Shown: piece after piece, positions 1-64,000 of the stretch | How the letters are laid out: the number at the start of each line of letters is the position of its first letter | Numbering within the stretch: position 1 is the stretch's first letter | NCBI GenBank assembly: GCA_019915015.1 | Contig: JAHBBC010000019.1 | Span: 434,001-498,000 of the forward strand | DNA: 64,000 nucleotides | Origin: Auriscalpium vulgare | Lineage: Eukaryota; Basidiomycota; Agaricomycetes; Russulales; Auriscalpiaceae | Direction: 5' to 3' | The notes under the pieces: model-generated | Seen by the model: only the letters and a program-made list of their open reading frames with translations | Told to the model about the DNA's origin: nothing | Databases searched by the model: none | Translations under genes and position numbers: made by a program

Positions 1-889
1 CAGTGCGTGACAAATTGTCGTATCCTCCGTCAGACTGCTTATCCTCTGTGCAGACACAATCATCTCGGGCTCCTGGGACCGTACGGTACGCTTCTGGGAC
101 CCGCGCGCTGCGACGCCGCAACAATCCTCGCACGACCTCCCCGAGCGCGTTTATTTCATGGACGCGGTGAACAACACCCTCGTCGTCGCAATGGCGAGCC
201 GCCTCTTCCACATCTACGACGTGCGCAGCATGGGGCGCCCGGAGCAGACGCGTGAGAGCAGCCTGAAGTTCATGACGCGCGCGCTCGCGTGTATGGTGGA
301 CGGCCAAGGTGCGTCGGGGATGTGCTTGGTGGCGACGTGTATGCTGACCCGATGCAGGCTACGCGACGGCATCAGTAGAGGGGCGGATAGCTGTAGAATA
401 TTTTGACCCGAGCACCGAGATCCAGGACAGGAAGTATGCGTTCAAGTGCCATCGGCAGACAATCGACGAGGTCGACCACGTCTGGCCCGTCAACGCGCTC
501 GCATTCCACCCGCAGTACGCCCCTTCCCTCTCACCCGCCCTCCGCCATCTCACTGATGCCACCCCACGCAGATATAACACATTCGCATCCGCCGGCTCAG
601 ACGCCACCGTCTCAATCTGGGACCACAAGGTCAAGAAGCGGCTGCGCCAGTACCCGCGCTACCCGTCGCCCGTCGCCGCGCTTGCATTCAACTCAGATGG
701 GACAAAGCTCGCGGTGGGCGCGAGCTACGTGTGGGACACAGGCGAGGAGGGCGCGCGCACGGCGGAGCGGCCGAGCGTGCACATCCGGACGCTGGGGGAG
801 GAGATCAAGGTGCGTGAGCGCATGGTTGATAAGGTGCCTATGACTGACTATCTATGCTTTCGCTCAGCCGAAGGGATGGACTGGTTGAA
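1..889 (+). CDS. BUB3: BUB3-like mitotic checkpoint WD40 protein, 3' part
   Basis: This is the 3' portion of a WD40 beta-propeller gene that begins before the window. Introns lie at about 3-53, 309-357, 510-570 and 810-868, each with GT-AG ends. The spliced exons read WD repeats (SGSWDRTVRFWD, NTFASAGSDATVSIWDH) and the BUB3-type stretch GRIAVEYFDPSTEIQDRKYAFKCHR. The last exon is only a few codons (PKGWTG) before TGA at 887-889. BUB3 is a kinetochore-bound spindle-checkpoint component that partners BUB1 and Mad3/BubR1. RAE1 is the closest alternative, but the FDPS and YAFKCHR motifs favour BUB3. The start is outside the window. Confidence 0.85.
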
Positions 890-1524
890 GCTATGTTGCG
901 GAGGCGCTGTGCGTTGGTTTTTATTAGCATTGTGGCATCGACGAGGGCGTGTTCGCCGAGCTGCGGCCCTTTCTAATCACTTCTAATAACTAGTCAAATC
1001 ATGAGCGTCGAACCCACGGTATTGGCGTCCGGTTGACCGCGACGCTCACGCCCATCTTGATGGAAGAACGGATACACTCTGAATTGCAATTGTGCTTTCG
1101 CTGGGAACCCTGACTTTTTGGCTTGCATCTCATGGAGACCAATATCTGCCTTTACCCTAATGATGCTCCCTGTGACGGCGCACTGCGTCGTGTTTCTCAG
1201 TAATTTTGCTGACCCGACTGTCTGTTCACCGAGCTACCGACCGGCGACAGTGCTGCACTTCACTTGGGCCAAGCGATTCGTTTGGCGCTCGGACGTTCTC
1301 ATACCAAGTATCCCCCTTGCTAGCGGCAAAGCTGGTGCCGTGAGCGGCGAGGTGAGCACATACCGTTGCAGTCCATCGGTGAGCCGGACTGCAACATATA
1401 TGCATATTTCTTTTATGAGGCGGCGCTTACATAATACCTCTATGCAGCGTCGATCTTCCACCCTCTTCCACCATGGACAAGATCAAGATCAAGGCATTGA
1501 TTGTTCCTCATTGCGCGCAGTAGG

Positions 1525-1652
1525 GTTGCGGGAAAAACCCAGGTTTTTCCCCGAAACAGTTTTTCCCCGGTATTATACCTGTAAAGTACCGGTATCTTAC
1601 CTACCCCATCCTAGGGCCCAATGGACCCGGTATAATACCTCAAGCACGTGAC
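1525..1652 (+). repeat. Short interspersed repeat, copy 1
   Basis: A roughly 128-bp block beginning GTTGCGGGAAAAACC and ending at CACGTGAC. It contains several GGTA(T/A)..TACC palindromes such as GGTATAATACC and ACCGGTATCTTACC. The block at 2760-2862 is a diverged reverse complement. No coding sequence is present. It could be a MITE-like or solo-element remnant. Confidence 0.5.
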
Positions 1653-2759
1653 GTGTCGGCCGGCCCGGCACACGGACCTCGCGGTCCCCAGCCGTCAATC
1701 TGTCTTGAAACCTGTATGCAGAAGCGGCGGGCGTAAGTCCTCCACATTCCGGCGGGAGGGAGTTGCGTTGAAGCTACATTTGTGAGCATCCTAGCTACAT
1801 CCTAGCACACTTTCACGCAGACAACATCTGATTGATCACGCTGCTTGACTGCTTCTCGCCAGGCTTGCGCACACCTTCGCCACTCACACTCCTTGGCACT
1901 ACCAGCCACACCTACTTCTTGCTTTCACCACAACAGCAGACCCCGTACCCTGGGCTTTTCCAACCCGACATGAGCACACATCACAATGACCACGAGAAAC
2001 ACAGGTTTTAGTGGACGATTGCAAAGAGGCCTAGTGCGCCGATGAACACGCGCCGCGGAATTCGTGAAGACAGACGGGGCTGCGCAAGTACTTCGCGCCA
2101 CGCATCTGAGCATGCGACACCCCTCCGCAGACAAGCCCACTGAACGCGAGCTCGTTGTCGCCGGTGTCGTCATGGAGCGCATGCGAAACTGGGATGACAC
2201 CCACGTCATCCGAGTCGTGAGGACCGCGTTGCTGCGCTGTGTGGGGCTGGAGGTGCTTGTGGCCGCGCTGGCTCCGAGTCATAACCTGTCAAATTGCTCT
2301 GCTCACTGGCATCACGAACAGTTCGTACGCGGCTGCGCATGTGCATGAGATATCTGACCCCACGTCTGCAGCACTTCCCGTAAGTATATCACCACGCGTG
2401 GTGCGAGGGCTCTGCTCTCTGTTATCCTTATTCCGTACTCACGTTGCCAACCTTCTAATAAATTTGTTCAAAGCAAGCCTTGCTAATACGTGTCAGTACT
2501 GGGACAATGAAACCCTTTCGAGGATGCTTACTTCGGGCCACTATCCGGGCTTCAATTGCTGAGCTAGGAGGGCGCGCGCTGCTGCGATAGACGGCCTACA
2601 CTTCCACAGAAGCCAAAGTGAATATTTTTCCGATTTTCTGTAATTTTATCGTACAGTATGGCGTAGGCTGGGGGTGCCGTTGCACTACTACGTATACCAC
2701 TGGCAATCGCGCCGCAGGCGCGAAAAAAGCTACTGTAGTTGGCGTGGGAACACAGAAAA

Positions 2760-2862
2760 CACGTGACTATTTCCCTGGTAATGTACCGGTTTCTTACCTC
2801 CCGGGCTGGAGCGCCACTGGTATCTTACCGGGGGGAAACTGGCCAGAGGTTTTTCCCGCAAC
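2760..2862 (-). repeat. Short interspersed repeat, copy 2 (inverted)
   Basis: Begins at CACGTGAC and ends GGTTTTTCCCGCAAC, so it is the reverse complement of the 1525-1652 block with many substitutions and about 25 bp less sequence. The shared landmarks are the CACGTGAC end, the palindromic ACCGGT/GGTATCTTACC core, and the GGAAAAACC-type other end. It lies about 160 bp upstream of the oxidoreductase start. Confidence 0.5.
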
Positions 2863-3023
2863 ACTAGCGCGCAGCAACTTCCGCAGCACACACGTGCTTT
2901 GCGCAGCACTTCATTCAATATCGTGACGTCGGCTTGTAATCCACGAGTCCTGCCGGCTCGGTTAATCTTATCAGATAAAGGCTTCCGCTGCAACTGCTCT
3001 TGCTTCACACTTTCCCCCTCCTC

Positions 3024-4349
3024 ATGAAGCACGTCCTCATCGTCGGCGGCGGCGGCGCAGGCACGGTGATTGCAAGGAAGCTCTCCACCCAGCTCGACCC
3101 CAAGGAACACACTTTGACCCTAGTCACCGCGCGCCCCTTCTACATCTTCCTCCCAGCGACCGTCCGCATGGCCGTCACGGAGGAGGGACACATGGAGGAG
3201 CGTGTCCTCATCCCATATGACAGGATGATGAAGGGCATAGGGCAGCTGAAGGTCGGGCGCGTGGTAGAGATTTCTCGCGCAAGTGAGAAGGCAGGCGGAA
3301 AGGTCGTGCTTGAGGACAGGCAAACGATCGACTATGACGTGCTTGTGCTCGCACCAGGGACTGCGCTCGAAGGACCCTTGGCATACCCAGACACGGAACC
3401 AGAGATACTGGAGACCATTCACGTCTGGCGGGAGAAGTTCCGTGGCGCAAACAACATCGTCATGGCGGGCGGAGGACCTGTGAACGTCGGTGAGCTACAT
3501 TGCACGTGCTTCCGCAGTATAAGGTCTCAGATTGTACCTCCCTGCTAGAGTTCGCTGGAGAGATCAAGGAGATGTGGCCGGTGAGTGCCCTCTAAAACTC
3601 TATATGTCCTATTGACATTGAACATTCTCCAGGACAAGAAAGTGACGATCGTACAGAGCGGCAAGCTTCCTCTCCACAAGATCTATCCCGACCACTTCCG
3701 CACACGCATCGCGACAGAATGTCAGCTTCGTGCAATTGACTTTGTATTCGAGGATTACCTCGATCAGGAGGTCCCTGAGAGTGGCACCGTCAAAACCCGC
3801 AACGGGAAGACGCTCACAGCAGACCTCGTCGTAAGTTCCACTGTTCGGCGTGTTTCATATGTATGCAACTCACTGGCCATTCATCAGATCCCGGCGCGTG
3901 GCGGGTCGCCAGCCACTGCATTCATCAAGTCTCTCGACCCGGACGTTGTCACCCCACGCGGTCTCGTGAAGGTGGATCCGACCTTGCAAGTCACTGGCCA
4001 CCCGGGTGTGTTCTGCGCGGGCGATGTCGTCGACAACAGCGAGCGCAATAGGCTAGGAAAGTACGCGAAGCACGCGTCGGTCGTCGCAGCCAATGTGCTG
4101 GCACACCTGAGAGGCCGCCCAGTTTCGAAGCGATACCGCGGCTCGCTGGAAATAATCTCTATCTCGCTGGGCAAGGCAGGTGTCCTTACTTCCTTGCACT
4201 GCGGTCTGGACTGACTGGTGTGTTGGCAGAACGGTGGTGTGTCGTACATTGGCATCTTCGGGGGAATTGTTCTCGGAAACTTTTTCACGTGGTTGCTCCA
4301 GTCGAGAACACTCCTTCTCCCGAAGGGGAGGCGGCGAATGGGCTATTGA
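3024..4349 (+). CDS. FAD-dependent pyridine nucleotide oxidoreductase (AIF/FSP1-like)
   Basis: Five exons (3024-3489, 3549-3580, 3633-3830, 3888-4175, 4230-4349) give about 367 aa. The N-terminus has the FAD dinucleotide fold VLIVGGGGAGTVIARKL. A second glycine motif, GGGPVN followed by VEFAGEI, binds NAD(P)H. VFCAGDVVD near residue 270 is the conserved FAD-contacting motif. The C-terminus has a hydrophobic segment (YIGIFGGIVLGNFFTWLL) suggesting a membrane anchor. The family includes AIF-, NDH-2- and FSP1-type enzymes that pass electrons from NAD(P)H to quinones; the exact substrate is not readable. The fourth intron (4176-4229) uses a GC donor (AAG|GCAGGT), because the nearby GT option breaks the frame. 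ATG 3024 places the FAD motif at the extreme N-terminus, as is usual. Confidence 0.88.
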
Positions 4350-4592
4350 GCGTATGCATCTCGACATAGATTCGGCGAATACATTGTTTGTGAGAGACTT
4401 GTTCCGCCGCCCGTACTGTCTCTCATAAAAGTCCGCAGTCAGCGCGTTTATCCGTTACCTCGATATTTCCGCAGCATGGACGCTACGCGCATTAATAATT
4501 ATCATTTGTTCAGGGCGGAGGAAGAATTTCGGGACAAAGAAGATTATAGTCGTCAAACTACTACATGTGTGCATCGGAGCCGACGCTGTACA

Positions 4593-6418
4593 TCAAACCT
4601 CAGCGTAGCCCATGTAGTAGTTCGTGCGCTGATTGTAGCTCTGCTGCGTATTGCTGGTGTACGCCGTATACGACGTATACGCAGTTGTCGACAGTCCCGT
4701 CGACATGATCGTCCTGCCTATGCTCCCAGTCGAACCCCTGCGCGAGCGCGGGCTAGACATTGGGTATGGCGCCGGCCCCGCCATGACCCCGAATGAATCC
4801 GCGGCTTCAGGTGCTTCCGCGAGTCCGCGCCGCCCGAGCTTGCTCTTCACGCTGCCTGCCAGTTCGCGGAAGAACGCGCGCACGCCGCGCTCGCGCTCGC
4901 TCGCGGCCGACGCGGGCGGGAGGGGTGGCAGCGGCGGGAACAGAGGCAGGTCCGGGCTGGTGGGCACCGCCATTCCCCACGGCGAGCTCGGGCGGTCCGA
5001 CGGGTACATCGCACGGTTGCTGGACGCTGGCATCGGAGGCAGGCTGAAAGGCTGCATTGCATAGCCCGGGCTGTCGCTGGCTTCGTCAAAGTCGCGCGGA
5101 AGAAGGCCGCGGGGCTGGGAGAGCGTCCCGAGATATCCACCGGAGTACGGGGAGACGGCACGGGCGGGCGGTATGTAAGCGCCGATGCGCATGTCCTGTT
5201 GAGGAGGAGGAGAAGGGCGAGGCAAGTCAGATGGGGCCTGAGCAGGTGCAAAGCGGACAAAGCCAGCATCCGGACCGACAAGGGAATTGTCTTCGGATGG
5301 GTCGTAGGGAGTGGGTGCAGCGCCGTAGTAGTGCAGTGATGGTGTCCGCTGGCGCTGAGGATATGGTGATGGCTGTCTCGGGTACGGCGTCTCTACCCTC
5401 TGAGGAGTGTATATTGGCTGGCGCTGGGGGTTTGGTGATCCTAGTCTCGGGTATGGCGTCTCCACCCTCTGAGGAGCGTAAGTCGGCTGCGGCGCGGCAA
5501 TGGGCGATGGGGATCGAGGAGGAAGGGGCGGTGAAGGCCGCGGGGGTGGTTTCTCCGTCAGTCGCTGCGCGATTGTGTACTGCGCGGCAGGCGCAGAGTA
5601 ACTCGGGGGTGGTAAAACAGAGCTCTGAGTGCGCGCACGCGAGAACGTTTCGAACATAGGAGCCGACGGGACTGTCGGTAACGTTCGCGCTGAATGCGGC
5701 GCGTCTTCGTCGTCTTCGTCGTCGTCTAAGTCACTGTGAGCTGCCTGAGGAATTTACGAAGGGGGAGACACATACCAGATTCGACGGAGTCGAGTCCTTC
5801 TAGGACACGCAGTCCCACTTTGCCCACTTCTTCAAATGTCCGCCCACACTCCATCAATGCCTTGCAGCGCTTTTCAAGGCAGCTACGCAGCGTCTCTGTC
5901 CGCAAGGTTTGTAGTCTACCTTTCTTGGCAGCGATGATGTGATCGGATGCCTTCAGCTCAGCTTGTGCGGCGTCGGCCTTCGCAGAGGACACGAACGAAT
6001 TGAGGGCACCAGAGCGCGTGTTGTCCTGGTTTCCCGAGAAATCTGACATGCGGGTGGTCCTGGATTTCGCACCCGTCAGCATACTAGAGCCGCTCAAGTG
6101 ATTGTGGACGTACAGTGCCTCCCGATTAGCCAACTCAGACGCTATCTCCTCCTCGAGACTTTGCATCGCGCGCATCTCGGCCCTCCAGGATTTAACACTC
6201 CCTGCGTACTTCCGCAGCGCGTCGTCGGCCCCTGCGAGACTCCCGGCAACCGCAATGACTGCACGACCGATGGGTGCGGGCGAGGTTGCTGCATATGCCG
6301 ATAAGGAGAGCAGCGAGTGCTGAGCGTAGGTGTCCAGAAACACGGTCAAGTTCTTGTGGTAGTCCTTCGCATCAGAGAGCAGTTTCGCGAGCAGCTGGGG
6401 TTCGTGCTGCTGCGCCAT
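4593..6418 (-). CDS. BAR-like helical protein with proline-rich C-terminal tail
   Basis: Exon 1 (6418-5776) encodes about 214 aa of helical, charged sequence with long heptad-like runs (AKLLSDAKDYHKNLTVFLDTYA; RTETLRSCLEKRCKALMECGRTFEEVGKVGLRVLEGL), which resembles a BAR/IMD-type membrane-curving domain. Exon 2 (5740-4593) starts with an acidic stretch (DLDDDEDDED). It continues as about 380 residues rich in Pro, Ser and Tyr with repeated TPYPRxxSPxPQR motifs, a basic patch (REL..SVKSKLGRRG), and a conserved tail QQSYNQRTNYY. The intervening intron would be only 35 nt, short for this genome, so the junction is tentative. A decayed paralogue lies at 10479-11929. The BAR assignment rests on pattern only; a coiled-coil scaffold is the alternative. 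Confidence 0.7.
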
Positions 6419-7010
6419 GAGAGGATGGTACTCTGAGAGTCGAGATTCCTGCGAGAGCTAGAGGGTGGTAAGAGAAGCAAGGGATCAGTTGAAGGTCGCT
6501 GGACTGACAGTGCCGGCATGTATAGCTTGAAGCTTGACAGGTTGGGTTAATGGCCCTGGCTTTGGCCATTTCGAGTTGCAATGCTACGCACGGCAGGCAC
6601 TGGCGGCACTGCTACGCGTGTAGGCAGCATGTACGGAAAGACATTCCGCGTTGACAGTGAGGACCGCATAGACTACCATTCGTCGATGGTGAAAGCATCT
6701 CTGCGTGAATGGGCAACTGGTCAGGAACTGAGAGAGTTCTGCCAGCCTTGAGTCACATGAAAAGGTGTGACCGGCGTCACAGCGGTGTGTCACAGACACC
6801 GCTGTACTGCTGTGTACTACTACCTCGGCGCGAGGGGATCTAAAAACTCCCCATGGAGCGGAAGCCTAAGAGCGGTGGCCAGCCGATGGCAGGCAAAGTC
6901 GTGTTACAGCGAAACTTGGTCGTTGCACCTTAGCCGGCACCGATCACCAGTACTGTCACGTAAACGGTATCTCTCACCTCATGTCCCTCAGGCTTTATCC
7001 ATACGTAATA

Positions 7011-7077
7011 GGGGAGCTCAGAGTAGACCGTTTTCGTTTCCGTTTCGTTTTCAAACGCCTTTCGTTTTCGATTCGGC
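7011..7077 (+). repeat. Harbinger left terminal inverted repeat
   Basis: 67 bp identical by eye to the reverse complement of 10328-10394. The inner part is a GTTTTCGTTT-type run that may be a transposase-binding region. Confidence 0.93.
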
Positions 7078-7162
7078 GCCCCGGCGTGATATTACATAAT
7101 GTCACTCAATCTACGCCGCTGCGCGACACCGCCGCCATTGCTTTCGAGCTCTTCCACCAGCC

Positions 7163-8484
7163 ATGGCCCGTGCTACCTACCACGATGAGATTATCGACGC
7201 ATACATCACATATATGGCTATCCAGATGGCACTCATGCCTCCATCTTCAGCCACAGCTATGATGGAGCAGCTCCAACGCGATAGCTCAATCCTTCACACC
7301 ATCCTATCCTCCCGCTACATCAACCCCCGTCCTCCCGTCGTTAAAGCCGGCAATCTCCAGCTTGCATGGGAGTATGCACAGGATCCTGCCCATCACCACC
7401 GCTTTATCAACATGCTCCGTGTCTCTCCCACGTCTTCGACACTATCCTTGGCCTCATCGAGGGTCATCCCGTATTCCAGAACAACTCGAACACCCCGCAG
7501 GAGGATATCCGAACGCAATTAGCGGTGACCCTGTACCGTATGGGTCGCTATGGCAATGGCGCATCTCTCGAGGATATCAGCCGTGCAGCGGGCTGTTCAG
7601 AGGGCGCTGTGGAGCTATACACGGAGAGATGTCAGGAGGCGCTGATGTCCTTGCATGGGATGTTTGTACGGCCGCTAACAGAGGAGGAGAAAGAGGTCGA
7701 GAAAAGGTGGATTGATGAGCAGCTTGGTTTCACGGGATCCACCTGGAGGGAGGGATGGGTGATGTACGACGGGACAATTGTTGTCCTGTACAGTCGCCCC
7801 GGCCTCGACGGTGACGCGTACTACACAAGGAAGTGCAACTATGGGTTCAACGTCCAGGTATGCTGGATATCTTCTAATAGCTCCTGACTGACATATCTGT
7901 ACACAGATTGGCAATACACCGTCGAATCTACGAATCGTTGACTATTCGCTTGGCATGACCGGTTCTGCTCATGATGCATCTGCATTTGAGCATACTGCAG
8001 CTGTCAAGCATACCGACTGGTTCTTCAGAGGTGACGAGTTTGCATGGGGTGACTCTGCGTACCCTGTCAGCTCGCGGACCATCCCAGTTCACAAGAAACC
8101 AGCGTCGTTAGACCGCTCAAATGCCTTATTCGACAAACACGTAGCTCGCCTACGCGTTCGCTCTGAACACACCATGGGTGCACTCAAGGGCCGATGGCAA
8201 TCCCTTCGTGGCTTACGGCTCAATATCCGTTACAATCGGGACCATATACGAGCGTGTCGGTGGATTTCATGTTGCATCATCTTGCACAACGCAGTGCTCG
8301 ACATCGAAGGATGGGCGAGTGGGACAAGCTTTGCGACTTGGCACTCACGTGCTCAGGAAGAGGACGATAGGGGGAGCCAGATGATCCTATAGATGATGAT
8401 ATCACAGAGGATGATGATTGCGAGGCTAGGAGACGTGGCCTTGTGGCAGAAATAGTAGCCGCTCAACGAGCAGGACTTGTATAA
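7163..8484 (+). pseudogene. Harbinger DDE transposase (DDE_Tnp_4 type), frameshifted
   Basis: The reading starts at ATG 7163 and runs through ATYHDEIIDAYITYMAIQMA. A one-base deletion is inferred near 7427-7430, after which VFDTILGLIEGHPVFQNNSN continues in another frame. One intron lies at 7858-7907. Catalytic landmarks are MYDGTIVVLY (first Asp), GDSAYPVS (second Asp) and RVRSEHTMGALKGRW (Glu). A second shift near 8370 is suspected, because an acidic tail followed by GLVAEIVAAQRAG, typical of the family C-terminus, lies in the next frame and stops at 8484. The protein cleaves and rejoins DNA ends. With one or two indels it is probably inactive, unless these are sequencing errors. Confidence 0.82.
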
Positions 8485-8599
8485 ATGAACAAGATTAAAT
8501 CTGAGATTGTAAAGAGTAAGAGAGATATAATCAGAAAGAAGAAAGGACTGTGTAGCATTAAATGAGAGGCTGCAGTTAGAAAGGACAAAAGCAAAATGA

Positions 8600-10196
8600 T
8601 CAGACTAAGCCTCGCTCCAACTCGTCTGGAACCACAGATGATCCTCGTCCAAGATCTCTGTCCAACTGGCTCTCATCCCAGGGAGGACTATTTTCTCTCT
8701 GGCTTGTCATCTCGCTCTCGGGCTCATCATCCGGAGGTGTCGATGCGCGCGGCAGAGATGAAGGCGTCGATGCAGCGGTTGACATAGAGCCCGTGCGTGA
8801 GATGGAACGAGCGGGCGTAGCGGCGGCGACAACCAGAGGAGGATTCTGAAGGCGCGATATATTTTCACGGAGATCTTGAAGCTGCAGCTGAAGGTCATCG
8901 TCAAGTGCTTCCGACTTGCGGCGATACTCATCGTTCGTCCACAAGCCAATCTGCAGCTCACGAAAGAGGCGGTCGTGGCGATCGCGAGCGTCTTGGCGAA
9001 GACTATTCATGTCATCGCGCAGCCTGTCGACAGCTTTGCGGATGTTCTCTTCCTTTGACACCGCAAAGCTACGCCTGCCACATGAATTAGTCCACGTGCA
9101 TTACCAACAACTAGTATTACTTACTCGATGGACTCCTTCAGTATGTCTTGAATGCCGGTGCGTGACGTGGGCTTGAAGCGACCCTTCAAGCTCTCCAGCT
9201 TCTCTTCCGACAGGTGTGCGGGAGTCTTCTTCGCACTTGCTTGCGACGAGGGCGGCACGCGGTTCTCTTTGGGAGTGTGTGGCGTCTGCGGTGGCGATCC
9301 CGGGCCGGGTGCGGTCGCAGAAGAGTCTTGCGCGAGAGGCGCCGGGCCATCGTGAACGCGTAGGACGGGGTCTATGTCCTCTTCGCGCGGTTGCCGCACA
9401 GGTGGCGCGTCGTCGGGAGGCTGATAGTGCACTGTGCGGTGACCGTCCGGACCAACCCCAGTCGTGATGATGATCGGGTTTTCATTTGGGCGGGTGGCAA
9501 GGATCGCGTGAATTCGGGGGAAGACAGCGAACTCGGCCTCGATCTCCTCTGCACAGGATGTGTTAGCCTCCAGCGTGCTCATCGGAGATCACAAAATGAA
9601 CTTACGCCAGATATTCTTGTGGCGTGCATCGGTATCCTCGGATGGGCCATCTGGCCCTATGTAGCAGACCAAATACTCATCTGGACCATCGTCGGCATCA
9701 CCTGTGTCGACGATGGCCTCATTCCCAGTGAGGACACCTCCACCCGTGCACTTAATGCGCCGAACCTTGGAGTGATAGGTGATGCGTAGCCTACACAAGC
9801 CTGTGAGCACGTATGAGGCATCCAATAAGGGTATGGACATACTGATTTATTTTCCCGAGCACCTTTGCTCCCAGACTGACGAAATCCGAGTCCGGAGCAT
9901 CCTTCCAGAGGATGCGAGCAAGCCGCTGACCCGCTGCGACCTTACTTTCTCCGCTTTTCTTCTGGAAAGATGTCAGTAACAAAGCCCAGATGATGCGTGG
10001 GCCACCTGCATACCTCACCACGCTTGTTACCAAACATAACCTTGCGATTTTGCGGCTGTTCGAGCTCCGTGATGAGCTGCAGGAGCAGCTCATTTGGCTT
10101 CTTATTTGTGCCCCAGCTGATGTTCTCCTCACGGGATTTCTTGCCCGGAGCTGTCTCAGGCTGGTCGGAGTCCGAGCGGCCGCGTTTCCGGGGCAT
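8600..10196 (-). CDS. Harbinger accessory (ORF2-type) protein
   Basis: Read on the minus strand from ATG at 10196, with about five exons joined by GT-AG introns. The product opens with a basic nuclear-type N-terminus (PRKRGRSDSD, PGKKSREE). A helical segment (WGTNKKPNELLLQLITELEQ) follows, then KSGESKVAAGQRLARIL in exon 2. A middle region recognises no fold. The C-terminal part is coiled-coil (DRLRDDMNSLRQDARDRHDRLFREL) plus a Ser/Pro-rich tail ending ERGLV. In Harbinger elements the second gene usually encodes a Myb/SANT-like protein that brings the transposase to the ends. No clear SANT triad is visible, so the role is inferred from position. No frame break is seen here. Confidence 0.65.
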
Positions 10197-10327
10197 TAAG
10201 AGAGTAGGAGAGTGTAGATTAAGGAGGTATCGCGAGGGAATGAGTGTGTGAGACACGAAGACGCCGCACAACGCGAGCGTCACCTAAAGTCACACGATTG
10301 TCACACATCGGGTCACTTATGCCGCGG

Positions 10328-10394
10328 GCCGAATCGAAAACGAAAGGCGTTTGAAAACGAAACGGAAACGAAAACGGTCTACTCTGAGCTCCCC
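10328..10394 (-). repeat. Harbinger right terminal inverted repeat
   Basis: Perfect 67-bp inverted copy of 7011-7077, ending GAGCTCCCC before flanking TAATG. Confidence 0.93.
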
Positions 10395-10478
10395 TAATGC
10401 TGCATACGCATTTCTTGATATCATCATACTCAGCGAGGCCTCCGAAACAACTGTGTAAAGCAAAAGCCCGGGCGAACA

Positions 10479-11929
10479 TCAAACCTCAGCGTAGCCTAGA
10501 TAGTAGTTCGTGCGCTGATTGTAGCTCTGCTGCGTATTGTTAGTGTACGCCGTATACGACGTATACGCTGTTGACGACACTGGGCCTGTTGACGACACTG
10601 GGCCTGCCGACAAAATCGTCCTGCCTATGCTCCCAGTAGAAACCCTGCGCGCGCGGACGCTCACTATTGAGGGCTGGGGCACGGTCAACACCTCGCTGAA
10701 CGGCTGCGCGCTCGGCGGGAACGGATCCACCTGGTCCTCGATAAGGCCGCGTCGCCCGAGCCTGCTCTTCATGCTGCCAGCCAGCTCGCGGAAGAACGCA
10801 CGCACGCCGCGCTCGCGCTCACTCGAGGCCGATGGGGGCGGGAGGGGTGGGAACGGCGGGAATAACGGCGGGTTTGACGTGGTTGGGTCGAACCGCGGTG
10901 AGCCCGGGCGGAGTTGCTGGTAGGTGGACGACGGCATCGGTGGTAGGCTGAATGGTTGCATCGCATAGCCCGGGCTTGAGCTTGCGTCGTATGAAGGGGG
11001 GTTTGGGGGTTCCGCAAATTGTGCGAAGCGGACAAGTCCGAGGTTTGGTGAGGGCGGCCTCGCGGTGCCTTTTTCCGAAAGGTATCGCTGGGGGGGCTCG
11101 TCCTGCGCGGCCGGCGCAGAGTAGATTGGTAGTGGAGCATAATAAGAGGTCTCGGTACCAGCGAGCGAGACCGTGTCAAACGCAGATGGCCCTGATGGCA
11201 GCGACGGCCCTGTGGGTATCGACGCACCCGGGGCAGCGGAGGTAGCGAGCGTGCAGATTTCGGCACATAAGCATCGTCGCCTTCATCTTCTGAAGTCACT
11301 GTGAGCCCAGTGCTGCAGGAAGGTGGACACTGGATACTGAGGACGCTCACCAGAGCCGAGACCCTCTAGAACACGGAGTCCCGCTTTGCCCACTTCCTCA
11401 AACGTCCGCCCACATTCCGCAAGCGCCTTGCAGCGTTTCTCGAGGCAACTGCGCAACGTCTCGGTTCGCGCTGCTTGCAGTCTGTTCTTCTTGGACGCGA
11501 TGATGTGATCGGATAACTTCAGCTCAGCTTGCGCGGCATTTTTCTTCGCGGAGGACACGGACGTGGAGACCACGTTGGCTCTGTCTTCCTGTCAGCACGC
11601 TGGAAAGTCGTTACATGGGCGTGGACGTACAAAGTCTCCCGATCAGTCATCTCGGACGCTATGTCCTCCTCGAGACTCTTCAACTCGCGCATCTCAGCTT
11701 GCCAAGCCTTGACGCTCCCTGCGTACCTCCGCAGCGCGTCGTCAGCTCCCGCGAGACTCCCGGCGACCGCGATGACCGCACGACCGATGGGCGCGGGCGA
11801 GGCGCTCGCATACGCCGTTAACGAGAGCAGCGAGTGTTGCGCGTAGGTATCCAGAAACACGGCCAGGTTCTGGTGGTATTCATTCGCGTCGGATAGCAGT
11901 TTCGTGAGTAGCTGGGGGTTGTGCGCCAT
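10479..11929 (-). pseudogene. Decayed paralogue of the BAR-like/proline-rich gene
   Basis: It aligns along its whole length with the 4593-6418 gene. The N-terminus HNPQLLTKLLSDANEYHQNL, the core ASPAPIGRAVIAVAGSLAGADDALRRYAGSVKAW, the helix RTETLRSCLEKRCKALAECG and the tail QQSYNQRTNYYLGYAEV are all shared. The frame breaks several times: near 11575-11600, where about 18 aligned residues are also missing; near 11235; and near 10975, where the Pro-rich tail returns in a different phase. The proline-rich middle is much shorter than in the intact copy. The adjacent tandem duplication, with one intact and one broken copy, suggests loss of constraint after duplication. Small unpredicted introns could explain one break but not all. 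Confidence 0.7.
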
Positions 11930-13975
11930 GGAAGTCAGAGTCGAGGCTATGATGAAAAGAAAAGTGAATCAGCTGGGAATATTGGTGCCTTCGTACCATA
12001 TATACCTCATTGGTTCCGGATTGTATGGTGGCATCGCCACGCGACACGCCAACGACAGGCTGCAGGCGCCGTACGAGTACAGCGCTACTAGTAGCTAGTA
12101 GCTAGTCGGACATGCACAGCCAGGCTTGTACACTCTGCCAGTACAGGGTCGCGGCAGTACTGTTGCTAAATACTTTGTTGGAGGGAAACCAGATGATGCG
12201 ACCTCGGGGACCAGGTTGCTTCATTGAATCCGAACTTTCCCTTCGTCAAGGCTGGCGATAACAGAGGCAAAATGGCGACTCGGACAGCAGACTCGGCTGC
12301 AGGCAGTGGCGGCCGGCCCTGGGCCACGTGTCCGGGAATGGCATCAACAAAGCTCAACAAATGGCAACAAATGGCAACGGGCACGATCTCCCCCGGCACC
12401 GCGCACAACAGGCGCACAATCTCAGTCTGCGAACGTTTGCTGTAGCGGAAATATCAAAGGTGGTCATCTGGAAGGACTCCAGTAAATATGGTAGGAACGT
12501 GGCCGGCCTTCGTGAGTCGTGCAGAGCAGTAGCTTGACATTCGTACGTGGTCATTCTGCTGATTCGGATGTTTGGGATTTCGCTCACCTCATGGCGCCGT
12601 GTTTGGGACCTTATTGTCTACTCTCGTTCAGAAAGTCGACCAACTTATGCATCGCGAGTGTAACACCGGTATGCAGGATTTCGAAACCGCGTTGTCAAAA
12701 CCCAATATCCCTCACTTCACTCTTCTATGCGAAGATGTTGCGGGACGCGTTGGTAACCGTGTCAGACGCCGACCTTTGATCCTGTCATCTTCGCATCCGC
12801 TCTTCTGGCACCCATACAGGCACCCGGAAATCGTTCATGGACCTGCAGAAGATCTGGTTATTGTCCTCTAGCCATTGTTCTCGAGCCGACGCCGACGAGG
12901 CGCGGGGTTTGAGGCGCGCCGGACTTAGACGCAACTCAAGCCGGGCTAACTAAGTGAGTCGTCTACTCGCATATGTGTGTCATCTTTTCTCCGTTTGTGC
13001 TGTGTGTGCCGTCATCGAACTGGCCCCTGCCATTGTCTGCCCGTTTGGCGTGTATTCGTGATCACCGTGTCATATCATGCTACCCCTTGCGCGCCGTTGT
13101 TTCATGGTTGGGGAGGAATATCATCGTTGCGCGACCCGTTTATGTCTGCGGTGCTTCTGGCATAGGGGAAATAATGCACCGTGTTGAGGCACGGCGAGCG
13201 AGGTCAGTGTGCGGCCACATATTGGCTTGCCTCGCAGTGCGCTACTGACGCCAAGGGATCTGACAACGCTCCGATGTCGCGCTGTCACCTAGGCATTTGC
13301 ACGTTACTGCGTAACGCCCTGTGATATTGTCTTTCTGATCTCTCCGCATTCGTCGAACAATGGGATCCTACTGTACGCTTCCTCGGTGCACATACGCAGA
13401 TAACGAGATCCTCCAGCTTCCCCCCGAAGACCACCGAGATCGCGCGCACGGGCGAGTCGGCCATCTGCACATCCTAGGAGAACAATGCCGCTTTGACGCG
13501 GGACCGCGTCTGCCTGATCGGCTGTCTCGAACATCGCAAATACGTGTCCATACGCGGGTGCGCAGGCGCTGACTCTACTATCCAGGGCTACACGTATACC
13601 ACAGTCACAATCCATTATCTGCGCATTCACACTGCGCAGTGCGCCCCCACTGCACCGAAGCGCAGGCCCGACCTCCGCTGACTCCTAATTTGAGGCCTTC
13701 ACGCGGCGTATGTGCTCCCAATATGGCGGTCAGTGCGTGACTCGCGTGCGGTTTCTCAGGAGACTCATCTCGTTTCGTGCGGCCAGGCGCGCCGGAGGAG
13801 AACACGGTGACATATAAAGGCTCCTCATGGCGCGTGTTTTGCGGCACACTGCCCTTCGTTTTTCCATCCCCCGCGCTCTTTCGACTGATACGACGCGCGA
13901 CGCCGCCGCCGCCTGTCCGACGCTCTTTAGCAAGTTACCGGTTACCTCTTACCAGTGCCCTTCTGCATCGCTGCC
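11930..13975. other. Intergenic stretch without a supported gene
   Basis: About 2 kb with only short overlapping open frames on both strands. No domain, no consistent splice chain and no repeat array were found. Confidence 0.45.
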
Positions 13976-14615
13976 ATGCGGTCCTTCGATCCTACTCTCC
14001 CTTCTATCAGCTTCGTATTATCCCAGGCGCAGAACGAGCCCCGCCGTCTGCGCCGCCGCCCGTCTCGCCGCGTCCGCCGCGCCAAGTCATCGCCATCTTT
14101 CTCTCCCCATGTACCGCACTACCCTCCCCAGCTTGAAAGTGACTTCCTAATGGTACGTGCGCGCCTTGTCCGGCGCCGCTGCTGTGAGCTAACCGAGGTC
14201 ACCGATCAGAAAACTGTCGATTACCGCTTCAACCCACCGCCCTGTCCTTCGATGCGCTCGAGATATGCTCTCGTAAGTTAAAGAGCGCTTCATGAGTAGA
14301 GCTTCAAAGGTGACCTGTTTTGGACAGCCCACAAACCTCTTCATCGCGGACGAAGTCGAGATCGAGATCGTTATGCCTTCGCCGACGGAGAGCACTTCGT
14401 CTTCGACGTCGTCAACATCTCACACGAGCAGCGCCCGAAAGAAGGCGAAAGCCGTGTCGACGTTTGTTCAGGTAAAGCTGGGCCATGTCGTCAGGGCGTT
14501 GAAGGTCGCTGACATCGCTGTGCAGGACGTGCTCGACACTGTTCGCTACAGGTGGCGTGGGCTGCATCCCGTGAAACGCGCCGAGGACCGCCTATCCTTC
14601 GACCTGTGCAACTAG
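13976..14615 (+). CDS. Small four-exon protein of unknown function
   Basis: Not recognised. Four exons (13976-14152, 14210-14272, 14328-14471, 14526-14615) join in frame at three phase-0 introns of 57, 55 and 54 nt with good donors (GTACGT, GTAAGT, GTAAAG) and CAG acceptors, giving 157 aa. The N-terminal part is basic and arginine-rich (RRLRRRPSRRVRRAKSS). The middle carries a short hydrophobic/acidic strand (NLFIADEVEIEIVMP), then a Ser/Thr run and a KKAKA patch. The composition suggests a nuclear protein, which is an inference. The copia element is inserted 146 bp after the stop, in the likely 3' UTR or downstream flank. Confidence 0.5.
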
Positions 14616-14761
14616 ACCCCAACTCTGACCGTCTTCCATTCTTGACTGCCCTCAAACAAATTCTTGATCATACTCCCTGCTCCATACCTGATCTTGGCCA
14701 AACCCGCTCAAGGTCCACGTCCCATTCGGCCTTCACATCTTCTGTAAAGTGTAATAATAGC

Positions 14762-14959
14762 TGTTGTAGTTAGTGGGAGAAGCCACTCGGCGACTCCCGA
14801 ACATACTAGATTAGATTACTAAGTACAGTAGATAAGCGAATTCCTAGTCATAGGAATATTCCAGTAGTCTTGTACTTAGGTATAAAGGCTCGCGTTCAGG
14901 AGCCGGAATAAATCAATCTTATTCTCTATTTTACTCGCTCTCTACTTGTTTATTCTACA
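14762..14959 (+). repeat. Copia 5' LTR
   Basis: 198 bp starting TGTTGTAGTTAG and ending TATTCTACA. A TATAAAG promoter-like motif lies near 14880 and AATAAA near 14907. Identical to the 3' LTR. Confidence 0.95.
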
Positions 14960-14974
14960 GGTTATGGGCCCTGC
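14960..14974 (+). promoter_or_regulatory. Primer-binding site (initiator tRNA half-molecule type)
   Basis: GGTTATGGGCCCTGC sits flush with the 5' LTR. Its complement matches the anticodon-stem region of eukaryotic initiator Met-tRNA (GGGCCCATAACC), the internal priming site known for Drosophila copia and relatives, with one mismatch. The same 15-mer follows the 5' LTR of the Gag-only element at 27340. Confidence 0.75.
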
Positions 14975-15040
14975 CCTTAACTGATCACATACAGTCACTA
15001 TCTACCAGCCCTATCTATCACCCCCGAAATCTTCCCACCC

Positions 15041-18000
15041 ATGTCAGACAACACGTACGGCAGCGGCACGTACAACACAGTCCGGATCGATGCCTTGCGG
15101 GGCACCGAGAATTACGCCGTATGGCGTATGAAGATCGAAGATCTACTTACCAATGCGGACCTGTGGGATTATGTCGACGGGACGGCGAAGAAACCTGCCG
15201 CGGCAGCGACAGGAGCGGATGCCAAAGTGCAAGAAGCCGCTGACGAGAAGATCAGGGTCTGGACAAAGAAGAGTCGACAGGCGCTGTCGGCAATTCGGCT
15301 GCGGGTCGCAGACCCGCTGCTGGTATACGTTCGGGACGAGAAAGAAGCCGCCGCCGCGTGGAGCATACTCGAGGAGTTGTACCAGCCGAAAGGAACGCTG
15401 GGGCTCGTACTCGCGAGGCGAAATTTCTTCAGAGCCGAATGCGCGGAAGGCGCAGACGTCGAGGAGCACATCAGGAAGATGCGCGGACTGCAGAGCGATC
15501 TGCACTCACTGGGACATCAGATCTCAGACGAAGATTTCGGCATGGCGTTGCTGACGTCGTTGCCAGAGTCTTGGGACCCTTACATACGGTCAATAGATCG
15601 CACAGCCCTCGGGAAATCCGGCACAGTCATATCTCGTATTCTCGAAGAAACCAAGCGCCAAAAGGAGAAAGCCGAGAAGCCATCATCTGACACGGCGCTT
15701 GCGGCCTACAAAGGAAAGAAGAAGTTCGACACACGCAATATTACATGCTACGCGTGCGGGAAAAAAGGGCACATGAAAGCAGACTGCCGCTCGAGCAAAC
15801 GTGACAACGGGACGGGCAGGCAGAACGGCGGAGGGGGGAACACAGCGCAGGCAAACACGGCGCAGGAAGCGCCGAAGAAAGAAGAATACGCCTTCGCATC
15901 AGAGAACTCGCTTACCAATCACGCCGGACCGCCGCTCTGGCTCGCCGACTCGGCAGCCACGTCACACATCGTGCGAGAGCGCTCGCATTTTTCCTCTTAC
16001 AGAGATACGCCCGGGGACATTGTTCGGGGCGTAGGGAATCACTCCATCGCGGCCCTTGGCCGCGGTGACGTGCCAGTCACTTTTCAAGTTGAAGGAAAGT
16101 CGGTGCAGGGCGTCTTGCGGGACGCGATACACGCACCACTCGCTGTAGCAAACCTGGTCTCGATCCCACGCATCACCGAAAACAGCATGCAGGTGACGTT
16201 CGCAAACGATTACCTAATGATCCGAACGCGCGCGGGAACGAATATCGCTAAAGGGAGAAAAGTCGGTCGTATGTACATCATGGACCTGAAGCCCGGCTCG
16301 GGCGCTTTTCCCGAAATGGCGCTGGTATCCGGCAATGCCCGAAGTTGGGACTCCTGGCACAGAATCTTCGGCCACCTCAATATGGGTTCGATAAAAATGC
16401 TAAAATCGAAAAATATGGTGGAGGGGATGAATGTCGACGAAGGGAGCGCGCCGGAAGAGCAATGCACAGCGTGCATCCAGGCTAAACAGCATGTCACACC
16501 ATTTCCAAAAGAATCTGATACGAAGATCGCGGAGATCGGTGACCTCACCGTTTCAGACTTATGGGGACCGGCCCGAACGCGCGGAATCCGAGGCGAATTC
16601 TATTACGTGTCATTCACAGACGGAAAGTCGCGCCGCTCGATGGTTCATTTTCTCAAAGGGAAAACTGGCGTACTCGAAAAGCTGAAGTACTACAAGAGCT
16701 ACATCGAGACGCAGGCGGGACGCAAGATGAAGCGTTTTCGCATCGACAATGGGCGCGAGTATCTCAACGAGGGAATTTTGAAATTCCTCTTAGAGAACGG
16801 CATCAAATTGGAACTCACGGCACCCCACTCTTCCGCACAGAATGGAATTGCGGAACGACTCAACCGAACGTTGGTCGAGCACGCGCGCGCAATGCTATTG
16901 GCGCACGATTTACCCAAGTACCTATGGCCCGAAGCAGTAGCCTACGCAACGTACCTGAAAAACCGGTCTCCCACGCGCGCCTTACCCGATGGGAAAACAC
17001 CCGATGAGATCTTCTGGGGGAAGAAACCGGACGTATCGTTGTTACGAGAATTCGGCACGCGTTGCTGGGTACTGCAGCAGGATGGGCAGCAAGGAAAATT
17101 GGAATCAAAGTCGCGCGACATGTTATTTGTCGGCCTCTCGGACAATTCGCGTGCCTGGAGGTACTACAACCCACAAACCCGGCAAGTTCAAACTTCAAGA
17201 AATATTATATTTGAAGAAGAAAAAACTATCACTATGGGCACTGGGGAAGAACACATACTCGAGGCCCCTGCGCGGCTCGAGGGGGAGAAAGACGCAGAGG
17301 CAGGAAAAAGCGAGCCGACTGCGGGGCAAGGGGGAGAAAGGGGAGAAACGGCGCCGCCGGCCGAAGCGCCCAAAGCGCCGACACCTTCGAAAATTCCGAC
17401 GCCCCGAGCACCGAGCACGCGGATCGCGCAACACGCACCAACAAACTTTCGCCTGCTGAATAATCCAGCAGCACGCGGACCACGCGAATGGAAACATCAC
17501 GTACCCACGGACCAGGCGCCCGTTGCAGTTGACAAAGCCGCAGAGGAAGAAGAGGACGAGCACGAGGAATATGTGCTCATGACGGGATCACTAGTAAACG
17601 ACGATCCCGTGGATATCAAAGAAGCAATGACGCGGCCTGATTGGCCAAAATGGAAAGAAGCGATCGAACGGGAACTCGGACAGCTGGAAAAGCTAGGCAC
17701 TTACGTCAAAGTCGAGCTTCCTGCAGATCGCGATCCAGTTGGCTGCAAATGGGTGCTACGTACGAAACGCGACACGGATGGCAACATAATAAAATACAAA
17801 GCACGTCTGGTCGCACAGGGGTTCTCACAGATACCGGGAATCGATTTCTTCGAAACATATTCCCCTGTGGTACGACTGGAGACTTTGCGAATGCTATTCG
17901 CGATCGGCGCCATATATGATCTCGAGATTCACGTTGTTGACGTCGTCGGCGCTTATCTAAACGGCGAGCTCAAAGAAGAAATCTATATGAAACAGCCGCC

Positions 18001-19156
18001 GGGATACGACGACGGGACGGGACGAGTACTGCAGCTACTCAAATCTATTTACGGGCTCAAGCAAGCTGGCCGAGTCTGGAACGATCTACTCGACGCAATT
18101 TTTGCGGAGCTAGGGTTCACTCGACTGTTCTCGGACCAGTGTGTATACATCAGACAGCAAGGCAACGATCTGTGGATCGTGGCAGTGCATGTTGATGATA
18201 TGCCAATTCTAGCAACAGGCACGGAAGCTATGCGCACCATCAAAGAAGAGCTCAAATCGAAATTCGAGATCTCAGATCTCGGCGAGATCCGACAAGTCGT
18301 CGGGCTCGAAGTCATTCGAGATCGCAAGCAAGGCACACTGAAGATCTCACAGAAATCATTCATTCGGCGCATACTCGAGCGCTTCGGGATGCCCAACGCG
18401 ACACCAGTCGCAACACCTCTGGACCACAACGTGAAGCTCACGAAGGTTACGGAGATAGCGGAGACATCATTCCGATCCAATTATCAATCGGCGATCGGAT
18501 CTCTCATGTATCCTGCAATCGGCACTCGCCCTGACATTGCATTCGCAGTGCAATTCCTTAGTCAATTTAATTCTAATCCGGGTCCCGAGCACTGGACAGC
18601 AGTCAAGCGCGTCATGCGCTACCTCAAAGGGACGGAGGACTTGGGAATCGTGTACGGCGGAGAAACCACGGAGAAGCGAGGCATAGTTACCAGCCTCGAG
18701 GCTTACTCGGATGCCGATTGGGGAGGAAATTTGGATGACAGGAGGTCAACTTCCGGTTACGTCTTCAAGATCGCGGGAGGCCCGATCTCTTGGAGTTCGA
18801 AGAAGCAACCGACAGTTGCCATATCCAGTATGGAAGCAGAGTACATGGCCCTGAGCCATGCGGCACGCGAAACGATCTGGATTCGCAGATTCCTCAGGGA
18901 ATTAGGCGCGCCCATGGACGAGCCGACGCAAATCAACGTCGATAACCAGGGCACCATCAAATTTTCGCAGAATCAGACTTTTCACGCCCGGAGCAAGCAT
19001 ATCGACATCCGGCATCATTTCATTCGAGACTGTATTACTTCTAACGAAGTGTCAGTTGAATACTGCGCGACCCTCGACAATCTCGCAGACGTATTTACAA
19101 AAGCACTACCTAAGCCGCATCACCAGGAACTTGTTCAGCACTTGGGAATGCGGTAA
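15041..19156 (+). CDS. Copia Gag-Pol polyprotein, intact (1371 aa)
   Basis: A single uninterrupted ORF. The Gag domain (UBN2/retrotran_gag type) occupies about residues 10-220. A CCHC zinc knuckle (CYACGKKGHMKADC) is at about 236-249. The protease has DSAATSH near 305. The integrase zinc domain runs from SWHRIFGHLN (about 438) to CTACIQAK (about 476), and its catalytic core has Asp in SDLWGP (about 506), Asp in RIDNGREY (about 568) and Glu in GIAERLN (about 604). The copia-type reverse transcriptase starts at CKWVLRTKRD (about 902) and has the active-site VDD near 1052. RNase H carries SDADWGG (about 1222) and ADVFTKALP at the end. Integrase precedes RT, the copia order. It supplies every function for its own transposition. 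The single ORF without a stop between Gag and Pol is normal in copia. Confidence 0.96.
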   Translation: MSDNTYGSGTYNTVRIDALRGTENYAVWRMKIEDLLTNADLWDYVDGTAKKPAAAATGADAKVQEAADEKIRVWTKKSRQALSAIRLRVADPLLVYVRDEKEAAAAWSILEELYQPKGTLGLVLARRNFFRAECAEGADVEEHIRKMRGLQSDLHSLGHQISDEDFGMALLTSLPESWDPYIRSIDRTALGKSGTVISRILEETKRQKEKAEKPSSDTALAAYKGKKKFDTRNITCYACGKKGHMKADCRSSKRDNGTGRQNGGGGNTAQANTAQEAPKKEEYAFASENSLTNHAGPPLWLADSAATSHIVRERSHFSSYRDTPGDIVRGVGNHSIAALGRGDVPVTFQVEGKSVQGVLRDAIHAPLAVANLVSIPRITENSMQVTFANDYLMIRTRAGTNIAKGRKVGRMYIMDLKPGSGAFPEMALVSGNARSWDSWHRIFGHLNMGSIKMLKSKNMVEGMNVDEGSAPEEQCTACIQAKQHVTPFPKESDTKIAEIGDLTVSDLWGPARTRGIRGEFYYVSFTDGKSRRSMVHFLKGKTGVLEKLKYYKSYIETQAGRKMKRFRIDNGREYLNEGILKFLLENGIKLELTAPHSSAQNGIAERLNRTLVEHARAMLLAHDLPKYLWPEAVAYATYLKNRSPTRALPDGKTPDEIFWGKKPDVSLLREFGTRCWVLQQDGQQGKLESKSRDMLFVGLSDNSRAWRYYNPQTRQVQTSRNIIFEEEKTITMGTGEEHILEAPARLEGEKDAEAGKSEPTAGQGGERGETAPPAEAPKAPTPSKIPTPRAPSTRIAQHAPTNFRLLNNPAARGPREWKHHVPTDQAPVAVDKAAEEEEDEHEEYVLMTGSLVNDDPVDIKEAMTRPDWPKWKEAIERELGQLEKLGTYVKVELPADRDPVGCKWVLRTKRDTDGNIIKYKARLVAQGFSQIPGIDFFETYSPVVRLETLRMLFAIGAIYDLEIHVVDVVGAYLNGELKEEIYMKQPPGYDDGTGRVLQLLKSIYGLKQAGRVWNDLLDAIFAELGFTRLFSDQCVYIRQQGNDLWIVAVHVDDMPILATGTEAMRTIKEELKSKFEISDLGEIRQVVGLEVIRDRKQGTLKISQKSFIRRILERFGMPNATPVATPLDHNVKLTKVTEIAETSFRSNYQSAIGSLMYPAIGTRPDIAFAVQFLSQFNSNPGPEHWTAVKRVMRYLKGTEDLGIVYGGETTEKRGIVTSLEAYSDADWGGNLDDRRSTSGYVFKIAGGPISWSSKKQPTVAISSMEAEYMALSHAARETIWIRRFLRELGAPMDEPTQINVDNQGTIKFSQNQTFHARSKHIDIRHHFIRDCITSNEVSVEYCATLDNLADVFTKALPKPHHQELVQHLGMR

Positions 19157-19174
19157 TCGGGAGTCGAGGGGGAG

Positions 19175-19372
19175 TGTTGTAGTTAGTGGGAGAAGCCACT
19201 CGGCGACTCCCGAACATACTAGATTAGATTACTAAGTACAGTAGATAAGCGAATTCCTAGTCATAGGAATATTCCAGTAGTCTTGTACTTAGGTATAAAG
19301 GCTCGCGTTCAGGAGCCGGAATAAATCAATCTTATTCTCTATTTTACTCGCTCTCTACTTGTTTATTCTACA
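19175..19372 (+). repeat. Copia 3' LTR
   Basis: 198 bp identical to 14762-14959, followed by the target duplication ATAGC at 19373-19377. Confidence 0.95.
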
Positions 19373-19377
19373 ATAGC

Positions 19378-20284
19378 CCCGTCGATTGACCTGCGATCGA
19401 CTTCATAAGTACCTATATCTTGCTTGACCCGTGGTGCAACGTTTGCCTGCGATAGTACATTTTCGTGTTCGTACCCGTGTACATATCTTGTTAGTGCGCT
19501 GGTCCCACCAAGAAATGGAACACGTCTTCTACTGTAACCCGTGTTAAGCTCACTGCTGTGGGATCATAGAACTCGCTCACCTCAGAAAATGCTCGATAGC
19601 GCACCGAGTGAACTGCGAGTGTCGTCTCAAGTATCAAACACTTTGCCGGCGACAACCGCTGCTCTGTCATGATCTGTGCTGACGATGACGAGGAGAGACG
19701 AGCGGTCGCCATTTGTCCTTTCCAAGAAGAGATGTGCAACTTCACAGGATCGCAGGCGTATCTTCTGGGAACACATGGTCGGTTGCAGTGAAAAAGCTCC
19801 AACTTCGGCGCAAGTGACGATGACAAGCATGGAAGGCGGAATGTCGGCCCATCAATAAAGCACTACCGGTACAGCCTGTGCATCAAGCTCATAGTAGTCA
19901 CGTAGTCATCATCCTCCCAGCTGCCAGCATGTTGAATTTTCATGATTAGGACCAGGAGCCAGGTAAACTCGGAGTGGGTACCAACGCAGTTAAACAGTTG
20001 GACGTGGTGGGCATGATGGGCCCTGTCGTGTAGTTCAGGGAGGCCAATCGGTGTACTGTAGACGTGGGCGAGTCCAGTGGAATTTTTCGGTTGATGACGA
20101 GGAGTCAACAGGACCTCAAATATGTGCAAAATTCAGCAGAAAACGTACATTTGTCAAATAACTGCAGGCTCCGGGTGCAATTGTTTTTCGTGCCCACCTT
20201 CCTGATATATCCAGCGCAGTCCTGTGAAGGCCGCCGCGGGCAGACGGTCGATGTTACATTCTGCGTTTCCTCTCTTCCACCACC
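19378..20284. other. Intergenic stretch without a supported gene
   Basis: About 0.9 kb between the copia insertion and the JAMM gene. Only short unsupported open frames are present. The stretch just before 20285 probably holds the promoter and 5' UTR of the JAMM gene. Confidence 0.45.
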
Positions 20285-22833
20285 ATGAACTCAAATCAAA
20301 CGTACACGCAGGCAACATACCGGCCTGCAACATATGCTCAAGTCGACCCTAGTCGGAATTACCCTTCCCCCGCGTCCACAAATCCCTCGCCCACACGACC
20401 GCAGCCAAACCGACCACCCGTGTCCATAGCAGAGCTCGCCGACCGTGCAAAGGCAGCCATCGCCGAGTCCTCACCAAAAGGCCTGAAGCACTGGCTGCGC
20501 ACAGCAGAGAATGCTCGTCGTGAGGGCAAGCGCTACGCCGAGGACGGTGAGCTCGAGAATGCGTTCGTTGAGTATGCGAAGGCGGCGACCATCGTGCTCG
20601 AGAAGCTGCCGAACCATAAGGACTACAGAGTCCTGCTGACCAGTGCGCAACGTCATAACATGAGTCTGGTGAGTGTTTGTGGTCCTGGAATGGTCATTCG
20701 ACGACTCTATTACTTCAACTCGTGGGCATGCAGCCCTGGCTGCTGCTTCATGACGTCCTTGCTGTGGCCCGTATCCGGAAAGTCGCATTGCCCCCACGCC
20801 AGCATTTTCTGAATGTCCTAGTGGCTCTGTAATAGTGACTGTCACCTCGGAGTTCTAGAGACGTGTCGTCATGCTGACTTGTTTGGTATGTAGCATGGAC
20901 AAGAGATTCTGGACAGTCTCGCGTCCGTCAAAGCCGAGGTCCTCGCCAACTACGAAGACTGGCAAGCCCGCCAGCCGTCATCATCTGCCGCCTCGCCGAA
21001 CCCTGCCTCGCAGGTTTCCACACCGGCTTCTGTCGCAGCGCGCAGGATGGCACAGTCGGGATCTAGTACCCCTGCTTCTTCGGCGTCGCCCTCGAGCTCG
21101 CAGAACCGGGCGTCGTTCGCACAGCACAGTCGGACCCCATCCCCATATCACCAGAACTCTCAAGGGGACGATGCCCGGCGTGTCAGGGACGAGGCGATGC
21201 GGAGGGACGAAGATCGCCGGCGCGATGCCGAGCGCGGCCGGTACGCATCGCCTCTCGAGGAGTCACGCCAGGACTGGACACGCGCGGAGAAGGCGCGGGT
21301 GGAACGTGAGCGAGGGAGCCAAGACGATCCCTCCCGACGGCAGCAGGACGAGGGGCGCAGACGCGTCGATGACCGGCGGAGGAGAGAGCAGGAGGGCATC
21401 CTGCGGCGGCAGGCAGAGGCAGATGCTGCTGCGGACGCTGCGCGCCAACCGTCTACCTACGCCATGCCTGCGCTCGCAATGCCCACTGCGAATGTTGCGA
21501 CCGCACCGATGTCGCGCGCGGGCCTGAACGCCGGCGTCATCCCCATGCCTCTGGAGAGCCCAACAAGGTGCGTAGGCGCGCGTGCTATAGAGCTATATCT
21601 TACGCGTGATCGATTAGACCGGGGACAGAATCGGCACCCAAGCCGTCACGAACGTAGGCATGTTGTAAACGCGTGTTGTTCGTGCGCTGACTATCGACTC
21701 CTGTATTAGGCCCTTGCTCCCACCTATCACAACTACATCCCCGCCACCAACGTCCATGGGCTCAATTCAGTACCCGTCGCTGATGTCGCAGCACCAGATC
21801 TTGCAGGGATACCATCCATCGTTAGGGTCCATGTTCCATCAGCCAGGCCGGGGCACGTACTCGCAGAGCGAAGGCCTGCTCTTCAACAGTACACCCTCCA
21901 ACGTGCTCTACCCATCCAACGTGCTTCCCAAGCCGTCCGCACCCGCCTCCGGTCGAGGAGGTCCATCATGGCAATCCAGCGGCCTGCAACAGCAGCCCAA
22001 TGCGTACCGGCAGCCATCTCCGCAGCCGCCGCCCCTCCCGCCGAAGGAGCTGGTAGCGCCGGTCGATCCGGCAAAGGACATTTACTCGCGCGAATTGAAG
22101 CACGTCAACTTCCCGCGCGAGTGTCTGCATCGCTTCCTCTCGATTGCCGCTATCAACACGTCGCGGAACCGCGAGACGTGCGGGCTGCTCCTCGGGAAGG
22201 ACATGGGAAGGAAGTTCGTGGTGACGACGTTGTTGATCCCGAAGCAACACTCGACGAGCGACACATGCACGATGGACGAGGAGGAACTGGTACTGCAGTT
22301 CACGGAGGAAAGGTCATTGATTACGCTTGGCTGGGTGAGTGCTAGGCTGTTCGGTGTGATACGTTGCTGAGCGTAATGCTACTAGATTCATACGCACCCT
22401 ACACAATCTTGTGAGTGCCCTCTGCGAGACACATTTGCCGCACATCTGACCTCGTTATAGGCTTCATGTCGTCGGTCGACCTCCATACGCACAGCGGCTT
22501 TCAGTGCATGCTACCGGAGTCGTTTGCTGTGGTCTGCGCACCCAAATCTACACCAAAGTAGGTCTCCCGGCGTCCTCCCTGATACGTCATTCTCATACTC
22601 TATTCATCATGCAGCTTCGGCATATTCCGGTTGACCGACCCGCCAGGCCTGCAAACGATCCTGACATGCGAGGCAAAGGAGGCTTTCCACCCGCATCCAA
22701 ACGTGCCCATATATACCGTGAGTGCATTCCTCGGATTCCCGGCGCATGGCGTTGACGGGTCTACTTGTAGGATGCAGACAAGGGGCACGTTCAGATCAAG
22801 GACATCTCATTGGAGATTGTCGACCTGCGTTGA
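20285..22833 (+). CDS. AMSH/Sst2-like JAMM deubiquitinase
   Basis: Seven exons (20285-20668, 20894-21567, 21710-22334, 22386-22410, 22461-22557, 22615-22717, 22771-22833) give about 656 aa. Residues 40-125 form a USP8/MIT-like helical domain ([57 protein letters not shown]). A long charged and disordered linker follows ([27 protein letters not shown]). The C-terminal MPN+ domain starts at [32 protein letters not shown]. It carries the zinc-binding JAMM motif [19 protein letters not shown], which spans two introns. It ends [15 protein letters not shown]-family enzymes cleave K63-linked ubiquitin chains at endosomes with ESCRT-0/III. All metal ligands (upstream Glu, two His, Asp) appear present, so it should be active. 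Confidence 0.9.
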
Positions 22834-23072
22834 ATGAAAGATACCTGGCATGCATACTATATACTCACGCATTTTTAACATTGCATATAAGTGCGCTTTT
22901 GGAAGTCACGGACGCTTGGGTAATTCAGCTCTTTATTACATGGTTCTATGGGCGGCTTCGTGAGTCTTGTTGGGCCAACTGTCGGTCCTGCGGGGATCTA
23001 TGCATCCACTCCTCACTCATCGCCATGAGTCCTTGCCGTGACCGGCTGCCGCACTATTTTTCAGATCAGTGG

Positions 23073-23082
23073 AGAAAATTCT
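23073..23082 (+). promoter_or_regulatory. Heat-shock element dyad (nGAAnnTTCn)
   Basis: AGAAAATTCT is a perfect inverted GAA/TTC dyad about 280 bp upstream of the Hsp20 start, fitting an HSF1 binding site. Confidence 0.5.
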
Positions 23083-23148
23083 CGGAGGTACTGGCCATGG
23101 ATGCGCGACCCCGCCGCTTCCCTATTTGGAAGGGGCCACCCAAGCGCT

Positions 23149-23158
23149 AGAACATTCT
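23149..23158 (+). promoter_or_regulatory. Heat-shock element dyad (nGAAnnTTCn)
   Basis: AGAACATTCT is a second perfect dyad about 200 bp upstream of the Hsp20 ATG. Two sites 76 bp apart suggest cooperative heat induction. Confidence 0.55.
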
Positions 23159-23262
23159 ACGACCACCCCGGCATTGCTCAGGTGCGTTCAACTGACTACA
23201 ACCTTGACTCTAGAAAATCGTCGAACACTCCTCACGCTATGAGAATGACCGGTCCTCAAACC

Positions 23263-23268
23263 TATAAA
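23263..23268 (+). promoter_or_regulatory. TATA box of the Hsp20 gene
   Basis: TATAAA lies 95 bp upstream of the ATG, downstream of both heat-shock elements. Confidence 0.55.
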
Positions 23269-23357
23269 GCTCGCGATGTCTCTGTGCGACCTCTTACCAG
23301 CAGAACAACACGAACACACCTCGAACACACCACACCAATCATCCAATTCCACACGAC

Positions 23358-23943
23358 ATGTCTCTCACCAGCTTCTTCTACGAGCCCTTTTACTCCCTTT
23401 CCGATTTCGACCGACTGTTCGACGACGCGTTGACCGCGCGCACCGATGGGCGGGGTCAGCGCCACGTCCAGAACGGATCGACGGGCTCCATCGGCCTCCG
23501 ACCAAGGCAAGCATCTCGCCTATTCTCTTGCGTCCGCTGCTCTGAGCTGACACTATATGAACGTGCGCAGGCTTGATGTCCACGCTAACAAGGACACGAA
23601 CACCGTTACCGCGTCGTTCGAGCTGCCCGGCCTCAAGAAAGAGGACGTCCAGATCGACGTGCACAATGATGTGCTGACGGTGTCCGGCGAGAGCAATGTC
23701 GACACGGAGCGCAACGAGGACGGGTACGCGGTGCGCGAGCGCCGCTACGGCAGGTTCTCGCGCTCGGTGCAGCTGCCCCAGGGTATCAAGGTGAGCTGCG
23801 ATTCCCGCTGCCAAATCCTTGCCATGTGCTGATTGGGTTCCTAGGACGAGGAAATCAAGGCCACGATGGAAAATGGTGTCCTCACGGTCACGTATCCGCA
23901 GTCTGCGCCTGAGCTGGCGCCCAAGAAGATCACGATTGCTTGA
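23358..23943 (+). CDS. Small heat-shock protein Hsp20 (alpha-crystallin family)
   Basis: Three exons (23358-23506, 23571-23790, 23845-23943) give 155 aa. A short N-terminal arm (SLTSFFYEPFYSLSDFDRLFDDAL) precedes the alpha-crystallin domain. That domain runs from about residue 52 through FELPGLKKEDVQIDVHNDVLTVSGE and ENGVLTVTYP to the end. The C-terminus (PKKITIA) supplies the I-x-I motif that docks into neighbouring subunits in oligomers. It is an ATP-independent holdase for unfolding proteins. Intron 1 (23507-23570) has a GC donor (AAG|GCAAGC). Intron 2 falls after GIK. A related multi-module gene at 28999-30457 keeps both intron positions. Confidence 0.95.
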
Positions 23944-26293
23944 AGTGCTCAGCGCACTGCGCACAGTGGGCCCGGACAGCATTATTTTGTATCATTAGCC
24001 ATGCCTACTGTATCTTTATCCTGAAATCCAGCCTTTTTGAGTAACCCTCCAACAGTAAGCTCTGTGCTGCCAGTGTGTACTGATCGGCACCACAGAAAGT
24101 AAGTAAGTACCCCGAGTCGGGCTTAGATCCGAGAGAGAAGTTGAACAAACCCTCCTTCTGCGGCAACTTAGTCTGAGAAATCTGAGAAAGAGATGCATGT
24201 GCTGCTCTTCCTCAAGCACTGATCATGAGCAGCAGGCTTAGCTTAGTAAGCCTGGTCGACCCTTGGTCGGGGCCGCCGTTGCTCCGCTCCGTGGCCGTGG
24301 TCGGAGCAGGCCCGGCCGCTGCCGGCTGCGCGCGTCCAGCGGAATCATCGACTGTCATCTGTTGAACTTGAAGCCAGCCTTTAGAAGTCTAGGATCTTGT
24401 GAGTGGCGGGCTACCCTCATGTCCTGCTCACATACAACTCAGCACCGCAATCAACAAACAGTACTCTCGAAGTCCTCAATGGACAGAAGGGACGGACATG
24501 TATATAGTCTGCATCAGGAAAAATATGCTTGTCTACGTGTTGCTGTGTAGGTGACGTAGCAGCCGTCGCACGGTAGACAAGTCCCTGTCTATTGGGACTC
24601 AGTAGCAACGCGCGCGATCTCCGTAGCACCTCATAGCGCCCGGCAGGTGTCCTGTAGCTTCCTGTAGCATGAGTGACATCTGCATAGATGATCTCCATAG
24701 TACTACGGAGTCCGTCGTAGACATATACTACCCATGTACCAAATATGCTGCTGGCACTGGCCCGCCCACGCGCCCGCGGCTGATGGTGCATTCTCATGAC
24801 AGACAAAACATATGGCATTGGCTCATACAGGTACGGTAGATACAAAGTGTGAAACCCTTTCTAACCTTCCAACCATCATCGCAATTGTCGTGCCCGGCTT
24901 CGTCACAATCGCCGCCGCTGCGTGCCATGCCCCATCGTCGAATGCGGTGGGCGAAGGGGAGAGTCCCGTATGCGGCGTGCGTTGATGATGTGAGAGAGTT
25001 GTGCGTACGCTCGGATGATGAAGGCGGCACTGGGCAACTGCAAGGACGGTGATACCGGCTTTCATAGAGGGCACACACATGCAAGCGCCATCTCGCCAAT
25101 GCGATGTCCTAAATTGAGGGGACCGAGTGCCACGGCGTGGAGCGCACGGGCGGCGCAAGCACGCGGTGCTAGGGTGCGCGCGCGAAGCCCTGCATCACAC
25201 CATTAAGACAGGATGGGGGCGGGCTGCAGGAGCATCGTACCTTTGCCTATGGGCGCGCCTTCGGGCGTGCGGCTTAGACGGTACATCTCAATCCACATGC
25301 CCCCGAGGTTCGGGAGCCCGGGTAGCCCGAGAGCTGCACGGTGCATCAGCATGCGCTCGACGCACGCGGCAGTGAGCAGCGGCACGCACGAGGGTGAGGA
25401 AGCCCGCGTCGAAGTGGTAACATGACGTCCTTGAAGCGTGTGGGGTACTTGACGATCTTGGCGAGGTGCTGCATGCAGTCGGGAACGTCGTAGGAACAGG
25501 CAGCGGCGGGCGGGGCGCCGAGCGCCGCTGCAATAAAGGCTACCTTGACGTGACGCGTCGCCCGAGGTGGCGGTGGGCGACGTTGCACGTCGTTCGGCGT
25601 TGTTGGCAGTGTTTGCGGCGTGGTGTGTTGGAGTGTGCTGGTCGGAGGCGGTGGGTGCTGTTCGAGGCATGGACCGCCCGCTCAAACGAGCTCTCAAAGT
25701 CGGGCGACATTAGTGCAACAGAAACAAGCAGGTATATATGAGGACTTACTTATTCATGGGCATGCATCGGACGATACGCGCTGCGGTGAACGCACGAGCC
25801 ATCAGCGATTGCTGTCCGTTCTCTCGAGGTTGTAATGTGCCTACCCATCCATCTTGACCATCAATCGCGTGCGCGGGTCGATTGCCCACATTTTCGATGC
25901 TTCAGTTGGGAGGCGAACAGTATGTGTTGCGCGAGGGGGCGGCGGAAGACGAGGGCGAGAAGACAGGCAGTGACGTGGCGACGGGACGACGCGGGCAACC
26001 AAGAAAAAAGCTCAACATTTGTTGTTGTTTGTACCTTGTTTAGGGCCGGTGTCAATCAGCCTTGGCGCGTTGAGAACTCGACCGACACAATGCACAATGA
26101 GTGGAAGTATACTTTTGGGATCGTCTCTTCACTTAATAACAATTTCCCCTATAAATGCAGGCCATGCCTGGATGTGCAAGCTAAAAATAAAGTATCTCAT
26201 ATTTTGCGACATGCTCTGGAACCGAACCACGAGCTCTGGGGAACTATATTGCATGTCAGCAGGTCTCCGCCGAATTACATAGAGCTGAGGTCG
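23944..26293. other. Gene-poor stretch with unidentified coding remnants on minus
   Basis: About 2.3 kb without an intact gene. On the minus strand between roughly 26055 and 25203, protein-like pieces appear in different frames (ACSYDVPDCMQHLAKIVKYP near 25470; CVERMLMHRAALGLPGLPNL near 25330; ACLLALVFRRPLAQHILFAS near 25940). They cannot be joined by convincing introns. They look like the wreck of one host-type gene that is not recognised. Confidence 0.35.
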
Positions 26294-26395
26294 AGCTACA
26301 GCGTGCTACCGAGCCTACATAAGTTGCACTGCCTACAACATAGACTCCTGAGCGCTCGATAGGAGTCTATGTGTGCGCTGTAGGCTCATGTAGCT
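26294..26395. repeat. Hairpin-forming inverted repeat (MITE-like)
   Basis: CATAGACTCCT (26339-26349) is repeated inverted as AGGAGTCTATG (26361-26371) around an 11-nt loop. Outside these, AGCTAC...GAGCCTAC on the left pairs imperfectly with GTAGGCTCATGTAGCT on the right, making a stem of about 100 bp with bulges. No coding capacity. It could be a small MITE. Confidence 0.4.
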
Positions 26396-26469
26396 TGCTG
26401 GGCAGCTATGTGAATATATATTTTTCCTGATGTGGTCCCGCGATCGACATCTCATTCTCGTGGGATGCC

Positions 26470-26902
26470 ATGGCCTCCGACATACTCTCCAAAGCTCTGA
26501 GCAAAATTCATGCGGATAATACAATATCTCTCTCCTTCAACCACTGCAACGACTCGACATTTGTGTGGACGCACACCTTCTCCTGTTTATCCTACATCTG
26601 CCTACCCATAGAAGCGCGCAACTTCATCGCTGCGCTCAATGAGGACATCTCACATGTTGCTGGCGGCGCGGGGCCGCGTTCATTTCTGTTTACCAATCTG
26701 CGTCACATCAGGGTCCTGAAGATCGACTTCCGAGTTGTGTTCCGCCGAGCTGGGGACGACTACGTCGTTCCACATGTTCCTGGAAGCTCTCGTCGACCGC
26801 TTGAGCTCGAACAACAATCTTGATGTCGTCCACCTCTGGGATTGCCTTATAGACGCCGAATGGATGAAAGGTTTGCAGGAGGTTGTACCGGAGGTGAACT
26901 AG
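26470..26902 (+). pseudogene. F-box/LRR-type protein, C-terminal fragment, frameshifted
   Basis: The frame from 26470 reads like the leucine-rich C-terminal part of basidiomycete F-box-like proteins: ISLSFNHCNDSTFVWTHTF, then SFLFTNLRHIRVLKIDFR. One base is out of phase near 26755. The neighbouring frame then continues SFHMFLEALVDRLSSNNNLDVVHLWDCLIDAEWMKGLQEVVPEVN to TAG at 26902. The N-terminal F-box is missing. These families are large and rapidly evolving, and broken copies are common. The family call is by pattern only. Confidence 0.45.
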
Positions 26903-27205
26903 GCCGGACGATGAGGACGACGAGAACAAGGAATATGGTGAGAATTACGAAGACGACCAAGAAGATGCATAATGACGACGGCCACGACAACTAATATGGG
27001 CTTGGCGTGGATGTTGATATCGTGTGATTTATCTGGTATGGTCTTTTTCTTTTATAAAAGGTGATGATCGCTATCACTTACATCACTACAACTCGTGGCA
27101 AGTAACGCCGGAACAAATATTCAGACTCCCTGATGTACAACGACAATGGGAGAAAGAACAAGAATGGACCGTCGCCGACGGATGTGCAACAATGATGGGC
27201 AGATC

Positions 27206-27339
27206 TGTTGGCGATGTGGGTCATCGCTCGTCGTAGGGTACATACTTACGTAATCCGCGTCGCTGTATGCGCGCGTCGTGCTCGTACTTTCTTCACTCTC
27301 TCCGGTCACCTCCCCTGCAATCATACTTTGATTCTCATA
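27206..27339 (+). repeat. 5' LTR of the Gag-only element
   Basis: 134 bp, identical to 28513-28646, and followed at once by the primer-binding site at 27340. Confidence 0.9.
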
Positions 27340-27354
27340 GGTTATGGGCCCTGC
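27340..27354 (+). promoter_or_regulatory. Primer-binding site shared with the copia element
   Basis: GGTTATGGGCCCTGC, identical to 14960-14974, complementary with one mismatch to the internal part of initiator Met-tRNA. Downstream, at about 27418-27535, CCAGCTAGAGC/ATCCAGCCAGTTG motifs repeat four times in the leader. Confidence 0.75.
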
Positions 27355-27610
27355 TCGTCGCTCTTAGCCCCCTAGTATCATTCTTCCTTTGCTCTTGACC
27401 CGATTCAGTCACCCCCGGCCAGCTAGAGCCTCATATCCAGCCAGTTGCCAGCTAGAGCATATCCAGCCAGTTGCCAGCTAGAGCGAGAATCCAGCCAGTC
27501 TCCCCAGTGCGCCAGCTAGAGCAAGAATCCAGCCTTCCCTTCCCTTCCCTTCCCGTCATTGAATCATCTCCGCCCTCGACAATCTTTCGCCACATCACCA
27601 CATCACTACG

Positions 27611-28441
27611 ATGACCTCCGGTATCGAGAAACTCAACGAGGAGAACTACTCGACGTGGGTCATTCAGATGGAGGCCTTGCTGGAGGAGAAGGAGTTGTGG
27701 GATGTGGTCAGCGGGGAGGAGATGATGCCGCATACGGGTCCAAATTCCAAAGGTGTGAAAACCTTTGCTCGTAAAGAACGCCTTGCCCGTGCCAAGATCA
27801 TCCTGCACCTCGAGCCTTCCCAACTCCCCCATGCCCAGTCCAAGGACGTTCGCGAGGTATGGACCAACCTCGAGCGCATCCATCGCTCACGTGGTTTCGG
27901 CACCCTCATGTCTCTCCGTCGCCGCCTCTTCGAGATGGCGAAGCGTGACAACCAGTCCATGCAGTCGTGGGTAGCCCAGGTTCGCACGGCTGCCTTCCAC
28001 CTCAAAGCTGCTGGCTACAAGCTCGAGGATATGGACGTCATCATGGCGCTCACCCAGCATCTCCCTCCCTCCTTTGCTCCCCTTATCGTCTCCCTCGAGT
28101 CCACCCCTGTCGACGAGCTCACTATCGACAATGTTGTCACCCGTCTCCTCAACGAGGAAACTCGTCAGCTCCTTGAGCAGACTCTGGACGTGGATCTCTG
28201 GGGTGGGCGCACCGACAAGTCCGAGAGCACCAACTTGTCTCGTGGCAAGCTGCGTTTTGCGCCGCCTTCGCATTCCGACATGCGCTGTTACAACTGTCGT
28301 GGTCGTGGTCACATGGCCTCCCAGTGTCCCTCCCCGAAGCAGCCCCGGGCAAGGTTCGAGGACGATGAAGAGGAACCGCGTAGGGAGAAGGTGCATATGG
28401 CGCGCGATGAAGAGGTTGATAAGTCCCAGCTCACTTTTTAA
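27611..28441 (+). CDS. Copia-type Gag protein, intact (276 aa)
   Basis: The ORF runs without a stop. The N-terminal half is the UBN2/DUF4219-type Gag fold (KLNEENYSTWVIQMEALLEEKELWDVV; VWTNLERIHRSRGFGTLMSLRRRLFEM; ALTQHLPPSFAPLIVSLE). A CCHC knuckle CYNCRGRGHMASQC lies near residues 226-239, followed by an acidic tail (EDDEEEP) ending QLTF. Gag packages element RNA into particles. With no Pol the element must borrow enzymes from a full copia element. The intact frame suggests that Gag itself is under selection or that the copy is very young. Confidence 0.92.
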   Translation: MTSGIEKLNEENYSTWVIQMEALLEEKELWDVVSGEEMMPHTGPNSKGVKTFARKERLARAKIILHLEPSQLPHAQSKDVREVWTNLERIHRSRGFGTLMSLRRRLFEMAKRDNQSMQSWVAQVRTAAFHLKAAGYKLEDMDVIMALTQHLPPSFAPLIVSLESTPVDELTIDNVVTRLLNEETRQLLEQTLDVDLWGGRTDKSESTNLSRGKLRFAPPSHSDMRCYNCRGRGHMASQCPSPKQPRARFEDDEEEPRREKVHMARDEEVDKSQLTF

Positions 28442-28512
28442 TTCCTCCATACTCCTCACATTCTTTTTAATACCCATTCGTTTAATATGGACTCGCTTGA
28501 CCCAAGAGGTTG

Positions 28513-28646
28513 TGTTGGCGATGTGGGTCATCGCTCGTCGTAGGGTACATACTTACGTAATCCGCGTCGCTGTATGCGCGCGTCGTGCTCGTACTTTCTT
28601 CACTCTCTCCGGTCACCTCCCCTGCAATCATACTTTGATTCTCATA
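28513..28646 (+). repeat. 3' LTR of the Gag-only element
   Basis: 134-bp identical copy of the 5' LTR. The target duplication AGATC follows at 28647. The preceding polypurine tract is weak (AAGAGG). Confidence 0.9.
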
Positions 28647-28766
28647 AGATCAAGGGTAATCGCAGTCGAATGTGGTACTACAACTTACAAGAGCAAGCCT
28701 TATAACTAGGACTTTCAGAACGACCTCGCGAGGTCTAGCTACGGCCCGGGGGATCCTTGTATACTG

Positions 28767-28776
28767 CGAAGCTTCT
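28767..28776 (+). promoter_or_regulatory. Heat-shock element upstream of the Hsp20-like array gene
   Basis: CGAAGCTTCT is a perfect GAA/TTC dyad about 230 bp before the ATG at 28999, mirroring the layout of the Hsp20 gene at 23358. Confidence 0.45.
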
Positions 28777-28897
28777 CAATATACAAGGCTTACAACCTTG
28801 AGGTATGGGGAGCTCGAATTGTTTCCCTAACGGTAACATTGGCTACGCCCGCTATTGTTGCCACTGGCCTTCTGTCTGATGGTCCGCGGCTCTCAAA

Positions 28898-28907
28898 TAT
28901 ATATAAA
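28898..28907 (+). promoter_or_regulatory. TATA box of the Hsp20-like array gene
   Basis: TATATATAAA lies about 100 bp upstream of the ATG, the same spacing as in the Hsp20 gene at 23358. Confidence 0.5.
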
Positions 28908-28998
28908 CCCAGTACTGATCCCTATGTCTGCCCCATATTTCCGAACAACCCCCCTCTGAGTGGCACCAATTTTCACACTAAGCGCTAGCCTACACACG

Positions 28999-30457
28999 AT
29001 GTCTCTTACTGTCCGCATCTTCAATAACAAGTCCACACCGGGCGGGTCCCGAGTTCAGAGGTGGGCACCTCGCGTTGCGATTCACGCTCGAAGCTGACAC
29101 ATCGGCGCGCAGGAATCTCATTTCCAACAGCAGGCACACCACGTCTCAGACTTTCAGCCTGCCGGCAGGCGTCAAGCAGGAGAACCTGAAAGCCAACGCC
29201 ACTGTGTGCGACAACATTCTGATGTTGTCCGACTCCGAGACTGGGTTCAAATACACGATACGGCTGCATCCGGGCGCCAAGGTCTGTGCGCGCAGTCAAG
29301 GCAGAGAGCGAGTAAGCTGACCTCAACTAGCAATTGGCCTACATGATGTCGGAGGGCGGCTTATTAACGGTCTCCTATGAGTGCGGCAAGGTCTGTGCAA
29401 GCAGTCACGGCAGAGGGAGCGAGTAAGCTGACCGGGGTGCCCTCAAATGTAGAGAGAGGAAGGGGACGTCGAGATGCAGGACGACCTCTTCACGGGCACG
29501 TATCCGAAGGCGGCGCCCAAGGAGTCAAACGCAATTGATGGCAATTCTGAAGAGGGGAACGGGCGCACGAGGGACAGCGCCAGCCTACCCACGATGACTC
29601 TTGCTATCCGCACCTCCGATGACGACTCCGCGGGCGGGCCCCGAGTTCAGAATGGGCGCCCCGCGTTCAATTCAACACCATTCACGCTCGGAGCTGACAC
29701 GTTGGCGCCCAGGAATGCAGTTTCCCGTTGGAGGACCACCACGGAGTCCACCAGCGCAATGAGTGCCAGTGGCTCTTCCCTGGTGACTATGGAATTCAAG
29801 GTCTGTGCACGCAGTCACGGCAGAGGGAGCAAGTGAGCTGACCGGGTGCCCTGAACTATAGAGAGACGAAGTTAGAGAGTTCGAGATGCAGAGCGGCTCG
29901 CGGCGCGTGGCGACGTACACCGAGGTCTGTGCACGCAGTCACAGCAGAGGGAGCGAGTAAGCTAACCGGGGTGCCCCAACTGTAGAGAAAGGAAGCGATA
30001 GAAGTCAACTTTGAAGCGGGGAGCGGGCGTGACACATCGGTGCGCATCATCTCAAATTATTCGAAGACCAACACCACGGCAGTGTCTTTAAATCGGCCGG
30101 CCGGCGTCACTGTAAGGGGCGCGAATATCAATGACTGCAACAACCGTCTGAAGTTGTCCGACTCCTACTCTGGGTCCGATGGCTCGTCACAGCTGCTTCC
30201 GGGCGCCAAGGTCTGTGCACATAGTCACGGCAGAGAGACTAAGCTGACCGGGATGTCCTCAACTGTAGATAGAGGAAGTGGACGTCGAGATGCAGGATGA
30301 CTCCTGCACGGTCACAAATGTGAAGGCGGCACGCAAGGAGGCGAAGGTGATTGATATCAACTCTGGAACGGGGAGAAGGCGCACGAGGGACACTCCAGTG
30401 CGCTCGCGGGGTTTCTTTAAGACCTCGTGGCATGTTTTGAAGCGGTTCTTCCCGTAA
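28999..30457 (+). CDS. Multi-module Hsp20-derived protein with five near-identical introns
   Basis: Seven exons (28999-29060, 29113-29281, 29331-29390, 29453-29800, 29862-29924, 29986-30210, 30269-30457) join without a stop to give 371 aa. The first module aligns with Hsp20: FSLPAGVKQENLK against FELPGLKKEDVQ, and IRLHPGAK then EGGLLTVSYE against VQLPQGIK then ENGVLTVTYP. Intron 1 (phase 2) and the intron after GAK match the Hsp20 gene positions. Later exons repeat diverged pieces: VEMQDD followed by TYPKAAPKES or TNVKAARKEAKV resembles the Hsp20 C-terminus, and PAGV..LKLSDS resembles the core. Introns 2-6 all start GTCTGTGC, are 49-62 nt, phase 0, and nearly identical. Chaperone activity is doubtful because the core strands are eroded. 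Confidence 0.72.
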
Positions 30458-31030
30458 CTCTTACTATATCACTTCCGACAAGTAACTTTGGTCTTGGATG
30501 TCTAGCAATTGCATCCCAGACAAGCATCACAGGCGCGACTCCCACAAATATTGGACATGCTGCAGCAGTAATATACGCAGGACTATATGCAGTACATACA
30601 GAAAAGAAAACCGACGCTGACAGAAGCACGACCGATACTCCGATAACCCACGCATGCTTCATAGTTCCAGTCGCCCGCCTTGACGGATAGCATCTTGAGT
30701 GAGTCAGATAGGGCATCCTGGTTGTGATTGCTCGATACCAAGATGTCGACAACCTTCTTGAGCTCGTTGGAGGGCCTGTTGGCTGCGAACTTGTCGGCGA
30801 CGGGCGAGCTGGCCTCGTCGGACACGCCTTGGTTGTGGTGGTGCAGGACCTCGCCACCCTGTCAACGAGGCCAGCACCGACATTCGCCGCATGGCAGTGA
30901 TACCCCACACAACCCGCTTGACTGAATAGATACAGTAAGTTAGCAACAGCGACGTCTAGAAATAGAGCTACACACATATTGTCTTCGCGTCTGCCGTCGA
31001 GCCACTTCTGGATATGCGGCAATAGGTCCA
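30420..31030 (-). CDS. Possible small membrane protein, splicing unresolved
   Basis: Not recognised. From ATG at 31029 the minus strand reads DLLPHIQKWLDGRREDN. A helical stretch (DKFAANRPSNELKKVVDILVSSN) follows in a second frame. Near the 3' end two hydrophobic segments (WVIGVSVVLLSASVFFSVCTA and ITAAACPIFVGVAPVMLVW) could be membrane helices. The frame changes cannot be assigned to introns with confidence, so the gene may be decayed. It overlaps the 3' end of the Hsp20-like array by about 40 bp. Confidence 0.28.
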
Positions 31031-31209
31031 TAGGCCCTAGGGCTGCCGGACGGGCTTGTCGGGTCAGGCACGAAGTGCCGCGTGAGGGACTTCAGTTCCG
31101 TGGGTCACCCCAGCAACTGTGAGCCCTTTCTTAGTAGTACTATGTACCTACACAGTAGGGATGGGGGTAGTGCATTTATGAGCGTGTAGTACATCCTGTA
31201 CCTATGATA

Positions 31210-32022
31210 ACTATAGTGATCCACTTGTATACTACAGTCCCGGGGCCCCTCAAACAACATGTACTGTAGTAGTTCCACCAGAATCTGTACGTACTAGAGT
31301 ACATTTGCTGGGTATGATTGTCCCCGGCCCACCAACCAGCATGTACTATAGTAGCTACACCGAACTCCGTATGTACTATAGTACATTTGCTGGACATAAT
31401 TGTCCCCGGGCTCCCAACCGACATGTACTGTAGTAGATACACCGAAATCCGTATGTGCTATAGTACATTTGCTGGACATAATTGTCCCCGGGCTCCCAAC
31501 CGACATGTACTGTAGTAGATACATCGAAATCCGTATGTACTATAGTACATTTGCTGGGCATGATTGTCCCCGGGCTCCCAACCGACATGTACTGTAGTAG
31601 ATACACCGAAATCCGTATGTACTACAGTACATTTGCTGGGAGTGATTGTCCCCAGCCCTTCCCAGTACACTACTAATATAGTGAAGCACGGAATATCCAA
31701 ATATCCCGCATTCTCATTGTGTACTACAGTGGAACACGCATGCGTACTGGAGACGGCTTTCCGGCCGTGTCTGTGTCATTACTGTAGTAGCTTGCATGAG
31801 TGCAGTGTATCCCCCGACACACGGAGTTGAAGGGCTCCGTCACTGGTTAGTTGTGCTACCTGACATTAGGCTCATCCTAGAGCTGTAAGTCAATCTCGGA
31901 GATTGACTATAGTAGATAGTTGTGTAAGTCGATCTCAGAGATTTACCATAGTAGATAGTTGCACACCAACACAAAAGCACAAGTCGTCGTGATTCATTCT
32001 GATTACAGGGCTTCACTATAGT
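31210..32022. repeat. ACTATAGT palindrome array of KDZ element A
   Basis: About twenty copies of the self-complementary octamer ACTATAGT, or the variants ACTACAGT and ACTGTAGT, lie at intervals of roughly 20-60 bp. In the middle (about 31225-31660) they are organised in an 82-bp tandem unit, about five copies, with two octamers per unit and a spacer GCTGG(G/A)CATAATTGTCCCC. The array starts 60 bp after the transposase stop and runs to the element end. Apparent ORFs here come from the repeat. These may be transposase-binding subterminal repeats. Confidence 0.85.
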
Positions 32023-32081
32023 ACACACAATCCCGCCACGTAGATACCAAGGTCTATATGCACACAACATAGGCGCAGCAG

Positions 32082-35000
32082 TTAGTCGTCATCCGACTCC
32101 GAGGCACTATCCGACTCCGTATTGCTGTCCCCAGATGACGATGACGCCTCGGACTCGCTGTCACTGCCACCTCCCAAGTTGTCTTCCTCGCGCGACACAC
32201 CATCTCCCGCATTAATGGACATATCCTGCGAAGGCGACGCCGCCTCTGTCGAGTGGCTCAACTCGCCGGCGGCGGCGGCGGCGTCGCCCTCGGGCCACTC
32301 AACAGACAGGTTGTGTGCAGCCAAGGCTTTAGACCAGAGCGCCTGATACGAGGCTGCCAACCCGTTGTACATGGCAGCGTGTCGCTCCGCATACGCCTTC
32401 AACCCGTCGTGGATGTCTACCGGTGCATCGGGGCGACGTTCAGCCTGGCTGAGCCACCAGCGCGCTTTGTGCTGCAGAAACCGCACGGAGTGCGGCATCT
32501 CCTCTTGAAGGAGTTGAATTTCTTCTTCCCAGCGACGAACTCGCGCCCGAGCCTTCGCCCAGTCTACTCGTAAGGCTTCCGGCGAGGTTAGTTAGCTATT
32601 GACACCAGCGACAATAAATGAAGACATACTTTCATGCACCTCCTCCTCTGACATGTCCTCCGGCTGCCCTGGAATGTCGCGCGCGTCATGCGGCATCGCC
32701 CGCCATATCCAAGACATCTCTTGATGCCCCTCTCCAGCTTGCGGCTGCTCCTCGCGCGGTGGACGTAAGTGTTCATCTTTGAGCTCGAGCAGGCGACGAG
32801 CCCACGGGCCATCGGGCCAGATGATGACCAGCGCATCGTACACACCGCGATACGTCCTCGCGTGCTTGTTAATCCGGTCTTGTAGCTTGCTGATTTGGGC
32901 GCGCGCACGTGTGTTTGCCGACTGGCCGGGACCGTCAACAAAGACATGCTTGTAGTGTATCTGCGCCGTACGAACACGGATTTGGCGACGGAGGTTGTGG
33001 AGGGAGTCCTCTGCTTGGGCAACACGAAGGCGACGATACTTGTCGTCAAGGCCTGCCGTGAAGCCCTGCGCCCACATTGCTGGTGGGATAGCGGAAGGTA
33101 AATACAGCGGCTCCTCCTCGATCTTCGGTGTGTTGCCATCTGCAGATTCCATCGCGGCCGCCGCTCTCCCCCGTCTCCGCCGCGAGCGCCTTGGCACGGT
33201 CGCCGGGACAGGCACGCCCGGCAGTCCCGGCGGGACTGGTTGGGTAGGAGACGTCGACAACGTTGCAACAGGAATGATGGGGGCTATGCATCACGCATGA
33301 GTACTGCTGACGGGACGCAGACATTGGGCAACACACCTGAAGGACCGTGCACAGCGCCCGGAGCAGGTTCGACACCACTCACCACCGGACGAGGACCGCC
33401 CGAAGATTCCGCGGCTGCCAGAGCTGCCAAGTGGGCCGCGACGGCGGGCATGTATATCCTTTGGATGGTTTGCCATGCGCGGACTCGATGCTGAAGAGAA
33501 TTCTGCTTCTCCTGCAATGCGAGCCTGCCCGCAGGTGTCTTGCTTTCACTATCCTTAGCTTGCACGCGAAGCGCTTGTCTGACGTGGACAACATCAGGAT
33601 CACCGTGTGCAAATGAATTGTCAAACTTACTGATGCTCTTCGAGCTCGAATCCAAGGCTGAGAAAGACGCTGGCTGACATCTCGTGAAGGGACATGATGC
33701 CGCGATTGAGATCGGCGGTCTCCTCTTGCGCGAGTTCCAGTCGGATATCGGCCAGCGTTGACACTATAGTATATGTCAGTTCCGCAGCCACAACCACTGC
33801 GAGATATTGACTTACCTGCAACCGGCTCATCGTAGGGGTTCGTGCGCGTGTGGTCGGCATCCCATGCCAGGATCATAGCCTCCCAACGCTGGCAAATGGC
33901 GTCGGGAATTGTTGCGTTGGTCTTCTCGAGGATATCCTTCTGCTGTGCTAACGCCGGTACAGCCTCGTTCAGGGCGCGCAAGAGAAGCTTTCCTGATGAC
34001 ACAGAATTAGCCCCACATGCCGCAATCAATATCAAGATGTGAGCGTACCGAGTGATATGGTCTTCCGCCAATTGATTGCGCCGAAAAAATCATCGAGACC
34101 CTCATGACGAGAGCCCGGCGCCATTTCACGCGTACTCAACGCGGAACCATTGGTGTCGGCCCAACCGGCCTCTATACCCTCCCCACAGGTCCGACCCACG
34201 CCCTCCGTTTTATTCAAGTCAAACTCGACCTGACATTCCATGCCATGGGAGAGCAGATGGAATTTCGGGACGACGAACACGAAGGTGACCTCGTTCGTGT
34301 CCACACGGAGTTCGGGCGGGTATTGAGGCAGCCGTCTATCAAAGTTGATCCCAAACTGGCACGAGATGTCGTAGGATAGCACGATTTTTTTGATACCAGC
34401 GGCTGTGTGTGCGATGGTTGATAGGAGGACGTAATCCATGTTGCAAAATCTGCAATTAGGCTCGATCAGACGACCAGGGAGCAGTATTGAAAGCTCACCG
34501 TTCCCCGCGCTGCAGATCACCAAGGCAGCTCTTACGGTAAAAGCAGTGGGGTGCGCAAATCACAGCGCCCACACCATTGACGGCGAAGCACTTCTGGGCC
34601 GGTTTATTTGCGTGGTCAAGGGCAGCGAATGACGACTGGCAGTGTTTGATCTAGACGGTGTGAGCGCTGGCATATCGCACAAGCGAAAATCAGAACGAAC
34701 CTCTTCTTGGTCAATATACTTGCCAATGAGATCGTAATATGGCGCCTCCTCGACAAAATATGCCCATCCCGGGGCGAGTTCGATGTCGGCCAGGCCGCGA
34801 TTCTTGAGTTTCAGCTTGAAATTGGCGTCCATCGCAAGAAGAAGAGCGTACTTCCAACTGAGATTCATTAGCTATCTCGCAGATGTCCTTGAATACGTGA
34901 AACTCACTGTTGATCGCTCGGAGTGTTTTCCCAATCCTCTGGGATATTGCGGCCCGGGTTTGGACATGCCGGGCACTCGACCACTAGTTCCCCGATGGCT

Positions 35001-36180
35001 GTCTCGGTGATACCCCGGGATTGTGTCCACGGCCGCCGCGCTTGGCCATACGAACGTTGCGGAAGCAACGCATAACCCGGATGAAGTCCCTATAATGGTT
35101 CTATGCGGCGCTCGGTAAGCAACGTGTCTTCCAGGATACCAAGAGCTTACCTTCGGCGAATCGAGACCCGTCCCATCGGTGATGCGCGCGATTCCATGCC
35201 AGAAATCGTAGGCATTCATCTTGCCTTGGAGAGTCAGAGCATGGAACAGCTCACATGTTCTCAAGGTGACCACGGTCCGCGGACGTTTCACGATGGCCGG
35301 CCACCAGCGAGCGCGGAGGACTTGGACATACGTCCGCGACGTCTGGATTTCACCACAGTCGCAGAATCGGACGGCCACCCTGTGAACACCGCTCGTGTCG
35401 ATCACCGTGAGGGTTGTCGATGTGGTGCGAGGGTTGGGGCAGACAAGGCTGTCGTGTCCGGGCTGAACACAGAGGCCAGCGTCGAGGAGGGAATGTCGTT
35501 CGAAAAAACTGCCATTCCATCTCTGAAATAATGTGTCAGAAACTTGCGTGTGGTATGAACGAAGCAAGCATGCGAACCTGTACTCTATGAAGTGGCTCTC
35601 GCTCGTGAGCAGCACAGAGGCATCCGTCACACAGCAGCGGCGACCCAACACAATCGATGCATCTTGACGTCCACTCGTTCTCGCACTCACAGCACTCCAC
35701 TATATCTTGATAGTCGCCTTTTCCGTCGTGCCGGATGAGTTCGCTGAGGTACACGTCGCGTAGAGGAGCCCATTCGGTGAGCAAATCCACCTTAAATAAG
35801 ATCAGCACAAAGCTGCAGTTAGTGTAGTTATAGACGCACTCTGTTCTTCTTCCGGCGCGCGGGCCCATGTCGACGACGTTTGCGCGAATGATGCACGAGA
35901 TCGCCGATGTAAACATCGGTGTTTTCAGGCGCCTCGTCTGGCATAGGCAGCTGTTCATGTAGCGGATCGCCATTTTCGTCTTCAGGACTCTGGGCCGGCG
36001 CGCTGGGGAAGATGTGTGCGTAATGTGGTGGTTTGTGGAATTCGGGAGTCTGGCGAGCTGAGTGGGAACCACGATATTCGTATGGCTCGTCACCGATGCC
36101 GACGGAGTCACCACCCGGTCAAGTTGCATGGGAGTGACTTGCACACCCCGGGTGCCTGCGCCTTTGCGCTTGCGGACCAT
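32082..36180 (-). pseudogene. KDZ transposase A, two frame breaks
   Basis: Read from ATG 36180 (VRKRKGAGTRG). A CxC2-type zinc region follows (ECCECENEWTSRCIDC; LCDGCLCAAHEREPLHRVQ; RFCDCGEIQTSR), then a conserved KDZ helical block (LFHALTLQGKMNAYDFWHGIARITDGTG). The catalytic core has Asp in LAMDANFKLKLK, Asp in VLSYDISCQF, and the EGVGRTCGEGIEAGWAD segment carrying the acidic residue. C-terminal coiled-coil and acidic-Ser tails follow (GGGSDSESEASSSS). More than ten GT-AG introns are needed. Breaks are inferred near 36025 and at about 35010, where one base is missing relative to element B. The homologous core at 34500-34100 is intact. Confidence 0.75.
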
Positions 36181-36726
36181 GGTAATGGGCGGGAGATGCG
36201 GAGGAGGATTGGATACGGTATGATAGAATAGGACAGTGACAGTAAGGAGCCCGTTGATACGCAGAGTCAAGCGCACGTGCAACGGGCGGCTCCGGGCCGA
36301 CGACTAGCTCTGGGGGTGCAACATCGTCGTTTTAATGCTAGAAATCTCTCCAGCACACTCTGCAAAGAGAATATAAGACTACCTGAAGTGGCCTCATGAG
36401 CTGCGCTCGATGATGAATGCTGAAATAAAGGGTCACACTGTCCGTCACTCCATGAGCGTATCATATCGTATCTGGCACTGTCCGTCACTCCGTGACTTAG
36501 ACCTCATAACGATGCAGAGAGGGAGAGGGATAGTATTACACCAAAGGTATGAGAACTGAATGTCAGAAGGAAGATAGCATCAATACGCTGCGCATAAGCA
36601 GGAGGGCTATCTATACAATGTTGGTTACCATCCCGCCGAATGATCTCAAAGGAACCGTGCCACGGCACAGTCAAATGTCCGTGACAAAGAGGACAACAAC
36701 CATGTGATTTGATGGACGCGAGACCG

Positions 36727-37518
36727 TCAGAAGCCGTAGAGCACGCGGAAGTGCCTCTTCTTGACACTGCAAATGGGACACAGTATCAGGGAAGATGACC
36801 TCAGGCTTGCGCAGGCGACACGGTAACGAGGCTTACCGACATCCTGTGAAGATAAGGGTGCGCGAATTTGCTGTCCAATCGACAGCGGCCGGCCCCTGAC
36901 TCCATAGCTCAATCTGTTGATGGAGTCCAGCAATAATCCGGCGGTGTGTATGCATGCGGCGAGTCTGAGCCAGTGGAACATCTATCGGGGACGACAGGTG
37001 CTCCCTCGCAGCTGCCAGATGCTCGTCCAAGAGCTGCTGGGCATGGGCAAGATAGAGGTTTCGATATTCCATGTCGGTGCGACGCAGTTCTCCAAATTGC
37101 TCGCAGGACTCTCGAACCTCTTGCTCATCCAAATGCATGAGGAGCGTGCGCTCTGGGTCGCGCATACGATTCGCATAAGCGAGAGTGTCTGTATAACAAC
37201 TGGATAGCAGTGCACTGGTTGGCTAGGCGGCGAGCGATACGTGTTGCAGCCAGACGCACCTCTCTGGATGCATTGCTTTCTCCTTCTCCTCTCGCACTCT
37301 CTTAGCACGGGCATATTTCGAGATCCTCCGGCTGCCGACCGCACGCTTGGCAGCTACATGTTTGCGCTGGTAATTCCGTCTATCGTCCGCGTGGCTGAAG
37401 GCAATCAGTCGACTGGGCGAAGCAGCTCATGCACACGTACTAACCCTGAGTAATAGGTGGGCTTATCCCCCTGCGGCAGGTCCGGTATGGCCAAGGCTGC
37501 AGACGTGGAGGTTGGCAT
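36727..37518 (-). CDS. KDZ-linked accessory protein, element A copy
   Basis: Not recognised. Four exons start at ATG 37518 (PTSTSAALAIPDLPQGDKPTYYSG). They continue with a basic block (RRNYQRKHVAAKRAVGSRRISKYARAKRVREEKEK), then coiled-coil (DPERTLLMHLDEQEVRESCEQF; RNLYLAHAQQLLDEHLAAAREHLSSPIDV), and end LIFTGCR joined to VKKRHFRVLYGF. The same exon layout and sequence landmarks occur in element B at 51615-52419, again directly upstream of a KDZ transposase on the same strand. Linkage in both elements implies a role in transposition, perhaps end binding through the basic block. Confidence 0.65.
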
Positions 37519-39726
37519 CTGAGGACAGAGGATGGATGTGGAGACGATAATGTGGTTCGGTGCAAGGCATGTGCAGATAGCCCAGATGACGCGTCTACAC
37601 ACTTACAGCATCCCCATATATGCACGGCTCAGGCTTGCACTTGTTACAATCCACCCGGTGATACGCTATCACCCGGGACGGACCCTAGCGGGGCGTGCGG
37701 CGAGTGCCTCACAGGACAACAACCACCAACACTGCCTCCTATACGTCGCGATCCAGACCGGGTGACTTGACTTGCAGAGTGGGAAGGTGTTCGTGTCGCT
37801 GTCGCGCTTCGCGCCCTCCCGCGGTCGTGCGGGGCCACCTCCTACCGCCTAAACACCAAACTAAACACTCACCTGCCTGGGGATGCCCTCTACGGGATCC
37901 GCCTCCGAGTGCTTCGCACCCGTGTGCGAAGCGTCCGCCTATGGGCCGTCGCGCCCCCTCATCAGGAAATGAGGGTAACGATATAGTTCCGAGCCTTTCC
38001 TGTAGCACCTGTAGGACTGCATAGACTATATATCTGGCCTCGATCTATGTAGTACGCACATGCATATCGTCTGATAGCCGACCGGCTTGGCAGCTACGGA
38101 ATCTATCCCGAAGTGTCAGCTCGACCGGCCCTAAGCCAGCGCGTGACTGCCAGCGAAGCATGTTCAACTTTCCTCCGTCTGTCCTCCGTCGTCCCTTCCT
38201 CTGTCCTCATCATCCCCTCGTCCTCCCTTCTCGTTTGCCCATATCTCTGTCCTTCTCGCAGGCGTATCAACTCCTTTCTATGGGACCTTTTCAATGAAAT
38301 GACCCCGGAAATGAGATGAACATTGAATAAGGTGTGTCTAATCTCCTTTGGCGATTGCCAGCGTGCTTATTCGTGGGCTCAGCATGGTTGCACGACGAGG
38401 ACGCAGTAGCCTCTGCGCATACAGCCTGGCAGGTTTGTCTTCTCGCCAGCATTGTTCCAGCACAGCATGCTCTCGCCTCGCACCCACATCGGCGCTCTTG
38501 CCCTCGGCGCCTCGCCAGCCATGAAGTCCGCTGCCGACCTTCACCTCCACCTGACAGGCCGCAGCTCATGCATGATATACAAGGTCCGCTCAGTCTATCT
38601 TGTGATCAGAGTCTCACCATCCCGAACCGTTGCTCAATGCCAACTCGATGCATTGCGCACAAGTGTGCCCCTGTTTGATATGTTTTTTTCTTGTCCCCAG
38701 GAAGTGCCAGAACACTCAGCGCAAGCATACGCTGTCCTCCGCGCACACGCTCAGAGCTGGGCAGTGAGCGATTTATATTCGTCTGCGCGGGCTGCCCGCA
38801 ACGCTCAGGTGCGCGTGAAGAACGGATATGGTTCTATGTACTCGTAGCATACTCGTAGCAGACGCAGCTGTCACGAAATATATTTGATTCTCTGCGATGT
38901 CTGCAGCTGTGTGCGCCGTGCGGTAGAGCGTGGGCTGTGGCCCAAGCTTGCTAACTTACATCCCATCTATGCTGAACTATGTAGAAACAGTGGAATCTTC
39001 CACGCGCTATGCTGCACTATAAAGTTGGGGGGTGTCAACAGCGCTATGGCAACTATATTGGCTACAGAGTGCTATATAGTGATTGACCGGTTTCCTGATG
39101 CTCTTGCCTGTCCGCCTGCCTACCTGTTCCCACATCGGTGGGGTCCTGCCTTCCTAAGTCTGCCTAGTAATGCACGTCGTTGCATTAGCCTCCTAGAGCT
39201 TCGCGATCGTTTGCGAAGCTGCCGCCGTGGGTCGTCGTGACCCTTCCTCCTGTCTGCCGTCCTTCCTGTACCCTCGCGGTGGGGCTCCTATCTTCCTGAT
39301 GCTGGTAGCGCCTCAGGCTACAGTTTCTGTGAGGTAAAGGGTGTGGGTGGCTGACGCCGCCCACAAGTTGATTGGGTTGCTACGTCTCGCGCAGCTCCTT
39401 AAGTAGTGTCGCTACCTACATCGCTAAGCCCTCCCGATCTAGCCCGTTCCGGTGATCCGTTCCGTCGCCAGTCCCGGTTGCTCCTGGGTCGCCGGACCAC
39501 GTTCCCATCACCCACGCTCCCGCGACCCTGCACCTCGCATGCTGCTTCCCCGTCTCGCAACGTCTCGCTACACGCTTGCCCGCGGCCTGAACCTATCATT
39601 TCTCCCCCCAACTGAAACTGCAACTGTCCCCAGTTGCCAGGAACCGCGTGGAAACGTCATATAAGGGCTCGCAACCTTTCGCAATAACATCGCTTGTAGC
39701 ATCCCTTTGCCGATTTCTGTCCCGCG
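37519..39726. other. Gene-poor flank with hairpins
   Basis: About 2.2 kb with no supported gene. Two related hairpins, GTGCTTCGCAC...GTGCGAAGC near 37908-37931 and GAGCTTCGC...GCGAAGCT near 39198-39222, are each followed by GGG(C/T)CGTCG. A palindrome CCCGGTGATA..TATCACCCGGG lies near 37654-37677. An Inr/TATA promoter region (TATAA at 39660) precedes the interrupted gene at 39727. A short motif shared with the gypsy relic lies at 39599-39637. Confidence 0.45.
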
Positions 39727-39831
39727 ATGTCCCTCCCCGCCGCTTCTGCCACCGCTGACAACCTTGACCTCCTCAGCCTGTTGACGCAGGCCCCCTTCGC
39801 TGGTTTTGACCTTGGGGATGCCGAACGGGAG
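39727..39831 (+). pseudogene. 5' exon of a gene interrupted by KDZ element B
   Basis: ATG 39727 opens SLPAASATADNLDLLSLLTQAPFAGFDLGDAERE, then the frame meets a stop two codons into the insertion. The last ten bases (CGAACGGGAG) are repeated at 57688, where the frame resumes as EREVTLRLEWVDKVNQLV. A TATAA at 39660-39664, 67 bp upstream, is the likely promoter. The downstream part is listed at 57688-58952. Confidence 0.6.
39822..39831 (+). repeat. Target-site duplication of KDZ element B, left copy
   Basis: CGAACGGGAG, repeated exactly at 57688-57697. The repeats lie at the two broken edges of one reading frame. Confidence 0.7.
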
Positions 39832-39915
39832 CCGTAGGCCCTAGTTTATTCACTAACTCCCTACAACAGCAGGCCACCCTATGTACTTGTTGCAGACACG
39901 TAGTGATGTTAATAC

Positions 39916-40192
39916 ACTATAGTGAATCCATCGTGTACTATAGTACTCCCACAGTACAGGGAGGTCAAGGTAGCGGTAAATTACAATGCACTATAGTGTA
40001 TCCTCGAGTGTTTACTATAGTTGATATGTCCGACGCGAAATAGCGGTAACTTTGCAAAGCACTATAGTGTATCCTCGAGTGTTTACTGTAGTTGAATGTC
40101 CCATGCGTACTACAGTCGAATGTCTCCCCTGTATACTATGGTTTATCTGTGCCAAGTACTACAGTATGATCTCACCACCTATGCACTGTAGT
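39916..40192. repeat. ACTATAGT palindrome array, left end of KDZ element B
   Basis: About nine octamers of the ACTATAGT/ACTACAGT/ACTGTAGT class in 280 bp. They include two copies of a longer unit, CACTATAGTGTATCCTCGAG, followed by TGTTTACT(A/G)TAGTTG. The array lies within the left terminal 360 bp of the element. Confidence 0.8.
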
Positions 40193-40497
40193 GCATCTGG
40201 ATTGCGCTATTCACCCTGGCGCCGATTGTTTCTATTATTTTCTTTGATTCAGTCATAATGTAGGTACACAGGACAACAACGGCTACTACGAGCTACGCTA
40301 CGGTCAAATACATCATAGATCTCACAGACAGAGCACGGAGGCGTCAAACCAACACGATACGGGCGCGGGACACGGCAAGAATACAGAATAAATTGTACAG
40401 AAATCTTCAGAAATCTTCGGGCGTGCGTGGTCGACTGGCGCGCTGAGTCCGCCGGCGTGCATGATGCACCTAAACCTTCACCCTATTGCCCTCGTTG

Positions 40498-41113
40498 TTA
40501 GTCCACGCCACCGGCCAAGAAAGCGGCCGCGTACCTCTTTTGAGCGGGCCCTGCGGCGTCACCATCAACCACTCGCTTTTCTCCATGGGGCAGGCTTTTG
40601 ACGATCTGCTGGAGCACCCAGTCGATGTCCTCGAGGGCCGAGAGGAGCTCGTTCTTGTCCCTGTCAACCCTGGCCATCTTCGTCCACCACAGGATACACA
40701 TCATGACGAGCGCGAACCCGTTCTTACCACCCCTGCGCAGCGCCGTCCACTCCTCGTCGTTGTGTTCCTCACGTGGCAGCGGCCACGTTTGCTTGTGTGG
40801 GTCGACCCTCCATGGGGGCTGCATAGCCAGCCACCAGGCACGCCACTGCCTCCCATACTTCTGTACGTTGCCGATTGCGGGTATTTGATCCAGCTTCCGG
40901 CCGCCCTTCATCCAGGTGTGGACCTCCCCCGGCCGCACGCGCCTGTCCACGATGAGCCAGTGCGCAGGGTCCTGTACCATTTCATGTCAGCTTCGGTGCC
41001 CATCCGACATTCAATGCACTGACCTTGGGATCCACGTCGCCGATGTAAGCTTCGATCAAGAGCCAATTCTTCAAGGCCCTACCCCACTCAGGCTCGTCGA
41101 TGAGACATGTTGA
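40498..41113 (-). pseudogene. C-terminal part of a split conserved basidiomycete gene
   Basis: The minus strand encodes LIDEPEWGRALKNWLLIEAYIGDVDPK, an intron, then DPAHWLIVDRRVRPGEVHTW, GRQWRAWWLAMQPPWR, GKNGFALVMMCILWWTKMA and LSALEDIDWVLQQIV, ending GVD at 40498. This tryptophan-rich block is the usual C-terminus of a family of unknown function widespread in Agaricomycetes, here recalled by pattern. No start codon precedes it. The matching N-terminal part with PKWIQDTYALLHG lies 5 kb away on the same strand at 46.1-48.6 kb, with AT-rich satellite between them. It is best read as one gene split by insertion. Confidence 0.6.
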
Positions 41114-41149
41114 AGAGAGCCGTTGCTACGCACGGCAGGCGATTCCATC

Positions 41150-44100
41150 CAAGCATAGTTAATAATGTTATGGTGAGTATATGATGTATTTGAAAATGTG
41201 ACTATAAATACCAGCAACAAAGTAAAGATGCCTTGGGAATGCAAAATTCTCAGTCTTCCCTCAATTATTTGTTCAGTTGTACATGAGGAAACAAAGAGGG
41301 AGCTATGGTTTATATATACTTACAAGTGATGTCTATTCATTTGGAGTTCAACAATTTTAGAGTTTGTTAATTGCAGAAGGAGTGGTGAAGGAAAGCATTT
41401 GTAGCAAACATGTGGCTTATAAGGATGGATGATATACTGACCTAAATCTACATGAACAATGATCTGAGGTCAAATTTACTACATATGGCGTTAGTTCAGA
41501 AGCCAATAGAGCAGTCAATATTGAATTGTTAATGTATATGGCACCCAGGCCATGAACAAACACAAGCAACAATATTGAATCTTTAATCTATGCTACACTC
41601 GAAAGTAATCAAACCCTAAGCCTACTGAGGCGAGCCACTTCTTGAATTCACATAATACCACCAGGACAGATTTTTAATTCAAAGCACAGCGAAATGCACT
41701 CAGCCCCATTTAAATTTACATCAAACCACCAGGCTAGAATTTCAGTTCAGATCACACCGGAATGCACTCAGCCCCTGTTTAAATTCACATCGCACCACCG
41801 GGCTGGATTTTTAATTCAGATCACACCAAAATGCACTCAGCCCCTGTTTTAATTCACATCATGCCACCGGGCTGAATATTTAATTCAAAGCACAACAAAA
41901 TGCACTCAGCCATGTTGATATTCATATCAGACGAGTAGGGTGGATTTTTAATTCAGATCATACCAAAATGCACTCAGCCCCTGTTTTAATTCACATCATG
42001 CCACCGGGCTGAATATTTAATTCAAAGCACAACAAAATGCACTCAGCCATGTTGATATTCATATCAGACGACCAGGGTGGATTTTGATTCAGATCACACC
42101 AAAATGCACTCAGCCCCTGTTTTAATTCACATAATCCCACTGGGCTGAATATTTAATTCAAAGCACAACAAAATGCACTCAGCCATGTTGATATTCATAT
42201 CAGACGAGTAGGGTGGATTTTTAATTCAGATCATACCAAAATACGCTCAGCCCCTGTTTTAATTCACATCATGCCAATGGGCTGAATATTTAATTCAAAG
42301 CACAACAAAATGCACAAAGCCCCTATTTTCATTCACATCATGCCACTGGGCTGAATATTTCATTCAAAGCACATCAAAATGCACTCAGCCCCATTTTAAT
42401 TTACATCAAACCACCAGGCTGGATTTGGATCACACCGGAATACACCCAGCCCCTGTTTAATTCACATCACACCACCGGGCTGGATTTTTAATTCAGATCA
42501 CACCAAAATGCACTCAGCCCCTGTTTTAATTCACATAATCCCACTGGGCTGAATATTTAATTCAAAGCACAACAAAATGCACTCAGCCATGTTGATATTC
42601 ATATCAGACAAGTAGGGTGGATTTTTAATTCAGATCATACCAAAATGCACTCAGCCCCTGTTTTAATTCACATCATGCCACCGGGCTAGATATTTAATTC
42701 AAAGCACAACAAAATGCACTCAGCCATGTTGATATTCATATCAGACGACCAGGGTGGATTTTTGATTCAGATCACACCAAAATGCACTCAGCCCCTTTTT
42801 TAATTCACATCATGCCACCAGGCTGAATATTTAATTCAGATCACACCAAAATGCACTCAGCCCCTGTTTTAATTCACATCATGCCACCGGGCTGAATATT
42901 TAATTCAAAGCACAACAAAATGCACTCAGCCATGTTGATATTCATATCAGACGACCAGGGTGGATTTTTAATTCAGATCATACCAAAATGCACTCAGCCA
43001 TGTTGATATTCATATCAGACGACCAGGGTGGATTTTGATTCAGATCACACCAAAATGCACTCAGCCCCTGTTTTAATTCACATAATCCCACTGGGCTGAA
43101 TATTTAATTCAAAGCACAACAAAATGCACTCAGCCATGTTGATATTCATATCAGACAAGTAGGGTGGATTTTTAATTCAGATCATACCAAAATGCACTCA
43201 GCCCCTGTTTTAATTCACATCATGCCACCGGGCTAGATATTTAATTCAAAGCACAACAAAATGCACTCAGCCATGTTGATATTCATATCAGACGACCAGG
43301 GTGGATTTTTGATTCAGATCACACCAAAATGCACTCAGCCCCTTTTTTAATTCACATCATGCCACCAGGCTGAATATTGAATTCAGATCATACCAAAATG
43401 CACTCAGCCCCTGTTTTAATTCACATCATGCCACCGGGCTAGATATTTAATTCAAAGCACAACAAAATGCACTCAGCCATGTTGATATTCATATCAGACG
43501 ACCAGGGTGGATTTTTGATTCAGATCACACCAAAATGCACTCAGCCCCTTTTTTAATTCACATCATGCCACCAGGCTGAATATTTAATTCAAAGCATAAC
43601 AAAATGCACAAAGCCCCTGTTTTCATTCACATCATGCCACTGGGCTGATCAAAGCACACCAAAATGCACTCAGCCCCATTGAAATTTACATCAAACCACC
43701 AGGCTGGATTTTCAGTTCAGATCCCACCAGAATGCACCCAGCCCCTGTTTAAATTCACATCAAACCACCGGGCTGGATTTTTAATTCAGATCACACCAAA
43801 ATACGCTCAGCCCCTGTTTTAATTCACATCATGCCAATGGGCTGAATATTTAATTCAAAGCACAACAAAATGCACAAAGCCCCTATTTTCATTCACATCA
43901 TGCCACTGGGCTGAATATTTCATTCAAAGCACATCAAAATGCACTCAGCCCCATTTTAATTTACATCAAACCACCAGGCTGGATTCGGATCACACCGGAA
44001 TACACCCAGCCCCTGTTTAATTCACATCACACCACCGGGCTGGATTTTTAATTCAGATCACACCAAAATGCACTCAGCCCCTGTTTTAATTCACATCATG

Positions 44101-45880
44101 CCACCAGGCTGAATATTTAATTCAGATCACACCAAAATGCACTCAGCCCCTGTTTTAATTCACATCATGCCACCGGGCTGAATATTTAATTCAAAGCACA
44201 ACAAAATGCACTCAGCCATGTTGATATTCATATCAGACGACCAGGGTGGATTTTGATTCAGATCACACCAAAATGCACTCAGCCCCTGTTTCAATTCACA
44301 TAATCCCACTGGGCTGAATATTTAATTCAAAGCACAACAAAATGCACTCAGCCATGTTGATATTCATATCAGACGAGTAGGGTGGATTTTTAATTCAGAT
44401 CATACCAAAATGCACTCAGCCCCTGTTTTAATTCACATCATGCCACCGGGCTGAATATTTAATTCAAAGCACAACAAAATGCACTCAGCCATGTTGATAT
44501 TCATATCAGACGAGTAGGGTGGATTTTTAATTCAGATCATACCAAAATGCACTCAGCCCCTGTTTTAATTCACATCATGCCACCGGGCTAGATATTTAAT
44601 TCAAAGCACAACAAAATGCACTCAGCCATGTTGATATTCATATCAGACGACCAGGGTGGATTTTTGATTCAGATCACACCAAAATGCACTCAGCCCCTTT
44701 TTTAATTCACATCATGCCACCAGGCTGAATATTGAATTCAGATCACACCAAAATGCACTCAGCCCCTGTTTTAATTCACATCATGCCACCGGGCTAGATA
44801 TTTAATTCAAAGCACAACAAATGCACTCAGCCCTCTTGATATTCATATCACACCAAACCAGAATGCACTCAGCCCCTGTTTTAATTAATATCACACCACC
44901 GGGCTGAATATTTCATTCAGATCACACTGAAATGCACTCAGCCCTGTTTAAATTCACATCAGATGACCAGGGTGGATTTTTAATTCAGCTCACATAGAAA
45001 TGCACTCAGCCCTGTTGAAATCTGCATCACACCACTTGGATGGATTTTTAATTGAGATCACAAAAAAATGCACTCAGCCTTGTATAAATTCACATCATGC
45101 CACACCAGAATGCTCTCAGCCCCTGTATTAATTCACATTATGCCACCAGGCTGGATATTTAATTTGGATCACACCTAAATGCACTCAGCTCCTGTTTTAA
45201 TCTATATCACACCACCAGGCTGGATTCTTAATCCATATCACCAAAATGCTCCCAGCTCCTATTTTGTGTTATATCATACCACATTGCTGATTTTTAATTT
45301 TGGTTATACCAAAATGCACTCAGCCTCTGTTTGGATTTATATTAATTTATATCACACCGCAAGGTTGAATATTTGTTTCAGATCACCCTTCAGCCCCTGT
45401 TTGGATTCATATCATACAACAAGGTTCAATGTTTGATTCATATGCCACTAAAATGTTCTCAGTCTCAGCGCCTTCCTAGATTTATATTGACTATCTATGT
45501 TGACTATTCAATCAAATTCAAACCGGACTACACTTGGCCCCTGTTTCAATATATATTGCACCAGAGCCTCAATCTTTAATTTATATTGTCAGCCCCGCAG
45601 AGAGCAGAGGTGACAATACTGAATTCTTAATTCAAAAGCATAGTCTCAATTTCATAAAGCAACACCTCACAGTGTGCTCATCCAAATATCATGAAAGCAA
45701 GAGATTATGTGACAAGGAATGCACAATCTTGCAACTAATGTTGATATGTTCACAATGTCATCACAATAATTTCAATGATTAAAACAGCAAGCGATCTTTT
45801 TAGTATTTAAAAAACATGAAGATAACAGCCTGAACATCATAAACTAACTCCTCACGATCTGCTCATTCAAATTTCATGAA
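41150..45880. repeat. AT-rich satellite block with dimeric higher-order units
   Basis: Base composition changes abruptly to AT-rich. From about 41650 to 45450, roughly 55 monomers of 68-69 bp occur in tandem. Two monomer types share AAAATGCACTCAGCC and TTAATTCA: type 1 reads CCCTGTTTTAATTCACATC then GCCACCGGGCTGA, and type 2 reads ATGTTGATATTCATATCAGA then CGACCAGGGTGGA. They often alternate, forming dimers of about 137 bp, and larger blocks of several monomers are duplicated almost exactly. The edges (41150-41650 and 45450-45880) are AT-rich but not clearly repetitive. No genes are present. Confidence 0.9.
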
Positions 45881-48648
45881 ACAACCACCATTCGAAAGCT
45901 GTTCCTCGTACCTTCCCAACGGTACAAAGCAATCGCAAATCCAACTCGTTTCCACGAAGATATAAGAGTAAAACTGTCGACCGGAAAAACTCGGGTGTGT
46001 GCCCGGGTGAAACCGTAAACTGTACTTTACTTCGGACTCCGACGGCATATTTTTCTGCTCGAAAGAACTGATTCCAAATATGGAATCAGAACCGTGTAGC
46101 AAGGCGTACGTGTCCTGGATCCATTTGGGTTGCTCGACTGCCATGATGTTGCCGCCGGTGTCGTCCGTGGTGACGTCAGCTGGCTTGATGGTTGCGGGAG
46201 CTGGAACGACGGAGGTGACGGTAGCTGGGACAGCGGCGCCGGCGAGAGCAGCCTCGGCGGTGCTTGCTGCAGCTGGGACGGCGTCGCTGGAGGGAGCAGC
46301 CTCGGCGGCGTTGGCGGCAGCTGGCTTGGCGGTGCTGACGTCAGCGGGCTCGGCGCTGGCTGGGACGGCGGGAGCTGGGTCGGCGGCGGTGCTGGCGGGA
46401 GCTGGGACGGCGGCGGTGCTGGCGGTAGCTGGGACAGCAGCGCCGGCGGGAGGAGCCTCGGCGGTGCTTGCTGCAGCTGGGACGGCGTCGCTGGCGGGAG
46501 CAGGCTCGGCGGCGTTGGCGGCAGCTGGCTTGGCGGTGCTGACGTCAGCGGGCTCGGCGCTGGCTGGGACGGCGGGAGCTGGGTCGGCGGCGGTGCTGGC
46601 GGGGGCTGGGACGGCGGCGGTGCTGGCGGTAGCTGGGACAGCAGCGCCGGCGGGAGGAGCCTCGGCGGTGCTTGCTGCAGCTGGGACGGCGTCGCTGGCG
46701 GGAGCAGGCTCGGCGGCGTTGGCGGCAGCTGGCTTGGCGGTGCTGACGTCAGCGGGCTCGGCGCTGGCTGGGACGGCGGGAGCTGGGTCGGCGGCGGTGC
46801 TGGCGGGAGCTGGGACGGCGGCGGTGCTGGCGGTAGCTGGGACAGCAGCGCCGGTGGGAGGAGCCTCGGCGGTGCTTGCTGCAGCTGGGACGGCGGCGTT
46901 GGCGGGAGCAGGCTCGGGAACGGTGTCGAGGCTGGTGGGCTCGTCGTCTTCTTCGTCGTCCTCAATCTCCATGCGGATAGCTTCATCCAGTTCATCATCA
47001 GCCACCGAGGGCATCCTGCAATACAACAGGTCAGCTAGGCAGGTAAACCACAACGTGCAGGACTTACGTTCCGGCCTTACGAGGCCGCAGGCTCGCCTTC
47101 CGCTCCTGGGACACCTCCACCTGTTTCCTCGCCCTAGCCTGCTTTGGCGGCGCGTTGTCCTGGGCGGGTGCGAAGCCATTGACCAGGCGGCTTCCAGCGT
47201 TGAGCAGGTCAAGCGCCTTGATCTGCGCGAGGTTCCACGCGACACGCGCTTCGCGATCCCGCTCGTATTGCGTGCCTTTCTTGCGCGGCGGTGTGTTCTC
47301 CTCGCGCGGCGGTGTGTTCTCCTCGTGCGGCGGCGTGTTATCCTCGCACGGCGGTATGTTCTCCTTTCCGCCGCGGGAAGGCGGCTCTACGGCAGTCTGC
47401 GCTGGCTTTGAGGCAGGTTGCGGAGCGGGCTTTGGTCCCAACGGAGGCGCGGGCGTCTGCGTGGCGCCGTTGGCGATGTTGGCGGTGGAGAGAACCACCC
47501 CAGCGCTCTCTTCGGTCGGTGCAGAAGTACCTGGGAGGGCACGGGCTTGACAGACGTCGGGGGCTGCATGAAGAACTTCGTTAGTTATCTCCGTGCATTT
47601 CGACAGCTCAGAGCACGTACGAAAGAGTTTCTGGAGGTACCCCACAAAGGGCTTCTCCACGTTCGCTTTGTAGCCAGGGTACGAGTCGCTGAATGTGCCA
47701 CCCTCGCCGGTAGGATCGTGGAAAGAGTGAACACTGGAAGACGGTGGGTGAACACGAGAAGACGACGCGAGGAGGGTAGACGCACGAATAAGACCGGAGT
47801 ATGCCGCCTTCGGCTGGCACCGGGCCGCCGAAAAGAATCGTGGCTGTCCAGCCTGTCTGGCGCAGGATTTGCCTCACCGCCGTCAGCGCAGTGCGCGGGA
47901 GCATTTCGATGGCCCTGCGGTATGCTCAGGTGAGTGCCGAGTATGTACTGGTTTCACTCAAGGCAACTCACGCTTGATAATCTTGCAGCCGCGCGGTCGT
48001 CGGATCTTTCTCCACAGGCTCGCCGACACCTTTCTCAAATGCGCGCGCGACTTCTGCACGGACCTCTTCGGACTCCTTTTCAAGCTCTTCGCGGCAGCGC
48101 TGGTTGCGAAAGGCCATTGCATCCTTTTCCGTCACGCCCGGCGTCGTCTCTTTGTACTCCTTCCACGCCGGCTCGACGATGGGTTGCAGCTTCGACGTCC
48201 AGTAGAGCGTCTGGTACGTTTGATATGGCGCGAGGCGGCGCGATCCTTTCCCGGTGAGGTCGAGGACCTTCTTCCCGCCATGCTTACCTCCGCCTCCCGT
48301 CGGTCGACTCTTATTGTTGTACCATTGCTTCAGCCGCTGTGTATTAGTCAGCATGACGACCTGACGATGCGTAGGCGTGACACGCACCGTACGGACGACA
48401 ACGCCGGGCTCCCCGGACGCCTTGATATTCCAGTCCGGAGAGTCAGTCTCGGGCCATCCAGCAAGCCAATCGGCGAAGATAACCGGCCAGAATTCGACGG
48501 TATTTCCCTGCGCCTGATGCTCGCGGAACGCGGGCAAGTGGGCCATCAAGAAGGCAAGCTGCTCAGGTGTCGTCCAGTTTTTTTCATTGACTGTTTCCGA
48601 TGGCGAGGGCGAGCGGGCGCGAGCGGGAGTCTTTTTGGCACGAGGCAT
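45863..48648 (-). pseudogene. N-terminal part of the split conserved gene, with minisatellite and frame break
   Basis: Starts at ATG 48648 (PRAKKTPARARSPSPSE). Exon 1 carries WTTPEQLAFLMAHLPAFREHQ and QRLKQWYNNKSR, a DNA-binding-like basic helical region. The next exon has AVRQILRQTGWTATILFGGP, then a frame shift near 47850 before SDSYPGYKANVEKPFVGYLQKLF. A Pro/Glu-rich region follows (repeated EENTPPR). The last exon has acidic residues and three near-identical 68-aa Ala/Pro/Ser repeats (204 bp each, 46240-46900). Homology ends at PKWIQDTYALLHG near 46080; the remaining open frame to 45863 is unrelated sequence. The Trp-rich C-terminus sits at 40498-41113 beyond the satellite. Function unknown. 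Confidence 0.6.
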
Positions 48649-48964
48649 GGCTGCGAGGGCGACAGGAGAGCGGGGGCAAGTCGCGCGGGTACGAAGTTCA
48701 CTACACCCCAATATCCTTATCACCAGCTGACCACTGAACGATCTGCACAGAAGTCATGTCCATACGACGCGGCCGCTCTGATCCCGCCACGTCGCCATAC
48801 GGAAGTCCGCCGAGCCCTCAAATTATCTAACTGGAGGATCCCGAAGCCCCGCTGGTATAAGAGACGGGCGCCCGCCGCTCTGGTGAGCTCGGCGCCTTGT
48901 TCTTTCCCCCCATCGCCCAACTCACTGTCTTTGTCCGCCTCCAGTTCCCCCAGCCCCGTCTGCA

Positions 48965-50637
48965 ATGTCTCAAGGTAAACGCGCCGCTATCTGGATGGCG
49001 ATGGCGAACTAACGGCCCTGCGACATAGCTACCCCCAACCCGACTCCCCCTGGCGGCCCTCCCGGCCTCACTCCCACCGAATTTCCCTCACGCGGCGGCA
49101 AGAGTCGCCGGTATGCTTTCTATGCGGTTGTCATCGGCGCCCAAGTCGGTGTTTTCAGAGAATGGTGAGTCGTTCGTCGGCGGTGGCGTGCGTATGTGTT
49201 GACCGTGCGCCTCAGGTTAATCGCAGCGCCTCTCGTGGTCGGCTTCCCCAACGCTCAGTACAGTGGCTTCCACCACTTCAACGACGCAGCCTCTGTGTAC
49301 ATGGCTGCTATGGCCGGGCTCGCCAACCCTCCCCCCGAGCATCCCCAGTCGCTTGTGTCGTATCTCACGCCGAACGCCGCCGTGCCGGACGAGGATCCTG
49401 TGCCTCCCGAGGACCACGTTGCCCCTGCCGCTCCTCCGGCTTCCCCGACTCCTTCCCACGCCGCTCCTCATGGCGCTGGGGCTTCTATTCAGTCGGCAGC
49501 CGCTGCTCCTGTGACGACCCCGCTTGTCGCTCCTCTGACCGCCCTGCCCGTCGCTGCCCCAACCATCCCCTCTGTTGCTCCTCTGGCCGCCTCGCCTGCC
49601 TATGCCTCCAGCGCGCGCGCAAGTGGCACTCGTCCCAGTCCCCTCGCACTCGCCAGCACCGATGCTGACCTCGAGCAGCTCGAGGCCGTCATGCATTCGC
49701 TCAACGTTCGCGACATGATGGACTTCTTGGATGGGCGCCGTGTCCCCGGCACCAACGCTCAGTCCGAGGAGCCTGCGGCTGTGCTGACGGTCTCGGTGTC
49801 CTCGAACCCCAACCCTCGCCCCGGAGAAGATCGATACCGCGTCCTCGTGCGCACCAACCTCTCTGTGAGCCGCCACAGCATGAGTCACCGTGCCATACTG
49901 AATTCTTTGTAGGACGAGGCGGCGGTCCTCCCTTGCCCCTCTGACGATGAGGCCGAAGACAACGCCAGGGGAGCATTTTCCACCGCTCCTTCGTCCCCTG
50001 CGCAGCCGGAGCGTCGCGACCGCTCGGTGTCACCCTCGCCCCGCGGTGGCACTGACGCCTCCATCGTTGACGTCTCGCCATCTCCCTCCCTTTCCTCGGT
50101 GACGATGTCGAGCATAGCTCCTGCCGCGCAGCTCGACGACATTGTCGTGTTGGACCGGGCGATCACCCAGTTGGACCCGTCGCTCCGCGCTTGCCGCCGT
50201 CGCTGCCCATGCGCCAACTGCCGGCGCCGCCAGCAGTTTGATGAAGCGGTGGAGGCGGCCGCTACGCCTTCCATCTTGCCTGCCGCTCCCGTCCCTGGCC
50301 CCAGCAACATCATCCCGCGGTTTCCCCTCGTTGACCACGTCCTCTTGCCGGCTCCCGTCCTCCCGCCGGCTCCCGTCCACCCGCCGGCTCCCGTCCTCCC
50401 GCCGGCTCCCGTCCGCGCAGACGGCGACGATTGGTACGCTGTGGTCCGTGGCCATGTGCACGGTGTCTTCCGTGGCCCTCTGTGCGTGCATCTATTTCCC
50501 ATGCCTGTCATCAGCTGATTTTGTTTGACAGGCTTCAAGTCCGCGCGTTCGTTGTCGGCTTCGATGGCGCGTTCTTCCGAGGGTTCCAGACACGATCCGC
50601 CGCCTTGGCGTGGTTCATTGAACACGATAGCGACTGA
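48965..50637 (+). CDS. Protein with two RNase H1 N-terminal (viroplasmin-like) domains
   Basis: Five exons (48965-48974, 49029-49164, 49216-49864, 49913-50481, 50532-50637) give 489 aa. Domain 1 (about residues 30-75) reads FYAVVIGAQVGVFREW then VGFPNAQYSGFHHFNDA. Domain 2 at the C-terminus reads WYAVVRGHVHGVFRG then AFVVGFDGAFFRGFQTRSAALAWF. Both match the small fold that binds RNA/DNA hybrids in RNase H1. No RNase H catalytic domain is present. The linker is Pro/Ala/Ser-rich with a cysteine cluster (CRRRCPCANCRRR) and PAPV repeats. It is divergent from the split gene, 316 bp away, and probably shares a promoter region with it. It is likely cargo of element B. Confidence 0.78.
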
Positions 50638-51614
50638 TGCCCCGGTTGGCCCGGTGACGCCCGCACAATTTCTTCAGCTCCAATCATCCCCGCCTCGCCA
50701 TCTCCCTTTCTTGACGCCGTGCGGCGACCTCGTCATCCTGTCCGTGTAATTATTTATTTTCTGTGCGCTCTGCTCCCTTTCCTGTTCCTCATGGCTCGCT
50801 TTCATGTTTGCTCCCTTATCTATCGTGTTCGCCGACTCATTTACCTTTTACTTATTGCGTCCACACCATGTCTTGATTGTGCCTTGTTGCATGCTGCCGT
50901 CGTCTTGTCCTTTGCTGTCGTTGTGTCATTCGTGTTGCGTCGTTGCGTCTTGTCGATTTGTGTTGCGTAGTCCTCGCGGTTCTGGGGGTGGGCGTCGACT
51001 TTGTGGTGCCGTTGGGTATTGTGGTTGCTGCGTAGGTCCGTAGTGGTCGTAGTCATGTTCATGTTATAGTTGCGTAGACGCAATATACTTAGCCCATGCG
51101 GGCATGTTTGGCTGAAAACAAGGCATCTGCGAGAGACATATGGAATACATGAGGGCAAAACTTGGACATTGAGGGTGGAAGACACTGCCGTAACATGCAT
51201 ACAAGCATGCGCTCAGCAAATTCAACCCCAAAAACATCTCGTTCAGTGTGCATACATTGCAATTCGTCGTAATACGCTACAGAGAAATTATACGCAGCAG
51301 AGGACTGATGCCCCCACATTTTGGACAAGTTTCCGCCAGAGACAGTGAGTGGAGCGACAGGCAAGCGCAAAGGGCCAAGCAGCTTGGGCAAGGAAACCAC
51401 AAAAACATCCTGTGGACCGTGCTCGTAATGACACTCGCCATATCAAACACCAGTAATATTGCACAGAGCAGAAAAACGATGCCCCCACATTCCTACCACG
51501 TTTCTGCTAGAATGCCTCAGGTGAGCAAGTGTAAGACGAGCACAGATGGCTGGGTGGTGCGAGATCTCAGGTGCTGCCGCGTCAAGCCCTGTGACATCTT
51601 TGCGAGCGATACTC
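50638..51614. other. Non-coding stretch with a repeated motif
   Basis: About 1 kb between the RNase H-domain gene and the KDZ accessory gene. A motif GATGCCCCCACATT followed by AC..GTTTC(T/C)GC occurs near 51305 and 51480, each preceded by ACAGAG. No supported gene. The 3' UTR of the upstream gene and the promoter of the downstream gene must lie here. Confidence 0.45.
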
Positions 51615-52419
51615 ATGATGGTTTCCACTCGCAGTTCGACATCTCTCCCTCGCACTTCAAGCCCCGGCTCTCAGTCTTCTTACTACCAAAGGTACGTAGT
51701 TGAAGTGCATTCAGCACAGCACTGACTCACAAATCTCCCTGACACGTACGCAGGAACAAGGCGCAGCGTCAAGCGTATCAGCGCAGCTACGCTGCCGTCG
51801 CCAGAGCGGTCGGGTCCCGCAAGCTATCCAAGGCGGCGCGAGAGAAGAAGAGAGGCGACATGAGTGGTGGTAACGGAAAGTGTCCGCTGGCCGTCGAGCG
51901 GTACGTCTGTGTGCGAGGCTTGCAGCGAGGAGAGGCTGATGCTTGGTCTACAGCCCCAATCCCAACTCGCTCTGCTACACAAACCTTTCGCGCGATCCCG
52001 AGCGTTCGTTTTTCATGAGGGTTGACGAGGAAACTATGGCGGAACAGATCGACCGTCTGGAACACGACGCTTGGTTGAGCCCCAACGAAGACTTCGTGAA
52101 CAGCCACATCGCCCAGCTGCGGAGCCTCTTGGAAGAGCAGCTGGAGCTGGCGCGGGAGCGTCTCAGAGTGCCCATTGATGTTCGGCGTGCGCAAAAGGTA
52201 GCGATTCACGGGTACCGTTGCATCATCGCCGGCTTGCACCAGGAGCTGGAGCTGTACACTGCAAGCGGCGGCAAAATCGACTCTATCAACCCATCGCCAA
52301 AATCCTTGATCTTGAATGGATGCCGGTGAGTACTCATCATCTGCTTGGGGCTCTGCGCTGTGCTGAACGAACGGACCAGGGTCAAGAAGACAGCCTTCCG
52401 TGAGCTGTACGGATTCTGA
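51615..52419 (+). CDS. KDZ-linked accessory protein, element B copy
   Basis: Four exons (51615-51691, 51754-51900, 51954-52325, 52380-52419) give 211 aa. The layout equals the element A copy: a Ser/Thr-rich N-terminus ending SSYYQ, a basic block RQAYQRSYAAVARAVGSRKLSKAAREKKRG, PNPNSLCYTNLSRDPERSFFMRVDEE, coiled-coil IAQLRSLLEEQLELARERLRVPIDV, RCIIAGLHQELELY, then LILNGCR joined to VKKTAFRELYGF. Introns fall at the same places and phases. It lies 430 bp upstream of the transposase on the same strand. Conservation in both elements, with intact frames in each, argues for a required transposition factor. No known domain is recognised. Confidence 0.75.
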
Positions 52420-52850
52420 ATGGCGCTTATCATCGAGCAATCCATGAGGCGGGCCATCCTCATTTTCATGTAGATAACCCTCTCCCCTTGCCCGCCTTTG
52501 TTACAATCCTTCGCTCTTTGCCATTGGTATTCACTGTGCAGTGTAATTGAGTATGCGCCGCGCTACTTCTGGTTCCTACGCCCGCGCTGTGACCTTGCTA
52601 TACCTCCCGCATCGCATATAGTTATGACAGTATGTATAGATTTGTCTTGTATACTTGACACCTCACCGCAGTGCGTGCTGTGGACTGGGGGCTCAAACGC
52701 TCACAGGCAGCCTGCTCCGAGCTCGCGCTCACGTGCTCACAGAACGTGGGAAGTCAACGCGTTAAGCGCGAAAAATACGTAGGCGCATACTAGTCGCTCG
52801 CTGCCCACTTCAGAGTCCAAGGTCCAAGCGTTCAACGGTCAAGCCCATCT

Positions 52851-55800
52851 ATGACTCGCAAACGACGAGGGTACCGCACGCGCGATGCCATCGTCGTACC
52901 GATGGATATCGATGGCAGCTCCACCGTTCCCGCAGCGCGGCACACCATTGTCGCTGTCCGTGCACGCAACAAGCCGTCTCAATCAACATCTCACCACGCT
53001 ATTTCTGCTACTCCCTCGCTACCTGCAGCAGCCGTTGAAACAGCCAATGCTGATCCGCCGGCCGTCGAAGACGAGAACACCACAGAATATACGCACGGCG
53101 AGGTCTACATTGAAGACATGCTCGAAGACATGGGCCCCGCCGAAAGCGACGCAGACGGGGTGGTGCTCATCGCAAGAAGAATCGGGTCTGTGCTCTTTTC
53201 ATCGCGGTGTTTGACTTCTGACACGGATCGCACAGGTCGCTCTGCTCAAAGAGTGGCTGCCCTTGCGCGACACATACGTCGACGAACTCATTCGGCACGA
53301 CGGCAGGGGCGACTATATCGGGGCAGCGCACTGCAGCGAGTGCGGGATCGCAACGCGCACCAGTCGATGCATCAATTGCTTGGGCTCACTCCTCTCTGCG
53401 ACGGTTGCCTCTGTGCGGCGCACACCACGAACCCTCTGCATCGCGTCCAGGTGTGCTAGATTTTCATCCTCGACTGCTGCTTACTTACCCCAATTTTTTA
53501 GCGGTGGAATGACACTTTCTTCGAGAAGTACTCGCTCGCAGAAGCCGGACTCTGCATCCAGCTGGGCCACGACAACCGGAGCTGTCCCAATCCCCGCGGT
53601 AGTACGACAAATCTCACCGTCATCGACACCAGCGGCGTCCACAAAATCGTGGTGCGCTTTTGCGATTGCGGGAACGTGGACACCGCCAGATCCTTTGTGC
53701 AATGCCTTCGCGCGCGCTGGTGGCCGCGACGGTGAAGCGCCCTCGGACAGTCGTGACGTTCCGAACGTGCAAGCTCTTCCACGCTCTGACATTGCAGGGC
53801 AAAATGAACGCATACGACTTTTGGCATGGCCTCTCGCGCGTCACGGACGGCAGCGGCGCCTTGCAGCGCCCAAGGTATGTTCACTACATGTGCCCTCGCA
53901 TGCGATTGATGCTTATCGTGTCTCTCAGGACCAATACAAAGATTTCATCCGAATCATGCGTTGCTTCCGGCACGTTCGCATGGCAAAACGAGGCGGCCGC
54001 GGTCACGATCCAGGCGGTCTCGAAGCTACGGATGTTGGGGAGCTGGTAGTTGAATGCCCCGCGTGTCCTCAACCCGGTCGGAACATGCCAGACGGTTGGG
54101 AGCTTGCTCCCGCAGGCGAGCAGTACGTGATTCAGCTGATTAATGCACCACAAGCTCATGGTGAATTTCAAGGTGGAAGTACGCTGTCATGCTCGCAATC
54201 GACGCAAACTTCAAACTTAAGCTCAAGAACCGCGGCCTCGCAGATGTGTCGCTCTCGTCGGGATGGGCGTACTTTGTGGAGAACGATCCCTATAAAGAGC
54301 ACGTGGCCAAATATATTGATCAGGAGGAGGTACGTTGTATTTCTTTGTCTCTCTTTCTCGACGTTTGCTGATATGTATCGCTCAGATGAAATGCTGTGAC
54401 TCTTCTTTCGCCGCACGCGACCACGCAACATGCCGACCCACAAGCGGTTCGCCATCAACGGTGTGGGAGCCGTGATCTGCGCGCGGCACTGCTTTCATCG
54501 TAAGAGTGGAATCGTTGACCTTCAGCGTGGCGAACGGTATGTTGCTCTTTTGCGGGCGATGTTCCAGGGTCACTGATCCGTTCACATCTCAGGTACTGCA
54601 ACATGGATTACGCTGTCCTCTCGACGATCGCGCGCACGGCATCTGGCATCAAGGTCATCGTCCTCTCATACGATATCGCATGCCAGTTCTCGAAGAACTT
54701 CCTGCTTCGGATGCAGCAATATCCAGAGGGCCTCCGCATCAACATCGATGGCGTCACATTAATCTTTGTCGTGCCGAAGTTCCATTTGCTCGCCCACGGT
54801 CAATCCTGCCAAGTCGTGTTCAACCTGAACTACACCGAGGGCGTGGGGCGGACTTGTGGGGAGGGTATAGAGAGTGGCTGGGCTGACACCAACGGCTCGG
54901 CACTGAGCACCCGCGAAATGTCGCCTGAGGGCCGTCATGAAGGCCTGGACGACTTTTTCGGGGCAATCAATTGGCGCAAGACTATTTCGCTTGGTGCGTG
55001 TGTTCCTATGTTAGTCCGGGCTTATTAATAACCACGGTGTTTTCAGGGAAACTCCTTGCACGCTCGCTCAAGGTGGCCGTTGTGGCGCTCGCTGAACAGA
55101 AGGCTGTGCTCGAGGACAGCAACCTCACCATCCCACTCGCCATCCGTGAACGGTGGGAGGGCATGGTCTTGGCGTGGGATGCGGACCACTCTCAGCCAAA
55201 CCCGTACGACGAACCGGAAGCAGGTATGTATGCCCTCAATCTCGTCGTAGACATCTCATTGATTGAAAATCTCAGTGACCACGCTCGCTGATGTACGTCT
55301 TGAACTGGCCCTCGAAGAATCCGCGGAGGCCAATGCGGGTGTCATGTCTCTCCATGAGACGTCGGCCAGCGTCTTCCTCGCTGTGTGGCTTGAGCTCGAG
55401 GACTTGCAGTGCGTACGCAATTCATTTTTGATTGACTGTCTGGCTGACGAAGCCACGTAGGTACGCCATCCGCATGCAAGCCAAGGACGATGAGAGCAAG
55501 ACGCCAGCGGGCAAAGTCGCCCTCCAAGAGAAGCGCAACGCATTGCAACATCGCATACGATCGTGGCAAGTGATCCAGAAGATTTACATGCCAGCTGTCG
55601 CAGCGCTTCTGGCGGCTGCCCTGTCCGCAGAGCCGTCCGAGTTGACGCCCCCTACTGTCGACTCAGTGATGGCCGCATCGTCTCACTCCACATCCGCCAT
55701 CCCCGCCGCCTCGCCCGTCGGACCCATTGCGGCCAATTTGACACACGCCGTCACGGTTACAATTCCATCCACGACTGCGCCGGTCACTGACGTGGCACCG

Positions 55801-56853
55801 CCTGCGCCCAGGCGTTCAAGACGAGGGCGGCGAGCTGCCGCCTTGGCTGCAGCGGCGGACGCAGGTGGCACCAAAATTGAAGACGAACCACTGTATCTTC
55901 CATCGTCGATACCGGAGGACATGTGGGAGCAGGGGTTCTCGCTGGGGTTGATCATCAAGTACCGGCGACTTCGAGTCGGCCAAGCCGAGGACGCTCTCCA
56001 CAACATCCGCCGGCTGCTGCGCCTACGCACAGGCCTCATCCATTACAAGCACGTTTTCGTGGACGGGCCTGGTCAGAACTCCAACACTCGCGCGCGCAAT
56101 CAAATAGCGAGGCTGCAAATGCGGATCAAGAGATATGTTGTGCAGTATCGCACGGCGCGTGCAGCGCTGCTTGTGGTTTGGCCAGACGGGCCGTGGATGG
56201 CTCGACTGCAGGAGCTCTTGGACGAGCATGTCCGAGCGCCGCGTGAGAACGAGGAGGGGCCAGGAGAAGGGCATCGGGCGCTCTCATGGATCTGGCGAGC
56301 CCTTCCTCACGAAGCGCGTGACGTCCCGGGGCACCAAGATGACATGACTGAGGACGAGGTCCATGAAGGTGAGACAAGTCGCTTGTATTGTTTTGACTGT
56401 TCGCTGACGTCTGTTGCAGGTTTGCGTGTTGACTGGGTGCGTGCGCGGGCTCGCGTGCGCCGTTGGGACGAAGAAGTCCGACATTTGCAGGAGGAAATGC
56501 CGCGATCCGTCGCGTTTCTTCATTACAAGTCCAACTGGTGGTCCGCGCAAGCCAACCTTCGCTCCGATGTCCCTGCGGACATTCGTGACGGCCTCCGGGC
56601 ATACGCTGCCCGCCACGCCGCCATGTACATGAAAATTGCAGGTGGTTTCCAGGAGATCTGGACGGCTGTGCTCTCGGCACACAACCTGCCGGTCCCGTGG
56701 GCTGAAGCCAGTCCATTGAGTGCAGCCGACGTAGTTACTCCGCCGGCTACTGACAACGCGCAAGTCGATGGTGCGGACGACAGCGATAGCGAGTCAGAGG
56801 CAACAGAGGGTTCTGTCGTGCACAGCTCCGATGACGAAGATGTGCTTGATTGA
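52851..56853 (+). pseudogene. KDZ transposase B, two frame breaks
   Basis: ATG 52851 opens TRKRRGYRTRDA. The zinc region shows HCSECGIATRTSRCINC then CDGCLCAAHTTNPLHRVQ, but a CT-dinucleotide expansion near 53395 breaks the frame between them. The core has LFHALTLQGKMNAYDFWHGLSRVTDGSG, Asp in LAIDANFKLKLK, one base missing near 54432, NGVGAVICARHCF, Asp in VLSYDIACQF, and EGVGRTCGEGIESGWADTN. The long C-terminal region (55443-56853) is intact: EDEPLYLPSSIPEDMWEQGF, HYKHVFVDGPGQNSNTRARNQI and an acidic-Ser tail. About ten GT-AG introns. KDZ enzymes are RNase H-fold cut-and-paste transposases. It is about two-thirds similar by eye to element A. Confidence 0.77.
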
Positions 56854-57006
56854 TAGTAGCTGCATAGTGTACTATGTATTTGGGGTCGTAACTTTGTAAT
56901 TGTGGGCTGTAAATTTTAGCTGCATGTCTGGTTCCCATTTGCGAGGGAGGAAAGACAACATATGTCCACAGAGCTGACTTAGAGAAATTTTTGTGCCGAG
57001 GATTTC

Positions 57007-57673
57007 ACTATAGTGATGTGGGAATGGACTTAGAGATTTCAGCCGTGCGCCTTGAACACTTTAGTCGTAGAGTCAAATTCACTTAGCAATTATCTACTAT
57101 AGTCAATTGACCGAAAATGCGGTTTTCTGGGGTACATCGGAAGATATGTACTATAGTATTGGTTTCTACTGTAGTGAATACACATTCACTATAGTCGATT
57201 CACTGAAAACGCGGTTTTCTGGAGGACATCACAAGATATGTACTATAGTATGGGTTTTCTACAGTAGTGAATACACATTCACTATAGTCGATTCACTGAA
57301 AACGCGGTTTTCTGGGGTACATCGCAAGATATGTACTATAGTATGGGTTTTCTACTGTAGTGAATACACATTCACTATAGTTGATTCACTGAAAACACGG
57401 TTTTCTGGGGTACATCGCAAGATATTTACTATAGTATGGGCTTTCTACTGTAGTGAATACACATTCACTATAGTTGATTCACTGAAAACGTGGTTTTCCA
57501 GGGTATATCACAGAATATGCACTGTAGTATTGGATTCCCAAGGCTCATTTCACTATAGTATTGCCTACATGTACTATAGTAATGCTCAGTACCTCCGAGT
57601 ACCTCATGTACTACACATACTGCTATCAGTACAACACTAGCCCTGCTATTGTAGTACCTTAGTTAACTATAGT
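57007..57673. repeat. ACTATAGT palindrome array, right end of KDZ element B
   Basis: Begins about 150 bp after the transposase stop and ends 14 bp before the element terminus. A 93-bp unit repeats nearly five times (about 57085-57535). Each unit holds three octamers (ACTATAGT, ACTGTAGT, ACTATAGT) and the palindrome GAAAACGCGGTTTTC. The spacer sequence differs from the 82-bp unit of element A, although the octamer is the same. The 177-aa open frame here is a by-product of the repeat. Confidence 0.87.
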
Positions 57674-57687
57674 CCTCCCCACAGTTG

Positions 57688-57697
57688 CGAACGGGAG
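57688..57697 (+). repeat. Target-site duplication of KDZ element B, right copy
   Basis: CGAACGGGAG, identical to 39822-39831. The base before it is the end of the element (..CACAGTTG). Confidence 0.7.
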
Positions 57698-58952
57698 GTT
57701 ACGCTACGTCTAGAGTGGGTCGACAAAGTCAACCAGCTTGTGGTGCGTGCTGGTCCCCGACCGCGTCTTTTCCCGGCTTGACTGATGATGAACTCAATTC
57801 CAGACCCTTTCTTCAATCCGCGCGTCCCGCAGCCTGCGCGATCTTGCCTTCCACTTCACCTCGCCGATCCTCGAGTTCATGGTGAAGCTCGTTCCAGCGT
57901 CCGCCCCTCTTGCCCAGCGCTTCGAGGGCACCCTCATGCGTACCCTCCCCTACTCAGCGCGCGCCAGCCCGCGGTGGTCCCAGATGTTCTCCCCTTTCCC
58001 CGCCGACGCTACCGATGCGGAACTCCACGTCTTGATCACCATCGTGGAGGCTGGGCTCTGGACCGTGTACTACTTCGGGGACGGTTCTGTCGAATCCTAC
58101 CTCCATGAAATCACGGAGTTGCATGGCGCCTTCCCCACCCTGCGTCCTCAGGGCATGCAGAGTTGGCTCCTACGTGATTTCGACGCCCGGGCCGTCCATG
58201 GGATGTTTGTTATTACCCGCGAAGACACCGTGTGCCGAGCCCTGGCCTACCACGTCCGTGGTGCCTCCAGCTCCCCCCCCTCTTGTGCCTACGCGGGCCG
58301 CCTCACCACGGGCGTGGTGTGCTACCTGTTGGGAGGCCTTGCGGAGGACTCGGTGGATATGTTACGGGACTTTACCACCATTTCTGAGGCCTTCGACACG
58401 TTTCGCGATATTTGGGCGGACTGGCCACTGGTGTTGGATCGCCTCGACATGCGCTGGGCCGCGATGGCAACCTGTATGGGCGGGATGCTGGACGCATGTG
58501 GATTAGGATCCCGCCTCCTCGCCAACCTCCAGCCCGCAGACTTCCTGGTCCAGGATATCAGCGTGGCCTCGATTCGCGCCATCGAGCGGATCAGTTCTGC
58601 GCGCCTCTCGCACATCTCCTCCTCCCGCTCCACGCCTCGCTTCTCCCGCGCCAGACAGGCCAGGCTCGCGTCCCCTCCTCGCGCCGTCCCCGTCCGTCAT
58701 CATCGCCGCCTCCCTTCCGCTGCCCGGCGCCAACGTCGCACCCCTCGCCAGCCCTTCTTCTCTCCTCCCTTCCCGGTACCTCCGGTTGCTCCTGCCGCTC
58801 CCTTCGTGTCACTCGCCGCTGTTGCGCCCCCCGCGCCGGACCATGCCCCTGGCTCTGCCTCGCCCACCGTCGCCGCCCCCTCCTTCCAGGATGTCGGCAC
58901 GCCTCCGGCTACTGCGGCGGCTGGTCCCGCTGCCCCCGAGCCCGTCGCTTAG
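57688..58952 (+). pseudogene. 3' part of the gene interrupted by KDZ element B
   Basis: Starts with the second copy of CGAACGGGAG, continues EVTLRLEWVDKVNQLV, then an intron (57743-57803) with donor GTGCGT and acceptor CCAG, and TLSSIRASRSLRDLAFHFTSPILEFMVKLVPASAPL. The body reads PADATDAELHVLITIVEAGLWTVYYFGDGSVESYL and MRWAAMATCMGGMLDACGLGSRL. It ends in an Ala/Pro-rich tail at TAG 58950-58952; AATAAA follows near 59166. The family is not recognised. The promoter and first 35 codons are at 39727-39831. Without the insertion the gene would be open throughout. Confidence 0.6.
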
Positions 58953-59412
58953 CCGATCGCGAGGTTCCTTCAAAAGGAGGCGCCCACTGCTTCAACAGCA
59001 GCGGGTCTTAGTGCCTCGAGGTAGGGACGTGCGCCGCATCCTGGTCGGGTGTTCCCGCGTCTTGCTGTCCTGCTATCTGTTCGCTATCGCTATGTTCATA
59101 GTTGTTCGCTATCCGTCGCTACTTCTTTGCTGTACACATAGATTTTGCTGTCCTGATATCTCCCAAATAAAGTCGCTTGCTTGATTCACACTTGCGCGCG
59201 CTCCCTCCGATTTGACCCAAGACCCGCCTTGTCCTAAACTTATTGCGTCTGTCGGCGTCCGTCCGCTTTGAGCTTCGCTAGGGTTCGCGAACTCGGTTTA
59301 CCACGTCGTCTTGTCCCCCGTTCGTACTTCCCTTCACGCGAAACTCCGTCTAATCCTCCCCCCAACTGAAATATCGACTGTCCTCAGTCGCCGTAGTGCT
59401 GGGCGGTACCTC
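58953..59412. other. 3' flank with a gypsy-type polypurine tract and hairpin
   Basis: Holds the 3' UTR of the interrupted gene. On the minus strand it holds the sequence just past the gypsy Pol stop: a hairpin CGACTG-tcct-CAGTCG (59375-59390) and a polypurine tract AGTTGGGGGGAGGA (59353-59366). Any LTR beyond it (leftwards) could not be paired with a second copy. Confidence 0.4.
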
Positions 59413-62400
59413 TTAGACGGTGATCTCGTTGTCCTTGTCATTGTCTTCCAGGGTGGGGTCATCTGCTTCCTCTTCATGAATGGCGTCGTGATCCTGCCTA
59501 TCTCCATGAAGGAGCTCGTCCACCCTTGACTGCGGGACATCCAGAAATTCCGGCAACTCTGGCAGCGCACTGTTCGTTCGCACGAAGTAAGGCAGAACGC
59601 GAAACTCCGCGACCGGTCGGTCGAAGAGCGCACCGTGAAGGTCCGCGAGCACGTAAGGTCCCCCTTTCCGTCGGCCAATTACCACGAACGGTCCATCGTA
59701 GCGCGGAAGCATTTTGCGATCTAATGACTTCTCATACCGCGTGAACCGTAGGAGGACCAAGTCGCCTCTCTTGAAATTGTAGTCGCGAATCGTCGCTTCG
59801 TGGTCACACTCGAATTTTACCGCCGCGATACGTCGCGCTTCGAAAACTTTGTCGTGGATGGTCCTTAACTGCGCTTTTCTCTTTTGTAGGGCAATTGCCC
59901 TGCGCGCTATGAGGTCTGTGGATGACAGTAGAGACTCGGGCGGAGGCATCAAGTATGAAGCCTCGATGATATCCAGCGGCATTAGCAGCTGCGTTCCTGT
60001 TACCGCGAAGTATGGCGAGCAGCCCATCCTCCGCCTGATCGTTATCCTGTCCGACCAGAATACCGAGTACGCGACCAAGGACCGTTTTGCAGCATTTCCA
60101 TCGGCTGCCTTGTACAGCGCTTGACGTACGTCGAAGTGAGACCGCTCGACTATTCCGTTGGCTCGCGAATTATATCCCGATATTCGAATGTGCCGGACTC
60201 CATACTTATGCGCCAGGGATTCCAAGGCCGACACGAACGGTGCGCCGTTGTCTGTGACCACTTCTCGCAGGGCGCCCCACCGGCACAAGACGTCTTCAAA
60301 AATCCATTTCGCGATGGCGTCCGCCGTCTCCGCCCTTAGCATTCTCCACTCTGGATAGTGGGTTACGGAGCAGCGTCCTTGCACGATGTATTTGAATCCG
60401 CCGCTTGCTGGCATATGCATGGTGTCTGCATACATCTTTGCGAAAAGGTTCGCCGGCGTTGCCACAGGCCACGTCTGCGTCCATGTATGGCCACCAGAAA
60501 CGCTCCAACAGCATCATCCGCGTCGCGTAGACGCCTTTGTGTCCGACATCGTCATGAGCTGCTTTGAGGACCGCGATACGTCGGTCTCCTCCCAGCACGA
60601 GTTGGTGCCTGCCTTGGTGGTGCCTTTTGAAAAGGCGGTCCCCATCCCTGAAGAACTGGAGCGCGTATCTAGCGAAACGAGCGAACTGTTCGTCGGTCAA
60701 GTCCGCTGGCCGCGCCAGGGTCCCCTAACCAGTCCCTGACTAGTTCCAGCCGCTTATCAGCTTCATGAGCCTTGTCTGATCTGGGAACATCGCGATACGT
60801 TGCGTCCTGTGCTGGTGCGGGTTGCATTTGGACCGTAGTTGCCCAGACGTCGGCCGGTTCATCGTGGGAGCGCCGGGCCTCCTCGCGACGTATCGCGTCC
60901 TGGCTTGAACCAGCCCCATGTTCGTCTGCTATGCTTCCTGGCCCCGTCAATCCAGCTTGCCGTCGCGAGGCTCTCTCTTGCGCTGTCTTCGGGACTACCA
61001 TGTTTACAATATGTGCGAAACCATACACCGCATCAACCCAGTCTTCGAAGTCGTCTTCCTGTTCCGGAGCGTTTCCTGGTTGCCTGCGCCGCCTGGATAG
61101 GCCGTCGGGCCCGTGGAAGAGTCCCGGCACGTGCACTAGCTCAAAATGGAACATCAGGATGCCTATAATCCACCTGTTCATACTGGCCGATGGCTCGGGG
61201 TCAGGATTTTCCAGCATGCCTTTGATATACCTGGCGTCGACCTCAATGGTCAGGTTCCTCACCCCTATCAGGTAGACTTTAAGGGCCCGCAGGGCTTGAA
61301 AGAGACCGTAGAGCTCCAGCTTGGGCTGCGAGAACCGCGCTTCGCGATCGTTTAGCGCGATGCTACCAAATCGAGAATATCGGCGTCTCTTCCTGTCTTG
61401 GGGAATGTTGGGGTCCGCCTGACTCAATAGGAAACCCACCGCGATGTACGAGGTGTCTACCGCTAGGATCACGGGGGCCTCCGACGTGTAATCAATCGGT
61501 AGGAGCGCTGGCGATGCGAGGACTGCCTCCTTGAGGTCCTCCATAGCTCGCGACTGTTCGGGTCCCCATTCGAACGGGACGTCCTTTCTCGTCAGGTGTG
61601 TCAAGGCATGGGCTCGGTGCGCAAAGTTTTGGATAAAGATGCGCAGGACTCCAACTGTCCCCAAGAAAGCCCGTACGTCTGAGAGGTCCGTGCACGGCCC
61701 CCAATTGCGAATCTTCGCGACCGCCTTATGCTGTTGTTGCCGGGGATCGTTTCGTATCCTCCGCCTTCCGTCCTGTAGTCCGAGTCCGGCCCCTTCAGGG
61801 GAACGTCGTCTATAAAAGGCACCGTAATATGTGGGATTTCCGGTTGGAGAATAAAGGTCACGTCGTCGTGGAAGATCGGGACGGAATTCGTCCACCCCAT
61901 AGGCAGGGTCACCAGCCGTTTTGCGCCGTACGGCGTCTGGAAAGTCGTGAGGTCCCTTGAGGCTTCATCTAGTCTCCTTTCGTCATAGCCCACGTAGAGG
62001 TCCAGAATTCCCCCGCACGGCTGCCCCGCAAACTGCTCTGCCAAATGATCTGGGAAGGGGGTACTCCTGAGTGCGCGATGGTCACCGCATTCAGGGGTTC
62101 CAGGCTATGGACTATACGGAGGCTGGTCCCGTCCTTCTTAACCACACAGAACCACCTAGAGCGGTACAACGAGTTTGAGTCCTCGTAGACGCCCGCGGCG
62201 ATCTTGGTCTTGATGAGTGCCATGACCTTGTCGTATATCCCCGGCGGAATCGGAATATTTCGCTGAACCCACGGCCGATGCGGAACTACTGGTATTGTGA
62301 CGGGGGGGAAGAAGTCTTCTCGGAAGCGCCCCTGCTCCAAGTCGTCCCAGGCAAATGCTTCGTTTTGTGCGCACATAAACGCATGCATGAGCTTCCTTTC

Positions 62401-62742
62401 TTCCGGCCATAGGAAGTCTCCGTTGTGGACTCGGTCAAATTGTTCGCGACGCTCCGCGGTGTACCTTCCCGTGGGTACGAAGTCCGGTGGCTTCTCTGGG
62501 AGCGGCGGCATATCCGCCAGGGGGTCCCCTCTGATCTCTCTGAGGATCTGGAAGTGCTCTGGCAGGTCCGTACGAATGGGCTTCACCTTGAGGTGTGCTG
62601 GCTTGTAACGCTTCTTCGTGGCCGCAAAGATTTCGCGCTGCATCGCGGTCGGCTGTAGCTCACCTCGGTCCGTTTCCTCCTCTCTTTCTCTCCCACTCTC
62701 GCCGTCTCCCCAGTCTGCCGTCGTCCAAATAAACATCAGCAA
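59413..62742 (-). pseudogene. Degenerate Ty3/gypsy Pol (RT, RNase H, integrase)
   Basis: From 62742 leftwards on minus, the RT N-terminal region (PWVQRNIPIPPGIYDKVMALI, SRWFCVVKKDGTSLRIVHSLEPLN) shifts frame near 62000. It continues LDLYVGYDERRLDEASRDLTTFQTPYGAKRLVTLPMGWTN and the active site PFIDDVPLKGP. Another shift near 61750 precedes RNase H (ILAVDTSYIAVGFLLSQADP) and the H2 half of the integrase zinc finger (HDDVGHKGVYATRMMLLERFWW). The CxxC half is deleted near 60465. The integrase core follows (DTMHMPASGG, VVTDNGAPFVSALE, NGIVERSH) with a C-terminal RRKGGPYVLADLHGALF domain. Gag and protease are absent. The order RT-RNase H-integrase identifies Ty3/gypsy. It is clearly dead. Confidence 0.85.
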
Positions 62743-63756
62743 AAGGGCCGTGGTCTCAGGTGGGCTCGTATGATCTCAGGTGGACCTTGGATGGGTCTCC
62801 AGCCTAGGCATGCCCTGGCAAGGTCACCGGTCTGGGGTCGACCTCGAATAGCCTCATGTCGAATGGTTGAGTTCGATAGTCTCGGGACCTTCCCATGGCT
62901 GCGAGACTGGGATAGCCACGCATGGCTATCCGAGGCCATACGAGCCGACCCGAGCCTCGGGACCTAGCCAAGGCTGCAAGACTCGGTTCACCAGACATTG
63001 TGATACAAGCGGAGGGCAGTCTGTTAGTTCATCTTACGGTCAAAGCAGTTCATGGGCAAAATGAATATTATATTGACATTACAGTAAGTTATACAGTACA
63101 CTAGAGACACACCGACGGCCTGCACGACGTCGGGCAAACCGTTCACCTTGCATCGCGGGGCAGCATCGCCCTCGGAGCCCCTCACGCACAAGCAGCACAC
63201 AGAAAGCGATGTTGAGGAAGGGTGAGACATAGGGTATGACGAGTATAAACCTAGGAGAAAATGTTACGGCGGGTGAGTGTACCTTGTAGGCTCGTGGAGG
63301 TCGTCATAGTAATCATGATAGTCCTGCGGACGTGTGGTGAGATGCGGAAAGCCAGGAGGTAGACGTCACGTACCTAGGAAGCTAGCCCGGGGCTAGCAAC
63401 ATCAACTAGCCATTGTACTAGTCACAGCAGGCGTGAGCTATGCTAAAGAATGGCAGCGCGTGTGATAAGTATATGCGTACCTGTTGACCGACGCAGTGAA
63501 CGAGAGGCTCAACCTGGGATTCTTGTCAGTCGACGCGCGAGGATGCGAGAGGAAGGGAGCTCACCTGCACAATTCAGCGCTCAAAGGGAGGCCGGGCCGC
63601 CAGCCAGGGAAGAAAGCAGCGGAGCGACGGGCAGATGGGCCTTGGCAGAATGAGGGAGGGAGGGAAAGGGCAACGAGACAGCGAACGCGCTCCACCGCTC
63701 TATATATATGAGCAAAGAGCGGAGTTTAAAAGCACGATGCGACGCGGAGTCGAGTC
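62743..63756. other. Stretch without a supported gene, with short duplicated motifs
   Basis: Between 62750 and 63000 the sequence contains near-repeats (CTCGGGACCT followed by CC(A/T)(T/A)GGCTGC(G/A)AGACT, and GATAGCCACGCATGGCTATC, a palindrome). No ORF is convincing. A TATATATAT near 63700 may be the promoter of the next gene. Confidence 0.4.
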
Positions 63757-64000
63757 ATGTCACGCCCCCGCATACAGCCTGCCCAAGCCGCGCTAGTGAC
63801 TTTGCCCAGCTGCATCCCATCACAAGTCCCTCGCGCCCAAAGTTCCTCTTTCACGCCAAAGACGCTACCGCCGCTACTTGACTCACTTGACTCACTCCCA
63901 CAAAGTCCCTTCCTCTCCCTCCCGCCCTGCAACTTCCCCTCCTGGTGCACACTCGATGGCAAGCAGCAACTCGCGCTGCTGGGCCATCCGATGGACGTCT
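63757..64000 (+). CDS. Possible 5' end of a gene running off the window
   Basis: Not recognised. From ATG 63757 the frame stays open for 81 codons to the window edge. It starts SRPRIQPAQAALVTLP, is Pro/Ser-rich, and ends LDGKQQLALLGHPMD, which looks protein-like. A TATATATAT motif lies 50-60 bp upstream. An alternative is that 63757-63955 is 5' UTR and translation starts later. Coding status is uncertain. Confidence 0.3.
   Translation, partial: MSRPRIQPAQAALVTLPSCIPSQVPRAQSSSFTPKTLPPLLDSLDSLPQSPFLSLPPCNFPSWCTLDGKQQLALLGHPMDV

Follow-up and report, generated by a model that had tools for sequence, protein, structure and literature searches.

A multi-gene KDZ transposon inserted into an LTR retrotransposon of Auriscalpium vulgare

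KDZ element B occupies positions 39829..57687 (plus strand) of a 64,000-nt window of Auriscalpium vulgare DNA (GCA_019915015.1, contig JAHBBC010000019.1, 434,001-498,000, forward strand). It is very probably a complete multi-gene KDZ transposon that inserted whole into a multicopy LTR retrotransposon, which had itself earlier split an older KDZ element, A. Element B measures 17,859 bp at present and 12,871 bp without a nested repeat, X. Its limits are drawn from paralogous empty sites and from termini common to five other elements.

The block 39829-57687 was inserted in a single piece that includes a KDZ transposase. When the flanks 39500-39831 and 57698-58400 are joined, the join aligns to all seven paralogous copies of the target that were fetched, over 1029-1038 bp and at 97.0-98.5% identity, which indicates arrival as a single unit. 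This agrees with the preliminary description, in which an interrupted frame resumed in phase across the block, and the empty site that it proposed as a check is found as a single join in these copies of the target repeat. All 39 other copies of 39731-39900 among the matches listed (40 of 59 candidates were scored) stop matching at 39831. That the whole block moved together, including an RNase H1-domain gene and a second conserved gene, is borne out by the paralogous empty sites and by a complete collinear relative, C4. B was not found integrated with both ends at any second place.

The target site duplication of B is most likely the 7-bp CGAACGG, placed at 39822..39828 and 57688..57694 by the paralogous empty sites and the comparison of ends. 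A 10-bp duplication had been claimed, and the 10-mer, CGAACGGGAG, is indeed exact at both junctions (39822 and 57688), its only two occurrences on the two strands of the window; the sequence stands and the length does not. The three host bases after the right CGAACGG are GAG, identical to the first three bases of B, and this GAG is most likely the element's own start, matched in the host by chance. A true 10-bp duplication, with the GAG beside other left ends reflecting target preference, would suit the exact 10-mer in B, but is most improbable and was dropped: in C4, C17 and C22, GAG follows the left flank, none is present at the right flank, and exact matching ends at 7 bp. Counted from the 7-bp boundary, moreover, the first left palindrome lies at 87-89 bp in all six elements with both ends located. 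These are B, A and four relatives (C4, C13, C17 and C22), the latter a non-random set picked for closeness and for having all gene blocks. Each of the six has a 7-bp duplication (five exact, one with one mismatch), compared with 0 of 310 shifted controls. The repeat match spans 8 bp in C13 and 10 bp in B, so 7 bp is what all six share and not how far each one matches. The left boundary is drawn from the left ends of these elements, four of which start with GAG and two with GGG. For two right ends on C27, the 35 kb examined contains no matching duplication.

The left terminus, GAGCCGTAGG... (39829..39858, plus strand), and the right terminus are imperfect inverted repeats of each other. The right one reads CAACTGTGGGG... 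inward (57658..57687, minus strand) and is also the end of a truncated copy at C27:83793. The earlier observation that B's right boundary resembles the transposase-side end of A is correct, with inward CAACTGTG at both (at 31114 in A). So is that of an inverted 15-mer 29 and 33 bp from the ends (the left counted from 39832), which matches at 13 of 15 bases, a value equalled by 0 of 500 shuffles. Palindrome arrays lie just inside both ends, as previously reported. The left array (39916..40192) has nine sites of ACT[AG][CT]AGT, the first 87 bp from the end, and the right array (57007..57673) has 17, part of them inside a 93-bp tandem repeat. The window has 25 ACTATAGT sites, and 24 of them fall within three KDZ termini. 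A right palindrome stands at 106-107 bp in five of the six elements with both ends located. The search for elements with like ends gave termini common to B and five others, and five elements measure 12.0-12.9 kb, B being taken without X. On C4, the left ends near 601 and 626 kb have none of the listed KDZ matches within 100 kb.

The transposase gene (52794..56853, plus strand) has several putative exons. Its KDZ core (PF18758, in 54519-55025) is matched with an E-value of 8e-36 and 124 bits, where the curated cut-off is 26.6, and the CxC2 cysteine cluster before the core (in 53603-54046) with an E-value of 2e-12; the element A counterpart of the cluster reaches 5e-34. Both matches uphold the assignment of the block to the KDZ elements. 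The transposase, with its RNase H-like core and CxC2 zinc cluster, most likely recognises the imperfect ~30-bp terminal repeats, and most likely also the subterminal ACTATAGT arrays, which start at fixed distances (87-89 bp on the left; 106-107 bp on the right in most). The element would be excised and then pasted into a 7-bp staggered target. Palindrome binding and the cut-and-paste chemistry are predicted from sequence and not from observed transposition.

Two blocks on the minus strand, g2 and g1, probably belong to one accessory gene. The N-terminal part of the gene and an Ala/Pro-rich middle lie at 46093..48648, with the g2 block at 47971-48648 and homologs beside KDZ transposases; the C-terminal block, g1 (40501..41104), has homologs near KDZ and is severed by X. 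When one frame is read across X, it can be aligned with the C4 relative (E 8e-12). Pfam has no family for the g2-g1 protein, NCBIfam gave none for five proteins, and a PDB sequence search with g2 had a best E-value of 0.18. Structure prediction for the g2 block from one sequence has a mean pLDDT of 41.6.

The RNase H1-domain gene, placed at 49013..50640 (plus strand) with no start codon located, has two RNase H1 N-terminal domains (PF01693) and is conserved beside g2. With proposed introns at 49165-49215, 49865-49912 and 50482-50531, the spliced model matches PF01693 in two stretches (E 5e-17), and the unspliced pieces give E-values of only 8e-4, 0.03 and 0.34, below the cut-off. The spliced match makes the earlier assignment of this gene stronger than it was from the unspliced pieces. 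Between this gene and the transposase lies a small conserved ORF (51940..52326, plus strand), 45% identical to its C4 counterpart (E 1e-20) and also present in A, which is possibly the 5' part of the transposase gene.

The C4 relative (C4:1151522-1164365, 12.8 kb) is complete and collinear with B, having both ends and all gene blocks. Since it is collinear end to end, a composite of two elements is rejected. DNA identity between the two is 66-76% in matches of at least 85 bp. The dN/dS values are 0.24 for g1, 0.21 for g2, 0.21 for the small ORF, 0.23 and 0.37 for the RNase H1-domain exons, and 0.09 and 0.18 for the transposase core and tail, with synonymous sites near saturation and only tblastn-aligned blocks compared. 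For the N-terminal transposase, two pieces whose frames overlap give 0.40 and 0.53, and one piece is saturated. In a frame-shift control, pN/pS is 0.20-0.59 in the coding frame against 0.98-1.73 in the two shifted frames for 7/7 blocks. The accessory, RNase H1-domain and other module frames look to be under constraint.

The same genes recur together elsewhere in the genome, as seen in genome-wide protein searches with g1, g2, the RNase H1-domain gene and the KDZ domain (the small ORF was compared with C4 and A only). A divergent KDZ lies 3.8-6.7 kb from 29 of 43 g2 loci, against an expectation of 0.13, and a non-divergent KDZ from one; 37 of the loci have g1 on the same strand at 1.4-2.31 kb, and 25 have both g1 and a divergent KDZ. 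The distance ranges were chosen after the distances were seen. A divergent g2 lies at 0.26-2.6 kb from 12 of 13 RNase H1-domain loci. Nine of the 43 g2 loci are without a listed KDZ within 20 kb (150 of 168 KDZ matches were used). Conversely, no g2 locus lies within 20 kb of 67 of the 108 merged KDZ loci, which confines the module to a subset of KDZ elements.

Repeat X (41105..46092, 4,988 bp), which contains a 69-bp minisatellite, is a later, separate repeat inserted in B, with its ends present in many other places. Its 5' end occurs at 17 other places at 99-100% identity, plus two further copies on C19, and its 3' end at 27 other places at 95-100%, plus the tandem copy. The empty site of copy X3 is present in 8/9 target copies examined. 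The X flanks have no clear duplication besides a shared AC. A Helitron was considered: the want of a clear target duplication and a palindrome near the 3' end fit, but Helitron termini follow the pattern TC...CTRR, and X is left unclassified since its termini depart from this. Directly downstream of the block its right part is repeated in tandem, at 99.86% over 24.6 kb. The X junctions lie at C19 475105, 502494 and 527580. Copy X2 has the same left flank as X3 and the same right flank as X1, and these junctions suggest that X copies recombined with each other and so produced a tandem duplication (~25 kb) of the right part of B and its flank.

A tandem repeat of this kind can be misassembled, which favours reading the block as an assembly artefact or segmental rearrangement instead of an insertion. 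This is hardly credible given the single-join empty sites in 7/7 paralogs, the matching duplications and the termini common to independent elements. The preliminary description took B for a cargo-bearing giant element with Starship-like logic; on such a reading a KDZ transposon captured unrelated host genes and moves them. Several non-transposase genes do lie between the ends and moved along with them, and the total length is 17.9 kb; of this length, however, the 4,988 bp of X, which splits the accessory gene, came later, and it is to X that the block owes its 18-kb size. The gene set also recurs in the same order and orientation beside many KDZ transposases, is present in the collinear C4 relative and looks constrained, and five elements, with B taken without X, measure 12.0-12.9 kb. 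The cargo reading is therefore unsupported and very unlikely, and no genes found only in B were noticed among the ORFs searched. The supposed cargo is the transposon's own family components, a caution against giving that name to nested or family-specific genes.

The target of B is an LTR retrotransposon (37659..64000, minus strand, running past the window). Its pol is encoded on the minus strand, and the ORF interrupted by B on the plus strand. Its left LTR (37659-39598) holds a 1.1-kb insertion. The interrupted frame belongs to this multicopy retroelement (40 matches scored), which rules out a host-gene target; the earlier claim of insertion in an open reading frame is right as to the interruption, but the ORF is that of a repeat. 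The retrotransposon in turn splits element A, whose transposase-side part lies at 31114..37658 (minus strand) and whose far end lies beyond the window, at C19:542353. The order of nesting is KDZ A, then the LTR retroelement, then KDZ B, then X, followed by the ~25-kb tandem duplication between X copies, and with four elements nested in this way the sequence of events is clear.

The divergent accessory gene and the RNase H1-domain gene may assist transposition or its control, by analogy with some plant DNA transposons, in which accessory proteins do so. A bolder view, which we regard as rather unlikely, is that this KDZ clade is an obligate multi-protein system, in which the transposase, the g2-g1 protein and the double RNase H1 N-terminal protein act jointly on phased ACTATAGT arrays and make 7-bp duplications. 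If a protein of the RNA:DNA-hybrid-binding type were required, transposition may be coupled to R-loops or to transcription at the ends or target. Exact ends, a 7-bp duplication and a conserved terminal architecture are now given for this clade, together with a conserved accessory gene set that could otherwise be read as captured cargo, and the role of accessory proteins in KDZ movement becomes directly testable.

Like other Kyakuja-Dileera-Zisupton (KDZ) transposons of basidiomycetes (PF18758), B has the KDZ core, the CxC2 cluster and target duplications. Extra genes, such as TET/JBP or an HMG-domain protein, occur in KDZ elements; the accessory set of B differs in consisting of the g2-g1 protein, of no Pfam family, and the double RNase H1 N-terminal protein, and the subset of ORFs scanned with Pfam had no TET/JBP match. 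The target duplication of fish Zisupton is 8 bp, compared with 7 bp in this KDZ clade. In plant En/Spm (CACTA) and MuDR elements, as in B, a transposase is combined with genes for accessory proteins, and a short motif is repeated in subterminal arrays, but their transposases are of families unrelated by name and their termini differ; the likeness is taken as one of design only. The Starships of ascomycetes are likewise large DNA elements with several genes between their ends. Their transposase is a tyrosine recombinase (captain), none of which was found among the subset of ORFs scanned with Pfam, whereas B has a KDZ transposase and makes a 7-bp duplication. Starships also carry variable captured cargo, whereas the gene set of B is shared within the family.

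Element B, a KDZ element of 17,859 bp (39829-57687), is a single insertion, since its joined flanks (39500-39831 plus 57698-58400) align uninterrupted, at 97.0-98.5% over 1029-1038 bp, to all seven fetched copies of the target repeat. The preliminary description had suggested that the block moved as a unit, which these paralogous empty sites support. Forty of 59 candidate copies of 39731-39900 were scored, the window itself among them, and the 39 others all stop matching at 39831. The 10-mer CGAACGGGAG is present at both junctions (39822 and 57688), as previously described, and nowhere else on either strand, but it is most likely not a 10-bp target duplication. Six elements have both ends located (B, the older KDZ element A, and the relatives C4, C13, C17 and C22, named after their contigs), and all six are flanked by 7-bp repeats, five of them exact and that of A with one mismatch (ACCCCAG and ACCCCGG), versus none of 310 shifted controls with up to one mismatch allowed. 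The repeat in B appears to be 10 bp because the element begins with GAG and the host sequence following the duplication has, by chance, the same three bases. One further base matches beyond the 7-bp repeat in C13.

The target of B is an LTR retrotransposon. Its pieces to the right of B match, on the minus strand, an aspartyl protease and the RNase H domain of reverse transcriptase; an integrase core match in the same pieces is below its cut-off, and the domains listed for them include no reverse transcriptase core. The left LTR (37659-39598) matches C19:533029-533825 at 99.7-99.8%, and contains a 1.1-kb insertion (37961-39100) that the right LTR lacks. B was earlier said to lie in an open reading frame, and the insertion stands, but the frame (39729-39831 plus 57698-58949) is a plus-strand ORF of the retroelement, and a host gene is rejected. 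This ORF runs opposite to the pol genes and close to one LTR, and its main exon (57792-58949) has no Pfam match.

In the transposase region of B, E-values are 8e-36 for the KDZ core PF18758 and 2e-12 for CxC2, families that point to a basidiomycete. The relative at C4:1151522-1164365 is complete and collinear, from terminus to terminus and with every gene block. The left ends start with GAGCCGTRGG in four of the six elements and GGGC(C/T)GTGGG in two, and at the right ends the inward sequence is CAACTGTRRG or CAACACTGGGG. In all six, palindromes of the form ACT[AG][CT]AGT start 87-89 bp inside the left end; in five, one lies 106-107 bp inside the right end, with sites closer to that end as well in B and C13. 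Of the 25 places in the window where ACTATAGT occurs exactly, 24 are within three KDZ termini. B without the nested repeat X, C4, C13, C17 and C22 are 11,962 to 12,871 bp long, and A without its retroelement is 15,073 bp. A truncated copy of the right end of B (95-97%) at C27:83057-83793 stops exactly at the terminus and has different flanks.

Judging by their spacing and strand, the blocks g2 (N-terminal) and g1 (C-terminal), divergent from the transposase, probably belong to a single gene that has introns and an Ala/Pro-rich middle part. Neither matched a Pfam or NCBIfam family, and a PDB sequence search with g2 gave no match. A hand-spliced model of the adjoining gene matches PF01693 in two stretches (E 5e-17), giving it two RNase H1 N-terminal domains in agreement with the earlier annotation; unspliced pieces of the gene score below the cut-off. 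Between B and C4, dN/dS is 0.21-0.37 for the accessory blocks, 0.09, 0.24 and 0.18 for the transposase core and later pieces, and 0.40 and 0.53 for two pieces from the N-terminal part of the transposase whose frames overlap, with one piece saturated. Between B and A, where two pieces are saturated, transposase pieces range from 0.09 to 0.46, and the RNase H1-domain exons have values of 0.22 and 0.06 (20 codons). As a control, pN/pS over seven blocks is 0.20-0.59 in the coding frame versus 0.98-1.73 in two shifted frames.

The accessory genes had been read as cargo, and this passenger status is rejected because the same genes recur beside KDZ loci across the genome. Searches gave 43 merged g2 loci (72 matches; two are B and its tandem copy), 63 g1 loci and 108 merged KDZ loci (from 150 listed of 168 matches). 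A listed KDZ lies within 20 kb of 34 of the 43 g2 loci (33 divergent) and 46 of the 63 g1 loci (41 divergent), and 41 of the 108 listed KDZ loci have g2 within 20 kb. With distance windows chosen after the distances were known, a KDZ lies 3.8-6.7 kb from g2 at 29 of 43 loci when divergent (0.13 expected) and at one when not, g1 lies 1.4-2.31 kb downstream at 37, and 25 have both the divergent KDZ and g1. The RNase H1-domain gene (23 matches, merged by hand into 13 loci including B and the tandem copy) has a divergent g2 at 0.26-2.6 kb in 12. g2, g1 and the RNase H1-domain gene are thus conserved components of a KDZ subset. At C4:592001-632000 a related left end occurs twice in inverted orientation, accompanied by g1, between large near-identical inverted repeats, and there is no KDZ within 100 kb among the matches listed.

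X is a separate repeat family, whose copy in B (X1) spans 41105-46092. Near-identical copies are spread over the genome; inside them is a 69-bp minisatellite whose length varies, and a palindrome lies close to the 3' end. The 5' end occurs at 99-100% in about 20 places, including B, and the 3' end at 95-100% in 27 others. X1 splits the accessory gene of B: the C4 gene is intact, and the two sides in B, taken together, align to it in a single frame (35% over 65 aa, E 8e-12). Further copies lie at C19:502494-505175 (X2) and C19:527580-532293 (X3), the latter in the retroelement, where eight of nine target copies looked at have an empty site. The stretch between X1 and X3 occurs twice in tandem (24.6 kb at 99.86%); the duplication, of about 25-27 kb and with X copies at its borders, extends from window position 41101 to C19:532293. 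On its left X2 shares its flank with X3 and on its right with X1, as unequal exchange between X1 and X3 would produce. In the second tandem copy the left end of B is missing, and the CxC2 exon shows frame differences, either real or caused by assembly error.

Element A extends from its transposase-side end at 31114 to C19:542353, with its KDZ at C19:468071, its RNase H1-domain gene at 534.6-535.8 kb, g2 at 538.4 kb and g1 at 540.9 kb on the same contig. From these positions, the retroelement is nested within A, B within the retroelement, and X within B.
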